Shown piece after piece: positions 1-53,733 of a stretch of 53,733 nt of DNA; the first letter of the stretch is position 1, and each line of letters starts with the position of its first letter. Source of the DNA: an uncultured Merdimonas sp. (GTDB taxonomy: Bacteria > Bacillota > Clostridia > Lachnospirales > Lachnospiraceae); NCBI GenBank assembly GCA_944375725.1, contig CALWAZ010000080.1:1-53733 (forward strand). Reading direction: 5' to 3'. Under the pieces are notes generated by a model, which saw nothing but the letters and a program-made list of their open reading frames with translations, had not been told where the DNA came from and ran no database searches. The position numbers and the translations under genes are program-made.

Positions 1-682
1 GAACTTCTTTTGTAATAGGTTCTATATAAATATTTCCTTCCTCCACAAACGCAATCTTCGGCGTATCCTCTTCCTTTTTCTTACGGAGGCTCCGGACAGG
101 CCTGCTGTCAGAGCTTCTCGCAATCACGTCGCCGATGCGGATCTGCATGGGATCCATGGACAGGGCCGCCACGAAAGCCGATTCATTTCCGGAAGCGCCC
201 ACATAGACATTTCCTTTCAGCGTTCCCAGCACAATCACATTTCCCTTGGACACGACCCGGGCGCCGGGATTCACGTCTCCGAGAATCACTATGCTTGTCT
301 CGGATTCCAGCACCTGGCCGGACCGCAGGGTCCCTTTATAAAAGCGTCCGTCCTGAAGGTTCATCAGATCGCTGTCCACGGCTTGTCTCTGCCGGTCCAG
401 CGCCTGCTTCATGGCCGCTTCCGTGGCCGCGTTTTCATCCACAATACAGGCCACCTGAATCTGGCAGTTCTTCGATATGATATCGGAAAGCTCCAGTTCC
501 TCCTCAAAGGAAAGCTTCCTTCCCTGAAAACACAGGGCCATCTGAACACTGCCGAAGAATTTGGCGGAGGATTGGAATTTTTCCGCCACATCCTTCTTCA
601 GCGTCTCCCAGTCTGTCTTTTCATCCAGAACCACAATCAATCCATGTCTGTTGCTTTTTATGACAACCGATTGGTTTGACAT
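1..682 (-). CDS. minC: Septum site-determining protein MinC, 3' end beyond window
   Basis: MinC blocks FtsZ assembly at the wrong division sites and acts with MinD at the membrane. The frame starts at ATG 680-682, behind an AGAGGG-type ribosome site, and stays open to base 1, giving 227 residues without a stop, so the gene is cut by the window edge. The N-terminal ~100 residues are a mixed alpha/beta domain beginning MSNQSVVIKSNRHG. The C-terminal part carries the beta-helix signature of MinC: GDVNPGARVVSKGNVIVLGT, then GNVYVGASGN and a DPMQIRIGDVIARSSD stretch. It lies 12 bp after the PBP2 stop and is the last visible gene of the mre operon. minD and minE would be expected just outside, as in related genomes. 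Identification is firm; only the C-terminal tail is missing. Confidence 0.93.
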   Translation of the reverse strand, partial: MSNQSVVIKSNRHGLIVVLDEKTDWETLKKDVAEKFQSSAKFFGSVQMALCFQGRKLSFEEELELSDIISKNCQIQVACIVDENAATEAAMKQALDRQRQAVDSDLMNLQDGRFYKGTLRSGQVLESETSIVILGDVNPGARVVSKGNVIVLGTLKGNVYVGASGNESAFVAALSMDPMQIRIGDVIARSSDSRPVRSLRKKKEEDTPKIAFVEEGNIYIEPITKEV

Positions 683-694
683 CCCTCTTCACTC

Positions 695-3598
695 CTAATC
701 TGCAATATTCTGTCCCGAGGATCCGCTGGCGGTTCCGGTCAGGACTTCCTCTTCATCCACAAGATTATAATAATACTTAAACAGATCCGCCGCAACCTCT
801 GCCGTATTCGCGGAGGTATAGCCGTTTGCGATACGCACGGCTACCGCAATCTCCGGATCGTCTGCCGGGGCATAACCCACAAACAGCGCGTGGTTGGGAT
901 GGCTTCTGCTCTGCTGGGCCGTACCGGTCTTTCCGGCCACGTCCAGTCCAAGCTCACTTAAGGCATTCAGGGAAGTAGTGTCGTCCGCCACCAGCTTCAT
1001 ACCCTGCTGTACCGCGTCCCAGCTGCTGTCCGCGATTTCCACCTGATTGTAAAGATCCGGCTCATAGTCCTCAAGCAGTTCGCCGTCCGCTGATTCCAGC
1101 CGGTCCAGAAGCGTCAGGTTCCAGCAGCTTCCCCGGTTCGCGATAGTAGCCACATATCTGCCGATATGAGACAGGGAGTACGCGTTTGTGCCCTGTCCGA
1201 TGGAAGAACGGACCGCGTCCTCATCGGAAATCTGAGGCTCATACTCGGAAAGCTCCAGACCGGACTTATCACCCAGTCCGAACATTCTCGCGTACTTCTC
1301 CAGAGTAGCCAGACCCCGGTCTGAATTATAGCCCTGGCCGCTGCGGCCGCCGGAAAGGCGGTATCCCACCTCATAGAAAAAGTAGTTGCAGGAATCCCGG
1401 ATGGCGGTGATTACGGTTTCATTTCCATGATGGCCTCCATACTGGTTGTAAATCCAGCAGGTAGGCGAAGGGGTAATCTCTGTAAAAATTCCCGCTCCGT
1501 ATATGGTGGTGGAAGGGGTGATCACTCCCTCTTCCATTCCGGCTATGGCCACGATGGGCTTAAAGGTAGAACCGGGCGCCAGGTTTTCCTGGGTTACGCG
1601 GTTCACAAAGGGCGACGACAGATCCCGCCGCAGGCTGTTGTAATACTCTGAATCCATCACATTGGTCAGCCGGTTGTTGTCATAGCTGGGATAGGTGACA
1701 CAGGCCAGCGTATCCCCAGTCTTCACATCTACTATGATAATGCCGCCGCTGCAGGGCTCCAGAGCCAGCTGGGCCGGCGTAATCTCCAGGTTTGAGATCT
1801 TGTCAAGCATGAAATTATAGGCACTGACGGTGCCTGCCCTCAGACCCGATACCGCCGCCTCATCGTATTCCAGAACTCCCTGATCATACAGCAGGAGGCA
1901 GACCTCTCTTCCGGACATCTGGTCGTTCAGCAGCATGTATTTGTACAGCATCTTGCCAAACTCCATATCCTCCATCAGCTCCTGCCGGATATACTCCAGC
2001 ACAGACTGATAGATCTCCTCGGAATCCAGATACAGATCGTCGCCGGAGATCTTGGTCACGTCGATCCAGTTCATGGAAATGGCATACTGCAGATACTCCC
2101 GGAGGCTGATGACCTCATCTGTGGTCCAGGCCGTATAGGTGGGATCGGAGGTGTCTACCGCGTCGCTCATCAGGACCTGGTTGTCTCCCATCAGGACATC
2201 TGCCACAATGTAGCTCATATAATTCTTCATTTCCTGTGACAGGTTCTGATAAGCCGCGGCGTTTTCATTGTTCAGCTCAGCCATGATTTCATTCACTGCC
2301 TGCTCTCTTTTAACCAGAAAACGCTGATACACGCTCTTCTCCAGATCCGTGGCGTCATCCTCGGAAAAATGGGTAATATCAATAATATAATTGTCAATCA
2401 GCGCATAGTATACATCATAGATCGGAATCATGATATGGGCGGCGCTGGCATTTCCCTGAACATATTCCTTGGTATTCTGAATCTTGGACACCAGAATGCC
2501 TGCCAGCTTCTGTTCCAGAATCTGATAGGCAGCCATCTGCAGATCCTTGTCAATAGTCAGATACACATCATTGCCAGGCACCGGATCCTGCTGCTCGGCC
2601 ACCTCAAGCACACGGCCCACGCTGTCCACGTACATCCGCTCATAGCCTTTGGTTCCCTGGAGATCCGTCTCCATATACTGCTCAATACCGGCCTTGCCCA
2701 CAATATCGTTGAGCTCATAGTCCGGATTCTCTGCCTGCAGACTTTCCAGCTCCTCCTGGGACGCCTTTCCGATATAGCCGATGATCGGAGCGAAATAAAC
2801 ACTGTCCGGATAAACCCGGCGGCTGCTCTGCTCGATATCCGCTCCCTGAAGCTCGTCCTGATTCTCCATCACCGCCGCCACAGTCTCCTCAGAAACATCT
2901 GTCGCCACCGTAGTAGCCACATACCGCTTATAACTGTTGGCCGAAATGCCGAAGCGGATGGTAGCGATCTGAAGCTGCTCCTCCGGAGTATAGCCGTCTA
3001 CCGAGATCCCAAGCGCTTCCTTCTCCTCTTCTGTATAGGAAGAGCGGATGTCATACTTTTTGCTGCCGCACATGTATTCCATCAGTGTGTCCGCGGACGC
3101 CAGCTCCTCACTGGGCTCCAGCTCGCTGACACGAGTCTTTCCATAAACGTCGGCTTTTAAACGCATCAGCGAGGTGCCTGTCAGAGAATATTCATATGCT
3201 CCGTTCTGATACACGATTCCCAGATCACTGACCACACTGTCACCGTTTTTCTCTATCAGCTTGATCAGCTTGTAAATGGTCTCGTTCAGCTGCGCGTTCT
3301 TGGTCTTTGTGTCCGGATAGCTTCCATTGTCCTGAATGGTCACCGAATAGGACAGCTCGCTGTAGGCCAGAACTTCTCCGTTCCGGTCATATATGCTTCC
3401 TCTCGTACTGGCCAGGGATACCTCCCTCACTGTACGCAGAGAAAAGGATTCCTGATATTCCGCCCCTCTTACAATCTGCAGATAAAATACCCTGTACAGC
3501 AGAATTCCGAAAAACACCACAAAAGCGGCGCTTAACAGAAACGTACGTGATTTAACCACATTCCACAGGGCATCTCTGATTTCTCTGAACAGTCTCAC
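695..3598 (-). CDS. mrdA: Elongasome penicillin-binding protein 2 with a large insertion
   Basis: This is a class B transpeptidase that cross-links peptidoglycan during cell elongation, anchored in the membrane and acting outside the cell. Residues ~20-42 form one transmembrane segment. A PBP dimerisation domain follows (GSIYDRNGEVLAYS at ~68-80). The transpeptidase motifs are all present: STFK with the nucleophile Ser at ~677, SCN at ~736-738 and KTGT at ~890. At 967 residues it is far longer than the usual 600-750. Most of the excess is a ~240-residue stretch (~372-612) inserted between the LTIDKDLQMAAYQILE helix and the SGGIIIVDVKTGDTLA strand. The insert is acidic and mostly helical by eye. 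The start overlaps the end of mreD by 4 bp, so translation is probably coupled. The catalytic set argues for an active enzyme. Confidence 0.93.
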   Translation of the reverse strand: MRLFREIRDALWNVVKSRTFLLSAAFVVFFGILLYRVFYLQIVRGAEYQESFSLRTVREVSLASTRGSIYDRNGEVLAYSELSYSVTIQDNGSYPDTKTKNAQLNETIYKLIKLIEKNGDSVVSDLGIVYQNGAYEYSLTGTSLMRLKADVYGKTRVSELEPSEELASADTLMEYMCGSKKYDIRSSYTEEEKEALGISVDGYTPEEQLQIATIRFGISANSYKRYVATTVATDVSEETVAAVMENQDELQGADIEQSSRRVYPDSVYFAPIIGYIGKASQEELESLQAENPDYELNDIVGKAGIEQYMETDLQGTKGYERMYVDSVGRVLEVAEQQDPVPGNDVYLTIDKDLQMAAYQILEQKLAGILVSKIQNTKEYVQGNASAAHIMIPIYDVYYALIDNYIIDITHFSEDDATDLEKSVYQRFLVKREQAVNEIMAELNNENAAAYQNLSQEMKNYMSYIVADVLMGDNQVLMSDAVDTSDPTYTAWTTDEVISLREYLQYAISMNWIDVTKISGDDLYLDSEEIYQSVLEYIRQELMEDMEFGKMLYKYMLLNDQMSGREVCLLLYDQGVLEYDEAAVSGLRAGTVSAYNFMLDKISNLEITPAQLALEPCSGGIIIVDVKTGDTLACVTYPSYDNNRLTNVMDSEYYNSLRRDLSSPFVNRVTQENLAPGSTFKPIVAIAGMEEGVITPSTTIYGAGIFTEITPSPTCWIYNQYGGHHGNETVITAIRDSCNYFFYEVGYRLSGGRSGQGYNSDRGLATLEKYARMFGLGDKSGLELSEYEPQISDEDAVRSSIGQGTNAYSLSHIGRYVATIANRGSCWNLTLLDRLESADGELLEDYEPDLYNQVEIADSSWDAVQQGMKLVADDTTSLNALSELGLDVAGKTGTAQQSRSHPNHALFVGYAPADDPEIAVAVRIANGYTSANTAEVAADLFKYYYNLVDEEEVLTGTASGSSGQNIAD

Positions 3599-4170
3599 TC
3601 AAAATCCTCCGTATGCCTATCTGTTCCGCCCGGTTTTCCGGAAATTACGGAATATTCCGAGGGCGGTTCCTCCCAGCGTTCCAGCATCCGGTTCAGACGC
3701 CGGAGCAGGCGGTACATGACCATGGTCACGACCACCGTGTATACCATTTCCGGGAGTATGATACGCGTAAGATAAAAACCAAATTCAAATCTGCTCCTCA
3801 TCAGAAACATGAAAAAGTAAACGCTCAGTCCATATACCAGCTCGGAAAGCGTAATCCAGATCATGGGAAGCTTAATATCCTCATCATAAAACATCATGTG
3901 GAACAGACCGCTTCCATAGCCCAGAAACATATACAGAAGAGCGTAAAAGCCGAAAAGGCTTCCAAAAAAGATATCCACCAGAAGTCCGCAGAAAAAGCCG
4001 ACCGTCATTCCTTCCTTTTCTCCCCGCATAAAGCCAAAGGAAGTGGTGACGATCAGGAGAAGGTTCGGGGAAATACCCGCCAGAGCCAGCGCCTGAAACA
4101 CAGTGCACTGTAAAATAAAGCATACGATAATCAAAAGCGCAATGACCGCTTTCCGTCTCATCCCTTTCAC
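3595..4170 (-). CDS. mreD: Rod shape-determining protein MreD
   Basis: MreD is an integral membrane protein of the elongasome. The 191 residues start with a hydrophobic helix (AVIALLIIVCFILQCTVFQALALAG as position ~8-32) and continue with four or five more helices separated by short charged loops. The family-typical SPNLLLIVTTSFGFMRGEKEG segment, after helix 1, supports the call, as does FFGSLFGFYALLYMFLGYG. The last ~35 residues are hydrophilic. It sits between mreC (6 bp away) and mrdA (4 bp overlap), the classical order. MreD proteins diverge quickly, so the assignment rests as much on topology and position as on sequence. Confidence 0.9.
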   Translation of the reverse strand: MKGMRRKAVIALLIIVCFILQCTVFQALALAGISPNLLLIVTTSFGFMRGEKEGMTVGFFCGLLVDIFFGSLFGFYALLYMFLGYGSGLFHMMFYDEDIKLPMIWITLSELVYGLSVYFFMFLMRSRFEFGFYLTRIILPEMVYTVVVTMVMYRLLRRLNRMLERWEEPPSEYSVISGKPGGTDRHTEDFE

Positions 4171-4176
4171 TCCTGT

Positions 4177-5034
4177 CTATTCTTCTTCCACACTCTGTTT
4201 CAAATCTGTAATGACCAGCACGGAATGGAGATGCTCGAAATCCACTGCCGGGGTCAGCGTCCCCGATCTGGTCAGGTTATTGGAATCCAGCGTCAGCTCA
4301 TTGATATAGCCGATGAGAATTCCCGAATGATATTTGTCACTGACATGGGAGGTCACCACCGTGTCACCGATAGACGCCTCTCCTTCCGGATCCCGGAGCT
4401 GGTTGATCTGAATCAGTCCTGTCTCCATCAGCTGCAGATCGCCTTTTACAAAGCACAGATCGGAAGTGGACAGCACCTGGGCGCTCACATTGCTCATGTC
4501 ATCGATAATGGACCGCACCCTGGCCCAGTTGTCTCCCACAGCGGTCACGATGCCCACCAGTCCGCTTCCCGCTATGACATTCATATCTACCGCGATGCCG
4601 TCAGAACTTCCCTTGTCAATCACAAAGGTATTGAACCAGTTTCCCGCGTCACTGGCAATGATATTGGCTGCCACCTTATTGTACTCGCTGTAGGTCTGAT
4701 CCAGGGCATAGAGCTCCTCCAGCTCCTCCAGACGGTACTGGTTCTGCATCAGCCGGCTGTTTTCCATAGTCAGCTCGTCCACCTGCTCCTGAAGCTCTTC
4801 GCTTCGCGCCTGGGCGTCCGCCAGATCCTCCAGGCTGTCCGCCCGGTCTCTGGCCCAGCCCCCCACCGCGTTGATCCCCCGTTCAAAGGGGACAAATACG
4901 TACCCCGAAATTCTGCCGAGAGTCTCTCCCGCGAACCCGGTGGCATAAGAGGCAAACATCATGGCGATGCAGAGAAGCGCCAGCGCCGCAAATATGTATT
5001 TTGACGGCACGGAAAAACGATTTTTCTTCTTCAT
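4177..5034 (-). CDS. mreC: Rod shape-determining protein MreC
   Basis: MreC is a single-pass membrane protein that organises PBP2 and MreD outside the cell. Residues ~11-31 are the membrane anchor (YIFAALALLCIAMMFASYATG). Residues ~60-100 form a coiled coil rich in Glu, Leu and Gln (ARSEELQEQVDELTMENSRL), which in the family drives dimerisation. The beta-barrel part follows with the conserved ANIIASDAGNWFNTFVIDKG block and the GLVGIVTAVGDNWARVRSI block. Length (285 aa) is normal for Firmicutes. It lies 12 bp downstream of mreB and 6 bp upstream of mreD, in one transcription unit. Confidence 0.94.
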   Translation of the reverse strand: MKKKNRFSVPSKYIFAALALLCIAMMFASYATGFAGETLGRISGYVFVPFERGINAVGGWARDRADSLEDLADAQARSEELQEQVDELTMENSRLMQNQYRLEELEELYALDQTYSEYNKVAANIIASDAGNWFNTFVIDKGSSDGIAVDMNVIAGSGLVGIVTAVGDNWARVRSIIDDMSNVSAQVLSTSDLCFVKGDLQLMETGLIQINQLRDPEGEASIGDTVVTSHVSDKYHSGILIGYINELTLDSNNLTRSGTLTPAVDFEHLHSVLVITDLKQSVEEE

Positions 5035-5046
5035 ACTCCACCTGAA

Positions 5047-6054
5047 TTATTTATAATCCTGCTCTTTTGTGATAAAGGTCAGACTGCGGAATTCCTTTTC
5101 CTTGATGACACGCTCCAGTCCTCTGGCCACACACTCCTCCGGCTTCTCCACCAGATTTACCTTGATATTTGTGGCATCCGCGATAAGCCCGTCCAGTCCT
5201 TTCAGATTGGCCACGCCGCCGGTCAGGAAAATACCGTTCCGGATAATATCCACGCCCAGCTCGGGGGGCGTGCGCTCCAGAATCACCTTTATGGCGTCCA
5301 CGATGGATTTCAGCTGCTCCGCAATGGCGTTCGCCACGAAATCCGCGGTAATCTCCAGCAGAGCCGGAAGACCCAGCGCCATATTGCGGCCGCAGATCTC
5401 CCGTCTGGTAGTGGTGTCGCCCGGCTGATAGCCCAGCTCATTTTTCAGGAACTCTGCCGTCTTGTTTCCAATAAAATATCCGTATTCCCGGCGGATCGCG
5501 CTGGAGATCGCCTCATCGATCTTGTTTCCGCCGTTTTTGATCAGCTTGCTGGTCACAGTTCCGCCCAGAGAAAGAATGGAAATCTCTGTGGTGTCAGCGC
5601 CCACGTCCACCAGCATCACGCCCTGAGCCTGGGTCACATCCAGACCAAGGCCGAGGCCTGCTGCCACCGGCTTGTCAATCAGCTCCACGTTTTTCGTCTT
5701 GATCCCCGTTCCGTGAATCAGGGTAGTAAACACACGATCCTGCACGTCCGTAGGCAGGGCTACGATAAACTCCGCTCCCTTCAGGCTTCCCTTTGTGCGC
5801 TCCTCCAGGAAGGCTCTCAAGAACTGCTGCATATAGGTAATGCTGGCCACGGTGCCGAACGACATGGGGTACAGAACCTCAATATTGGACGGCGCCTTTT
5901 CATGCATGTCAAAGGCCTCATTTCCATAGGCGATCATGCCCTTTTTCTCCTCAATCGCCACCATATTCTTCTCGCAGTATATGGTATCGCTTTCCTTGCT
6001 GTAAATCTTAATGCTGCTGGTTCCGAAGTCGCAGCCAAAACTCTGTGCAGACAT
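5047..6054 (-). CDS. mreB: Actin-like rod-shape protein MreB/Mbl
   Basis: MreB is a membrane-associated actin-like filament that guides wall synthesis. The actin-fold ATPase motifs are visible: phosphate 1 GCDFGTSSIKIY near residue 7, the EFIVALPTDVQDRVF region near 95-110, DKPVAAGLGLGLDV, phosphate 2 VDVGADTTEISILSLGG, and the adenosine motif GIFLTGGVANLKGLDGLI near 275. Length is 335 residues, typical of the family. The sequence is more divergent than the main MreB type (FGTSS instead of LGTAN), so it could be an Mbl/MreBH-like paralog. Position directly ahead of mreC, mreD and mrdA makes it the operon's own MreB. The gap to radC upstream is 27 bp. Confidence 0.93.
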   Translation of the reverse strand: MSAQSFGCDFGTSSIKIYSKESDTIYCEKNMVAIEEKKGMIAYGNEAFDMHEKAPSNIEVLYPMSFGTVASITYMQQFLRAFLEERTKGSLKGAEFIVALPTDVQDRVFTTLIHGTGIKTKNVELIDKPVAAGLGLGLDVTQAQGVMLVDVGADTTEISILSLGGTVTSKLIKNGGNKIDEAISSAIRREYGYFIGNKTAEFLKNELGYQPGDTTTRREICGRNMALGLPALLEITADFVANAIAEQLKSIVDAIKVILERTPPELGVDIIRNGIFLTGGVANLKGLDGLIADATNIKVNLVEKPEECVARGLERVIKEKEFRSLTFITKEQDYK

Positions 6055-6081
6055 TGTGGTCTCCCTCTCTTTCTTCTGTTC

Positions 6082-6771
6082 CTATGATAGTATTCCCCGT
6101 TCTCGTAAAGAGCTATAACACCGATCGCCAATGATCACATGATCCAAAAGCTGGATGCCAAGAAGTTCTCCGCCTTTGCTGATCCGCTTGGTAATCCGGA
6201 TATCCTCCAGACTCGGCGACGGATCGCCGCTGGGATGGTTATGAACCAGAATCAGCTGCACGGCATGAACTTCCAGCGCTTCCAGGAAAATCTCCCTGGG
6301 CGATATGATGGAGGCGTTCACCGTACCTTTAAACATCAGCTTCTCACGCAGCAGCTTGTTTCTTGTATTCAGAAACAGCGCGATCAGATGCTCCTGTTCC
6401 TTATGCCGGAGCTCTTCCATAAAGTAATCCGCTATGGTCGCGGGCGTGTCGAAGCAGAGCCTTTCTCCCGCGGCCGCCTTTGCCATGCGCGCCGCCAGCT
6501 CTGCCAGGCACTTCAGCTGCACAGCCTTGACCTTTCCGATCCCTTTCAGCTTCATCAGCCGCTCCAGGGGAATCCGGCAGAGCCCTTCCAGTCCCTCATA
6601 GTCCGGAAGGCTCAAGATACGGGCTGCCAGCTGGCACACATTCTCTCCTGCCGTGCCCGTCCGCAGAATCACAGCCAGAAGCTCGGGGTCCGAAAGCGCT
6701 CCCGGCCCGCAGGCAAGACACTTCTCATAAGGACGCTCTTCTCTGTATAATTTCTTCATCGTTGTCGTCAT
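6082..6771 (-). CDS. radC: RadC-family JAB/MPN protein
   Basis: RadC has an N-terminal helix-hairpin-helix-like region (LKGIGKVKAVQLKCLAELA, ~75-95) and a C-terminal JAMM metal-binding domain. The JAMM signature VHNHPSGDPSPSLEDIRIT is complete, with its two His and an Asp, preceded by a conserved upstream Glu region. The biochemical role is still unsettled: early claims of recombinational repair are disputed, and the fold is that of a metal-dependent isopeptidase or nuclease-like protein. The start chosen is ATG 6771 with AAAAGGAG 6-7 bp ahead. RadC just upstream of mreB is a well-known Firmicutes order (maf-radC-mreBCD-minCD); in this genome maf is 17 kb away instead. Confidence 0.93.
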   Translation of the reverse strand: MTTTMKKLYREERPYEKCLACGPGALSDPELLAVILRTGTAGENVCQLAARILSLPDYEGLEGLCRIPLERLMKLKGIGKVKAVQLKCLAELAARMAKAAAGERLCFDTPATIADYFMEELRHKEQEHLIALFLNTRNKLLREKLMFKGTVNASIISPREIFLEALEVHAVQLILVHNHPSGDPSPSLEDIRITKRISKGGELLGIQLLDHVIIGDRCYSSLRERGILS

Positions 6772-6828
6772 GGCTTCTCCTTTTCCTGCGCTCTCCAGGC
6801 AGCGGATATCCTTCCGGCAACTCTTTTC

Positions 6829-7080
6829 CTACAGTTTCCTGTAAATAATGATTGCAAGCACCACCCCGATAATACTGGCTATCGATATGTGGATCGTCAG
6901 ACCAAAGGTCAGTACCAGAAGCCCCAGGTCCAGAACGATGGGGTTCTCCAGTCCGAAGCCCCGTCCGTAATTCAGCCAGCTCAAGGCCGATACATTCTCT
7001 GTCAGCATTCCGAGAAAGCCTCCCAGCACAATGCCGGACAAAAGCATGATCAGAAGCACCCAGCCATTCTTTGATTTCAT
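6829..7080 (-). CDS. Small DUF4321-type membrane protein
   Basis: An 83-residue protein beginning MKSKNGWVLLIMLLSG. I moved the start from the longest open frame to ATG 7080 because GGAGG lies 5 bp before it and the longer N-terminus is unrelated in character. Two hydrophobic helices (residues ~7-24 and ~50-79) flank a polar stretch NVSALSWLNYGRGFGLENP. The pattern, length and position before radC/mreB match DUF4321, an uncharacterised family commonly found at the head of clostridial mre-min operons. A role in envelope growth is only inferred from this neighbourhood. Both termini have short basic ends. Confidence 0.75.
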   Translation of the reverse strand: MKSKNGWVLLIMLLSGIVLGGFLGMLTENVSALSWLNYGRGFGLENPIVLDLGLLVLTFGLTIHISIASIIGVVLAIIIYRKL

Positions 7081-7168
7081 AGCAGCCTCCGTCTTTCGTA
7101 GTATATGCAAGCCCTGCGGCTTCCTGATATCCAGTTTACATAAATGGAAATGCTGGAAATCATATCGA

Positions 7169-7177
7169 ATTATATCA
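7169..7177 (-). promoter_or_regulatory. Extended -10 promoter for the DUF4321-radC-mre-min operon
   Basis: On the minus strand the bases read TGATATAAT, an exact extended -10 element (TGnTATAAT), ~90 bp before the DUF4321 start. No good -35 hexamer lies 16-18 bp upstream, which is usual for extended -10 promoters. It is the only convincing promoter before the seven-gene run to minC. Confidence 0.6.
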
Positions 7178-7274
7178 TAGCACAAAGCACAGAACTTGTA
7201 TAGAGACGAAATCCTTAACTTCTCTTAAGATTCGCCATTGTTTTCCATTTTTCGATTTTATTTTCCGCCCTGCC

Positions 7275-8882
7275 TTATACAGGACTCCAGGCTCTGTATC
7301 TGGACACTACCGCCTCTGCTGTCTTCACGCCGTCCATGGCCGCTGAGGTGATTCCTCCCGCGTACCCGGCGCCTTCCCCGCAGGGATACAGACCCTTTAC
7401 CGCGCTTTCCATCGTCTCCCCGCGCAGAATACGCACCGGGGAAGAGGTACGGCTTTCCACGCCGGAGAGCACCGCGTCTCTCCGGGAGAAGCCCGGAAGA
7501 ATCCGCTCGCAGCCCAGGATTCCCTCTTCCAGCGCCCGGGACAGCTCTTCCGGAAAAATGCCGCGCACATTTCCGAATTTCCAGCCACCCTTGATGCAGG
7601 GCTCCACGTCTCCCAGGCTTCTGCTTTCCTGATTTTTCTGGAAATCACCCAGAAGCTGCACCGGAACCTTTCCCTCTCCGGCCTGATACGCGGCCCGCTC
7701 CAGCCTTCTCTGAAATTCCACGCCGGCCAGCACGTCTGTGCCGCCGAAGTCCTCCGGCCGCACAGTCACTATCATGGCGCTGTTGGCATTGCGCCCGTCC
7801 CTGGCCTGGTAGCTCATGCCGTTCACCGCCAGAAGCCCCTCTTCTGAGGAAGCATTGACCACATATCCGCCCGGGCACATGCAGAAGGAATAGACGCCCC
7901 GTCCTCCTTCCGTCTTTCTGGTCAGCTTGTAGGAAGCGGCCGGAAGCTCTGCGGGATAACCGGCCCCGTACTGGCTCTCATTGATGAGCTCCTGGGGATG
8001 CTCGATGCGCACTCCCACCGCAAAGGCCTTCTGCTCCATGGGAATTCCTTTTTCCGCCAGCATGGCAAAGGTGTCCCGGGCGCTGTGCCCGATGGCAAGC
8101 ACCAGAGCCTCACAGGCAAGATATGCTTCCTGCCCGTCCTCCGCTCTGACACGCACGCCCCGGACGGCTCCTTCTTCCACATCGATATCCGTCAGCCTGG
8201 TCCGGAACCGGACCTCGCCTCCCAGGGACAGGATTTCCTCCCGTATCCGCTCCACCACGCCGATCAGCACATCCGTGCCCAGATGGGGCTTATTCCAGTA
8301 GAGGATCTCCTCGGGAGCTCCTGCCTGCACGAAGGTCTCCAGCACCAGACGGTTTCTGCCCTTCGGATCCTTCACCAGGGTATTCAGCTTTCCATCGGAA
8401 AAGGTTCCTGCTCCACCTTCCCCGAACTGCACATTGGAGTCAGCCTTTAAAGCACCGCCGGCCCAGAAACTGTCCACCGTGCTTTTCCGCTCCCGGGCTG
8501 TCTCTCCCCGCTCCAGAAGCAGGGGCCGGTATCCGGCTCTGGCAAGCATCAGGCCGCAGAACAGTCCGGCCGGCCCTGTTCCCACGATGACCGGCCGGTG
8601 CTCCAGCCTCTCTGTTCCCGGCTCCGGAAACCGGTAGGACACCGGATGAACCAGAACCGCATTCCGGTTATGAAGCTTTTTCATAAGCCTCTGCTCCCCT
8701 GAAAGCTTCACATCCACTGTATAGACATAAGAAACCGGCTTTTTTCTGGCGTCAATGGACTTCCGGCTGATGATAAGATTCTCTATCCGTTCCTCCGGCA
8801 CCTTCAGTTCCCTGGCCGCCTGTCTTTTCAAATCGGCCGCCGTATGGCTGAACGGAAGCTTGATCTGGCTGATTCGAATCAT
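7275..8882 (-). CDS. FAD-dependent dehydrogenase, COG2509 type
   Basis: A 535-residue flavoprotein. The start is taken at ATG 8882 (MIRISQIKLPF) because AAAGGAGG lies 7 bp upstream and this gives an ATGA overlap with the preceding gene. The N-terminal ~75 residues form a small domain typical of this family (YVYTVDVKLSG). The dinucleotide motif VIVGTGPAGLFCGLMLARAG follows at ~98-117, with ERGE at the end of the second strand. Other family blocks are NVQFGEGGAGTFSDGKLNT, FCMCPGGYVVNASSEEG and the C-terminal GEGAGYAGGITSAAMDGVK that closes over FAD. The substrate of COG2509 proteins is unknown; they resemble geranylgeranyl-reductase-like flavoproteins. It is translationally coupled to the next flavoprotein. 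Confidence 0.88.
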   Translation of the reverse strand: MIRISQIKLPFSHTAADLKRQAARELKVPEERIENLIISRKSIDARKKPVSYVYTVDVKLSGEQRLMKKLHNRNAVLVHPVSYRFPEPGTERLEHRPVIVGTGPAGLFCGLMLARAGYRPLLLERGETARERKSTVDSFWAGGALKADSNVQFGEGGAGTFSDGKLNTLVKDPKGRNRLVLETFVQAGAPEEILYWNKPHLGTDVLIGVVERIREEILSLGGEVRFRTRLTDIDVEEGAVRGVRVRAEDGQEAYLACEALVLAIGHSARDTFAMLAEKGIPMEQKAFAVGVRIEHPQELINESQYGAGYPAELPAASYKLTRKTEGGRGVYSFCMCPGGYVVNASSEEGLLAVNGMSYQARDGRNANSAMIVTVRPEDFGGTDVLAGVEFQRRLERAAYQAGEGKVPVQLLGDFQKNQESRSLGDVEPCIKGGWKFGNVRGIFPEELSRALEEGILGCERILPGFSRRDAVLSGVESRTSSPVRILRGETMESAVKGLYPCGEGAGYAGGITSAAMDGVKTAEAVVSRYRAWSPV

Positions 8883-10144
8883 TCTGTTCCTCCTTTGGCC
8901 GCGCTGCGGCCTGCGGTGTACCCGCTGCTCCAGGCCCACTGCAGATTATAGCCGCCGCAGGCCCCGTCAATATCCACAACCTCGCCGGCGAAAAACAGCC
9001 CCGGCACCAGCCTGGATTCCATGGTCTCCGGACAGATCTCCCGGGTATCCACGCCTCCGGAACAGACCTGGGCCTGTTCAAAGCTGCCGCCAGAGACAAT
9101 CTCTGTCCGGAAATCCCGAATCTGCCCAAGCAGCCGGTCCAGCTCCTCTCCAGTCCAGTCCTCTGCCCTTTTGTTCTTAGCGATTCCCGCCCGCTCCAGA
9201 AGACAGAGGCTCATCTTCCCGGGGAAAAGTCCGGTCAGAAACTGCTCTCCCTTTTTATAACCGCCGGCTTCGAGTCTGGAAGCGAAATACTCCTTCAGCT
9301 CTCTTTCTCCGAGCCGTGGAAAAAGATTCAGCCTGGCTTCCACCTGTCTGCCCTCATCCAGCGCCCGTACCGCGTACCGGCTCACCTGAAAGACAGGAAT
9401 CCCGGAGATTCCGCTTTTCGTAAACTGTACCTCGCCCCGGTCCTCTGCCAGCTCTTTTCTTTCCGCATTCTTTTTTCCTTCCGCCGGCGCCTGAGTCTCC
9501 GCCAGAATTTTTACGGAGGCCTCCATGCGCAGACCCGCCAGACGCTCAAAAAAACGCTCCCGGCAGCGAAGCTGCACCAGGGCCGGCAGCGGCTTGATCA
9601 CCCGGTGGCCGAAGGCCGCTGCCAGAGCGTAACCGCTGCCGTCGGAGCCTGTGTCCGGGGCGGCGGCGGAGCCTGCCGCCAGGACACAGGCGTCTCCCTC
9701 GTAGGTCCAGCCCTCCGTCCTGGCCGCAAAGCCCCTGTCCGTCACGGACAGCTCCTCAATCCGGTTTCCCAGGGCCAGCCTGACTCCCAGCCGCTCTGCC
9801 TCCATCCGAAGCACCTCTGCCACAGAAGAGGCCTGATCGCTGTAAGGATACAGGTAACCGTTTCTGTCTTTTACGAAAATTCCGAGACCGTCAAAAAACT
9901 CCAGCGTCTCCTTCAGCCCAAACCCCTGAAATACAGTTCCGGCAAATCCCGGCTCTCCGCCCCGGTAATGGGACAAATCCTGATCCGTATTGGTCAGGTT
10001 GCACCGGCCGTTTCCCGTGACAAGAATCTTCTTTCCCACCTGTCTGTTTTTTTCCAGCAGCGTCACCTTTGCTCCGCTTCTGGCCGCCTGAATGGCTGCC
10101 ATCAGTCCGGAAGCTCCTCCTCCGACGACCAGCACCCGTCTCAT
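8879..10144 (-). CDS. HI0933/BaiN-family FAD-binding oxidoreductase
   Basis: This 421-residue protein begins with a Rossmann FAD motif, VLVVGGGASGLMAAIQAARSG, followed by the HI0933 hallmark GKKILVTGNGRCNLTN at ~37-52. The C-terminal FAD closure GEVVDIDGACGGYNLQWAWS is also typical. The family is annotated as aminoacetone oxidase family FAD-binding enzyme; one member, BaiN, was proposed to reduce bile-acid enone intermediates in Clostridium, but most members have no known substrate. The start at 10144 gives a 4-bp overlap with the upstream PLP gene, and its own end overlaps the next flavoprotein by 4 bp, so three genes are coupled. I would not assign bile-acid metabolism from sequence alone. 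Confidence 0.88.
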   Translation of the reverse strand: MRRVLVVGGGASGLMAAIQAARSGAKVTLLEKNRQVGKKILVTGNGRCNLTNTDQDLSHYRGGEPGFAGTVFQGFGLKETLEFFDGLGIFVKDRNGYLYPYSDQASSVAEVLRMEAERLGVRLALGNRIEELSVTDRGFAARTEGWTYEGDACVLAAGSAAAPDTGSDGSGYALAAAFGHRVIKPLPALVQLRCRERFFERLAGLRMEASVKILAETQAPAEGKKNAERKELAEDRGEVQFTKSGISGIPVFQVSRYAVRALDEGRQVEARLNLFPRLGERELKEYFASRLEAGGYKKGEQFLTGLFPGKMSLCLLERAGIAKNKRAEDWTGEELDRLLGQIRDFRTEIVSGGSFEQAQVCSGGVDTREICPETMESRLVPGLFFAGEVVDIDGACGGYNLQWAWSSGYTAGRSAAKGGTE

Positions 10145-11439
10145 GACAGCTTCACCAGACCCGCGTCCATCAGCTTCTGGAGGGACATGAGAATTCCCAG
10201 CTTGGCATGGGGCCAGGTCAGTCCTCCCTGGAAATATACCGCGTAAGGAGGCTTAATGGGGCCGTCCGCGGAAAGCTCAATGGAAGAACCCTGCACAAAG
10301 GCTCCGGCTGCCATGATCACATCACTGTCATAGCCCGGCATCGCCCAGGGCTCCGGCGTCACGTAGCTGTCCACCGGAGCAGCAGCCTGGATTCCCTGGC
10401 AGAAAGCGATGACGCCCTCCAGGCAGCCAAAGGTCACCGCCTGGATGATGTCATGACGGCTTTCCGTACCGTCCGGAATCACCGGGAAGCCCAGCTTCTC
10501 ATAGACATTCGCCGCGAAGACAGCACCCTTCAGCGCCGCGGCAGTCACAGTCGGCGCCAGGAAAAAGCCCTGGTAAAAGCTCTGCATCACGCCCAGAGAC
10601 GCTCCCACCTCTTTTCCAAGCCCGGGAGAGGTCAGCCGGTACGCGGCATTCTCCACGTACTGCTCCTTTCCTACGATATAGCCGCCGATAGGAGCCAGTC
10701 CGCCGCCCGGATTCTTGATCAGGGAGCCCACGCAGAGATCCGCTCCCACATCAGTAGGCTCGATCCGCTCCACGAATTCTCCGTAGCAGTTGTCCACCAT
10801 GCAGATCACATCCGGTCTTCTTTCTTTAATAAAAGCGATCAGCTCACCAATCTGTCTCACAGAAAATGTAGGCCGTGTCTGATACCCTTTTGACCGCTGA
10901 ATGGTCACCAGCTTCGTCTTTTCATTCAGAGCCGCCTCGATGGCCGGATAATCAAAGGTCCCGTCCTCTTTCAGATCCACCTGGCGGTAGGTTACCCCAT
11001 ACTCTGCCAGAGAGCCGTTGGAGGGACGGATTCCGATGACCTCCTCCAGGGTATCATAGGGCTTTCCTGCCGGAGACAAAAGCTCGTCGCCCGGGCGCAG
11101 ATTTCCGGAAAGCGCCACCGCCAGCGCATGGGTTCCGCAGGCGATCTGAGGACGGACCAGAGCGGACTCGGCGTGAAATGCCGCCGCGTAGACCTCCTCC
11201 AGCTTTTCTCTTCCCAGATCGTTGTAGCCGTAGCCGCTGGTAGCCGCAAAGCAGGCGGCCTCCACTCTCGCCTTCTGCATGGCGCCCACCACCTTCAGCT
11301 GATTATACTCCGCTGTGGCGTCAATAGCTTCAAACCTTTCTTTCAGCGTCTTCTCTATTTCCTGTCCGAATGCCCAGACCTCTCTTCGGATGCCAAGCTC
11401 CCGGTACATATCCTCTGTCCGCATCATTTCCTGTTCCAT
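10141..11439 (-). CDS. Methionine gamma-lyase-like PLP protein (aluminium-resistance family)
   Basis: The 432 residues match the COG4100 family, fold-type I PLP enzymes called cystathionine beta-lyase family protein involved in aluminium resistance. Seen in the sequence: the cofactor-site block RPQIACGTHALAVALSGNLRPGDELL (in two parts at ~95-120), VDNCYGEFVE with the PLP-pyridine Asp, the lysine region TIQRSKGYQTRP, and SLIKNPGGGLAPIGGYIVG further on. The family's true substrate is uncertain; carbon-sulfur lyase activity is inferred from homology. Start: ATG 11439 is the longest choice, but ATG 11427 or 11424 is possible since the ribosome site is weak. It precedes BaiN-like by a 4-bp overlap and follows miaA by 30 bp. 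Confidence 0.87.
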   Translation of the reverse strand: MEQEMMRTEDMYRELGIRREVWAFGQEIEKTLKERFEAIDATAEYNQLKVVGAMQKARVEAACFAATSGYGYNDLGREKLEEVYAAAFHAESALVRPQIACGTHALAVALSGNLRPGDELLSPAGKPYDTLEEVIGIRPSNGSLAEYGVTYRQVDLKEDGTFDYPAIEAALNEKTKLVTIQRSKGYQTRPTFSVRQIGELIAFIKERRPDVICMVDNCYGEFVERIEPTDVGADLCVGSLIKNPGGGLAPIGGYIVGKEQYVENAAYRLTSPGLGKEVGASLGVMQSFYQGFFLAPTVTAAALKGAVFAANVYEKLGFPVIPDGTESRHDIIQAVTFGCLEGVIAFCQGIQAAAPVDSYVTPEPWAMPGYDSDVIMAAGAFVQGSSIELSADGPIKPPYAVYFQGGLTWPHAKLGILMSLQKLMDAGLVKLS

Positions 11440-11469
11440 CTCTATTCTGTTCCTTCCCTTCTGTTTTCT

Positions 11470-12429
11470 CTATGATAAGATTTCTTTTTCTTTCAGTATC
11501 CGCAGCATTTCCTTCAGAATGGCCCCGTCATCACAGCCAAATCTCTGCCTGTCCAGCCAGATCACGTCCCGTTCCCGCCGGAACCAGGTCAGCTGCCTCT
11601 TGGCAAAATGTCTGGTATCCCGCTTCAGCACACGCACCGCTTCCTCCAGAGAGCACTCTCCATCCAGATAGGAAAGCAGTTCCTTATAGCCCAGCCCCTG
11701 CATGGACACCATGCCTCTGCGCAGTCCTTCCGCCTTCAGCCTTTCCACTTCCTGAAGAAGCCCGGCTTCCATCATCTGATCCACCCGGGCATCGATCCGC
11801 TCATAGAGACGGGCCCGATCGTCATTCAGGACAAAATAGGCGAAATGATAAGGGGATTCCTTGGCTTTCTGTTCCTCATTATGCCCGGAAATCCGTGTTC
11901 CTGTCAGCCGGTAAAATTCCAGCGCCCGAATCACCCGCTTTACATTGTGGGGATGAATCTCCTCTGCCGCCTTCGGATCTTCCCTGGCCAGAAGCTCATG
12001 AAGCTTTTCTGCTCCCTCCCTGGCCGCCAGCTCCTCCAGCTCTGCGCGGATGCCGGTCTGCGCTTCGTTTTCCGTAAAGTCAATATCGTAAAGAAGCGCC
12101 TGAATATAAAATCCCGTTCCTCCCACCACAATGGGAATATGGCCATTGGCCCGAATCTGCCGGAGCGCTTCCTTTGCCATCTGCTGAAACCTTACCACAT
12201 GAAACTCCTCTGCGGGCTCCAGCACATCGATCAGATAGTGGGGAACTCCCTCCATCTCTTCCGGACGTACCTTTGCGGAACCGATGTCCATACGCCGGTA
12301 TACCTGCATGGAATCTGCTGAAATGATTTCTCCTCCTATGGCCTTTGCCAGCGCGATGGACAGCTTTGTCTTTCCCACTGCCGTAGGTCCGGTGAGAATC
12401 ACCAGAGGCTCCTTTTTTCCTTCTTTCAC
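11470..12429 (-). CDS. miaA: tRNA dimethylallyltransferase MiaA
   Basis: MiaA adds the dimethylallyl group to A37 of tRNAs that read codons beginning with U. The P-loop TGPTAVGKTKLSIALAKA is near residue 12, followed by IISADSMQVYRRMDIGSAK, the conserved DSxQ block. Other signatures are PHYLIDVLEP, VVGGTGFYIQALLYD and the C-terminal TRHFAKRQLTWFRR. The start chosen is GTG 12429, with AAAGGAG 8 bp upstream; the upstream ATG of the longer frame would add 34 unrelated residues and run into the neighbouring terminator. With this start the protein has 319 residues, normal for MiaA. In many Firmicutes miaA is next to mutL; here it heads the PLP/flavoprotein group. Confidence 0.94.
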   Translation of the reverse strand: MKEGKKEPLVILTGPTAVGKTKLSIALAKAIGGEIISADSMQVYRRMDIGSAKVRPEEMEGVPHYLIDVLEPAEEFHVVRFQQMAKEALRQIRANGHIPIVVGGTGFYIQALLYDIDFTENEAQTGIRAELEELAAREGAEKLHELLAREDPKAAEEIHPHNVKRVIRALEFYRLTGTRISGHNEEQKAKESPYHFAYFVLNDDRARLYERIDARVDQMMEAGLLQEVERLKAEGLRRGMVSMQGLGYKELLSYLDGECSLEEAVRVLKRDTRHFAKRQLTWFRRERDVIWLDRQRFGCDDGAILKEMLRILKEKEILS

Positions 12430-12492
12430 AGGAATCGCTCCTTTCTGCTGCTGAATCTTTTCTATTTTAGTATTAAACGCTCTGGATTTCAA

Positions 12493-12532
12493 CAAAAAAA
12501 TGGAACCCAGACCATTTTGTCTGTGTTCCATT
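12493..12532 (-). terminator. Rho-independent terminator of the amino-acid ABC operon
   Basis: Minus-strand hairpin with outer stem ATGGAAC/GTTCCAT and inner stem AGAC/GTCT, followed by a run of seven T. It lies ~20 bp after the ATPase stop and separates this operon from miaA. Confidence 0.85.
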
Positions 12533-12549
12533 TCCGTTTTCCTTTTATA

Positions 12550-13335
12550 TTATCCGTTTGTATATCTGGACAGGAACTGTCTCGTCCGCTCTTCCCGGGT
12601 ATGCTCGAAGATTTCCTCCGGCGTACCCTGCTCCAGGATTCTGCCCTCATCCATGAAAATCACCTTGCTGGCCACGTCGTGGGCAAAGGCCATCTCATGG
12701 GTGACGATAATCATGGTAGTCTTCTTATCTGCCAGCTCCTTGATGACCTTCAGCACCTCGCCGGTCAGCTCCGGATCCAGCGCGGAGGTAGGCTCGTCAA
12801 AGCAGAGAATGTCCGGCTTCAGCGCGAGAGCCCGGGCAATGGCCACACGCTGGCACTGGCCGCCGGAAAGCTGATGGGGATAATTACCCATCCGATCTGC
12901 CAGTCCCATCTGGACCAGGAGCGCCTTTGCCTCCTCCTCGATCTCCTGATGAATCTCCTTTTTCCGTGCCTTATAATCCGGCTGTTCCTTCGCCAGAAGC
13001 TCCCTGGCCAGCATCACATTGCCAAGGGCCGTATACTGGGGAAACAGGTTGAAGGACTGAAAAACCAGGCCAAAATGAAGACGTTTCTTCCGAATCTCTG
13101 TCTCCTGTCTGGTCTGAGGCGCGTCCGCGTCGAACAGGACTTCTCCGTTTACACGGATCACTCCTGTATCGGGCTGCTCCAGAAAATTCAGACAGCGTAA
13201 GAAGGTGGTCTTTCCGCTTCCCGAAGAGCCGATGATAGACAGCACCTCTCCCTTTTCCAGAGAAAAGCCGATATCCTTCAGGACCTCTGTATTTTCAAAG
13301 TTTTTACTGATATGTTCTACTTCCAGAATCGCCAA
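12550..13335 (-). CDS. Polar amino-acid ABC transporter ATPase
   Basis: ATP-binding subunit of a PAAT-family importer. Walker A is GSSGSGKTT, the Q-loop LVFQSFNLFPQYTAL follows, the signature is LSGGQCQRVAIARA (with Cys where Gln is usual), Walker B is ILCFDEPTSALDPE, and the switch His lies in IIVTHEMAFAHDVA. The start chosen is TTG 13335, read as Met, because AAGGAGG is 8 bp upstream and the protein then begins MAILEVEHISKNF like its relatives. The next in-frame ATG upstream lies inside the permease gene and would add 14 odd residues. Length is 261. It is the last gene of the operon, 13 bp after the permease stop. The GlnQ/ArtP branch is likely but substrate cannot be told. Confidence 0.92.
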   Translation of the reverse strand: MAILEVEHISKNFENTEVLKDIGFSLEKGEVLSIIGSSGSGKTTFLRCLNFLEQPDTGVIRVNGEVLFDADAPQTRQETEIRKKRLHFGLVFQSFNLFPQYTALGNVMLARELLAKEQPDYKARKKEIHQEIEEEAKALLVQMGLADRMGNYPHQLSGGQCQRVAIARALALKPDILCFDEPTSALDPELTGEVLKVIKELADKKTTMIIVTHEMAFAHDVASKVIFMDEGRILEQGTPEEIFEHTREERTRQFLSRYTNG

Positions 13336-13348
13336 TGCTGCCGCCTCC

Positions 13349-14032
13349 TTACCTGAAATATTCCAGCTTCCGCTCAAGACGTCCCAGAAGGACCGTCATG
13401 ACGCCGCTGAAAACCAGATAGTAAAAGGCTGTGAAGAACAGCGGCCAGATCGCGCCTGAAATTCCCTGGGAGCCTTTCATGAAGGACTCGCCGGCCCAGA
13501 TAATTTCCTGAAGGGCAATGGTAGTCGCCAGGGAAGTATCCTTCACCAGCGTAATGACCTCGTTGGACATGGGCGGCACGATGCGCTTGATCATCTGGAG
13601 CAGCTTGACCTTAAAGAATATCTGTCTTCTGGTCATGCCCAGCACCAGACCGGCCTCCTCCTGCCCCACAGGGACTCCCTGGATTCCTCCCCGGTAGATT
13701 ACAGAAAAATAGCAGGCGTAATTGATGATAAAGGCAACAGACGCCGCCACAAAACGCCCCGCGTTTCCTTTCCAGATCTGATTGTGAAGCACCAGGCCCG
13801 GAAAATAAAAGATGATCATAAGCTGGATCATAAGCGGCGTACCGCGTATGATCCAGACGATGATATTTGTAAGCCAGCTCAAAGGCTTAAACCGTGACAT
13901 GGAGCCAAAGGCTATCACAAGCCCCAGCGGTACCGCGCCCACAAGCGTCACGAAAAACAGTTTCAGTGTCTGCAGAAAGCCACTGTTCAGAGAACGAATG
14001 ACAATCGGCATCTGTTCCATTATCAGTTCCAT
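13349..14032 (-). CDS. Polar amino-acid ABC transporter permease
   Basis: Integral membrane subunit of a HisMQ-type importer. Hydrophobic helices are visible at about residues 15-45, 55-85 (IIVWIIRGTPLMIQLMIIFY), 95-120 and 180-215. The family EAA loop that docks on the ATPase reads QEEAGLVLGMTRRQIFFKVKL in the middle of the protein, and RIVPPMSNEVITLVKDTSLA is the conserved exit segment. I place the start at ATG 14032 (MELIMEQMPIV), 4 bp after the binding-protein stop; ATG 14020 and 14011 are alternatives and no strong ribosome site decides it. Length 227. Only one permease gene is present, so it probably forms a homodimer. Confidence 0.9.
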   Translation of the reverse strand: MELIMEQMPIVIRSLNSGFLQTLKLFFVTLVGAVPLGLVIAFGSMSRFKPLSWLTNIIVWIIRGTPLMIQLMIIFYFPGLVLHNQIWKGNAGRFVAASVAFIINYACYFSVIYRGGIQGVPVGQEEAGLVLGMTRRQIFFKVKLLQMIKRIVPPMSNEVITLVKDTSLATTIALQEIIWAGESFMKGSQGISGAIWPLFFTAFYYLVFSGVMTVLLGRLERKLEYFR

Positions 14033-14036
14033 GTGA

Positions 14037-14957
14037 TTACTCTGCCGTTTCCCCAGCTGCATTCTGCGCGCCGATCAGCGCTGCCTGCACGCCGTATTTT
14101 TCTGCTGTGGTCTGCATGGTTCCATTCTCATAGCATTTTGTAAAGAAATCATTCAGAACCTCTGCCAGATCGGAGCCTTTGCGGAAGCCTACGCCGTACT
14201 CCTCGCTGTTCAGGCTGACTGTATAGGTCAGGTTCTCATAGCCTGTTCCCTCACCTACCATGGCCGCTGCCATCAGAAGATCGATAACCGCCGCGTCGGA
14301 GGTTCCGGAAGCCACCTCAAGAAGAGCGTCAGACTGAGCCTCTACCGGAGTATAGGAAAGACCGAGCGCGCTCACCTCTGCCTCACCGGCACTGCCTGCC
14401 TCTACCGCAAAGTTTAAGCCGGAAAGGCTGTCCACATCCTGATAATCATCCGCCACATCCGCCGGAACTACAACTACCTGGGCATTCATCAGATAAGGCT
14501 CCGTGCACTCCATGGAGCTTGTCACCTCGTCTGTCAGCGTCATGCCGTTCCATACGCAGTCGATGCCGTTGCTGTCCAGCTCCAGAACCTTGTTGTCCCA
14601 GTTAATTTCCACAAATTCTGCCTTGATGCCAAGGCTCTCTGCAAAGGCGTTTGCCAGATCCGCGTCGAAGCCAATCCACTCGCCTGTCTCATCCATATAA
14701 TCCATGGGCTCAAAATTTGTGATTCCCACAATCAGAGTGCCCTTCTCCAGCACATATTCCATATCACTGGCAGCCTCGGAAGTATCCGCCGCTTCCTCTG
14801 TCTCTGCGGGATCCTCTGCCTCCTCCGCTGCATCCTCGGCCGCATCTTCCGCATCCGTGTTTGTGACAACCTCCTCATTGGAAGAAGCTCCGCAGCCTGC
14901 AGTCATAGACACTGCAAGGCAGCCGCACAGTAATAAGCTCACAACTCTTTTTTTCAT
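14037..14957 (-). CDS. Amino-acid ABC transporter substrate-binding lipoprotein
   Basis: Extracellular binding protein of the PAAT importer (SBP_bac_3 fold). The signal peptide MKKRVVSLLLCGCLAVSMTA ends at a lipobox, with Cys near residue 22 (TAGC) to be lipidated. A ~45-residue Glu/Asp/Ala/Thr-rich linker follows, longer than usual, which would hold the domain away from the membrane. The domain starts KGTLIVGITNFEPMDYMDE and carries GFDADLANAFAESLGIKAEF and DCVWNGMTLTDE, typical of the family. The first ligand residues suggest a polar amino acid, but the exact one cannot be read. It is the promoter-proximal gene, preceded by GGGAGG and a leader hairpin. Confidence 0.92.
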   Translation of the reverse strand: MKKRVVSLLLCGCLAVSMTAGCGASSNEEVVTNTDAEDAAEDAAEEAEDPAETEEAADTSEAASDMEYVLEKGTLIVGITNFEPMDYMDETGEWIGFDADLANAFAESLGIKAEFVEINWDNKVLELDSNGIDCVWNGMTLTDEVTSSMECTEPYLMNAQVVVVPADVADDYQDVDSLSGLNFAVEAGSAGEAEVSALGLSYTPVEAQSDALLEVASGTSDAAVIDLLMAAAMVGEGTGYENLTYTVSLNSEEYGVGFRKGSDLAEVLNDFFTKCYENGTMQTTAEKYGVQAALIGAQNAAGETAE

Positions 14958-14968
14958 ATTTTCCTCCC

Positions 14969-15003
14969 ACTGCCGCCAGGCGGCTGATTATTCCCGCGGC
15001 AGT
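14969..15003 (-). promoter_or_regulatory. Leader hairpin next to the ribosome site of the ABC operon
   Basis: Perfect 8-bp inverted repeat ACTGCCGC/GCGGCAGT with a 19-base loop, in the ~110-base untranslated leader. Its 3' arm ends directly at the GGGAGG ribosome site. It could modulate translation. I recognise no known riboswitch class. Confidence 0.5.
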
Positions 15004-15074
15004 CCGCCCGGGTCGTTCCTGCTTTCTTTCTCTACCAATGGGCCACTGTACCACAGTAAAGCAAGCATGATGGA

Positions 15075-15103
15075 ATTTTAACATACCGGTCCCCATCTGT
15101 CAA
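15075..15103 (-). promoter_or_regulatory. Sigma-A promoter of the amino-acid ABC operon
   Basis: Minus strand: perfect -35 TTGACA, 17-bp spacer, -10 TAAAAT with a TG one base ahead (extended -10). This is the best sigma-A match in the window. Transcription would start near 15067, leaving a leader of about 110 bases. Confidence 0.88.
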
Positions 15104-15104
15104 G

Positions 15105-15122
15105 CGGAAGAACGCTCTTCCG
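15105..15122. promoter_or_regulatory. Palindrome directly upstream of the -35 element
   Basis: CGGAAGA, 4 bases, TCTTCCG: a perfect 7+7 inverted repeat that ends one base before the -35 hexamer of the ABC promoter. It may be an operator. It could also act as a weak hairpin after the TPR gene, but no T-run follows on the minus strand. Confidence 0.5.
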
Positions 15123-15152
15123 AGCTTCCATCCCGGTGTCAGCTGTGCCCGC

Positions 15153-15941
15153 TTACGCGTACCTGGTGTTTCTTTCATATTCCCGTTCCAGCTCATAAAG
15201 CCGCTTCGTCAGATCAGCGCCTGCGTCCAGATGCTCTCCGGCCTCCTTCTGCAGCCGTTCGTATTCCTCTGTCAGCTCTTCCAGCTGCTCTCCCCGGATA
15301 TTCTGAAGTTCCATCGCCTCTTCAAAATCCTCATCCGAAAGGCCCAGCCGCATGGCATAGACATATTCCTTTAAGACCTCCGGATCCTTCTGATACTGCC
15401 AGGAAGTGCGGAAGGCCTGGGCAGCTTTTCCAAACAGAAACAGCCGGCAGCAGCAGACTCCCAGATTATTCCATACATGGGCGTAAAACTTGACGCCCAG
15501 ACGGTCATTCTGCCTGATATCCAGGATTTTCTGATATTCATAAATGGCGGCCTGGTAATTTCCGCCCACAAAATACTCGTCCGCCCGCAGCTTCAGACGC
15601 TCCTGCTCCTGATAGGTATTCAGGATTTTCATTTTGGCGGTAAGCTGGGTCAGTTCCTCCTGGGTATAGAAATCCACACTCCGCAGAATTGCCATGACCA
15701 TATTCTGAAGGCTTCCGCCTGCCTCCGCTCCCTTCTTAAGCCGGTCGGCCAGCTCCGGGTTGTGCATTTCCGTCCCGATCCATTCCCAGAGGCGGGGGCC
15801 CAGCATTTTTTTATCCACCAGATAAACATTTTCATACAGGAAATAGGCCAGCTCCTCCATAGAATAGATCCGGATTCCCATGCTTTCAATGTAATACGGG
15901 GTCTCTGCCGGTTCATTTCTGCATATAATCACTGCTCCCAC
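15153..15941 (-). CDS. TPR-like helical protein, last gene of the Hsp70-like operon
   Basis: A 262-residue protein of unknown function. It starts at GTG 15941, with AGGAGG 7 bp ahead. Residues 1-35 form a small alpha/beta segment (AVIICRNEPAETPYYIESMG). Residues ~110-200 look like two or three tetratricopeptide helices: LRADEYFVGGNYQAAIYEYQ, then FYAHVWNNLGVCCCRLFLFG and AAQAFRTSWQYQKDPEVLK, with the usual Gly/Ala/Tyr spacing. The last ~60 residues are a Glu/Leu/Lys-rich coiled coil. No signal peptide or membrane helix is seen, so it should be cytoplasmic. It follows the Hsp70-like gene by 40 bp in the same operon. A co-chaperone or adaptor role is plausible but only inferred from the pairing of TPR and Hsp70 folds. 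Confidence 0.7.
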   Translation of the reverse strand: MGAVIICRNEPAETPYYIESMGIRIYSMEELAYFLYENVYLVDKKMLGPRLWEWIGTEMHNPELADRLKKGAEAGGSLQNMVMAILRSVDFYTQEELTQLTAKMKILNTYQEQERLKLRADEYFVGGNYQAAIYEYQKILDIRQNDRLGVKFYAHVWNNLGVCCCRLFLFGKAAQAFRTSWQYQKDPEVLKEYVYAMRLGLSDEDFEEAMELQNIRGEQLEELTEEYERLQKEAGEHLDAGADLTKRLYELEREYERNTRYA

Positions 15942-15981
15942 GGCACTTCCTCCTCTCCTGCCTTCCTGTCCCTTTGTATCT

Positions 15982-17082
15982 TCAGCTGCCCAGCTCCACT
16001 TCCTCAGACCAGCTCAGGTCCGAGGATGGAAACAGTTCCCCAAAGCCCAGGTCGCTCACCTGAACCCGGAGCCGGTCCACGCTCAGAAATTCTGCCGATA
16101 TCCGAAGCCTTGTGGCTCTGGAGGGTCTGTCCGGCAGGCCCGTGAGCATCAGGCTTTCCTTCAGGGTATCGCCGTTCTGCATGGGCTTCAGAATAAACTC
16201 CACCACCGGCCCGCTGTAAAGCAGCGCCTCGCATTCGGCCTTTGCCTCATACCAGCTCTGCCCCGCGTCCAGAAGTGTATAAATCGTACTCTTTCCGGCA
16301 TTTAGCGTACGCAGGCCCACATTGTAGGAAATTTTGTCCTGTCCAAGAAAGACATAGGTCTTCTCTCCGCCCAGCCCGGCCTCCAGAACAGCCCGGCAGC
16401 AAGCTCCCTTGGCGAACAGGTTATTGCCGGCAAATACCCGCCTTCCTCCGCCGCAAAGCACTTTCAGAGACTGCTCATACCAGTCTCCCTCGAAGCCATC
16501 TCCTATCAGAAAGACCGAGGACACCGGACGCTCGGAAAAAATCTCCCTCGCCATAGAAGTAAGTATCTCATCCTTTTCCTGGGGCTCCAGCCCGGATATG
16601 GGACGCTTCCAGTCCTCCTGGCTTTCCGTCCGCGCCAGGAAAGGCAGTGTCCGGGCGTTTACATTCAGGGCAGACGCTTCCAGAAGCTCTCCCTCACAGG
16701 AGAACAGCACCGCCTGATGCCTCCACAGCTCTCTTGGCTGGCTCAGCACATAGGCGCAGAAGCTTTCCTGGCGGGTCTGCACATAGATACGGCTCTCCGG
16801 CACCCCCATGAGGCGCATGGCTGACTGCCGGATTTTTTCCACCCAGGCCTCTGACGCGTCCGCCACAGAAAAAACCACCGCTTCTGCTTCATGGATTTTC
16901 CCGTAGGGTTTTAAAAGCCGCATGGCCTTTTTCAGGAACAGCTCCAGGCTCTCTGTGGGAATCCGGTATTTTTCCGCGCCGGCCACCACGGAGACGGAGA
17001 CCGGCTCCTTCATGCTGTTATTCCAGCAGCAGATCTGTGAATATTCCTTTCCCAAATCGAAACCGACCGCGAAAGCTTCCAC
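15982..17082 (-). CDS. Degenerate Hsp70-like protein (DUF5716-type), no lid
   Basis: Probably the family called DUF5716 in Lachnospiraceae. With GTG 17082 as start (AGGAGG 7 bp upstream; ATG 17088 sits directly on the ribosome site) it has 366 residues. Segments line up with Hsp70: phosphate-1 VGFDLGKEYSQICC at ~5-18; EAVVFSVADASEAWVEKIRQ and RQESFCAYVL like the helical region around the Hsp70 EPTAAALAY block; a phosphate-2 position VLFSCEGELLEASAL in which the glycine-rich loop is lost; an adenosine-like VFLIGDGFEGDW and NNLFAKGACCRAVL. Residues ~255-350 follow the Hsp70 substrate-binding beta domain, notably MLTGLPDRPSRATRLRISAE and RLRVQVSDLGFGE. The helical lid is absent. I infer a chaperone-fold scaffold or peptide binder, perhaps without ATP hydrolysis. 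Confidence 0.75.
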   Translation of the reverse strand: MEAFAVGFDLGKEYSQICCWNNSMKEPVSVSVVAGAEKYRIPTESLELFLKKAMRLLKPYGKIHEAEAVVFSVADASEAWVEKIRQSAMRLMGVPESRIYVQTRQESFCAYVLSQPRELWRHQAVLFSCEGELLEASALNVNARTLPFLARTESQEDWKRPISGLEPQEKDEILTSMAREIFSERPVSSVFLIGDGFEGDWYEQSLKVLCGGGRRVFAGNNLFAKGACCRAVLEAGLGGEKTYVFLGQDKISYNVGLRTLNAGKSTIYTLLDAGQSWYEAKAECEALLYSGPVVEFILKPMQNGDTLKESLMLTGLPDRPSRATRLRISAEFLSVDRLRVQVSDLGFGELFPSSDLSWSEEVELGS

Positions 17083-17125
17083 TGCCATTCCTCCTTTTTG
17101 CTCATCGTATTCTGTCCGGGCTCTC

Positions 17126-19684
17126 CTACTTCAGGGTGAATATGGTCTCCACCATAAAGTTTTTCTTCCCGTATTCTTCCATCCGTTTCTCAAAATCCGG
17201 AAGGTCCCGCTCCGAGAGGGAGCGTGCCATCTCGTAAATATCCGCGTACTTGGTTCCTGTCACAAGCCGTTCCTCCGCTTCCTCCAGGTAGCTGTGATCC
17301 TGGGTGGACAGCTCCGTGCCATCCTCCCGGGTCTCCGTAATAAACCAGGTAAGCCGTTCTCCGAAAAACAGGGTGAACTCCCGTACAAAGACTCCCGGCT
17401 CTGCCGCGTACAGCCGCTCCGCCACATAGCTGCAGTTTTTCTCCCGGGGCGTCTCAATGACATAATGCAGAACCACCTTATGAGCGGGATTTGTCCTGTA
17501 TTCTACAAAATATTTATCCTCCAGCAGATAGGGCCTTTCCAGCCTCTCAAGCAGGGGCTTCATAAAACAGAAGCGCATCTTTCTGCGTATGTATCCTTCC
17601 AGCATATGTTCCGCCCGGATCCTCTGATGCTCGCTCAAATGTCTGCGCCCGGCCAGATTCCGCAGATAAGCAAGCCCGCACACGTCCGCCAGGTTTTCCT
17701 CCCAGGCAATGGCCTGCTCCAGATAATCAAAGGTCCCTTCCGGAGCCGGAATATCCTTTACAAAATCCTCGAACGCCAGCCAGGTAAGATAAGCCCGGCT
17801 GACCAGACCATCCCCGCCCAGACTGTGATAGTCCCGGAAAACCTCAAAGGCGCAGTCCCGCAGCTGCCCGGTAAAAAGCATCTGTCCCAGGAGACGCTCC
17901 TCCAGGTCAAACACATTCAGTTCAAATTCCCGCGCTTCCCTCCATATACTTTCCATGACCTCCGCGGATCCGTAATAATATCCGCACAGATATTCCAGGA
18001 TACTCTCATTGTATTTATGATTCTGGAAAATAAAGAGGCAGAGCTTCACCAGGAATTCATCCTCTTCATATCCTTTCTCACGAATTTTCCAGGCTGCCAG
18101 CTTGATCAGAAACCTGCATCTTACCATGTCATAGCCGTGGCGCCAGATCATGTTCCATGCTTCCTCATACATGCCCCGCAGAATCAAAATTTCCGTATAC
18201 TTGGCACGGTCCTTGGGATTCATGGAGGCCGTCTCCGTCACAAAAAATTCCTGATCCAGCTCATCCAGTTCATGGCTGGCATAATAAAACTGGAGAATCT
18301 CCTGGCGCACATTTTCCTTATACGCGGCCGTAAACCCGCTGATCTTCAGGATCCGCTTATAATTCTCCACGTTATCCGCCGTAAGGACATGATAACGGGA
18401 GGTGCCGTCACACAGATACAGATAAAGACCCTGATGATAACGAAGCAGCTCCCGGCAGCGGTTTACGTATTTTTTCTCATTCAGCAGCCGGTTCAGGGTA
18501 TACGGCACACTGGAGGTATAGCAGTTTCCCTGATCGTCCACCAGCACAATCATGGCTCCCGGCGTATAAATGGGGATCAGCGCTTTTCCGTCAATCAGCG
18601 GCACCGTAATCCGCTTCTGCAGCTGCTCATACAGCACCTGCACCTGCCGGATACGCCTGTCTTTGCAGCGGATTCTCCTCAAAAACATAATATCCGCCAG
18701 CGCCTCCGCGAAATCGATGGTCAAAAGCTCCTCCACCAGAAACCGGTCATAGATCACCGCCAGATCCTCACTTAAGCTGCGTCTCACCAGCTCATCCAGC
18801 ATAAACTCCTCGATCTGATCCCGGTAGGCTTTGTAAATATCCGAATCCTGCGCCTGAAACCGGATGATATTCGCGTACAGAGAAGCCTTCTGGCTGGTGT
18901 TTAGGGTATTTTCCATCTGGAAGTACAGGAGCAGATTCTTCGGGAAGGGCTCCGCGTAATTCTCCGGAAGAGCCATCATGAAATATTCATAAAGATTGGT
19001 AATCTTCAGTTCTGCCTGGACCCCCCGCTGATACCAGAAAAAGCTTTCCTCATCCACAGCTCCGTTTTTGATAAACGCAGAGCAGACAGAAGAAAGCATC
19101 TCCTTGCCGCCGTAAGCATGATAAGCATTCCTGAGGCGGGCAAATCCCTGTCCCGCGGGACGGATTCCCTTCAGGATCTGCTCCGCAAATCTTCCCGCCT
19201 CTTCCGGCGTCAGCTTTTCCTCCGCCCCGCCTGTCACCTCCACGACTGCCTCTTCCGGCTGTTCTTCCGTATTCTTTTCCTCCGGGAGCGGCGCTATGGG
19301 GTCTGCCGAGACAAAATAGGCATAGCTTTCTTCCCGGGGCTCCTGGCGGGCCTCCACCCGGACCGTATAGGGAAGATGAAATTCTCCTGCCTCTGTGACG
19401 ATGCAGAATTCCCCTTCCACCTCTTCTCCTCCCCAGAACCCTCTGGCGTCAAAGGAGCAGAAGACACGGGCTGTCCGGCCGTGAAAACTGGCATGTTCCA
19501 GCGTCATACGGCTGGTGGACGCGTAAACCACTCCCTTGACAGGCCGGTCTGCCGTCAGCGTAAAACTGCCCTCCGCCTTTTCCCCGGGAGCGCAGCCAAG
19601 GGTAATAATGGAATCTGAGAGCGTCACCACAGGTTTATCAAATTCAATTTTTCCGGCCGCAATCCGTTCCAGCTTTGCCCTCAT
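17126..19684 (-). CDS. DUF5717-type 852-residue beta/helical-repeat protein
   Basis: Function unknown; it resembles the DUF5717 family found with DUF5716 in Lachnospiraceae. The start ATG 19684 has GGAGG 7 bp upstream. Residues ~1-115 are beta-rich, with alternating strands and conserved-looking GSFTLTADRPVKGVVYASTS, suggesting an Ig-like domain. Residues ~115-165 are an acidic linker. From ~165 to ~600 the sequence is a long run of amphipathic helices with TPR-like pairing (AKYTEILILRGMYEEAWNMI, LAAWKIREKGYEEDEFLVKL). The C-terminal ~150 residues return to beta strands (HKVVLHYVIETPREKNCSY). No signal peptide or membrane helix. It is first in the operon, 37 bp before the Hsp70-like start. 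The layout suggests a large intracellular scaffold. Confidence 0.75.
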   Translation of the reverse strand: MRAKLERIAAGKIEFDKPVVTLSDSIITLGCAPGEKAEGSFTLTADRPVKGVVYASTSRMTLEHASFHGRTARVFCSFDARGFWGGEEVEGEFCIVTEAGEFHLPYTVRVEARQEPREESYAYFVSADPIAPLPEEKNTEEQPEEAVVEVTGGAEEKLTPEEAGRFAEQILKGIRPAGQGFARLRNAYHAYGGKEMLSSVCSAFIKNGAVDEESFFWYQRGVQAELKITNLYEYFMMALPENYAEPFPKNLLLYFQMENTLNTSQKASLYANIIRFQAQDSDIYKAYRDQIEEFMLDELVRRSLSEDLAVIYDRFLVEELLTIDFAEALADIMFLRRIRCKDRRIRQVQVLYEQLQKRITVPLIDGKALIPIYTPGAMIVLVDDQGNCYTSSVPYTLNRLLNEKKYVNRCRELLRYHQGLYLYLCDGTSRYHVLTADNVENYKRILKISGFTAAYKENVRQEILQFYYASHELDELDQEFFVTETASMNPKDRAKYTEILILRGMYEEAWNMIWRHGYDMVRCRFLIKLAAWKIREKGYEEDEFLVKLCLFIFQNHKYNESILEYLCGYYYGSAEVMESIWREAREFELNVFDLEERLLGQMLFTGQLRDCAFEVFRDYHSLGGDGLVSRAYLTWLAFEDFVKDIPAPEGTFDYLEQAIAWEENLADVCGLAYLRNLAGRRHLSEHQRIRAEHMLEGYIRRKMRFCFMKPLLERLERPYLLEDKYFVEYRTNPAHKVVLHYVIETPREKNCSYVAERLYAAEPGVFVREFTLFFGERLTWFITETREDGTELSTQDHSYLEEAEERLVTGTKYADIYEMARSLSERDLPDFEKRMEEYGKKNFMVETIFTLK

Positions 19685-19720
19685 GGCATCTCCTCCCGTC
19701 CTCTGATTCCTCTTTTGTCA

Positions 19721-19748
19721 TTGCTTTTTTCTGAAATCTGTTTATAAT
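19721..19748 (+). promoter_or_regulatory. Promoter of the CobD-like gene
   Basis: Plus strand: TTGCTT, 16-bp spacer, perfect TATAAT, ending 46 bp before the start codon. It lies head-to-head with the promoter of the DUF5717-type operon in a 110-bp divergent region. Confidence 0.65.
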
Positions 19749-19750
19749 TC

Positions 19751-19779
19751 AGTATAGCATTATTTAAATTAAAGTACAA
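19751..19779 (-). promoter_or_regulatory. Promoter of the Hsp70-like/DUF5717-type operon
   Basis: Minus strand: TTGTAC, 17-bp spacer, TATACT. The start site would be near 19744, about 60 bp before the first gene. No CIRCE inverted repeat of the HrcA type is visible, so classical heat-shock control is not supported. Confidence 0.68.
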
Positions 19780-19794
19780 GAAAAGAGGTTTTAA

Positions 19795-20889
19795 ATGTTA
19801 GAGCACAAGGATCATTTTCACGGCAGTGACCTGGAAAAAATAGAAAAAATATACGGAATCAAAAAGGAGGATATTACCAGCTTCAGCGCCAATGTAAACC
19901 CGCTGGGCATCTCGCCTCTGATGCGGGCGGCGCTGATCGACCATATCGATGTAATTACCTCTTATCCCGATCGGGAATACACCGCGCTGCGCACCCGCAT
20001 CGGCGAGTACGCAAAGGCTCCCATCCAGAACATTCTTGTGGGAAACGGCTCCACAGAGCTGATTTCTCTGTTCATTCAGATGGAGCATCCCAAAAAGGCC
20101 CTGATTCTCGGTCCCACCTACTCAGAGTATGAGCGGGAAATCTCCTTAGGGGGCGGAACCTGCCTTTACTACCCTCTGAAAGAAGAACAAGATTTCATTC
20201 TGGATGTGGAGGATTTTAAAAAATATCTGAATGAAGCACTAGATCTTCTGGTTATCTGCAACCCCAACAACCCCACCTCTACGTCCATCGCCCAGAAGGA
20301 TATGCGCCGGATCCTGGATGAATGCAAGCGTCATGATATCTTCGTCATTGTAGACGAGACCTATGTGGAATTTGCTCCGGATATGGCCGCAGTGGATTCG
20401 GTGCCCCTGACGCGCTATTACAACAATCTGGTGATTCTGCGGGGTGTCTCCAAATTCTTCGCGTCCCCAGGACTCCGTCTGGGCTACGCCATCACCGGAA
20501 ACATGGACCTGATGCAGGATATCAATACCCACAAGGACCCCTGGACCATAAACAGCCTTGCCGCAGTGGCGGGCGAGCTGATGTTTACTGACACGGAATA
20601 CATTCAGAAAACCAGGGAGCTGATCGCCGCAGAGCGCGGACGCATCTATCGGGAGCTCTCCTCCTGGGACAGTCTGAAGGTCTACCGGCCCACGGCCAAC
20701 TTCATTCTGGCCCGCATTGAAAAGGAAGGCGTCACCGCGGATGATCTGTTCGACCATGCCATCCGGCAGGGCTATATGATCCGCAACTGTTCCACCTTCC
20801 CCTTCCTGGATAACCGGTATTTCCGTTTCTGCTTTATGCTTCCCGAACAGAATACCGCTCTTCTGAAATGTCTGAAGGAAATGCTCTGA
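19795..20889 (+). CDS. CobD/HisC-like PLP aminotransferase-fold enzyme
   Basis: Fold-type I PLP enzyme of 364 residues, one of only two plus-strand protein genes here. The N-terminus (FHGSDLEKIEKIYGI, then SFSANVNPLGISP) and the PLP-lysine block RGVSKFFASPGLRLGYAI resemble L-threonine-O-3-phosphate decarboxylase (CobD) more than histidinol-phosphate aminotransferase. Other class I/II signatures: VGNGSTELISLF, NPNNPTS, VDETYVEFAP and the C-terminal NRYFRFCFMLP with the carboxylate-binding Arg. CobD makes the aminopropanol arm of cobalamin, but no cobalamin gene lies nearby, so the substrate stays open. The start ATG has AAGAGG upstream; a strong terminator follows the stop by 15 bp, so it is monocistronic. 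Confidence 0.82.
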   Translation: MLEHKDHFHGSDLEKIEKIYGIKKEDITSFSANVNPLGISPLMRAALIDHIDVITSYPDREYTALRTRIGEYAKAPIQNILVGNGSTELISLFIQMEHPKKALILGPTYSEYEREISLGGGTCLYYPLKEEQDFILDVEDFKKYLNEALDLLVICNPNNPTSTSIAQKDMRRILDECKRHDIFVIVDETYVEFAPDMAAVDSVPLTRYYNNLVILRGVSKFFASPGLRLGYAITGNMDLMQDINTHKDPWTINSLAAVAGELMFTDTEYIQKTRELIAAERGRIYRELSSWDSLKVYRPTANFILARIEKEGVTADDLFDHAIRQGYMIRNCSTFPFLDNRYFRFCFMLPEQNTALLKCLKEML

Positions 20890-20903
20890 GCTTTCGATCA
20901 GAA

Positions 20904-20950
20904 ACGGACAGGCTTCTCTTTTCCAGAGAAACCTGTCCGTCTTTCATTTT
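20904..20950 (+). terminator. Terminator between convergent cobD-like and prsA-like genes
   Basis: Stem ACGGACAGG/CCTGTCCGT extended by TTCTC/GAGAA after one mismatch, followed on the plus strand by CTTTCATTTTTATT. The minus-strand tail is poorer in T but may also serve the PrsA-like operon. Confidence 0.85.
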
Positions 20951-20963
20951 TATTCTCTTTTTC

Positions 20964-21962
20964 CTACGCGCCCAGGTACTGCTCATAGATTTCCAGAAAA
21001 TCCGGAGGCAGTTCCCCGGTCCAGTCCGCGAAATGCACCTTGTTCCAGAGCCTGCTGTTGAACTGGGAGGGCGTATCCGCCACAAGCTGATCATACACAT
21101 TTCCAAACAGCTCGTCTCTCCGCTTCTCCACCATGGTCACCTTATTGGCTTCCGTGGCCTCCTGGTCAAAATTATTGATGCACTTCAGAATATAATAACC
21201 GTTCTCTGTCTCAATAACATCGCTGACCTGGTCATTTTCCAGGGCAAAGGCAGCTTCCTCATAGGCGCTGTCATGCTCTCCTCTGCCAAAGGTATAGGTA
21301 ATCTGGCTGTCCAGGCTGTAGGAGGAAGCCACCGCGGAAAAATCTCTGCCCGCGTCCAGCTGCTCCTTTACGCTCTGGGCGGTCTCGGGAGAATCCAGGC
21401 GGATCTGCTGAATAGTGATAATCCGCGCCTCATCGTCGCTGACCTCTGTATTTACATCCTTCGTAATCTCCTCATAGACTTTCCCGGAAAGGACATGGTC
21501 CCGGTACAGATCCTTCACATCCTCCAGCTTCAGATTCATGTAATCGATCTGCCCGGCATCCAGCGCTCCGTAATAGTCCTCTGCCGCCTGAGCCACCTTT
21601 TCCTCTTCCTCACTGGTCAAGGACACCCCATAATCATCTGCCAGAAGCGTAATCGCTTTCATGGACGCCAGCTGATCCACAATCGTGTCCTTCACATACT
21701 GTTCAAAGGTGATGCCTCCGAAGTCATGCTCCCACATCTCCACTCCATACACGCCTTCATACTGCCGCTGATAATCCATCACATAGATCATGGCCTCAGG
21801 CAGCGTGCAGACGCTCTTTCCTATCTTGAAAAGCTGATCTCCGGACAGTCCCGTCGTAAATACGATCTCTGTGTTTTTCAAAAGACCGCAGCCCGAAAAA
21901 CTGCCCGCAAGCATGGCCGCCGCAAGCAGCACAGCCAGCTTTTTTCTGATCGCTCCCGCCAT
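20964..21962 (-). CDS. PrsA-like peptidyl-prolyl isomerase lipoprotein
   Basis: Membrane-anchored foldase acting outside the cell on secreted proteins. ATG 21962 (MAGAIRKKLAVLLAAAML) is preferred over 21968 because GGAGG is 7 bp ahead of it. The signal peptide ends in a lipobox FSGC, with Cys at ~25. A SurA-N-like helical region (FGGITFEQYVKDTIVDQLAS) precedes a parvulin domain at ~170-265: ARIITIQQIRLDS, LDAGRDFSAVASSYS, YTFGRGE, AFALENDQVSDVIETENGYY. The C-terminal ~65 residues are helical and end in an acidic EIYEQYLGA tail. It is the last gene of the maf operon. Parvulin identity is good; activity is not proven because the active-site residues are only partly conserved by eye. Confidence 0.86.
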   Translation of the reverse strand: MAGAIRKKLAVLLAAAMLAGSFSGCGLLKNTEIVFTTGLSGDQLFKIGKSVCTLPEAMIYVMDYQRQYEGVYGVEMWEHDFGGITFEQYVKDTIVDQLASMKAITLLADDYGVSLTSEEEEKVAQAAEDYYGALDAGQIDYMNLKLEDVKDLYRDHVLSGKVYEEITKDVNTEVSDDEARIITIQQIRLDSPETAQSVKEQLDAGRDFSAVASSYSLDSQITYTFGRGEHDSAYEEAAFALENDQVSDVIETENGYYILKCINNFDQEATEANKVTMVEKRRDELFGNVYDQLVADTPSQFNSRLWNKVHFADWTGELPPDFLEIYEQYLGA

Positions 21963-21996
21963 TTTCATTCCTCCATCCAGTCTCTTCTGCGCCCTT

Positions 21997-22260
21997 TCAG
22001 GCTTCCACTATCAGATAGGTCCCGTCCTCCAGAGGGAAGACCTCTTCCACTTCTTTCAGTTCCTCCAGAGAAAGACCGCTCACATCCATACCGCTCTCAT
22101 CCAGAAACCTGCGCACTTCCTTCAGAGACTTCACGACTACCGCCATGCACTCCTCCAGAAACTCCTCTGCCTCCTCCGGGGTCTCCGCCACCGGCTCGTC
22201 AAACAGCTTCCCCTGGTTTTTCAGAAAGCCCTCCAGGCAGGTCTTTGAATATTTCTGCAT
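21997..22260 (-). CDS. Small acidic protein of unknown function
   Basis: An 87-residue protein beginning MQKYSKTCLEGFLKNQGKLF. ATG 22260 is chosen because AAAGGAG lies ~9 bp upstream. It is very acidic: a central stretch of Glu-rich helices (ETPEEAEEFLEECMAVVVKS) is followed by VSGLSLEELKEVEEVFPLED and a short beta end GTYLIVEA. It lacks signal peptide, membrane helix, and metal-binding Cys clusters. It sits between a Cof-type phosphatase (19 bp upstream) and the PrsA-like gene (34 bp downstream). I do not recognise the family. Conservation of this gene order in relatives would be the best guide to its job. Confidence 0.65.
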   Translation of the reverse strand: MQKYSKTCLEGFLKNQGKLFDEPVAETPEEAEEFLEECMAVVVKSLKEVRRFLDESGMDVSGLSLEELKEVEEVFPLEDGTYLIVEA

Positions 22261-22279
22261 TGTATCATTTCTCCTTTTC

Positions 22280-23068
22280 TCAGTCAAGCAGGGTCTTAAG
22301 GACCTTCAGCACCCCGTCATTTACATTGGTATCCGCCACATATTTCGCAGCTTTCTTTACAGCCTCCGCCGCATTTCCCACCGCGTAGCTTTCCGTGGCG
22401 CTCCGTATCATTTCCAAATCATTATGATTATCGCCGAATACCATGGTTTCATCCGGGCTGATCTTCAGAGTTTTCTGGATACTGCGGATAGCATTTCCCT
22501 TGTTGGTGTCCATATTCATGAAATCCACCCACACATCGCCGGAGATCACGCAGTGAAGCCGGTCTTCCCAGCGCGGGATCAGAAGCCTGGCTACTTCGCC
22601 GATATTTTCTTTCCGGTATACGGCCATCTTATTGACCTTCAGCTCCCGGGAAAGAGCGTCTTCCACCTGATCGATTCTGCTGCGGTATCCCTTTCGGATC
22701 AGAGCCAGAAATTCCGGATCTGAGCTTTCCGTATAGAAGCCTTCCTTTGTGTCCAGCGTAAAACTGGTCCCCGGAATACGGCGGACCTCCCGGACCCACT
22801 GGCAGACCTGCTCCCAGTCCAGCACCTGTTCCAGCATGGTATAGCCCCTGCAGCAGACATAGGCCCCGTTTTCCGTAATAAAAATAATGTCATTTTTCAC
22901 CGGCTCAAACAGCTTTGACATACTGGTATAATGGCGTCCGCTGGCCGCGGCAAACAGAATATCCCGCTCCTTCAGTTTCCGGATTACTTCAAATATCTCC
23001 GGGTTGATCTGCGCCGTGCCCTCCGGCAGCAGCGTTCCGTCGATATCACTGGCCACAAGCTTGATCAT
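22280..23068 (-). CDS. Cof-type HAD phosphatase
   Basis: A 262-residue HAD hydrolase of the Cof/IIB subfamily, usually acting on sugar phosphates, nucleotide-sugar or vitamin B6 phosphates. Motif I is VASDIDGTLLPEG with the nucleophile Asp near residue 8. Motif II is in FAAASGRHYTSM. A large alpha/beta cap (~80-180) follows, then Lys in the MNMDTNKGNAIRSI block (motif III) and GDNHNDLEMIRSA (motif IV). The C-terminus carries AVGNAAEAVKKAAKYVADTN, a Cof hallmark. The chosen ATG 23068 overlaps the stop of the preceding phosphatase by 4 bp, indicating coupling; the longer frame upstream is just its shadow. Substrate cannot be inferred. Confidence 0.88.
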   Translation of the reverse strand: MIKLVASDIDGTLLPEGTAQINPEIFEVIRKLKERDILFAAASGRHYTSMSKLFEPVKNDIIFITENGAYVCCRGYTMLEQVLDWEQVCQWVREVRRIPGTSFTLDTKEGFYTESSDPEFLALIRKGYRSRIDQVEDALSRELKVNKMAVYRKENIGEVARLLIPRWEDRLHCVISGDVWVDFMNMDTNKGNAIRSIQKTLKISPDETMVFGDNHNDLEMIRSATESYAVGNAAEAVKKAAKYVADTNVNDGVLKVLKTLLD

Positions 23069-23736
23069 CCTTTTGTTCCCCTTCCATATATGTCCGCAAG
23101 CTCCCCGGCTTCGGAGATAATGCAGTCCGCTCCGTCCCTTAAAAGCTCTTCCCGTCCGCGGAAGCCCCAGAGCACTCCCACTGTATACATTCCTGCCGCC
23201 TTTCCGGTCTTCATGTCCGTTCCCGTGTCGCCCGCATAAAGGCATTCTCCAGCAGGCACCCCAAACTTGTCCGCCAGATAAAGAGCTCCGTCCGGAGCCG
23301 GCTTTCTGGGAAACAGGCCTGACTGTCCCTGCACAAGATCAAACATCCCGCTCCCGAAGACCTGCTCAATGACACTTTTGGTGTTCTCATGGGGTTTATT
23401 TGACAGGACAGCCAGCTTTGCCCCCTGTGCCTTCAGTTTTTCAAGGACCTCCGGTATTCCCGGATAAGCCTTTACATGATACATGCAGCCTTCCCGAAAA
23501 TATTCCATATAACGCTTCTTCGCCTCGTCAAAATGAACTGCCTCCCCGTCTCCTCCGAAACGCAGAAGGCGGCGCACCAGCACATCCACGCCGTCACCGG
23601 CGAAAATCTCCAAATCCTTCGTGGAGGCCTGCCGCATTCCAAAATCCGCAAGCATATGATTGGCGCTCCAGGTAATGGATTCCACGCTGTCGCACAGCGT
23701 ACCGTCCAAATCAAAAATACAGGCCCGGTAACTCAT
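23065..23736 (-). CDS. Phosphoglycolate phosphatase-like HAD hydrolase
   Basis: A 223-residue HAD-IA hydrolase. Motif I is CIFDLDGTLCDSVES with Asp 9/11; the cap is the four-helix type that follows residue ~15. Motif II is LAVLSNKPHENTKSVI, with the Ser/Asn pair, and motif III is QGQSGLFPRKPAPDGALYLA. Motif IV reads LYAGDTGTDMKTGKAAGMYT, followed by GVLWGFRGREELL. This pattern is shared by Gph-type phosphoglycolate phosphatases and PpaX-like enzymes. Start and end both overlap neighbours by 4 bp (maf upstream, Cof-type downstream), so the three genes form a translationally coupled set of small phosphatases with house-cleaning character. Confidence 0.88.
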   Translation of the reverse strand: MSYRACIFDLDGTLCDSVESITWSANHMLADFGMRQASTKDLEIFAGDGVDVLVRRLLRFGGDGEAVHFDEAKKRYMEYFREGCMYHVKAYPGIPEVLEKLKAQGAKLAVLSNKPHENTKSVIEQVFGSGMFDLVQGQSGLFPRKPAPDGALYLADKFGVPAGECLYAGDTGTDMKTGKAAGMYTVGVLWGFRGREELLRDGADCIISEAGELADIYGRGTKG

Positions 23737-24338
23737 CTTTCTTCCTCCTCTTCCTGCCCCAGCAGATCGATTCCTTTGTATAACAGTTCCTGACAGAAAC
23801 GGGCCGCCGGAAACCCTACCACATTCATATACTCTCCGCGGATTTCCCGGATAAACGGCATACAGCCGCCCTGGATCGCATAAGCTCCTGCCTTATCCAT
23901 GGGCTCACCGGTATGAATATAGGAGCGGATCCATTTTTCTGTCATAGGATACATGCTGACCTGGGTGCCCTCCACAAAATGAGCCAGAATCTTCCCGCTC
24001 TCTGTGTCAATCACCGCCACACCTGTGTATACCATATGAACACTGCCGGAAAGCAGACGCAGCATCCGGAACGCGTCCTCCTCGTCCGCCGGCTTTCCCA
24101 GAATCTTTCCCTGATAAGCCACCACCGTATCCGCGCCGATGACCAGCGCCGGTTCTCCATGCCTGCCGGCAGTCTCTCTGGCCTTCTGAAGGGCCAGCTC
24201 CCGGACAGCCTCTTCCGGATCCTCTGTCGTTATCTTTTCTTCTCCACAGGCCGGGCATACCTCAAACGCAAGGCCCAGCTGCTCTAAAATCTCCCTGCGC
24301 CGGGGTGAAGCCGACGCCAGAATCAGTTTTCTTTTCAT
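23733..24338 (-). CDS. maf: Maf-family nucleotide pyrophosphatase
   Basis: Maf proteins hydrolyse non-canonical or canonical nucleoside triphosphates (dTTP, UTP, m5UTP and others) and can affect septation when over-produced. The signature ILASASPRRREILEQLGLAF opens the protein; VIGADTVVAYQGKILGKPAD carries the catalytic Asp; and MDKAGAYAIQGGCMPFIREI then VVGFPAARFCQELL close the fold. Length is 201 residues, normal for YhdE/Maf. ATG 24338 has AGAGGAG ahead. In Bacillus maf precedes radC-mreBCD; here that link is broken and maf heads an operon of two HAD phosphatases, a small acidic protein and a PrsA-like foldase. Confidence 0.93.
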   Translation of the reverse strand: MKRKLILASASPRRREILEQLGLAFEVCPACGEEKITTEDPEEAVRELALQKARETAGRHGEPALVIGADTVVAYQGKILGKPADEEDAFRMLRLLSGSVHMVYTGVAVIDTESGKILAHFVEGTQVSMYPMTEKWIRSYIHTGEPMDKAGAYAIQGGCMPFIREIRGEYMNVVGFPAARFCQELLYKGIDLLGQEEEEER

Positions 24339-24546
24339 AATTTCAGTTACTCCTCTTAAGACGCGGCATAAAACCGGTCAGACGGGAAATACTAAAAGCG
24401 GCACACAGCCTGGCCGGCTTCCCGGCGCCGGCCCATCTAATAGAGTAATATATATTTTTTAGATTGACAATAAATTTTTAATATTTTTTTGCTTTTCTTT
24501 TTCCCTGTTCCGTATTACAATAGAGAAAAATTACCAAATGAAATCC

Positions 24547-24571
24547 CCGGATCTGCCCGATGCAGACCCGG
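24547..24571 (+). promoter_or_regulatory. Leader hairpin before the LEA-like gene
   Basis: Stem CCGG-TCTGC/GCAGA-CCGG with one mismatch and a 5-base loop, ending 24 bp before the AAAGGAGG ribosome site. The AT-rich stretch 24440-24535 must hold the divergent promoters of maf and this gene. A TTGACA at 24464 has no matching -10, and TACAAT at 24516 has no clear -35, so I cannot place either start. Confidence 0.35.
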
Positions 24572-24611
24572 AATAAAAAATCGAGAATCTCATAAAGGAG
24601 GAAACTGTAAT

Positions 24612-24965
24612 ATGAAAAAGCTGTTGAAATTTGTCGGAAGCGTGGCCGTCATCAGCGCGGCTGTGGCAGGAGGCGTAGCTCTTTACAAAAAGTTCTTCGC
24701 TCCCGATGAGGATTTCAGTGATCTGGATGACGATTTTGACGATGAGTTTGAGGATGAGGATCTGGATGACGATTCCACCGCGGGAAGAGAATATGTTTCT
24801 TTGAATAACACCGCCAAGACTGTAAAAGAAAAAGCGGAATCTGCGGCAGACACTGTAAAGGAAGCCGCTGAGGACATAAAAGAAACAGTGGCCGAGGCCG
24901 CCGGAGATGTCAAAGAGACCGCAGCGGAGGCTGCTGAGGATATCAAGGAGACCGCAGCGGAGTAA
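24612..24965 (+). CDS. Membrane-anchored LEA/YtxH-like protein with 11-residue repeats
   Basis: A 117-residue protein starting at ATG 24612 with AAAGGAGG 9 bp upstream. Residues ~5-27 form one hydrophobic helix (KFVGSVAVISAAVAGGVALY). A strongly acidic run of Asp/Glu/Phe/Leu follows (~32-54). From ~70 to the end are four tandem 11-residue units and a partial one, of the type T-V/A-K/A-E-A-A-E/G-D-I/V-K-E, for example TVKEAAEDIKE and TAAEAAEDIKE. Eleven-residue amphipathic repeats of this kind occur in LEA group 3 and YtxH/general-stress proteins that become helical on drying or on membranes. No enzymatic motif is present. It is alone between maf (divergent) and a plus-strand terminator. A stress-protective or surface role is inferred. 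Confidence 0.78.
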   Translation: MKKLLKFVGSVAVISAAVAGGVALYKKFFAPDEDFSDLDDDFDDEFEDEDLDDDSTAGREYVSLNNTAKTVKEKAESAADTVKEAAEDIKETVAEAAGDVKETAAEAAEDIKETAAE

Positions 24966-25050
24966 CCAAACATCCCGCCGGCTTTGTGGACGCCGGACAA
25001 TCTGGTTGATTTTATAAAACTCATAATTGCAAATCTTCTATGACAGCAGC

Positions 25051-25090
25051 GGGGCTGAAAGCTTAAAAAAGCTTTCAGCCCCTGGTTTTA
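25051..25090 (+). terminator. Terminator downstream of the LEA-like gene
   Basis: Perfect 14-bp stem GGGGCTGAAAGCTT/AAGCTTTCAGCCCC with a 4-base loop, followed on the plus strand by TGGTTTTATT. A second, weaker stem (CCGGC/GCCGG) lies just after the stop codon near 24978. Confidence 0.82.
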
Positions 25091-25151
25091 TTGCGGCCTT
25101 CCTAAATTATCAGAGCTTTTTCAAGCAGCCCCTATGTCCCCGGCAGTACTC

Positions 25152-26345
25152 CTATGCTCTCTCAAAGGTTCCAAACACCAGCTGTTCTCCGTCTCTCACG
25201 ACAATTTTTCCCTTTGCCATCACAGTTCTCAGTTCCAGGGTATCTTCTGCCAGCAGACAGATATCGGCGTCAAACCCTGCCTTTATATGTCCTTTCGCGC
25301 CAAGCTTCAGGATAGAGGCCACATTGGAGGTGATGCCCTTTACCGCGGTCTCCAGCGGGATATTTTCCTTCTGTACGCATTCCCGCACTTCCTTCAGAAG
25401 GCAGGATGCTTTTCCGATTCCGATTCCCTGATATTCTCCCTCTGCGTTAAAGATCGGCAGGCTTCCCTGGCCGTCCGAGGAAATCGTAAACCGGTCGCTG
25501 GAGATTCCCATATCCAGCAGACGGCGGATTCCTTTGCAGACCCGGACTTCATCGCAGATGGTCTCCCAGTAATCAATGTCTTCATTTCCGGTGAAATCGA
25601 TGGTTCCTCCCTCTTTCGCAAACTGCAGACAGGCGTCAAAAAGCCCCGCATTCCGGTTTACATGGGTGGGCAGGAACTGGGATACCGGGATCTCTGTGTC
25701 ATGTACCACCCGCTCAATCAGATCAATATGGCGGGGGCTGTCTCCCAGATGCACATTTACGATACCCGCCTTTCCGGACAGCATGCCGGCCACCCGGGCG
25801 TCCGCCGCGATCCGCGCAAACTCCTCAAAAGAAGGCTGGGAGGAACGGTGGTCGGAAATTGCCACTTCCCCGACGCCTATGACCTTATCCAGCATCATAA
25901 TATCCTTCATCAGACTGCCCGTCAGCGTCTGCACAGGCACCTGATAGGAGCCGGTATAGGCATAGGTGGTGATTCCCTCATTCTCCAGTCCGTGGGCCTT
26001 TGCCAAAAGAGCAGTCATATCCCTGGCCACACCATCTGTTCCGATGCAGCCTGCCACAGTAGTGATTCCGTTCATAATCAGATCCTTAAGCGCCGCCTCC
26101 GGGGTCCGTGTATGGAAGCCGCCTTCGCCGCCTCCCCCAAGGATGTGCTCGTGGCTGTCGATAAAGCCCGGCACAGCGGCCATTCCGGAGGCGTCAAGCT
26201 TCTCCACTTCCACACTGCCGCCGAAATCCGCCCTCAGATTTTCCCCTACCGCGGCAATCCTGTCCCCCAGTACAAGAATATCCTTCACACCCGCATATTC
26301 CGGCTGATATACCTTCGCATTTTTAATCAGTGTCACCATTGCCAT
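25152..26345 (-). CDS. iadA: Beta-aspartyl (isoaspartyl) dipeptidase
   Basis: Binuclear zinc amidohydrolase that cleaves isoaspartyl dipeptides left after degradation of aged proteins. Metal ligands are visible: HEH in GFIDSHEHILGGGGEGG (~65-75), the bridging Glu in GVGEVAISDHRSSQ (~160), His in IVNVHLGDSPRHID and FLPTHVNRNAG, and the catalytic Asp in SSDGQGSLP. The N-terminal and C-terminal beta strands fold together as the small domain. Length of 397 is typical. It follows the YfcC-like transporter, suggesting that the pair imports and hydrolyses small acidic peptides or amino acids, as transporter neighbours of iadA do elsewhere. The ribosome site is weak; ATG 26339 is an alternative. Confidence 0.93.
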   Translation of the reverse strand: MAMVTLIKNAKVYQPEYAGVKDILVLGDRIAAVGENLRADFGGSVEVEKLDASGMAAVPGFIDSHEHILGGGGEGGFHTRTPEAALKDLIMNGITTVAGCIGTDGVARDMTALLAKAHGLENEGITTYAYTGSYQVPVQTLTGSLMKDIMMLDKVIGVGEVAISDHRSSQPSFEEFARIAADARVAGMLSGKAGIVNVHLGDSPRHIDLIERVVHDTEIPVSQFLPTHVNRNAGLFDACLQFAKEGGTIDFTGNEDIDYWETICDEVRVCKGIRRLLDMGISSDRFTISSDGQGSLPIFNAEGEYQGIGIGKASCLLKEVRECVQKENIPLETAVKGITSNVASILKLGAKGHIKAGFDADICLLAEDTLELRTVMAKGKIVVRDGEQLVFGTFERA

Positions 26346-26401
26346 TTCTTATTCCCGCTTTCTTTGATCTTCCCCGTGTCGGACACGGAGAGCCTTATGT
26401 G

Positions 26402-26442
26402 AAAAGTATCCGTGCGCAGAGCCTGTCCCTGCGCACGGATAC
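26402..26442 (-). terminator. Intercistronic terminator between yfcC-like and iadA
   Basis: Perfect 14-bp stem GTATCCGTGCGCAG/CTGCGCACGGATAC with a 9-base loop, followed on the minus strand by TTTTC. The short T-run suggests partial termination, so iadA may be read at a lower level. Confidence 0.75.
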
Positions 26443-26450
26443 CTTGCTGT

Positions 26451-28196
26451 TTACTGGAAGTTGATTGCCACCGCGATGGCTATGATAATCGTTCCCATTA
26501 AGAAGAAGAATGCCTGCATCTTGATCTGGAACTTCGCCCAGGTGCCCCAGTCGATTCTTGCCACACCCAGGACTCCGATCAGACTTGCGGATACCGGCGT
26601 GAACGCGTCCACAAAGCCGGCGCCCATCTGATAAGCCAGTACCGCGATCTGGCGGGATACGCCGACCAGATCGGCCAGCGGAGCCATAATCGGCATGGTA
26701 AGAGCCGCCTGTCCGGAATTGGAGGTCACCACCAGATTGAACAGACTCTGGAAAATGTACATGAACCATGCTCCGATAAAGGACGGAATTCCCTCCAGCG
26801 CGTTTCCGATAGCATACAGAATGGTATTCAGCGTGGAGTACACGTCCGCGTCGGAACCACCCAGTACCAGAAGGATTCCCTTGGCCATACCTACGACCAC
26901 AGCCGTGCCCGCCAGGTCCGCCACACCGCCCTGGAAAGCGGAAGCCATGCCATTGATTGTCATGTCATTCAGCTTGAAGATAATGGCGATTACGCCTGCC
27001 GCAAAGCCCATCACAAAGAACTGGGAGGCAATCTCCGGAATGTAGAAGCCCTTCTGGGTTACGCCCCATACAATCCAGATCAGAACGGCCAGCATCTCCA
27101 GAAGGATCAGCTTGTGTCCCAGATTGAATTCCTTTTCTTCTTCCGTCACAGAGCCCATACGGTCACGGAAATAAGCGTCTCCCGCATAGACTACGGAATG
27201 CTGGGGATTCTTCCGGACACGCTCCGCGTAAACCATCATGAAGCCCGCGGACGCCAGCGTCACTACCACCCACATAATCAGACGGAAGGTGGCTCCGGAC
27301 AGCACCGGGATTCCCGCGATACCCTGTGCCACCGCTACAGAGAAGGGGCTCATCCAGGACACTGCGTTTCCTACCTGGGAAGCCACATAGGTCACAGTCA
27401 CCGCCACAATGGAGTCATAGCCGAGGGCGATTACAAAGGGCACCATGATCATGGCAAAGGGGATACACTCTTCAGCCATTCCGAAGGTCGCTCCGCCCAC
27501 AGAGAAAAGGATAAAGAGCAGAGGCAGCGCCAGACGCTCCAGTCCCTTGGTTTTGCGGATAAAAGCGTAGATGCCTGCGTCGATGGCTCCCGTCTTCATG
27601 ATAATTCCAAAGGAACCGCCGATAACCAGAATCAGCGCGCACAGGCCTACCGCCGAACCGGAACGGTCTCCGGTCACAAGACCCTCAAACACATAATTCA
27701 TAAAGCCGAAGCCGCCGAAATCCTCTGTTCCCCAGACGCCGGCTGTCTTATGCAGCTTTTTGCTGGTATCGTAAAACTCTTCCCCGTACCGGGAATACAT
27801 TTCGTCATCACTGATTCCCACCGCGTCCAGATCTGCCTGGGTCCACGAGGAGGAATCCGTCTCCATCAGCGCCTGAAGGGCTTCCTGATCCACTTCCCAC
27901 TCATCCATAAGAGCCGGATCCTGGCTGATTTCCTGAAGGGCTCCTGCTACAAAATCCGTGTCCAGATTGTAGCTGTAACGGAATGTGTCAGCCATCAGGA
28001 CGGTTCTCTCAGCTGTCTCGCCGTTCGCGTCCGTATACTCGATGGTATGGGTGCTGAATTTTCCCGCAGGAATCAGAAATGTCAGAATCCAGCAGGCGAC
28101 GACCACGAAGAAAATAATCGCATAGGTATGAGGCGTCTTCAGCTTTGTATAATCCTTTTTCGCCGGCGCCTGTCCGTTTTTTCTTTTGAAACTCAT
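26451..28196 (-). CDS. YfcC-family membrane transporter with enlarged first loop
   Basis: Polytopic permease of the YfcC/DcuC-like superfamily (ion-coupled carriers of C4-dicarboxylates, basic amino acids or peptides). The start is ATG 28196, with GGGAG 8-9 bp upstream. Helix 1 (TYAIIFFVVVACWILTFLIP) ends in the family-typical IPAGKF. The usual 50-60-residue loop is here ~150 residues and acidic (~50-195), then helices resume with LCALILVIGGSFGIIMKTGA. Other family blocks: FILFSVGGATFGMAEE, SQVGNAVSWMSPFSVAVAQG and the last SNSGQAALTMPIMAPLADLV. About 12 helices in all. The length of 581 exceeds the usual 460-510 because of the loop. It is followed by iadA, so acidic amino acids or dipeptides are a reasonable but unproven cargo. 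Confidence 0.88.
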   Translation of the reverse strand: MSFKRKNGQAPAKKDYTKLKTPHTYAIIFFVVVACWILTFLIPAGKFSTHTIEYTDANGETAERTVLMADTFRYSYNLDTDFVAGALQEISQDPALMDEWEVDQEALQALMETDSSSWTQADLDAVGISDDEMYSRYGEEFYDTSKKLHKTAGVWGTEDFGGFGFMNYVFEGLVTGDRSGSAVGLCALILVIGGSFGIIMKTGAIDAGIYAFIRKTKGLERLALPLLFILFSVGGATFGMAEECIPFAMIMVPFVIALGYDSIVAVTVTYVASQVGNAVSWMSPFSVAVAQGIAGIPVLSGATFRLIMWVVVTLASAGFMMVYAERVRKNPQHSVVYAGDAYFRDRMGSVTEEEKEFNLGHKLILLEMLAVLIWIVWGVTQKGFYIPEIASQFFVMGFAAGVIAIIFKLNDMTINGMASAFQGGVADLAGTAVVVGMAKGILLVLGGSDADVYSTLNTILYAIGNALEGIPSFIGAWFMYIFQSLFNLVVTSNSGQAALTMPIMAPLADLVGVSRQIAVLAYQMGAGFVDAFTPVSASLIGVLGVARIDWGTWAKFQIKMQAFFFLMGTIIIAIAVAINFQ

Positions 28197-28332
28197 AACT
28201 GCTCTCCCTTGTGCCGCGGCAGTCTTCCCTGAAACAGGCATGAAAACAGGCATTCTCAAGTGGGGAGAAGCCTTTCCTGCCTAACCGGAATCCGCCCGGG
28301 CGGACTGCCGCTTGATATAATATGTATTTTAC

Positions 28333-28361
28333 ATTGTACCCTATTGCATAAAAATGCACAA
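28333..28361 (-). promoter_or_regulatory. Promoter of the yfcC-iadA unit
   Basis: Minus strand: TTGTGC, 17-bp spacer, TACAAT. The leader to the start codon is about 130 bases. The -35 is weak and a regulator may be needed. Confidence 0.5.
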
Positions 28362-28374
28362 CCTTTATTTTCCT

Positions 28375-28409
28375 CCCGTCCCCTTTTCAGGTACGGAAAA
28401 GGGGACGGG
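28375..28409. repeat. Perfect 14-bp inverted repeat after trxB
   Basis: CCCGTCCCCTTTTC/GAAAAGGGGACGGG with a 7-base loop, 6 bp after the trxB stop. Neither strand has a T-run after the stem, so it is not a canonical terminator. It may stabilise the 3' end of the trx mRNA or end transcription with a helper factor. Confidence 0.6.
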
Positions 28410-28415
28410 CGCCAT

Positions 28416-29339
28416 TCAGACCTCTCCCGCCAGATACTGCTCCGCGCTCCAGGCTGCCATGGCCCCGTCCGCGGCAGCCGTAACCACCTGGCGGAGCTGC
28501 TTTGTACGCACGTCTCCCGCCGCAAAGACGCCCGGAAGATTGGTACATGTGGTCTCATCCGCTGCCAGATACCCTGCCTCATCCATCGCCGCCTGGCCTT
28601 CAAAAAGCTTTGTATCCGGAATCCGTCCGATGGACACAAAAAGCCCGTCCAGAGCAAGCTGCCGTTTTTCCCCTGTTTTCGTATCCGTCAGCTCCACACC
28701 GGTCAGACGGTCTTCCGAGAGAAAGCCTGTCACGCGGCTGTTCCACACCAGCTCCACACTGCTCTGAAAAAGGGCGTCCTGGTAGACCTTGACTGCCCGG
28801 AGGGCATCTCTTCTGTGAATCAGATAGACCTTCCGGCAGATTCGGGACAGCAGAAGGGCATCCTCCACAGCGCTGTTGCCTCCGCCGTAGACCGCCACTG
28901 TCTTATCCTTGTAAAACATGCCGTCACAGGCCGCGCAGTAGGCGATCCCCCGGCCTGCCAGGCGGTCTTCCCCTTCCACGCCGGTTTTCCGCGGATAAGC
29001 CCCGGTGGCAATCACCACCGTGCGGGCGTGAAATTCCTTTTTTCTGGTCCGCACAATCTTTATTTTCCCGGACAGATCCACAGACTTCACCTCAGAAAAC
29101 TGATTTTCCGCTCCGAAACGAAGGGCTCCCTGCTGCATCCTCTCCCCCAGCTCAAAACCGCTGATCCCCTCAGGAAAACCTGGATAATTATCAATCTGTT
29201 CCGTGTTTGTCATCTGGCCGCCCGCAGAAAGCTTTTCCAGCACAAGGACAGAAAGCCCGCTCCGGACCCCATAGAGGGCCGCTGTATATCCGGCCGGCCC
29301 TCCTCCGATTACAATCATATCATAAAGTTTTTCTTCCAT
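28416..29339 (-). CDS. trxB: Thioredoxin reductase
   Basis: Low-molecular-weight flavoprotein that reduces thioredoxin with NADPH. FAD motif IVIGGGPAGYTAALYGVRSG is at ~9-28; the redox-active pair is C-A-A-C in IAYCAACDGMFYKDK at ~130; the NADPH motif VYGGGNSAVEDALLLS is at ~150; and the C-terminal FAD block GVFAAGDVRTK is present. Length of 307 is normal. The active site CAAC differs from the E. coli CATC, as in many Clostridia. It starts 9 bp after the trxA stop, so the reductase and its substrate are made together. Whether NADPH or NADH is preferred cannot be read with certainty; the HRRDALRAVK segment, with its Arg residues, favours NADPH. Confidence 0.93.
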   Translation of the reverse strand: MEEKLYDMIVIGGGPAGYTAALYGVRSGLSVLVLEKLSAGGQMTNTEQIDNYPGFPEGISGFELGERMQQGALRFGAENQFSEVKSVDLSGKIKIVRTRKKEFHARTVVIATGAYPRKTGVEGEDRLAGRGIAYCAACDGMFYKDKTVAVYGGGNSAVEDALLLSRICRKVYLIHRRDALRAVKVYQDALFQSSVELVWNSRVTGFLSEDRLTGVELTDTKTGEKRQLALDGLFVSIGRIPDTKLFEGQAAMDEAGYLAADETTCTNLPGVFAAGDVRTKQLRQVVTAAADGAMAAWSAEQYLAGEV

Positions 29340-29348
29340 GTCCCGCTC

Positions 29349-29687
29349 CTACAGAATCACGCCGTACGTTTCCAGCCACTCTTCTATGGCATCTCTGGAG
29401 CCGGGCGCTGTCAGCTCCTCCTCTGCCTTTGCTCCGTTTTTAAAAAGCAGCAGATTCGGGATAGTCTCCACTCCGAACCGGTCTGCCAGCTGCGGCTGCT
29501 CATCCACATTCACCTTTCCAATGATCAGCTTTCCGTCCGCGTCCTCCGCCAGTTCTTCCACCGCCGGCTCAATTCTGCGGCAGTAGACACACCAGGGCGC
29601 CCAGAAATCCAGCATCACCGGAAGCGCGGCCTTCAGAACCTTTTCCTCAAAGTTTTCCGCTGTAACTGTTACGATTTTTTCACTCAT
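29349..29687 (-). CDS. trxA: Thioredoxin with a CVYC active site
   Basis: Small cytoplasmic dithiol carrier of 112 residues. The fold is clear: DFWAPWCVYCRRIEP at ~27-41, KVNVDEQPQLADRFGVETIP with the cis-Pro of the ETIP turn, and LLLFKNGAKAEE. The active site is W-C-V-Y-C (Cys 33 and 36) instead of the usual W-C-G-P-C. Tyr in the third position should change the redox potential and partner choice. The start ATG 29687 has AAAGGAGG upstream. It is followed at 9 bp by trxB. A conventional thioredoxin may exist elsewhere in the genome, in which case this could be a specialised pair. Confidence 0.9.
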   Translation of the reverse strand: MSEKIVTVTAENFEEKVLKAALPVMLDFWAPWCVYCRRIEPAVEELAEDADGKLIIGKVNVDEQPQLADRFGVETIPNLLLFKNGAKAEEELTAPGSRDAIEEWLETYGVIL

Positions 29688-29765
29688 GTTCGTTTCCTCC
29701 TTTTATCTGAAAACAGTATGCCCATTTTCTTCTCTTTTACCAGAAACCACGCGGAGCCTTCCGCC

Positions 29766-31175
29766 TCAGCCCGGGCCCCAGGCTCTTACAAGCCTGTCTG
29801 CCGCCTCAATCAGCTCCTGCTCGGAAAGGGTCGCGTATCCCAGAAGCACTGCCGCCCCGCTTTTTCTTTCCCTGCTCTCTCCGATGGTATATTCAGACAG
29901 CGGATACACCCGGACCCGCTGTTCCTCTGCTCTCCGGATAATTTTCTCCTCAGGCATACCGCCCGGAAATTCAGCCAGCAGATGGACGCCCGCGTTTTCT
30001 CCCCGGATCCGGCATACTCCGGACAGCCTTCGGAGCTCACCCAGAAGGATATCATGCTTTCTGCCGTAAATCCTCCTCATCCGGTTCAGATGGCGCTCAA
30101 AGTACCCCTCCTGTATAAACCGGTTCAGAACAATCTGGTCAATCCGGGACACCGTAGAGGAAAAACGCAGCAGCCGTTTCCCGCATTCCTTTACCAGGGC
30201 CTCCGGGAGCACCAGATAGCTGATACGGATGCCGGGCGCGATAGATTTGGAAAAAGTGCCCAGATAGATGACCCGGCCGTTCCGGTCAGAACCCTGCAGG
30301 GCCGGGATCGGCTTTCCTTTATAGCGGAATTCGCTGTCATAATCATCCTCTATCAGATATCTGTCCTCCCGTTCCGAAGCCCATTTCAAAAGCTCCAGAC
30401 GGCGCTTGATGGGCATGACCACTCCCAGCGGATACTGGTGGGACGGCATCACATAAGCCGTGTCTGCCCCGGAAGCTTCCAGCTGTTCCACGCTCATTCC
30501 CTGCGCGTCCACCGGTACCGTGGTCAGCGAAAAGCCCAGCTGTTCAAAAATCCGGTAGGCATGCTTGTATGTGGGGCTCTCCATGGCCACCCGGTGTCCT
30601 GTCCCCAGAACCGCCGAGAGCAGCATCAGAAGATAATCATTCCCGGCTCCCAGGACCACCTGCTCCGGCCGGCAGCTGACCCCCCGGGCCTGATGAAGAT
30701 AACGGCTGATGGTCTCCCGCAGCTCCCATTCTCCTCTCGGATCTCCCAGCTGGAACAACTCTCTTTTATCGTCCAGAAGAACATTCCTCGTAAGCTTTCT
30801 CCAGACATCATAGGGAAAGCTGTCCAGATCGATCCCGTTTGGCGTCAGATCGTAGTCCCACGGGGAGTCTGTTTCCTCCCGTTTCTCCTTTTCCTGCACC
30901 TTTCCGGAATCCAGGCTGTAAAGCCCTTCTATCCGGCACACATAATAACCTTTGTACGGGACCGCGTCCAGATAGCCCTCCGACACCAGCTGCTCATAGG
31001 CCAAATCCACCGTGCTCCGGCTGACTTCCAGAGAGCTGCTGAGAGATCGACTGGAGGGCAGCCGCTCTCCCGGGAGCAGCTGCCCTTCCTGTATTTCATG
31101 TTTGATATAGCTGTAGATCTGTTCATACAGAGGTCTGGACCCCTCCGCGTCAAGACTGATCGCAAGTTCCCGCAT
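29766..31175 (-). CDS. MocR/PdxR-family regulator (GntR HTH fused to aminotransferase domain)
   Basis: A 469-residue fusion. Residues ~1-75 form a GntR winged helix: PLYEQIYSYIKHEIQEGQLL, then LPSSRSLSSSLEVSRSTVDL, the recognition helix region. Residues ~110-469 form a fold-type I aminotransferase domain with VLGAGNDYLLMLLSAVLG, the PSHQYPLGVVMPIKRR block, DDYDSEFRYKG and the PLP lysine in YLGTFSKSIAPGIRISYLVL. The family uses PLP or its adducts as effector; PdxR-type members control vitamin B6 synthesis, while others control GABA or other amine pathways. No pdxST is nearby, and no operator is evident. It lies 40 bp downstream of glnS and 78 bp upstream of trxA, all on one strand. Confidence 0.9.
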   Translation of the reverse strand: MRELAISLDAEGSRPLYEQIYSYIKHEIQEGQLLPGERLPSSRSLSSSLEVSRSTVDLAYEQLVSEGYLDAVPYKGYYVCRIEGLYSLDSGKVQEKEKREETDSPWDYDLTPNGIDLDSFPYDVWRKLTRNVLLDDKRELFQLGDPRGEWELRETISRYLHQARGVSCRPEQVVLGAGNDYLLMLLSAVLGTGHRVAMESPTYKHAYRIFEQLGFSLTTVPVDAQGMSVEQLEASGADTAYVMPSHQYPLGVVMPIKRRLELLKWASEREDRYLIEDDYDSEFRYKGKPIPALQGSDRNGRVIYLGTFSKSIAPGIRISYLVLPEALVKECGKRLLRFSSTVSRIDQIVLNRFIQEGYFERHLNRMRRIYGRKHDILLGELRRLSGVCRIRGENAGVHLLAEFPGGMPEEKIIRRAEEQRVRVYPLSEYTIGESRERKSGAAVLLGYATLSEQELIEAADRLVRAWGPG

Positions 31176-31215
31176 CTTTTCTCCTTACTGTCCGTCCATG
31201 CCCCTGTATCACTCC

Positions 31216-32883
31216 TTATGCCTTCGGCAGCTTAAAGGAGCTCTTCAGAGATACGATTCGGTTGAAAACCAGTTTTTCCGGAGTCGTATCCTTTGCGTCT
31301 ACGCAGTAGAAACCGTTCCGCACAAACTGGAAGCTGTCGTAGGGCTTCGCGTCTGCCAGCCCCGGCTCCAGATAAGCATTTTCCACCACAGTCAGGGAAT
31401 TGGGATTCAGATTCAGGCTTCCATCCTCATTGTAGACACCCTTTTCCTCATCAATGATGTTCTCATACAGGCGTACCTGCGCTGTAATAGCATAGTGCGC
31501 CGGAACCCAGTGTATGGTGCCTTTCACCTTCCGTCCCGTAAAGCCGCTTCCGGCTTTTGTCTCCGGATCGTAGGTACAGTGTACCTCGATGACTTTTCCT
31601 GTCTCATCCTTTACAAAGCTTTCGCATTTTACAAAATACGCGTGCATCAGGCGGACCTCATTGCCCGGGAACAGCCGGAAATATTTCTTCGGCGGCTCCT
31701 CCATAAAGTCCTCCCGCTCAATATACAGTTCCCGGCAGAAGGGGATCTTCCGGCTGCCAAGCTCCTCGTTTTCCAGGTTGTTGGCCGCGTCCAGATATTC
31801 CACCTGTCCTTCCGGATAGTTGTCAATCACCAGCTTAATCGGGTCGAGCACAGCCATCATCCGGGGACGCTTCATCTTCAGATCCTCGCGGATACAGTAC
31901 TCCAGCATGGCGTAATCCACGGAAGACTGGCTCTTTGAGATGCCGCAGAGCTCCACAAACATCCGGATGGATTCCGGCGTAAAGCCCCGGCGCTTCAGAG
32001 CGGCGATGGAAACCAGGCGGGGATCATCCCAGCCGTCCACAATGCCTTCCTCCACCAGCTTTTTGATATACCGCTTTCCGGTCACCACGTTGGTCAGATA
32101 CAGCTTGGCGAACTCAATCTGACGGGGCGGATGGGGATATTCCAGTTCCCGGACTACCCAGTCGTACAGCGGACGGTGATCCTCGAACTCCAGGGTACAC
32201 AGAGAATGGGTGATGCCCTCGATGGCATCCTCTATGGGATGGGCAAAATCATACATGGGATAAATGCACCATTTGTCCCCGGTATTGTGGTGGGTCATAT
32301 GAGCCACTCGATAGATAATCGGGTCACGCATATTGATATTCGGGGAAGCCATATCGATCTTTGCCCGGAGCACCTTCTCGCCGTCCGCGTATTTTCCGGC
32401 GCGCATCTCCTCAAACAGCTTCAGGTTTTCCTCTACGCTCCGGTTCCGGTAAGGACTGTCCTTGCCCGGCTCCGTCAGGGTGCCCCGGTACTCCCGGATC
32501 TCTTCCGCTGTCAGATCGCACACGTAGGCTTTTCCCTTTTTGATCAGTTTGACAGCAGCCTCATACATCTGTTCAAAATAGTCGGACGCAAAAAAGAGAC
32601 GGTCCTCCCAGTCCGCGCCCAGCCACTGCACATCCGCCTTGATGGATTCCACAAATTCCATCTTTTCTTTTGTAGGATTCGTATCGTCAAACCGGAGATT
32701 GAATTTTCCGCCGTATTTTTTCGCAATGCCGTAATTTAAAAGAATTGCCTTGGCATGTCCGATATGCAGATATCCATTGGGCTCCGGCGGGAAACGGGTA
32801 TGCACTGTGTCATAAACTCCTTCCGCCAGATCCTTGTCGATCATCTGCTCAATAAAATTTTTACCAGTCGTTTCGTTTTCCAT
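31216..32883 (-). CDS. glnS: Glutaminyl-tRNA synthetase
   Basis: Class Ic synthetase charging tRNA-Gln directly. The HIGH motif is in [20 protein letters not shown] at ~33-52; [10 protein letters not shown] follows; the KMSKS-equivalent loop is [16 protein letters not shown], where E. coli GlnRS has [27 protein letters not shown] follows. The C-terminal anticodon-binding beta barrels are recognisable ([35 protein letters not shown]). At 555 residues it is full length. GlnRS, not a discriminating GluRS, is supported by these C-terminal domains. Most Gram-positive bacteria make Gln-tRNA by transamidation, so its presence is notable. GCGAGGAG precedes ATG 32883, and it has a good promoter. Confidence 0.94.
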
Positions 32884-32956
32884 AACGTCTCCTCGCTTCT
32901 ATCCGTATTGTATTCCTTAGTCCGTGCCTTCCGGCCTGATCAGCTGTATTTCCCAA

Positions 32957-32985
32957 ATCATACCACAGGCAGACCAGGTTGGCAA
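32957..32985 (-). promoter_or_regulatory. Promoter of glnS
   Basis: Minus strand: TTGCCA, 17-bp spacer, TATGAT. It lies just after the 2-hydroxyacid dehydrogenase stop and gives a leader of about 65 bases. No T-box specifier structure is visible in that leader. Confidence 0.72.
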
Positions 32986-32998
32986 GTACCGGCGGCAA

Positions 32999-33949
32999 TT
33001 ACATGATGTATCCGGTCTTCCTGTCCACCACATTGCGCAGAGGCCGTTTTACCAGATAACACTCCAGATTTTCAATACAGATATGCAGTATCTTTTCCAG
33101 TGTCTCCGGCAGCAGAAATCTTCCGGAAACATGGGGAGTCAAAATCACATTGTCCATATCCCAGAGAGGATGATCCGCCGGCAGAGGTTCCGGATCGGTA
33201 ACATCCAGGGCCGCTCCCGCGATGCGGCCTTCCTGAAGAGCCCGGACCAGGGCATCCGTATCTACGGTAATGCCGCGGCCCACATTCAGCACCACCGCGC
33301 TCTGCTTCAGCATGGCGATCCGCTCCTCATTCAGCAGATGACGGGTATCCTCATTTCCCGGCAGGCACAAAGCCACAATATCTGCCAGGGGAAGCTGCTT
33401 CTCCAGACGGTCCATGAGAAAGAGATCGTCCACTCCTTCCGGTTTTCTGGCCTCCCGGCGCTTGATTCCAATGGTACGGCATCCAAGCCCTTTCATTTTC
33501 CGGGCAAAGGCCGTTCCGACATCTCCCAGGCCTATGATCAGCACACGGCTCCCCTCTATGATCCGGACATGGCCTTCACTTCTCCAGACATGCTCCCGCT
33601 GATTCCGGCTGTAAAGATTCAGTTTTTTCTGAAGCTCAAAGAGCATGCCCACCATATGCTCGGAAATGGCAAGCCCATAGGCTCCCGTAGCATTAGTCAG
33701 CAGGACCTCCTCCGGAAGCGCTCCGTCACAGTATCCTTCTGTGCCTGCGTTATTAAGCTGAAGCCATTTTAAAGCCTTTGCGTATTTCAGAATCTCAGGA
33801 GGCACATTTCCCAGAATCACCTCCACATCGGAAAGCTTTTCCTCCGTAAGCTCCTCCGGCAGGCAGTAAATAAATTCCTGATGCCGGAAGTTCTGCTCCA
33901 GTTTTTCCTTCTGCCTTTCATTCAGAGGCAGCGCCACCAATATTTTCAT
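32999..33949 (-). CDS. D-isomer-specific 2-hydroxyacid dehydrogenase
   Basis: NAD(P)-dependent reductase or oxidase of 2-keto/2-hydroxy acids, 316 residues. The substrate domain (1-95 and ~285-316) flanks a Rossmann domain with VLIIGLGDVGTAFARKMKGLG (~137-157). The catalytic set is visible: Arg in VVLNVGRGITVDTDALVRAL, the Glu/Asp region ALDVTDPEPLPADHPLWDMD, and His in NVILTPHVSGRFLL. The family includes glyoxylate reductase, phosphoglycerate dehydrogenase and others; the lack of an ACT domain excludes long SerA forms, and substrate is not readable. The start lies 2 bp after the topoisomerase A-subunit stop, with GTGAGGAG inside that gene's end, so translation is probably coupled. That pairing is odd metabolically. 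Confidence 0.88.
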   Translation of the reverse strand: MKILVALPLNERQKEKLEQNFRHQEFIYCLPEELTEEKLSDVEVILGNVPPEILKYAKALKWLQLNNAGTEGYCDGALPEEVLLTNATGAYGLAISEHMVGMLFELQKKLNLYSRNQREHVWRSEGHVRIIEGSRVLIIGLGDVGTAFARKMKGLGCRTIGIKRREARKPEGVDDLFLMDRLEKQLPLADIVALCLPGNEDTRHLLNEERIAMLKQSAVVLNVGRGITVDTDALVRALQEGRIAGAALDVTDPEPLPADHPLWDMDNVILTPHVSGRFLLPETLEKILHICIENLECYLVKRPLRNVVDRKTGYIM

Positions 33950-33951
33950 AC

Positions 33952-36189
<2,238 letters not shown>

Positions 36190-36257
36190 AATTCCTCCCT
36201 GGCTCCAGTATCAGTCCTGTGATTCCCCGCTCCTTCGCAAAAGCCTGCAGGACCATA

Positions 36258-38180
36258 TCAGACATCCAGCTCCGCGTCGCAGGCATGCTCATAAATAAAG
36301 GCTCTTCTGGGCGGGACCTCCGTTCCCATCAGCATCTCGGTTACGCTGGACGCCATACGGGCATCCTCGATCTCCACCCGCTTTAAAATCCGGGTCTCGG
36401 GATTCAGCGTGGTCTCCCAGAGCTGCTCCGGATCCATCTCTCCAAGTCCCTTATACCGCTGCAGCGTAAAGCTTCCCTTATGACGCTTCCGGTACTGCTC
36501 CAGCGCCTTGTCATCATACAGATACTCCTCCTGTCCCCGGGCCGGCATGGCCTTGTACAGCGGCGGCATGGCAATATACACATGACCTTCATAAATCAGA
36601 TCCGCCATAAACCGGTAAAACAGAGTCAGAAGCAGCGTGGAAATATGAGCTCCGTCCACGTCCGCATCTGCCATGATGATAATTTTATCATAACGCAGCT
36701 TTGTAATATCAAAATCATTGCCGTAGCCCTCGGAAAATCCGCAGCCGAAGGCATTGATCATAGCCTTGATCTCCGCGTTCGCCAGAATCTTGTCGATGCT
36801 GGCCTTTTCCACATTCAGAATTTTTCCGCGGATCGGCAGGATCGCCTGAAAATTCCGGTCCCGGGCTGTCTTGGCAGAGCCTCCCGCGGAATCTCCCTCC
36901 ACAATGAAGATCTCGCATTTGGAGGGATCCCGGCTCTCACAGTTGGCCAGCTTTCCATTGGAATCAAAGGAATACTTCTGCTTTGACAAAAGGTTGGTCT
37001 TGGCCCTCTCCTCTGTCTTCCGGATCTTCGCGGCCTTCTCGGCACAGCCGATAACACTCTTGAGTGTCTCCAGATTCCGGTCAAAATACCGGACAATTTC
37101 CTCTCCGGCCACCTTGGACACAGCCCGGGAAGCGTCCTGATTGTCCAGCTTCGTCTTGGTCTGTCCCTCGAACCGGGGAGCCGGATGCTTGATGGAAATG
37201 ACCGCCGTCATGCCGTTCCGCACATCGGCTCCTGTGAAATTCGCGTCTTTTTCCTTCAGAATCCCCAGCTCTCTGGCATAGTTATTGATCACGGTCGTAA
37301 AAACCGTCTTGAAGCCGGTCAGATGGGTGCCGCCCTCCGCGTTGTAAATATTGTTGCAGAAGCCCAGCACATTCTCGTGAAACTCATTCACATACTGGAA
37401 AGCGCCCTCCACTACGATTCCTTCGGACTCGCCCTTAAAATAGATCACATCGTGGATCTTCTCTTTATTTTTATTCAAATCCTCCACAAAGCCTATGATG
37501 CCGTTCTCCTCATGGAACTCCACATGCTCCGTCTGCTCTCCTCTGCGGTCTTCAAAGATGATTGTAAGCTCCGGATTCAGATAGGCGGTCTCGTGGAGAC
37601 GGCTTTTGACCTCCTCAGCCTGAAAGCGGGTCTTTTCAAAAATCTCCGGATCCGGCAGAAAATTGATCTTCGTGCCGGTCTCCTTTGTCTTTCCGATCAC
37701 CGGAAGCAGACCGTCCTTCAGCTCTATGGTGGGCACGCCGCGCTCATAATGGTCATGATGGATATATCCGTCTCTGCTTACCTCGATGTCCAGATAAGTA
37801 GACAGGGCATTCACTACGGAAGAGCCTACCCCGTGCAGTCCGCCGCTGGTTTTGTATACCGAATCGTCAAATTTTCCGCCCGCGTGCAGAGTCGTAAACA
37901 CCAGCCGCTCCGCGGATACCCCCTTGGCATGCAGATCCACGGGAATTCCCCGGCCATTGTCCGCCACCGTACAGGATCCGTCCTTTTCCAGGAAGACCCG
38001 GATCTCGGAGCAGAAGCCTGCCAGATGCTCATCCACGGAATTGTCCACAATCTCATAAATCAGATGGTTCAGTCCCTTTCTGGAAACGCTTCCGATATAC
38101 ATGCCGGGCCGCTTCCGCACGGCCTCCAGGCCTTCCAGGACAGAAATGCTGCCTGCGTCATAGGTCGTTTTCTTTGTCAT
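36258..38180 (-). CDS. Type IIA topoisomerase subunit B (ParE/GyrB-like)
   Basis: ATPase subunit, 640 residues. GHKL motifs: EIVDNSVDEHLAGF, DNGRGIPVD and TLHAGGKFDDSVYKTSGGLH with GVGSSVVNALS. The transducer domain ends in a QTKTKLDN switch loop. The TOPRIM part shows FIVEGDSAGGSAKTARDRNF, then IMADADVDGAHISTLLLT with the metal-binding Asp pair, and the C-terminus RYKGLGEMDPEQLWETTLNP. There is no large insertion in the TOPRIM domain, as expected in Gram-positives. ParE versus GyrB cannot be settled from this subunit alone; the partner lacks a clear GyrA-box. It is first in a unit with the A subunit and the dehydrogenase, and has a promoter containing a palindrome. Confidence 0.92.
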   Translation of the reverse strand: MTKKTTYDAGSISVLEGLEAVRKRPGMYIGSVSRKGLNHLIYEIVDNSVDEHLAGFCSEIRVFLEKDGSCTVADNGRGIPVDLHAKGVSAERLVFTTLHAGGKFDDSVYKTSGGLHGVGSSVVNALSTYLDIEVSRDGYIHHDHYERGVPTIELKDGLLPVIGKTKETGTKINFLPDPEIFEKTRFQAEEVKSRLHETAYLNPELTIIFEDRRGEQTEHVEFHEENGIIGFVEDLNKNKEKIHDVIYFKGESEGIVVEGAFQYVNEFHENVLGFCNNIYNAEGGTHLTGFKTVFTTVINNYARELGILKEKDANFTGADVRNGMTAVISIKHPAPRFEGQTKTKLDNQDASRAVSKVAGEEIVRYFDRNLETLKSVIGCAEKAAKIRKTEERAKTNLLSKQKYSFDSNGKLANCESRDPSKCEIFIVEGDSAGGSAKTARDRNFQAILPIRGKILNVEKASIDKILANAEIKAMINAFGCGFSEGYGNDFDITKLRYDKIIIMADADVDGAHISTLLLTLFYRFMADLIYEGHVYIAMPPLYKAMPARGQEEYLYDDKALEQYRKRHKGSFTLQRYKGLGEMDPEQLWETTLNPETRILKRVEIEDARMASSVTEMLMGTEVPPRRAFIYEHACDAELDV

Positions 38181-38233
38181 CTCTATTCTTCCTCATACCC
38201 GTACAAATGTTCTGTTTATTCGTCAACGATGAT

Positions 38234-38263
38234 AGTATACCACAACATCTAGTGGTTTGACAA
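38234..38263 (-). promoter_or_regulatory. Promoter of the topoisomerase operon, with internal palindrome
   Basis: Minus strand: TTGTCA, 18-bp spacer, TATACT. The spacer is almost filled by an imperfect palindrome, CCACTAGATGTTGTGG (plus coordinates 38240-38255), which matches 12 of 16 positions of the NrdR-box pattern ACACWATATATWGTGT. A repressor bound there would block RNA polymerase. Confidence 0.6.
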
Positions 38264-38818
38264 ACGTATTTTTTCCAGGCGCCCTTGTAAAACAGCAAGG
38301 TAAACACAGGTGCTCAAGGTCACAAACATCTCCAGAAGGCTGGACACAATCCCAATCCGCAGATACAGAAACGCAGAGACGACCGCCGTGGACAGCTGAA
38401 ACAGCTTCTGCCCTGCCATCCGGATTCCCTGCTTTCTTTCCAGCAGAAGCAGAAACCGGTACAGAAAAAAGAACAGGCAGAACGGGCCTCCAAAGGAAGC
38501 CCACACATGAAGCCGGGAAAGAACCGGCACCTTCCCGGGCAGATATGGCAGCCCGATTCCACACAGGAAAAGGACAAGAGAAAGAAAAAGGCAGGCTCTT
38601 CCTGTCCTGTCCTCACATTCTCCATACTCCATCAGCTCTCTTCCGTACAGATAGAAATAAATACCGCTGACCGCGCCCCAGAGCAGGAACAGCGCTCTGT
38701 GCCCTTCCCTGTTTCCGATGACAGAGAAATTTGTCCCTGTCAGGCTGTTTCCCGCTGCCAGGCAGAATGTCAGCGCCGGAATCAGAAAAAAAGAAAAAAA
38801 ATCATAGCTTTTCCGCAT
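38249..38818 (-). CDS. Hypothetical polytopic membrane protein
   Basis: An unrecognised 189-residue protein with about six hydrophobic helices: FFSFFLIPALTFCLAAGNSL, ALFLLWGAVSGIYFYLYG, RACLFLSLVLFLCGIGLPYL, WASFGGPFCLFFFLYRFLLL, and two more in the last 60 residues. Start ATG 38818 has AGAGGAGG upstream. No charged catalytic pattern is seen in the helices. The C-terminus ends in a basic QGRLEKIRLSNH tail. Its promoter (38884-38912) is good and its stop overlaps the topoisomerase promoter, so it is probably monocistronic with some read-through. Function cannot be inferred. Confidence 0.7.
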   Translation of the reverse strand: MRKSYDFFSFFLIPALTFCLAAGNSLTGTNFSVIGNREGHRALFLLWGAVSGIYFYLYGRELMEYGECEDRTGRACLFLSLVLFLCGIGLPYLPGKVPVLSRLHVWASFGGPFCLFFFLYRFLLLLERKQGIRMAGQKLFQLSTAVVSAFLYLRIGIVSSLLEMFVTLSTCVYLAVLQGRLEKIRLSNH

Positions 38819-38883
38819 GCCGTCTCCTCCTCTGCTTTGCCTCCGCTCAAAGCCCCTGCTCAAAATGTTCTGCTCTGCCCTTT

Positions 38884-38912
38884 AGTATACGAAGGTTCCC
38901 GGATATCAGCAA
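38884..38912 (-). promoter_or_regulatory. Promoter of the hypothetical membrane protein
   Basis: Minus strand: TTGCTG, 17-bp spacer, TATACT, about 60 bp before the start codon. Confidence 0.62.
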
Positions 38913-38991
38913 AGCAAGTTCTGGAAAAGCCAGCCTCAGCTTTTGAAAAATGTCCTGAAAAATATCTTTTTGAAAAAAATAAAAAAAATGC

Positions 38992-39020
38992 TTGCAAAAT
39001 GTCAGGTTCTAGTATATACT
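38992..39020 (+). promoter_or_regulatory. Promoter of the tRNA-Glu gene
   Basis: Plus strand: TTGCAA, 17-bp spacer, TATACT, preceded by an A-rich tract (38970-38990) that resembles an UP element. The start site would be near 39027, about 36 bases before the mature tRNA. Confidence 0.75.
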
Positions 39021-39062
39021 AAGCAAGTCGGCAGGCGGGACAGTATAAAACAGCCTGAATGT

Positions 39063-39134
39063 GGTCGATTGGTCAAGCGGTTAAGACGCCGCCCTCTCAC
39101 GGCGGAAACAGGGGTTCGATTCCCCTATCGACTG
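39063..39134 (+). tRNA. tRNA-Glu, anticodon CTC
   Basis: Complete cloverleaf of 72 bases. Acceptor GGTCGAT pairs with ATCGACT with one G-T pair at the first position; the D-stem is GTC/GAC; the anticodon stem is CCGCC/GGCGG around loop CTCTCAC, which places CTC at positions 34-36; the T-stem is AGGGG/CCCCT with loop TTCGATT. The discriminator base is G and CCA is not encoded, so it must be added. It reads the GAG codon. It has its own promoter and terminator and is the only RNA gene I find in the window. Confidence 0.95.
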
Positions 39135-39141
39135 CTTTAAA

Positions 39142-39166
39142 GCTCCTGAAATCCAGGAGCTTTTTT
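39142..39166 (+). terminator. Terminator of tRNA-Glu
   Basis: Stem GCTCCTG/CAGGAGC, 5-base loop, then six T on the plus strand, 8 bp after the tRNA. Confidence 0.92.
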
Positions 39167-39204
39167 CTATATCATATGAAAATAGTCCAGATATCTCTGC
39201 CAGC

Positions 39205-39585
39205 TCACTGCCGTCTGGAAAGCTCGTCTGTAAGACGGATAATCTCGGGAGCAAGCTTTTCCCGCCTTTTCTTCGTAATCCGCGTATACAGCACAGGCGC
39301 AGAGGCCAGCAATCCGATTCCCAGCACTCCGATAATGATTCCGGGAACAAACAGCATATCGGCCCATACCATGGTACAGCACATTCCCACTCCCAAAAGC
39401 AGGGCCCCGATAATTCCTGCCGTCACAGATACGATGGTGCCTGGTTTTGACGCGCTCGCGTCCAGTCTTCTGAGCTGTTCCATCCCGCTCTCTTCCCTGG
39501 GAATATATTTCTGACGAATCTTCTCAATCTCTTTCTGCTGTTCCGCAGAGTAGCTGAAATGAAACGTATTTTTTTCTTCACCCAC
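39205..39585 (-). CDS. Small two-helix membrane protein in a two-component operon
   Basis: A 126-residue protein of unknown family, starting at GTG 39585 with AAAGGAGG 9 bp upstream. Residues 1-50 are hydrophilic (SYSAEQQKEIEKIRQKYIPR). Two hydrophobic helices follow (IVSVTAGIIGALLLGVGMCC and MLFVPGIIIGVLGIGLLASA), then a basic tail with KKRREKLAPEIIRL. Both ends should be cytoplasmic. It lies 14 bp downstream of the 303-residue membrane protein and ends the operon of response regulator, sensor kinase and two membrane proteins. It may be a target or accessory of that system; nothing in the sequence says more. Confidence 0.7.
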   Translation of the reverse strand: MGEEKNTFHFSYSAEQQKEIEKIRQKYIPREESGMEQLRRLDASASKPGTIVSVTAGIIGALLLGVGMCCTMVWADMLFVPGIIIGVLGIGLLASAPVLYTRITKKRREKLAPEIIRLTDELSRRQ

Positions 39586-39599
39586 AGCGGTATCCTCCT

Positions 39600-40511
39600 T
39601 TATATTTCTGAATTATAAAATTTGAGTTTTTTCATTTTTCTTACAGACCGCACAATCATAAAGACAGCCATCAGCAGAACGATGACACATACTGCCCCGC
39701 CTGAGGCCGCGGTCATGACACGGCGGAATCCCGGCTGTTTTTCCCCGAACCGGGAAATCATGGCCGTCTCCAGCGAAAGCATGGAAACCAAAGCAGCTGT
39801 CAGGCTGATGACTTTCGCCGCCGACAGGACAGGACTTCCGTACTTTCTGTATTTCACCAGATTTACGACAGCCGATATCGTAATGTAAAAAGCGTAAGCC
39901 GCCATGGCGTAAATCATCGTTCCCGAATAGGAAAACCCCCGGTTCTTAGTAACAATATAGATCACAATACCCATAAGCGCCTGATTCATCAATAAAAGCA
40001 TGACTCCGCAGGCACGGTAACAGCGGAATTCCGAAATCAGATCCTGTCCCGGCCTTTTCTGATGCACATGGCGTACCAGCACAGCGCGCATGGCAGAAAG
40101 CAGGAAATAGTAGACTGCCAGGGAGACAAACCAGGCAGAACGGTACCGGAATCCGGATGCCAGATTCACCGCCACATAAAGAAGATTTGCCAGCAGACCG
40201 CCGTGAAGGGTAACTTCCGAACGAAACACCGCATCACCCAGCAGGCGCTTTCCCATCGGGTTTTCCCGGATCTTTTTCAGCAGCGGCAGATTTTCGGCTC
40301 CGTTCCTTGCCGCTTCTGCCACTCCCGCCGCTCCCGTAACTGTAATAATCAGGGCATAGGCTGAAAGAAAATAGGAAACATAATCCAGGGCTGATACCTC
40401 CTCTGTCCCCAGCATCACAGCCACAAAAAGGAAGGAGGGCACCGCAATCAGAACAGTCGGCAGAGGCCGCAGAAAAAATATCTTCCTGAAAACCGCATTA
40501 AGGCGTTTCAT
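39600..40511 (-). CDS. Polytopic membrane protein coupled to the sensor kinase
   Basis: A 303-residue membrane protein, not recognised. About eight hydrophobic segments: LPTVLIAVPSFLFVAVMLG near the start, YVSYFLSAYALIITVTGAAG, LHGGLLANLLYVAVNLASG, WFVSLAVYYFLLSAMRAVL, VMLLLMNQALMGIVIYIVT, MIYAMAAYAFYITISAVVN and two further C-terminal ones. A basic tail (VRKMKKLKFYNSEI) ends the protein. The start ATG 40511 has AGGAGG upstream and lies 14 bp inside the 3' end of the sensor kinase gene, which points to linked expression and perhaps a physical complex. A sensor partner or transporter are both possible. Confidence 0.7.
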   Translation of the reverse strand: MKRLNAVFRKIFFLRPLPTVLIAVPSFLFVAVMLGTEEVSALDYVSYFLSAYALIITVTGAAGVAEAARNGAENLPLLKKIRENPMGKRLLGDAVFRSEVTLHGGLLANLLYVAVNLASGFRYRSAWFVSLAVYYFLLSAMRAVLVRHVHQKRPGQDLISEFRCYRACGVMLLLMNQALMGIVIYIVTKNRGFSYSGTMIYAMAAYAFYITISAVVNLVKYRKYGSPVLSAAKVISLTAALVSMLSLETAMISRFGEKQPGFRRVMTAASGGAVCVIVLLMAVFMIVRSVRKMKKLKFYNSEI

Positions 40512-41583
40512 GTCTCTCCCTCCTGAGCTTCACAGTAAAAACGCTTCCCTTTCCCGTCTCACTGCTGACAGCGATTTCACCGTTTACAATATCGATAACC
40601 CTCTTTACCAGGGCAAGTCCCAGGCCGTTCCCCTGGGTCGCGTGGGAGGTGTCTCCCTGGTAAAATTTTTCAAATATATGCTTTCCCACCTGGGGCGGTA
40701 TGCCGCAGCCCGTATCGGCCACCTCCACCACCGCGTATTCTCCCTCTGTTTTCAGAGAAAGCGATATTTTTCCATGAGGCTCCGTAAATTTGACCGCATT
40801 GGAAAACAGATTGTTCCATACCAGAGCCAGCAGCTCCCGGTCTGTCTTCACCTGAACCTCCTCCTCCAGCTCCGTCTCAATCTCCAGCTCTTTCTCCTCC
40901 CAGGCGTTTTCAAAGGAAAGCAGGCATCCGCAGAGCTGCTCACCCAGGTCATAGGTTTCCACATCCGGATAAATCTGCTGGTTTTCCAGCTTGTTCAGCT
41001 TCAGAATATTGGTGATCAGATCCGCGAGCCGCCTGGAGGATTCCGTGACAGCCTTCGCGTACTCCAGCCGTTTTTCTTCTGAAAGCCCCGGCTGCTGAAG
41101 CAAGGTTCCGTAATTCTGTATAACTGCCAGCGGTGTCTTCAGCTCATGGGACACATTGGCGATAAAATCCGTCCGCAGGCTCTCTGTCCCTGCCAGTTCC
41201 TGGGCCATTTTGTTAAAATAGTCCCCGATCACATCAAAGCCATCCATGAAATCCGGACTGTGAAGCGACGGAATACGCACGGAAAAGTTGCCTTTCATAA
41301 TCTGCTCGGACGCTTTTATGATCTGACGCACCGGACGGTCTACCATAATTCTGCGCCGGATTCCATCAATCAGCGTGCACAGCAGACTCAAAAACAGAAT
41401 ATTTGCAAAGGTCAGCTTGGCAGCCTGTTCCACATGGACACGATCCAGCTCAATCCCTGTTTCCCGCGATACCCTGTTCAGAAACAGAAGCATGCAGCAG
41501 GTAATCACAAAAGCCATCAGCAGAAAGAAAGCCAGATAACGCCGGATGGCAAACACTTGGTTTCTTTTTCTGTATTCCTTCAT
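40498..41583 (-). CDS. HAMP-containing sensor histidine kinase
   Basis: Membrane sensor kinase of 361 residues. Two membrane helices (~16-36 and ~58-74) enclose a short ~22-residue extracytoplasmic loop, so little external sensing domain exists. HAMP covers ~75-128. The phosphorylated His is at ~146 in FIANVSHELKTPLAVIQNYG. The ATPase boxes are complete: N-box LVWNNLFSNAVKFTE, G1 VVEVADTGCGIPPQ, F-box FEKFYQGD and G2 TQGNGLGLALVKRVID. Its start overlaps the response regulator stop by 4 bp (ATGA). The tiny loop suggests sensing within the membrane, possibly with the neighbouring membrane proteins, as in BceS-like systems; no ABC transporter is here, however. Confidence 0.93.
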   Translation of the reverse strand: MKEYRKRNQVFAIRRYLAFFLLMAFVITCCMLLFLNRVSRETGIELDRVHVEQAAKLTFANILFLSLLCTLIDGIRRRIMVDRPVRQIIKASEQIMKGNFSVRIPSLHSPDFMDGFDVIGDYFNKMAQELAGTESLRTDFIANVSHELKTPLAVIQNYGTLLQQPGLSEEKRLEYAKAVTESSRRLADLITNILKLNKLENQQIYPDVETYDLGEQLCGCLLSFENAWEEKELEIETELEEEVQVKTDRELLALVWNNLFSNAVKFTEPHGKISLSLKTEGEYAVVEVADTGCGIPPQVGKHIFEKFYQGDTSHATQGNGLGLALVKRVIDIVNGEIAVSSETGKGSVFTVKLRRERHETP

Positions 41584-42254
41584 TTTAATACCGCCTTATA
41601 CCCCAGCCCGTGGACCGTGACAATCTGAAACTCTTCACAGCCTGCAAATTTACTCCTCAGTTTTGTCATATAGACGTCTACCGTCCGAAGCCCGGAGGAC
41701 GTATCTCCGTCCCAGAATTCATCCATCAGCTGAGAACGGGTAAAGGTCTTTTTCGGATAGGAAAGCAGCTTATAAATCAGATTGAATTCCCGTACCGTAA
41801 GCGGAATCTCTTCTCCATCCAGATAGGCCGATCTTTCATCCGCGTCCAGTACCAGCTTCCCGATCTCCAGCTTATGGCTGCTGACAATCTTTGCCCGGCG
41901 CAGCAGCGCCCCGATACGCAGCAGCAGCTCATCCAGATCCACAGGCTTCACCATATAGTCATCGATCCCCGTCTGAAATCCCTTCTGTTTGGAGGCGAAA
42001 TCATCCCGGGCCGTCATAAACAGAATCGGTATCTCCTGATCCTGTCCGCGGACCGTCCTGGCAAACTCAAAACCATCCACATCCGGCATCATGATATCCG
42101 ATATAATCAAATCAAACAAAGAACCTCCGTACATGGCATCATAGGCTTCCCCGGCATTCAGACAGCCCACAGCCTCATATCCATTCTGGCTCAGATAGGA
42201 GCATACGGTATGATTAAGTTCCTTATCATCCTCCACCACCAAGATTTTGAACAT
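41580..42254 (-). CDS. OmpR-family response regulator
   Basis: DNA-binding regulator of 224 residues. The receiver domain has the acidic pocket VVEDDKE at ~7-12, the phosphoacceptor Asp ~53 in LIISDIMMPDVDGFEF, Thr in PILFMTARDDF and Lys in MVKPVDLDELLLRI. The C-terminal winged helix (~128-224) has VLDADERSAYLDGEEIPLTV and RTVDVYMTKLRSKFAG, the PhoB/OmpR recognition region. It is the first gene of the operon. Short direct AACA repeats at an 11-bp interval lie just upstream of the likely promoter, a pattern that fits autoregulation by an OmpR-type protein. Confidence 0.93.
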   Translation of the reverse strand: MFKILVVEDDKELNHTVCSYLSQNGYEAVGCLNAGEAYDAMYGGSLFDLIISDIMMPDVDGFEFARTVRGQDQEIPILFMTARDDFASKQKGFQTGIDDYMVKPVDLDELLLRIGALLRRAKIVSSHKLEIGKLVLDADERSAYLDGEEIPLTVREFNLIYKLLSYPKKTFTRSQLMDEFWDGDTSSGLRTVDVYMTKLRSKFAGCEEFQIVTVHGLGYKAVLK

Positions 42255-42286
42255 GTCTGATACCCCTTTCTCTGTGATCTTCTCCT

Positions 42287-42320
42287 TTTATAGCACAGAT
42301 TTGTTAACGAAATGTTTAAG
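42287..42320 (-). promoter_or_regulatory. Putative promoter and direct repeats ahead of the two-component operon
   Basis: Minus strand: a TATAAA -10 at 42287-42292 with no good -35; in its place TTAAACA and GTTAACA lie with AACA repeated at 11 bp (42303-42320). This fits activation by an OmpR-type regulator. The rest of 42321-42474 shows only AT-rich sequence. Confidence 0.4.
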
Positions 42321-42474
42321 TTCGGGCCAGAAAACAAAAAAATACAGGCCGTTTATCAGGCTCAAATCATCCTCTGCAAAGAATATACGCCTCATTTTCC
42401 TTCACCATCCCCGGTTCTCTAAATAGCTGTTTCCCATTATAATGCCATTCTTCTTATAATACAACGAAAGGACG

Positions 42475-42509
42475 GCGAAAAAACCGACCGGACTTCTCCG
42501 ATCGGTTTT
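42475..42509 (-). terminator. Terminator after the acetamidase remnant
   Basis: Stem AAAACCGA/TCGGTTTT with an inner CGG/CCG pairing, followed by T residues on the minus strand. Still intact although the gene it served is broken. Confidence 0.78.
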
Positions 42510-42543
42510 GTTCTTTCACCGTGCCCCGGCAAAGCCTCAAATA

Positions 42544-43110
42544 TCAAAAAAGACTTCCCAGCACTGCCTTTTTCATCTCCATACGGACTGTGCGTTTCGG
42601 ATCTACCACCTGACAGAACTGCAGGTTTCCCATGGCGCTTAAAAGAATTCCAGCCTCTTCGTACGACAGCCCCAGCTTTTTTTCCACAACCCATGCCATC
42701 GCATCAACAGCTGTAAATACCGCTTTTTCTATGTCCTGATCTGATGCGATCGTATAGCAGCTTTCGCTGTCCTCCAGCATGGGGTTTTCAATGTAAACTC
42801 CCTTCAGTACCTCTACCTTCACCTGTATTTCCGCAGGTATTTCAAGCCCTGTCACCATAATCTCCCCATCCCCCATGCAGGCATGGACATCGCCCATGGC
42901 AAGAAGAGCTCCCTCGTGGAAAACAGGCAGATATAAAACAGCCCCCTCCGCTATTTTCGTATTATCCATATTGCCACCGTGGCTTCCCGGTTCTCCGCAT
43001 GGAACCGCGCCCTCTTTCGGCGCCACACCAATGACGCCAATCATGGGCCTGCATGGGATCTGAATATTTTGTGAAAAGAATGCCGTATTATTTTTTACGG
43101 GAATCTGTTT
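42544..43110 (-). pseudogene. Acetamidase/formamidase, 3' two-thirds only
   Basis: The frame encodes the C-terminal ~190 residues of an acetamidase/formamidase-family enzyme, normally ~300 residues. Family blocks are PMIGVIGVAPKEGAVPCGEP, GSHGGNMDNT, LYLPVFHEGALLAMGDVHAC with MGDGE, and the C-terminal SAMGNLQFCQVVDPKRTVRM. Homology begins at about KQIPVKNNTAFF (~43110); the first ~100 residues are missing and the bases before it continue into eutA sequence. There is no convincing ribosome site at the junction. The remaining frame has no internal stop, so the loss is recent or the remnant is tolerated. I call it a pseudogene, produced by the deletion described for the eutA piece. Confidence 0.8.
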
Positions 43111-43124
43111 CAGCACGCTCTTTT

Positions 43125-43643
43125 TTATCTGTCCTCCCAAAACACTTCTCCATCCCGGAACACGCAAATGTTGGCGGTTCCTCCGCCGATATCCACATTG
43201 GCCGTAATTTTCCCGCTTTCCCGGGAAATACGATCTGCGCCTGCTCCTTTTCCGGCCAGAACCGCTTCCAAATCTGGTCCTGCTTCTGCTGTCACAAAAT
43301 CTCCGGCAAAATCCGCCAGCGCCTGCGCCACCGCACGCGCGTTTCTTTTTCTGGAGCTTTCTCCTGTAATAATAACGGCTCCCATCCGGATCTGCTTCGG
43401 ATCAAAACCGGCATTCCGATACTCACTGGCCACAAGACCGCGGACTGCGCCTTCATCAATATCCCCGCTTTCCTTCAGAGGAGTCTCATAGATCCGGCTG
43501 CGGTAAATAATATCCCTTTTTTTCATCCGTAATTTCGAAGCCCTGCCCCAGCTTTCTTCCTCCTCCAGCAGCAGCCTGCCAAATATCAGCTGCGTGGTGG
43601 AGGTCCCCACATCAATTCCCACACTGAACATACTCCGCTCCAT
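43125..43643 (-). pseudogene. eutA: EutA (ethanolamine ammonia-lyase reactivating factor), 5' third only
   Basis: EutA is an ATP-dependent chaperone that restores the B12 enzyme EutBC. The N-terminus is intact: MFSVGIDVGTSTTQLIFGRL (phosphate-1 motif), then GAVIITGESSRKRNARAV, AGDFVTAEAGPDLEAVLAGK with GAGA, and the second phosphate loop NVDIGGGTANICVFRDGE. After the latter the frame leaves homology, adds FWEDR and stops, at 172 of ~470 residues. GGGGAG precedes ATG 43643. There is no promoter between it and the ybaK terminator 12 bp upstream, so it was once inside an operon. No other eut gene is in the window. The junction to acetamidase sequence is ~43110-43140. Confidence 0.85.
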
Positions 43644-43654
43644 ACTGTTCTCCC

Positions 43655-43700
43655 CAAAAACAAACAGGACAATGAGAGCTGCGAAACTCCATTGTCCTGT
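43655..43700 (-). terminator. Terminator of the putP-ybaK operon
   Basis: Perfect 11-bp stem ACAGGACAATG/CATTGTCCTGT around a 15-base loop, followed on the minus strand by TTTGTTTTTGG. Confidence 0.85.
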
Positions 43701-43714
43701 CCATACTTCTTATT

Positions 43715-44206
43715 CTATTCTGTAATTACATCCGCAAAGCTTCCGCCCACGGCTTTCATCAGATCCTGCGGAGAAAGCTCCATCTGAGATCCCCTCCGTC
43801 CGCCGCTGACCATCACCTTCGGAAGCTTCAGCGCGCTTTCATCCATAACCACCGGAAACTGCTTTTTCATGCCGATACAGGTACAGCCGCCGCGTACGTA
43901 TCCGGTCAGATCCGTCAGTTCCTTCAGCGGCAGCATTTCTATGGCCTTCTCATGAACTGCCTTTGCCGCCTTTTTCAGATCCAGCTCTGCCTCAATGGGA
44001 ATCACAAAGACATAATGTTCCCGGCTCTTCGCCACAGTCACCAGGGTCTTGTACACCATCTCATGGGGCTGGCCCAGCATATCTGCCATACTGACGCCAT
44101 CCAGAAACTCCTCACAGTCGTAGGTATGAACCGTATAGGGAATCTTTTTCTGCTCCAGCAGCCGCATGGCATTGGTTTTTACATCCTTTTCCTTATGCTT
44201 CGCCAC
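43715..44206 (-). CDS. ybaK: Cys-tRNA(Pro)/Cys-tRNA(Cys) deacylase YbaK
   Basis: Trans-editing enzyme that removes Cys (or similar amino acids) from mischarged tRNA-Pro. The 163 residues follow the YbaK/EbsC fold: NAMRLLEQKKIPYTVHTYDC at the start, MVYKTLVTVAKSREHYVFVI, ELDLKKAAKAVHEKAIEMLP with the catalytic-site Lys region, YVRGGCTCIGMKKQFPVVMD, and VSGGRRGSQMELSPQDLMK. The start is GTG 44206, whose G is also the last base of the putP stop (TAGTG), so the genes are translationally coupled. A terminator follows at ~15 bp. Pairing with a proline transporter is of interest, because YbaK corrects errors of prolyl-tRNA synthetase. Confidence 0.93.
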   Translation of the reverse strand: MAKHKEKDVKTNAMRLLEQKKIPYTVHTYDCEEFLDGVSMADMLGQPHEMVYKTLVTVAKSREHYVFVIPIEAELDLKKAAKAVHEKAIEMLPLKELTDLTGYVRGGCTCIGMKKQFPVVMDESALKLPKVMVSGGRRGSQMELSPQDLMKAVGGSFADVITE

Positions 44207-45783
44207 TAGTCAATCGCCTGCCTTCCAGCCGCCAGATCAAACTCCTTTTCAATCTCACTGGAGGGTGCTTCTGTGGCAAGAGATACCACTACAATCACGA
44301 TACAGGAAATCACAAAGGCCGGGAACAGCTCATAGATGCTGAAAATGCCGCCCAGCGGGCTTAAGAGCAGATTCCATACAAAGACCATGATTCCTCCGGA
44401 CAGCATGCCGGCAACAGCTCCCTGCCGGTTGATGCGCTTCCAGAAAAGAGAGAACAGCATCACCGGTCCGAAGGTAGCTCCGAATCCGGCCCAGGCAAAG
44501 GATACAATATTAAAGATTACGCTGTCCTCATCCCATGCGATCACGATACCTACCAGAGTAATCAAAAGCAGCATGGTTCTGGACAGATTCATAACCTTTT
44601 TGTCATCCGCGTTATTTTTCTTCAGGATTCCCTCATACAGATTTTTGGAAACCGCAGAGGCCGCAATCAGCAGATAGGAGTCCGAGGAGCTGATTGTCGC
44701 TGCCAGAATTCCTGCCATGATGACGCCGGCCAGCACTGCCGGAAGCAGGCTCTGTGACAGCACAACAAATACGTTTTCCGCTCCGCTGGCTGTAGCAAGA
44801 CCCGCCTCTGTGGGGAAGAGCACGCGGCCGATCACGCCGATCACTACAGCTGCCGTAAGGGAAATCACACACCACACAGTCGCGATTCTTCTGGAATTTT
44901 TCAGCTCTCCCTCTTTCCGGATCGCCATAAACCGAAGCAGCACCTGGGGAACGCCAAAGTATCCAAGTCCCCAGGACAGTGTGGATATAATGGTCAGAAA
45001 ACCATAGCTTCCGGCCTCTCCGAACAGGGGCGCGCCTGCTGCCGCCTGCTGCACGCCGGCCGCGTCTGTCACCGGTGTGGCCTGGGAGATCAGAGAAAGG
45101 TATCCGGGGATCTTTGCCGCGTTTTCAATCACATTGCCCAGTCCGCCCGCCGCGGTAGTTCCCAGAATCAGAATCGTAAGCAGAGCAATGACCATGACCA
45201 CCGCCTGCATAAAATCAGAAGCACTCTCAGCCAGGAATCCTCCGATAAAGGTATAAATCAGCACAAAGATGGCTCCCGCGATCATCATAGAATGATAAGA
45301 GGTGCCGAACAGGGTCGAGAACAGCTTTCCGCAGGTCACAAAACAGCTGGCTGCGTATACGGTAAAGAACACCAGAATAAACAGCGCGGAAATTCCCAGA
45401 ATCACCTTTTTCTTCTCATGGAACCGGTTGCTCAGGAAATCCGGAATGGTGATGGAATCTCCCGCCACAGCCGAATACCGGCGCAGTCTCTTTGCCACAA
45501 TCAGCCAGTTCACATAGGTTCCGAGAGCCAGACCGATAGCCGTCCAGGCCGCGTCCGCAAGGCCGCACCAGTAGGCCACTCCGGGAAGTCCCATCAGAAG
45601 CCATCCGCTCATATCCGAAGCCTCCGCGCTCATGGCAGCCACCCAGGGACCTAACGATCTTCCGCCCAGGAAATAGTTCTCCGAGTTTGCCTGCGCCCGC
45701 TTTGCGAAATACAGGCCGATTCCGATGACTATCAGCATATAGCCGATCATCGCCAATAATATCTTCAGTGTATCACCTGACAT
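44206..45783 (-). CDS. putP: Sodium/proline symporter of the SSS family
   Basis: A 525-residue membrane carrier with about 13 helices. The N-terminus MSGDTLKILLAMIGYMLIVI and FLGGRSLGPWVAAMSAEASD match PutP, the last being the helix-2 sodium/proline region with Ser and Asp. GLALGTYVNWLIVAKRLRRY follows, then SITIPDFLSNRFHEKKKVIL. The signature VIMAGILAATISSSDSYLLI contains the sodium-binding Ser/Thr region, and FAWAGFGATFGPVMLFSLFW closes the core. Proline specificity is favoured by the conserved blocks but not proven. It has its own promoter, ATG 45783 with AAGGGAG upstream, and is coupled to ybaK. Confidence 0.92.
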   Translation of the reverse strand: MSGDTLKILLAMIGYMLIVIGIGLYFAKRAQANSENYFLGGRSLGPWVAAMSAEASDMSGWLLMGLPGVAYWCGLADAAWTAIGLALGTYVNWLIVAKRLRRYSAVAGDSITIPDFLSNRFHEKKKVILGISALFILVFFTVYAASCFVTCGKLFSTLFGTSYHSMMIAGAIFVLIYTFIGGFLAESASDFMQAVVMVIALLTILILGTTAAGGLGNVIENAAKIPGYLSLISQATPVTDAAGVQQAAAGAPLFGEAGSYGFLTIISTLSWGLGYFGVPQVLLRFMAIRKEGELKNSRRIATVWCVISLTAAVVIGVIGRVLFPTEAGLATASGAENVFVVLSQSLLPAVLAGVIMAGILAATISSSDSYLLIAASAVSKNLYEGILKKNNADDKKVMNLSRTMLLLITLVGIVIAWDEDSVIFNIVSFAWAGFGATFGPVMLFSLFWKRINRQGAVAGMLSGGIMVFVWNLLLSPLGGIFSIYELFPAFVISCIVIVVVSLATEAPSSEIEKEFDLAAGRQAID

Positions 45784-45818
45784 AACATTACTCCCTTGCT
45801 TTCAATAATTTTCCGTCT

Positions 45819-45847
45819 ATTTTAACATTTTTTTAACAGCGTGTAAA
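45819..45847 (-). promoter_or_regulatory. Promoter of putP-ybaK
   Basis: Minus strand: TTTACA, 17-bp spacer, TAAAAT, ~36 bp before the start codon. It abuts the terminator of the preceding operon. Confidence 0.7.
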
Positions 45848-45894
45848 GCAAAAAGCAGGATTCCAGCGGATTTTCCGCCTGGAACCCTGCTTTT
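45848..45894 (-). terminator. Terminator of the flx-frd-fum operon
   Basis: Stem AAAAGCAGG/CCTGCTTTT, one mismatch, then TTCCAG/CTGGAA and CGG/CCG. T-runs follow on both strands (TTTTTG on minus), so it is bidirectional in principle. Confidence 0.85.
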
Positions 45895-45921
45895 CCGTTC
45901 TTTTTTCAGGTGTTGAAAAAC

Positions 45922-46245
45922 TCAGACATTCCTGCCGTTTTCTCTTGCTTCATCCAGCTTTTTATTGCGGAGAAACAGAAGCATGTCGATACTGATTTCC
46001 ACTATATTCAGCACATAGAAAAACCATCCCAGATAAAACAGCCAGTCAAGAGAAGTACCTGCCGCGTTTGCCTCAGTCCAGAGAATAATCTTCCGGGCAA
46101 TTCCAAATACATAGCCGATCCAGATAAAAAACTCAAAAAACAGGCTCTTTCCCTTGGCAGTTCTGGAAATCCAGGACTTCCGTATGGAAAGGGGCCAGGA
46201 AAGGCCAAAACAGAGAATCATCATAGCTTCCAGTAAATTCGTCAT
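45922..46245 (-). CDS. Small membrane protein at the end of the fumarase/fumarate reductase operon
   Basis: A 107-residue protein with three hydrophobic segments: TNLLEAMMILCFGLSWPLSI, SLFFEFFIWIGYVFGIARKI, and WLFYLGWFFYVLNIVEISID. Pro in the first (SWPLSIRKSW) gives a PQ-loop-like look. The ends are basic (RNKKLDEARENGRNV). AAGGAAG precedes the ATG and it follows fumB by 37 bp, ahead of the operon terminator. It is too short and lacks paired His, so it cannot be recognised as the cytochrome b anchor of a quinone-linked fumarate reductase. Function unknown; an accessory membrane role for the operon is possible. Confidence 0.7.
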   Translation of the reverse strand: MTNLLEAMMILCFGLSWPLSIRKSWISRTAKGKSLFFEFFIWIGYVFGIARKIILWTEANAAGTSLDWLFYLGWFFYVLNIVEISIDMLLFLRNKKLDEARENGRNV

Positions 46246-46282
46246 CTGATATTCTTCCTTTCTTTGTCTTGTGACCTATTCC

Positions 46283-46846
46283 CTATGCCTGCTTTTTTCC
46301 CGCCAGATAGGCCGCTCTTCCCTCTTCGTACAGATTTCTTCCCTCACTGTCGATGATGACAATCAGAGGCATATCTTCCACATACAGTTTTCTCAGAGCC
46401 TCCGCGCCCAAATCCTCATATGCGATCAGCTCGCATTTCTTGATACATTTTGCCAGGAGAGCCCCCGCGCCGCCAATGGCGCCGAAGTAAACGCCATGAT
46501 ATTTTTTCATAGCCTCTACCACTTCCGGGAGTCTCGCGCCTTTTCCGATCATGCCCCGGGCACCGACAGACATCATTGTGGGAGCATACGCGTCCATACG
46601 CCCGCTTGTGGTGGGGCCGGCGCTTCCGATGACCTGCCCCGGTTTCGCCGGAGTCGGTCCCACATAATAGATCGTCGCGTCTGTAGGATCGAAGGGCAGT
46701 TTTTCTCCTCTGGCCAGAGCTTCACACATGCGCTTGTGTCCGGCGTCTCTGGACGTATAGATGGTTCCGGTCAGATATACTCTGTCTCCGGCATGAAGGG
46801 TCTTCGCAAGCTCCTCAGTCAGGGGCAGCTGAATATGTTTTTCCAT
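46283..46846 (-). CDS. Class I fumarate hydratase, beta (C-terminal) subunit
   Basis: Smaller subunit of the two-subunit, oxygen-sensitive [4Fe-4S] fumarase, a relative of L(+)-tartrate dehydratase beta. The 187 residues carry LPLTEELAKTLHAGDRVYLT, TIYTSRDAGHKRMCEALARG, the catalytic-site block YYVGPTPAKPGQVIGSAGPT with SGRMD, and VGARGMIGKGARLPEVVEAM; GAIGGAGALLAKCIKKCELI ends the core. The start is 1 bp after the alpha-subunit stop with GGAGGTG inside the end of that gene, so production is 1:1. Tartrate dehydratase is the main alternative; the setting with a fumarate reductase favours fumarase. Confidence 0.9.
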   Translation of the reverse strand: MEKHIQLPLTEELAKTLHAGDRVYLTGTIYTSRDAGHKRMCEALARGEKLPFDPTDATIYYVGPTPAKPGQVIGSAGPTTSGRMDAYAPTMMSVGARGMIGKGARLPEVVEAMKKYHGVYFGAIGGAGALLAKCIKKCELIAYEDLGAEALRKLYVEDMPLIVIIDSEGRNLYEEGRAAYLAGKKQA

Positions 46847-46847
46847 A

Positions 46848-47690
46848 TTAAATCACCTCCGTCTTATGGCGCGTCACATGGCAGTTGATATTGACCGCAC
46901 AGGGCATGCCTGCTATATGGGTGGGCATCGTCTCAATATTCAGGCCGATGGCCGTCGTCTTTCCGCCAAAGCCCTGGGGTCCGATTCCCAGCTCATTGAT
47001 TTTCTCCAGCATTTCCTTCTCCAAATCCGCGTAGAACGGATCCGGATTGGAGGAATCCAGAGGCCGCATCAGTGCCTTTTTCGCAAGCAGCGCACACTTG
47101 TCGAAGGTTCCTCCGATTCCCACTCCCACCACAATAGGCGGGCAGGGATTCGGTCCTGCATTTTCCACTGTCTCGATAATGAAATCCTTGATGCCCTGAA
47201 GACCCGCGGAAGGCTTGAACATCCGGATAGCGCTCATGTTTTCGCTTCCAAATCCCTTGGGGCCCACCGTAATCTTAATCTGTTCTCCCGGAACGATTTC
47301 CGTGTAAAGCATGGCCGGCGTATTATCTCCCGTATTTCCCCGGCGCACCGGATCCTTCACCACAGATTTTCTCAGGTAGCCTTTCTGATAGCCCCTGCGC
47401 ACTCCCTCGTCCACTGCCTCTCTCAGATCTCCGCCTGTCATATGTACATCCTGTCCGATCTCAAGGAACACACAGGCCATTCCGGTGTCCTGGCAGATCG
47501 GGACCTCTTCCGCGTCCGCGATTTCAAAATTCTCAATAATGTCATCAAGAATTCCTTTCGCGATTTCTCCATCCTCGCAGGCGCGGCAGCACCGGATCGC
47601 TTCCTTTACGTCCTTCGGAAGATGCTCGTTTGCCGCGATGCAGAGCCGCTCCACCGCGTCTGTAATCTGGCTCACATCTATTTCCCGCAT
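46848..47690 (-). CDS. Class I fumarate hydratase, alpha (N-terminal) subunit
   Basis: Iron-sulfur subunit, 280 residues, interconverting malate and fumarate together with the beta subunit. Three cluster Cys are at the expected places: CQDTGMACVFLEIG near residue 73, NPCPPIVVGVGIGGTFDKCA (~185-205, two Cys including the ligand in the family), and MPCAVNINCHVTRHK near the end. ENMSAIRMFKPSAG and IGPQGFGGKTTAIGLNIETM are conserved. Start ATG 47690 has GGAGGTGGAG ahead. The 91-bp gap to the flavoprotein gene upstream holds a hairpin but no clear promoter, so it is probably co-transcribed and links malate to the fumarate reductase-like subunits. Confidence 0.9.
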   Translation of the reverse strand: MREIDVSQITDAVERLCIAANEHLPKDVKEAIRCCRACEDGEIAKGILDDIIENFEIADAEEVPICQDTGMACVFLEIGQDVHMTGGDLREAVDEGVRRGYQKGYLRKSVVKDPVRRGNTGDNTPAMLYTEIVPGEQIKITVGPKGFGSENMSAIRMFKPSAGLQGIKDFIIETVENAGPNPCPPIVVGVGIGGTFDKCALLAKKALMRPLDSSNPDPFYADLEKEMLEKINELGIGPQGFGGKTTAIGLNIETMPTHIAGMPCAVNINCHVTRHKTEVI

Positions 47691-47764
47691 ATTACTCCAC
47701 CTCCATAGCTGATATTATAATGATATTTCCTTTTTATACCCCTGTTTTTCTTCTGTGTCTGTCA

Positions 47765-47790
47765 CCCAGATAACCTTGTATCTATCTGGG
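47765..47790 (-). other. Hairpin over the stop of the flavoprotein gene
   Basis: Perfect 8-bp stem CCCAGATA/TATCTGGG with a 10-base loop. The 5' arm overlaps the flavoprotein's last codons and stop. No T-run follows, so it is probably not a terminator. It may be a processing or stability element between the frd and fum parts. Confidence 0.5.
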
Positions 47791-49386
47791 CATGCTGAAT
47801 GTATAATTCGGCAGCAGCATCGGCGATACGCTTCCCGTATGCAGGCCGGCCGCCTCCAGCTCCTCGGCGTATTTCCGCAGATGGTCCAGATTCATCTTTC
47901 CAAGCTCCACCTCTTTGGCTCTGGCCGCGGCAGCTTTTCCCGCGTTTCGTCCAAACACGATGATGTCAAGCAGGGAATTTCCCATCAGACGGTTTCTTCC
48001 GTGGATGCCTCCCACAGCCTCTCCCGCAACGAGCAGGTTCGGAATCACCTTGGTAAAGCCGTCTCCGCCGATCTCCAGGCCGCCATTCTGATAATGAAGG
48101 GTCGGATAAATCAGGATAGGCTGCTTTCTCATATCAATGCCGTAATTCAGGAACATCCGCAGCATGGCGGGGATTCTCTTTTCTATCGTTCCTTCCCCAT
48201 GAAGCATTTCGATCATGGGCGTATCCAGCCAGATGCCCCAGCCTGTGGGAGTCTTGACTCCCTTGCCTCTCTCCGTACATTCCCGGATAATGGACGCCGC
48301 CGACACGTCTCTCGTCTCCAGCGGATGCATGAAAGCCTCTCCGTCCACATTGACCAGCATGGCTCCCACGGAACGCACCTTCTCTGTCACCAGCGCTCCG
48401 AAAATCTGCGCCGGGTACGCCGCTCCGGTGGGATGGTACTGAATCGTATCCTGGTAGAGAAGGGGAGCTCCCGCCCGGTATCCCATCACCAGTCCGTCCG
48501 CTGTGGCGCCGTAATGGTTGGAGGTGGGGAAATTCTGATAATGAAGCCGTCCGGCTCCTCCAGTGGCGATAATCACTGTTTTTGCTCTGGCCACCTTATA
48601 TTCTCCCGTCTCCATATTCTGAAGCACGGCGCCCGCCACCTGGCCTTTATCATCCTTAATCAGCTCTACTGCTGCCGTAAAATCCACCACCGGAATCTGC
48701 CGGTTCCAGACCTCATCGCGAAGCACACGCATAATCTCCGCTCCGGAATAATCCTTGCAGGCATGCATTCTCTTTCTGGAGGTTCCGCCGCCATGGGTGG
48801 TAATCATCCGTCCATCCTTATCCTTGTCAAACATCACGCCCAAATCATTCAGCCACTGAATGGCATCCGGCGCTTCCATGACCAGACGGCGCAGCAGCTC
48901 CGGCCTTGCCGCGAAATGTCCGCCGCCGAAGGCGTCCAGATAATGACGCTGGGGAGAGTCGTTCTCCTTATCAGCCGCCTGAATGCCGCCCTCTGCCATC
49001 ATGGTATTTGCGTCTCCGAGACGGAGCTTTGTCACCATCATCACGTCAGCTCCCGCCATGTGGGCCTCCAGCGCCGCAGATGCGCCGGCTCCGCCTCCGC
49101 CGATGACCAGTACTTCCACATCGTAATCGATCTTGTCCAGGTCAATCGGCACATTTAAGATACGGCTGTTGGAGTGAAGCAGCGTTCCCAGCTCAAAGGG
49201 AGCCTTTTCTCCCTTATTCGGGCCTACCTTAATCTCCTGGAAGCCGTCAGTCCGGTAATCCGGATGGAATCTGCGCAGCAGCTCGTCCTTTTCCTCTGCT
49301 GTCATTCTTCTGGGCTCCACGCCCAGACGCTGCGCTCTGGTGGCTTCCACCTTCTTAATTGATTCCAGCATTTCCGCTGTATACAT
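47782..49386 (-). CDS. Soluble fumarate reductase-type flavoprotein
   Basis: A 534-residue FAD enzyme of the succinate dehydrogenase/fumarate reductase flavoprotein superfamily. After an unusual ~85-residue N-terminal extension comes the FAD motif VLVIGGGGAGASAALEAHMA (~93-112). Where FrdA has the covalently flavinylated His (SHTVAAEGG) this one reads ANTMMAEGGIQAA, Asn at ~127, so FAD should be non-covalent. Substrate-site blocks are conserved: IQYHPTGAAYPAQIFGALVT with EKVRSVGAML, TLHYQNGGLEIGG, and GEAVGGIHGRNRLMGNSLLD. No signal peptide. Its partner iron-sulfur subunit is 14 bp upstream. Fumarate is the expected acceptor because fumarase follows; related reductases of other enoates, aspartate oxidase or adenylylsulfate reductase are less likely. 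Confidence 0.87.
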   Translation of the reverse strand: MYTAEMLESIKKVEATRAQRLGVEPRRMTAEEKDELLRRFHPDYRTDGFQEIKVGPNKGEKAPFELGTLLHSNSRILNVPIDLDKIDYDVEVLVIGGGGAGASAALEAHMAGADVMMVTKLRLGDANTMMAEGGIQAADKENDSPQRHYLDAFGGGHFAARPELLRRLVMEAPDAIQWLNDLGVMFDKDKDGRMITTHGGGTSRKRMHACKDYSGAEIMRVLRDEVWNRQIPVVDFTAAVELIKDDKGQVAGAVLQNMETGEYKVARAKTVIIATGGAGRLHYQNFPTSNHYGATADGLVMGYRAGAPLLYQDTIQYHPTGAAYPAQIFGALVTEKVRSVGAMLVNVDGEAFMHPLETRDVSAASIIRECTERGKGVKTPTGWGIWLDTPMIEMLHGEGTIEKRIPAMLRMFLNYGIDMRKQPILIYPTLHYQNGGLEIGGDGFTKVIPNLLVAGEAVGGIHGRNRLMGNSLLDIIVFGRNAGKAAAARAKEVELGKMNLDHLRKYAEELEAAGLHTGSVSPMLLPNYTFSMPR

Positions 49387-49400
49387 ATCCGCTTCCCTCC

Positions 49401-50075
49401 TTATTTCTCAATATCCCGGTTGTTGTACAGTTCCTGCATTTCCGTGATGGGCTTTTCCATAATCTGTTCGATCAGATCGTCAAAGGCGCCGCTGTGGATT
49501 TCCTCCACACGTTTTTCCAGATGCTCCGCCTTCGGCGCAATGTATTTTCCGGTCAGCCTTCTTGCCAGCGTACCCACCATCGGATGAGAAATGCCTGCCG
49601 GACAGCGGGAGGTGCAGATGCCGCAGCCGATACAGTCGAAGGACTCCTCCGCGCATTTTTCAAAGTCGCCCCGCTGAGCGTAAGCGATATACTGCATGAC
49701 ATTCAAAGACTGGGGACAGCCCTTGGTACAGGCATTGCAGCCGATGCAGCTGTAGATTTCCGGATAAAGATCCATCATCACCCGCTGCTTCGGACTGATT
49801 TCCTCCATATCGTAATTCCGCTTATCTGCCGGGAAGAAGGGCAGCGTGGCGATATACATGCCTTCCTGCACCTGGGTCTGGCAGGCCAGGCAGGTCTTCA
49901 GTTCGTTGTTTCCCTTGATTCTGTAAATGGTCGCGCAGGCTCCGCAGAAACCGTGGCGGCAGCCGCAGCCCCGTACCAGCTTATAGCCTGCGTATTCCAT
50001 GGCCGTCATAATGGTCAGCTCTGCGGGCACGGAATATTTTTTTCCATAAAAATATACGTTTACCATTTCCTGCAT
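49401..50075 (-). CDS. SdhB/FrdB-like iron-sulfur subunit
   Basis: A 224-residue electron carrier. The N-terminal ferredoxin-like domain has a [2Fe-2S] pattern GCGCRHGFCGACATIYRI with a fourth Cys 14 residues later in LKTCLACQTQV. The C-terminal helical domain has two full [4Fe-4S] motifs, SCIGCNACTKGCPQ and DCIGCGICTSRCPA. Membrane-bound SdhB/FrdB usually bind one [4Fe-4S] and one [3Fe-4S] cluster, so two complete motifs suggest a ferredoxin-like relay. There is no C-terminal CCG domain such as in TfrB. It starts after a 309-bp gap from the flxA-like gene; ATG 50075 has only a distant ribosome site, and ATG 50066 is an alternative. Confidence 0.88.
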   Translation of the reverse strand: MQEMVNVYFYGKKYSVPAELTIMTAMEYAGYKLVRGCGCRHGFCGACATIYRIKGNNELKTCLACQTQVQEGMYIATLPFFPADKRNYDMEEISPKQRVMMDLYPEIYSCIGCNACTKGCPQSLNVMQYIAYAQRGDFEKCAEESFDCIGCGICTSRCPAGISHPMVGTLARRLTGKYIAPKAEHLEKRVEEIHSGAFDDLIEQIMEKPITEMQELYNNRDIEK

Positions 50076-50384
50076 GTTCTATGTACCGTTCCTTTCCTTG
50101 TTTCTGCTCATGGTTTGTGAGCACCCGATCTTCGTCTTCTCTCCGTCCGTCGCGCTGTCTGATATACCCCGCGCTGCTCTTCTCTGCCTTCGCAGCGCAT
50201 TTGATATACCCCGCGCTGTTCAAGCTCGATTCCGCCCTGTTTACGTTCTCTCTTTTCCTACTCTACAAGGGCTTCATCTCGCTTGAGGGCTGTCGCCCTA
50301 TACATCCAGCCGTCTTCGATCCGTCCGCCACGCAAGCGTGCCGTCCGTCTCTCTTCCGTCTGTCTGTGCAGCGCTCGTAGGGGA
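50076..50384. other. 309-bp gene-free gap with repeats
   Basis: No plausible gene is seen. Small open frames exist on both strands, but they have repeat-derived, low-complexity translations and no ribosome site. The stretch has a 17-bp direct repeat, several GACGGACGG units (near 50143, 50317 and 50341), a CACGC/GCGTG hairpin near 50331, and GGGC-ACA-GCCC type short stems near 50285. Base usage differs from the flanking genes. No obvious -35/-10 for the frd genes is visible in it. It may be a copy of a dispersed intergenic repeat. Confidence 0.6.
50160..50218. repeat. 17-bp direct repeat pair
   Basis: TGATATACCCCGCGCTG occurs at 50160-50176 and again exactly at 50202-50218, a period of 42 bp. 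Bases between the copies include CAGCGC, which inversely matches the end of each copy. Confidence 0.85.
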
Positions 50385-51239
50385 TCAATACTCTGGGGGC
50401 AGTTCGTCTATCTCGTCACAGCGGAACACGGGGCCGTCTTTGCAGACATACTTGGAACCGATGTTACAGCGGCCGCATTTTCCGACGCCGCATTTCATGC
50501 GAAGCTCCAGCGTGGTATAGACCTGGGTCTTTTCGAAGCCCATCTCTATCAGCGACTGCAGTGAGAATTTGATCATGACGGGCGGTCCGCAGACCAGCAC
50601 GGTCTTGTCTGTGGCAAATTCCAGTTCCTTCAGATAGGAGGGTACAAAGCCCACATGGCCGTCCCAGCCTTCCTGCTCCCGGTCGATGGTCAGATAGACG
50701 TTGACGCCGGGCGTCTTTGCCCAGACTTCCTGAATTTCCTTCAGCTGGACCAGATCGTCCTTGGAACGGGAACCGTAGAGGATATCGATGGTTCCATAAT
50801 TATCCCGCTTGTCCAGCACATAGTTGATGACGGAACGCAGGGGCGCAAGGCCGATGCCTCCGGCAATAAACAGAAGGTTCTGGCCCTTAAGGGCTGTCTC
50901 CACCGGAAAAGCATTGCCATAGGGGCCCCGCACAGTGATTTCTTCCCCCACATTCATTTCGTGAAGATAATCCGTCAGAGTTCCGCAGCGCTTGATGCTG
51001 AACTCCTGGAATTCGGTATTGGTCGGGGATGAGGTAATAGAGAACATGGCCTCGCCCACGCCGGGCACCGACACCATTGCGCACTGTCCGGGCATATGCT
51101 CAAAGAGCTTTCTGCCATCCCGGCCCACCACGCGGAAGGTCTTTACATCCGGCGTCTCTGTCCGGATATCGGTAATCACGCCAATCATGGGAATCAGCAC
51201 ATCTGTCTTTGTCTTTCCGCCGCAGCTGCACTCACACAT
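50385..51239 (-). CDS. FlxA-like NAD(P)H flavin oxidoreductase subunit
   Basis: A 284-residue subunit with ferredoxin-reductase fold, close to sulfhydrogenase gamma, AsrB and PyrK. It has an FAD domain (~18-110; EFQEFSIKRCGTLTDYLHEM, GPYGNAFPVE) and an NAD(P) domain with LLFIAGGIGLAPLRSVINYV and VLVCGPPVMIKFSLQSLIEM. The C-terminus binds [2Fe-2S] through LRMKCGVGKCGRCNIG and YVCKDG. The first Cys cluster, MCECSCGGK, is an extra. In FlxABCD-HdrABC systems this subunit takes electrons from NADH. The start overlaps the flxB-like stop by one base (TAATG) with GGAGGTGAGG ahead. NADH rather than NADPH cannot be read with certainty. Confidence 0.85.
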   Translation of the reverse strand: MCECSCGGKTKTDVLIPMIGVITDIRTETPDVKTFRVVGRDGRKLFEHMPGQCAMVSVPGVGEAMFSITSSPTNTEFQEFSIKRCGTLTDYLHEMNVGEEITVRGPYGNAFPVETALKGQNLLFIAGGIGLAPLRSVINYVLDKRDNYGTIDILYGSRSKDDLVQLKEIQEVWAKTPGVNVYLTIDREQEGWDGHVGFVPSYLKELEFATDKTVLVCGPPVMIKFSLQSLIEMGFEKTQVYTTLELRMKCGVGKCGRCNIGSKYVCKDGPVFRCDEIDELPPEY

Positions 51240-52288
51240 TATACCTCACCTCCCAGTTTCTTAATCACTTTTACGATATTTAAAGACGCGGGACATTTGC
51301 TGACGCAGCGTCCGCAGCCCACGCAGGAATATAAGCCGTCATAATTCGCCGGATAGTAGACCAGCTTGTGCATGAATCTCTGGCGGAACCTCTGTATCTG
51401 GCTGGTGCGCATATTTCCATGGGCCATCATGGTAAAGTCAGAATACATGCAGGAATCCCAGCAGCGGTAACGCTGTACGCCGTTCTTTCCGCCATCGAAA
51501 TCCCGGATGTCGTAGCACTGGCAGGTGGGACATACAAAGGTACAGGTGCCGCAGGCCAGGCAGGGCTTGTACAGTTCCTCCCAGAGAGGGGAATCAAAAA
51601 GCTCCATGGTATGTTCCGGCTTAAACCGGGAAAGGTCCAGGTGGGACAAAGGCAGCTTCTCGATGATCTTCCGGATGGCTTCCTGTTCCTCTGCCACAGT
51701 TTTTTCCGCCTCTTCTGCCGGAGTTTCTTTTTCCGTACTTTCCAGAACTGCTTTCAGGCTTTCTGTCAGCGCCTCTCCCTTTTCCGTCAAAGGTTTCCAG
51801 TACAGGCTGTCCTCTATGATCCAGGTCTCCACATCGGCTCCGGGAGCCGCCGCGTCGATGCCGAAGTTTGCGCAGAAGCAGGTTTCCTCCGGCTCATGAC
51901 AGGCCAGAGAGACAATCGTTCCATGCTCCCGGCGGGCTGCATAGAAGGTGTCCACCGGCTCGCTTAAAAACACATTGTCCAGCACTTCCACTGCCTTTAC
52001 GTCGCAGGCTCTCATCCCAAATACCACAAACGCCCTGTCACAGAGCTTCTGGGGATCGATGGAGAGCTTTCCGTCCTCCGACTTGCAGCGGTAGAGCACC
52101 TCGCTCTGGGGGAAGAAGCAGTCCTTGGCGGACTTTACGGTTTTCAGCGTGTCCAGATCAAAGGGCTCTCCTTCGCTCCACAGCCCGTAATTGGTCTGAT
52201 CGGCTTTCCGTAAGGGGAGGAAGAGATCCTGCGTTTCGCTGATGGCCGCAAAGAGCTCTGCAAGCCCTGCTGTTTCGATTCTGTACAT
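51239..52288 (-). CDS. FlxB-like iron-sulfur subunit (AsrA/HydB-type)
   Basis: A 349-residue protein like anaerobic sulfite reductase subunit A and sulfhydrogenase beta. The N-terminal half (~1-170) is the family domain with DRAFVVFGMRACDVKAVEVL and CHEPEETCFCANFG. A Glu/Lys-rich linker (~180-220) is followed by two [4Fe-4S] motifs: CLACGTCTFVCPTCQCYDIR and YSCVGCGRCVSKCPASLN, the first with extra Cys and a CWDSC downstream. It carries electrons between the flavin subunit and the next clusters. The start ATG 52288 lies just after the flxC-like stop, and GGAGG overlaps that stop; the longer frame would add 8 residues. Confidence 0.84.
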   Translation of the reverse strand: MYRIETAGLAELFAAISETQDLFLPLRKADQTNYGLWSEGEPFDLDTLKTVKSAKDCFFPQSEVLYRCKSEDGKLSIDPQKLCDRAFVVFGMRACDVKAVEVLDNVFLSEPVDTFYAARREHGTIVSLACHEPEETCFCANFGIDAAAPGADVETWIIEDSLYWKPLTEKGEALTESLKAVLESTEKETPAEEAEKTVAEEQEAIRKIIEKLPLSHLDLSRFKPEHTMELFDSPLWEELYKPCLACGTCTFVCPTCQCYDIRDFDGGKNGVQRYRCWDSCMYSDFTMMAHGNMRTSQIQRFRQRFMHKLVYYPANYDGLYSCVGCGRCVSKCPASLNIVKVIKKLGGEV

Positions 52289-52289
52289 G

Positions 52290-53276
52290 CTATCTTCCGC
52301 CTCCTCTCTCATTTACAATTCCCGGCTCCACGTCCTCAAAGGTGAAATCCGTCAGCGGGGCCCGGCTTTCCGTATCGGCTCCGGCCTGATACTCGCCGTA
52401 GAAGGTATTGATATCCTTGATGAATTTCCGGTTCAGAAGCTGAAGCGGGATTCCTTCCGGACATACCCTGCTGCACTCGCCGCAGTCCGTACAGCGCCCG
52501 GCCACATGATAAGCCCGGATAATGTGGAACATCTGCTCCTCAAAGGTATCCGCATTGGCCTTCTGGCTGCTGTCAAACTGATTTCCGTCAAACACGCATT
52601 TCAGACAGCTGCAGGCAGGACAGACATTCCGGCAGGCGTTGCAGCGGATACACTTGGAGAGTTCTCTCTGCCAGAACGCAAAGCGTTCCTTCGGGGACAG
52701 AGCCTCCAGCTCTTCCACCTTCGCGAAGCGGTTCCCTGCCAGTTCTCCCGGCCCCGCCTCTTCGCCTTCCTCCGCGCCGATCAGCTCATCAAAGACCACA
52801 TGGGTCTTCCCTTTGCAGACCTGGCAGCGCTCCAGAAGAGCGTCCATCAGGGGCATCTCCTTTTCTCCGTAAAGGGTCTTTACCTTCAAGGTGTCTCCCT
52901 CGATGGCGGCGTCTTCAATACCCTTGATTCCGGCGTTTAAAACCTTCTCCGCTTTTACAGTGCCGTGGCAGCCCACGCCGATGATATAAGTCTTTTCCCG
53001 CTTCACCCGGTGCTCTTTTACAAGCTCGTTCAAGCTGTAGGTATCGCAGGGTTTTAAAAATACAAGCGTCGTGCCCTCCAGTTTTCCGGCCGCGATCAGA
53101 TATTTGCTTAAGTTCGCGCCGCAGAAAGGATTATACACGAAATCCTTCAAATCTTCTTCTTTGTCAAAATAAGCAGGCTCCGGGTCCCAGCCCATATCGC
53201 CCTTTTTCCAGCCCAAGACCCGCGACACGGTTCCGTCTGCCAGAAGCTCTTTTGCTCTTGTGATCAGTTCTTGCAT
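52290..53276 (-). CDS. FlxC-like iron-sulfur subunit (FrhB/HydB-type)
   Basis: A 328-residue iron-sulfur protein. The N-terminal ~150 residues resemble FrhB/HydB-type domains (FCGANLSKYLIAAGKLEG, VFLKPCDTYSLNELVKEHRV, IIGVGCHGTVKAEKV). A CQVC pair lies at ~150. Two [4Fe-4S] motifs follow: CIRCNACRNVCPACSCLKCV, with extra Cys, and CTDCGECSRVCPEGIPLQL. Together with the flxB-like neighbour this gives a paralogous pair. Its start lies 13 bp inside the flxD-like gene and its stop touches the flxB-like start, so the subunits are translationally linked. Exact equivalence with FlxC of Desulfovibrio is by order and domain type, not checked by alignment. Confidence 0.8.
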   Translation of the reverse strand: MQELITRAKELLADGTVSRVLGWKKGDMGWDPEPAYFDKEEDLKDFVYNPFCGANLSKYLIAAGKLEGTTLVFLKPCDTYSLNELVKEHRVKREKTYIIGVGCHGTVKAEKVLNAGIKGIEDAAIEGDTLKVKTLYGEKEMPLMDALLERCQVCKGKTHVVFDELIGAEEGEEAGPGELAGNRFAKVEELEALSPKERFAFWQRELSKCIRCNACRNVCPACSCLKCVFDGNQFDSSQKANADTFEEQMFHIIRAYHVAGRCTDCGECSRVCPEGIPLQLLNRKFIKDINTFYGEYQAGADTESRAPLTDFTFEDVEPGIVNERGGGR

Positions 53277-53704
53277 CGCAGATCCTCCAGTCTCACGTTT
53301 TCTCCCAGCTCGTGGATCTTCGCCACGAACTCATTCATGGTCGTCGAGAATTTTACGCCCTCGGCCGCGGACACCCATTCCACACGGGTGCGCCCATTCT
53401 CCACTCCCAGGTAATCCAGCATGGAAAACAGAAGCGTCATTCTTCTTCTGGTGTAATAGTTGCCCGTAGTATAGTGGCAGTCCCCCGGATGGCAGCCGCA
53501 GAGAATCACACCATCGGCCCCTCTCTGGAAGGCTCTCAAGATAAACATGGGATTCACCCGGCAGGAGCAGGGCACCCGGATAATCTTCACATCCGCCGGA
53601 TAGGCGAGGCGGCTGCTGCCGGCCAGGTCCGCTCCGGCGTAGCTGCACCAGTTGCAGCAGAACGCCACGATTTTCGGTCGGAATTCTGTATTTTCTACCT
53701 GCAT
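53264..53704 (-). CDS. FlxD/MvhD-like electron-transfer subunit
   Basis: A 146-residue [2Fe-2S] protein of the MvhD family, which hands electrons to HdrA. Cys are in the family positions: VAFCCNWCSYAGADLAG at ~13-29, VPCSCRVNPMFILRAFQRGA at ~43-62, and VILCGCHPGDCHYTTGN at ~65-82. YYTRRRMTLLFSMLDYLGVE and RVEWVSAAEGVKFSTTMNEF complete it. ATG 53704 has GGAGGTGGAT ahead. It overlaps the tail of the probable hdrA gene by 10 bp, so it is coupled. This subunit, with an HdrA neighbour, is the strongest sign that the locus uses an HdrA-type flavin complex. Confidence 0.92.
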   Translation of the reverse strand: MQVENTEFRPKIVAFCCNWCSYAGADLAGSSRLAYPADVKIIRVPCSCRVNPMFILRAFQRGADGVILCGCHPGDCHYTTGNYYTRRRMTLLFSMLDYLGVENGRTRVEWVSAAEGVKFSTTMNEFVAKIHELGENVRLEDLRCKN

Positions 53705-53733
53705 ATCGCATCCACCTCCGCAAGAATTTGTCT
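53695..53733 (-). CDS. C-terminal end of a probable HdrA-like protein
   Basis: Only the last 12 codons are in the window: minus strand reading gives RQILAEVDAICR then TAG at 53697-53695. Many HdrA proteins end in a D-EQILA-I-DA type helix, and HdrA normally precedes mvhD, so this is probably the 3' end of hdrA. The identity is inferred from the short tail and the neighbours; the flavin and cluster domains are outside the window. Confidence 0.55.
   Translation of the reverse strand, partial: RQILAEVDAICR

Follow-up and report, generated by a model that had tools for sequence, protein, structure and literature searches.

FlxABCD-HdrABC of Desulfovibrio, reportedly described by Ramos in 2015, agrees with the operon analysed here in all seven subunits of the NADH-input and HdrABC modules; its HdrB probably acts on a DsrC-type disulfide, whereas our operon also contains frdBA and fumarase genes. 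For Pseudoclostridium thermosuccinogenes and its 'succinate operon', a fumarate reductase of the bifurcating Flx-Hdr type was put forward in 2019-2020 (PMC7282089, citing the preprint 10.20944/preprints201912.0288.v1), and the authors of PMC7282089 assume ferredoxin-linked fumarate reduction following the earlier proposal. Going by this text description, one operon there (PMC7282089) holds fumarase, Flx-Hdr (RS03360-30, a range with space for seven genes at steps of five), fumarate reductase (RS03325-20) and also a hypothetical protein, just as frdBA, hdr-flx and fumarase share an operon here. Fumarase comes first in that operon and last in ours, and P. thermosuccinogenes is a thermophile, whereas our source is a gut MAG. 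The idea of a bifurcating Flx-Hdr fumarate reductase is not new, and the gut operon is a wider-spread case of that proposed kind.

A second group of related systems are the tfrAB genes of methanogens and tubeworm symbionts, as FrdA here scores best with TfrA and Hdr-Flx genes are nearby; the present operon differs in that neither the TfrA nor the TfrB cut-off is reached, the FrdB-like protein has no CCG domain and the operon includes no 2-oxoglutarate oxidoreductase. In the symbionts tfrAB adjoins flxABCD-hdrABC, and the respective papers likewise consider that electrons might pass directly to fumarate reductase (PMC6315080, PMC11636981). The expression pattern of tfrAB there differs from that of the Hdr-Flx cluster (PMC11636981), a mismatch that counts against the model proposed below. 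SdhE-type methylmenaquinol:fumarate reductases likewise consist of a CCG subunit (SdhE), an Fe-S subunit and a flavoprotein. Unlike in these, MenD exceeded its cut-off in 0/16 genomes of our genus (with matches below the cut-off in 16/16), and the covalent-FAD histidine, a trait of quinol:fumarate reductases (FrdABCD, SdhABE), is replaced by Asn in 90/90 FrdA sequences. MetFV-HdrABC-MvhD of Moorella (PMC5861303) likewise pairs HdrABC, as a proposed bifurcating core, with an acceptor other than a disulfide, but its acceptor enzyme and NADH module differ from those found here. The ordinary sdhABCD adjoining an acs-hdrA cluster (PMC8671834) has no bearing on Hdr-Flx fumarate reductase. The consulted passages of the papers cited here by PMC number describe no bifurcating fumarate reductase in purified form, and the term 'bifurcating fumarate reductase' had no match in open-access full texts.

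Gene content of the locus

The window, the entire 53,733 nt contig CALWAZ010000080.1 of an uncultured Merdimonas sp., carries on its minus strand all the genes that a sequence-only reading had listed, namely FlxD, FlxC, FlxB, FlxA, FrdB-like, FrdA-like, both fumarase subunits and a small protein (Table 1).

Table 1. Features at the right end of the window.
Feature	Position	Strand	Evidence or remark
hdrA, last 12 codons + stop	53695..53733	-	remainder beyond contig end; matches HdrA C-terminus of relatives (alignment A3)
flxD (MvhD/FlpD-like)	53264..53704	-	PF02662 E 6.1e-54; start overlaps hdrA end
flxC-like 4Fe-4S protein	52290..53276	-	4Fe-4S dicluster matches; weak FrhB/FdhB C-terminal match below cut-off
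flxB-like 4Fe-4S protein (AsrA/HydB family)	51239..52312	-	PF17179 E 7.4e-31
flxA-like FAD/NAD(P) reductase with Fe-S motif (AsrB/HydG family)	50385..51239	-	PF00175, PF00970, PF10418
frdB-like, motifs for one 2Fe-2S and two 4Fe-4S clusters, CCG domain absent	49401..50075	-	profile searches
frdA, fumarate reductase flavoprotein	47782..49386	-	PF00890 E 9e-67; top NCBIfam model TfrA
class I fumarase alpha	46848..47690	-	NF004885 421.9 bits, cut-off 276 exceeded
class I fumarase beta	46283..46846	-	NF005310 284.2 bits, cut-off 238 exceeded
small, probably membrane protein, 107 aa	45922..46245	-	no Pfam or NCBIfam match
intrinsic terminator of operon	45845..45902	-	hairpin -33.2 kcal/mol, z -6.9

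The 'HdrA tail' of that reading is genuine though tiny, as the right edge carries just the final codons of hdrA (53733-53695), which encode RQILAEVDAICR, the HdrA C-terminus in relatives. A fused HdrA-FlxD, suggested by the FlxD frame being open to the contig edge, was rejected because relatives have separate genes with overlapping ends. The single terminator claimed after the operon was also borne out, its hairpin ending T-rich and being equalled by 0/200 shuffles; a simple consensus scan for terminators did not pick it up, and the Rfam search of 42000-53733 gave no match. The FlxB-like protein matches sulfhydrogenase beta/AsrA models below cut-off, and the FlxC-like protein has 11 invariant cysteines between residues 209 and 272 (82/82). 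The membrane character of the 107-aa protein was judged by eye from its sequence. A relative occurs in 19 of the 77 loci that, after removal of duplicates, offer 3.5 kb of downstream sequence; as a small membrane-like protein closes the operon in some species, a membrane link may exist.

The term 'FrdB-like' holds insofar as an Fe-S protein is present, with motif cysteines that are invariant (89/89) and point to one site for a 2Fe-2S cluster and two for 4Fe-4S clusters. A classical FrdB it is not, having two 4Fe-4S motifs and reaching the cut-off of none of the FrdB/SdhB/TfrB models listed for it (TfrB: 45.9 bits, cut-off 385). Its AlphaFold model was poor (mean pLDDT 55.3, pTM 0.37) and was discarded as support.

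hdrB, hdrC and hdrA beside frdBA

It had been claimed that FrdAB replaces HdrBC, and the absence of hdrB and hdrC had been set beforehand as the decisive check. Both genes are present in the same genome, where contig C123 carries hdrB (3388-4197), hdrC (4190-4582) and the start of hdrA (4606-5298), which runs off the contig. hdrA is split across C123 and the window (C80) with only its two ends in hand, and the contiguity of the operon in this genome was read from the loci of relatives. Our survey of related loci gave 99 loci, from which 11 were dropped as FrdB duplicates; 20 of the 88 left had less than 7.8 kb upstream of frdB, and in the others the order hdrB-hdrC-hdrA-flxD-flxC-flxB-flxA-frdB-frdA is unbroken (68/68). 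These findings rule out FrdAB as a substitute for HdrBC, and FrdAB is an addition to it. What stands of the sequence-only reading is an NADH-input (Flx) and HdrA module sharing an operon with fumarate reductase and fumarase, together with the common gene order and the full HdrA that it had told us to look for. The HdrA of relatives is full-length, aligns with 5odc_A over residues 3-658 and has FAD and ferredoxin domains with 4Fe-4S motifs (domain search and 5odc_A alignment). The residues read as aligned with Glu356 and Lys409 of 5odc_A, two residues that adjoin the bifurcating FAD, do not vary (9/9, alignment A3), and eight cysteines of HdrC (two 4Fe-4S motifs) are kept in 74/74.

From gene order, conservation, residues and neighbours we infer, as a rather probable reading, that the operon of an LDH/MDH-family gene, hdrBCA, flxDCBA, frdBA, fumarase alpha/beta and the small membrane-like protein encodes an HdrABC-based, cytoplasmic, probably quinone-independent, bifurcating NADH:fumarate reductase. 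In such a complex NADH would reduce the FAD of FlxA, from where electrons would pass through FlxB/FlxC/FlxD to the flavin of HdrA and bifurcate there. Low-potential electrons would exit via the ferredoxin domains of HdrA to ferredoxin, which would be used by Rnf, and high-potential electrons would run from HdrC through HdrB, acting as a relay like SdhE, to FrdB and the FAD of FrdA, where fumarate would be reduced to succinate. For 2 NADH + fumarate + 2 Fd ox we calculated about -48 kJ/mol, taking the potentials of ferredoxin (-420 mV) and NADH (-320 mV) from PMC5861303 and that of fumarate as +30 mV.

The same Flx-HdrABC-FrdAB complex might also work without bifurcation, either as a plain electron sink for NADH or with ferredoxin and NADH both as donors. 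Every carrier needed for this is present, no sequence feature proves bifurcation, and PMC5861303 cautions that such genes are insufficient proof. We nevertheless regard it as unlikely, given the full HdrA with its conserved residues near the FAD and an Rnf able to use the ferredoxin (RnfC over cut-off in 16/16 genomes of the genus).

The scores of HdrB are nearly alike for an HdrB model (141.3 bits) and the SdhE model (136.4 bits, cut-off 500 bits), both below cut-off, and hdrC-hdrB-frdB-frdA occurs without hdrA in 4 of the 31 distant frdBA loci counted (38 loci, 7 removed as partial contigs), which together suggests that HdrB passes electrons directly to FrdB. As both clusters look complete, with ten CCG cysteines (two CCG sites) in 76/76, HdrB may also have a disulfide reductase role. 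A thiol cycle, in which HdrBC reduces a small disulfide and the resulting thiol reduces FrdAB as in methanogen TfrAB, would agree with these retained CCG sites and with TfrA as the top-scoring model for FrdA (NF004900, 328.2 bits, under the cut-off of 718). It is improbable, however, since the CCG domain, which is the thiol site of TfrB, is missing from the FrdB-like protein (no PF02754 in the Pfam search), and no thiol carrier gene was recognised within the operon. A 'split TfrB' reading is weak on its own, since the TfrB model finds matches to its dicluster part in FlxB and FlxC too.

Substrate and direction of FrdA

With positions taken from the alignment to 1nek, H318, E335, R359, H431 and R466 of FrdA, the dicarboxylate-binding and proton-transfer residues, are present in 90/90 sequences, and in a set with distant members the fumarate-binding residues are kept in 38/38, but Thr334 in 37/38. 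These residues, the adjoining fumarase (60/77 loci) and Dcu-type carriers in distant relatives make fumarate a well supported substrate. Genes for C4-dicarboxylates adjoin four distant frdBA-hdrBCA-flxDCBA loci, three of which have Dcu carriers and the fourth DcuC; beside one of the four lie aspartase and an asparaginase-family gene, the latter under its cut-off. Against this evidence it is very improbable that FrdA reduces another enoate or oxidises aspartate with fumarase as a mere neighbour, even if FAD_binding_2 is a broad family, matches to NadB and urocanate reductase occur as well (NadB with 258.6, cut-off 452.75) and 17/77 loci have no downstream fumarase.

The FAD of FrdA is expected to be non-covalent from the Asn mentioned above. 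Succinate oxidation coupled to NAD+ reduction and aided by reduced ferredoxin is hardly credible, for although many Hdr complexes are reversible, loss of the covalent-FAD His impairs succinate oxidation in E. coli Frd, and PEPCK (15/16 genomes of the genus, one weak, G004) and the LDH/MDH-family gene fit a reductive branch. This last gene adjoins hdrB and exceeds two curated cut-offs for LDH and one for MDH; an arginine at the position that sets specificity was seen in 19/59 sequences, the other 40 lying outside the search pattern. Methylmalonyl-CoA mutase was found in 0/16 genomes of the genus.

Distribution and meaning

FrdB occurs in 54/391 sampled genomes of the class and its distribution is patchy (20/61 relatives; 2/21 genomes from other genera of the same family). 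Of the 53 other FrdB genomes in the class sample we retrieved 25, taking one or two from each family; 18 of these had enough upstream sequence, 17 showing the whole operon and the 18th frdBA-hdrBCA-flxD. The structure alignment took in 47 of 80 named loci and the window. In 12 of the 31 distant frdBA loci the fetched stretch holds no hdr gene, so FrdBA can exist without an adjoining bifurcating module, and at least three hdrA/flx arrangements accompany frdBA, so that the electron input varies.

The conserved cluster probably allows a number of gut Clostridia to reduce fumarate to succinate with NADH in the cytoplasm while ferredoxin is charged too. A broader idea, towards which we lean slightly less than away from it, is that gut Clostridia commonly carry out fumarate respiration without quinones. 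HdrB would then have lost its disulfide role and become a permanent relay from the bifurcation site of HdrA to FrdBA, FrdBA would be a mobile acceptor module that across the phylum also joins other HdrA arrangements or just hdrCB, and succinate formation would yield reduced ferredoxin and ATP via Rnf. With FrdB in 54 class genomes and the operon in 17/18, cultured species lend themselves to a test, among them Blautia luti and Oliverpabstia intestinalis, in both of which the locus is found. If the bifurcating reading is true, fumarate would be added to the few acceptors known for HdrA-type bifurcation, and HdrB would act as a plain wire. Gut Clostridia with this operon would need neither quinones nor a classical fumarate reductase in the membrane to conserve energy during succinate formation, and their energy yield from this process would have to be recounted.

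The operon and its upstream half

The window, contig C80 of the Merdimonas genome G000, is complete at 53,733 bases and carries the operon at its right edge (see table). From hdrA to flxA adjacent genes overlap, and a strong terminator hairpin closes the operon. The sequence-only reading had taken FrdAB to replace HdrBC, which does not hold, as hdrB and hdrC are found on contig C123 of the same genome. PF02754, the HdrB-type domain, gave two matches in only one protein of G000, both on C123, and on this contig of 5300 bases hdrB and hdrC stand between an LDH/MDH-family gene and the start of hdrA. The hdrA gene exits the end of C123 after 231 codons and is taken up in C80 12 codons before its end. 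In locus L048 of genome G008 (FrdB 99% identical), the nearest relative with a contig spanning the hdrA break, the genes are contiguous across the C123/C80 break.

Features of the operon on C80 and of locus L014
Feature	Position	Strand	Remark
hdrA		minus	last 12 codons, at right edge
flxD, flxC, flxB, flxA		minus	
flxA-frdB spacer	50076-50384		309 bases
frdB-like, frdA		minus	
fumarase alpha, fumarase beta		minus	
small protein	45922-46245	minus	107 aa, membrane-like, ends operon
LDH-family gene	L014:2064-3020		adjoins hdrB

The gene in L014 scored over two LDH and one MDH cut-offs and has an arginine at the specificity position, which we take to be the site selecting malate. In related loci the length of the flxA-frdB spacer varies from 8 to 418 bases. 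In the window spacer a 15-base repeat occurs twice without a change; even with 2 mismatches allowed, it is absent from the rest of the window. By visual comparison, several long spacers from other species begin alike and have a palindromic core in common, and this core was not found in the window. The already described operon of P. thermosuccinogenes likewise ends with a hypothetical protein, named there as potentially a succinate transporter (PMC7282089).

Conservation and partners of FrdBA

With FrdB as query, at least 503 of at least 594 pattern matches among named genomes encode a relative. The best 80 of these were used; judged by record titles they are for the most part Clostridia, Lachnospiraceae among them, and many are of gut origin. 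Together with 19 relatives they gave 99 loci, 88 of them with a different FrdB. In all 68 of these 88 listed non-duplicate loci with at least 7.8 kb upstream, hdrB, hdrC, hdrA, flxD, flxC, flxB and flxA keep the same order and strand. Where at least 3.5 kb downstream was present, frdA follows in 77/77 listed non-duplicate loci, fumarase in 60/77 and the small protein in 19/77. A class sample showed FrdB in 54 of 391 genomes (own genome counted); 25 were fetched and 18 had enough upstream sequence, with the whole operon in 17 and frdBA-hdrBCA-flxD in the remaining one.

The distribution of FrdB is patchy (20/61 relatives; 15/16 within the genus, 2/21 from other genera of the family). In a phylum sample it occurs in 39 of 398 genomes, 38 besides that of the window, 31 with enough sequence. 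Near frdBA, 12 of these 31 distant loci have no hdr gene, four have hdrC-hdrB only, 13 have hdrABC and flxD, one has all seven hdr/flx genes and one a weak HdrC-like match. Once extended, four of the 13 read frdBA-hdrBCA-flxDCBA, and in the other nine, flxD and a gene weakly similar to FlxC occur with hdrC, hdrB, hdrA and a further large gene of HdrA type. Since hdr partners differ or are absent, FrdBA is a module travelling with several partners, sometimes with none nearby.

L167, L179, L182 and L183 show hdrC-hdrB-frdB-frdA with hdrA absent nearby, a minimal arrangement that would draw electrons from some other donor. Eight loci (L184, L185, L187, L190, L191, L194, L195, L196) combine frdBA with flxD and two hdrA-like genes, one of them with an open reading frame roughly 1,050-1,100 aa long; in L187 this large one matched HdrA models in three stretches. 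L180 resembles them, with two hdrB and a 1,495-aa frame.

A possible electron path

A domain search found no CCG domain in FrdB. FrdB, HdrC and HdrB match separate parts of the TfrB model (positions 18-88, 125-219 and 416-487), and together they therefore look like a split TfrB by sequence; the dicluster part of this match is unspecific, since FlxB and FlxC also match it. HdrB scored 141.3 bits against the HdrB and 136.4 bits against the SdhE model, both under cut-off. These near-equal scores favour a direct relay in which HdrB would pass electrons to FrdB, and so do the loci with hdrC-hdrB-frdB-frdA. HdrA aligns almost end to end with HdrA of 5odc, the bifurcating methanogen complex.

For P. 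thermosuccinogenes, PMC7282089 describes fumarase, an Flx-Hdr complex, fumarate reductase and the hypothetical protein within a single operon and assumes, after an earlier proposal, that fumarate reduction there is linked to ferredoxin. For tubeworm symbionts, PMC6315080 and PMC11636981 raise the possibility that Hdr-Flx passes electrons directly to TfrAB; PMC11636981 also reports that tfrAB expression did not match the Hdr-Flx cluster pattern. Compared with the open-access full text searched, the retention of HdrBC, the spread in Clostridia, the modular FrdBA partners and the argument for HdrB as relay are new here.

Substrate and physiology

The FrdA positions aligned to 1nek, which we take to be the fumarate-binding and proton-passing residues of SdhA/FrdA, are kept in 90/90 FrdA sequences of the near set and in 38/38 of a set with distant members, except Thr334 (37/38). 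Asn occupies the covalent-FAD His position in 90/90 and 38/38, respectively. Four distant loci lie beside C4-dicarboxylate carriers (Dcu in three, DcuC in one), one of them also with aspartase and an asparaginase-family gene. The kept catalytic residues speak for fumarate as substrate, and the fumarase and Dcu-type or aspartase neighbours agree. In L169 and L202-L205 frdBA-hdrBCA-flxDCBA adjoins C4-dicarboxylate carriers, neighbourhoods that look like aspartate or fumarate respiration.

In G000 three proteins of the RnfC family pass the curated cut-off (contigs C31, C84, C134). For 2 NADH, fumarate and 2 ferredoxin our own arithmetic gives a standard free energy of about -48 kJ/mol. Across the 16 genomes of the genus RnfC is over cut-off in all and PEPCK in 15, one weakly; MenD is over cut-off in none, with sub-cut-off matches in all 16, and methylmalonyl-CoA mutase was not found in any. 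This pattern suits a route from PEP via oxaloacetate, malate and fumarate to succinate as end product, with the ferredoxin used by Rnf.
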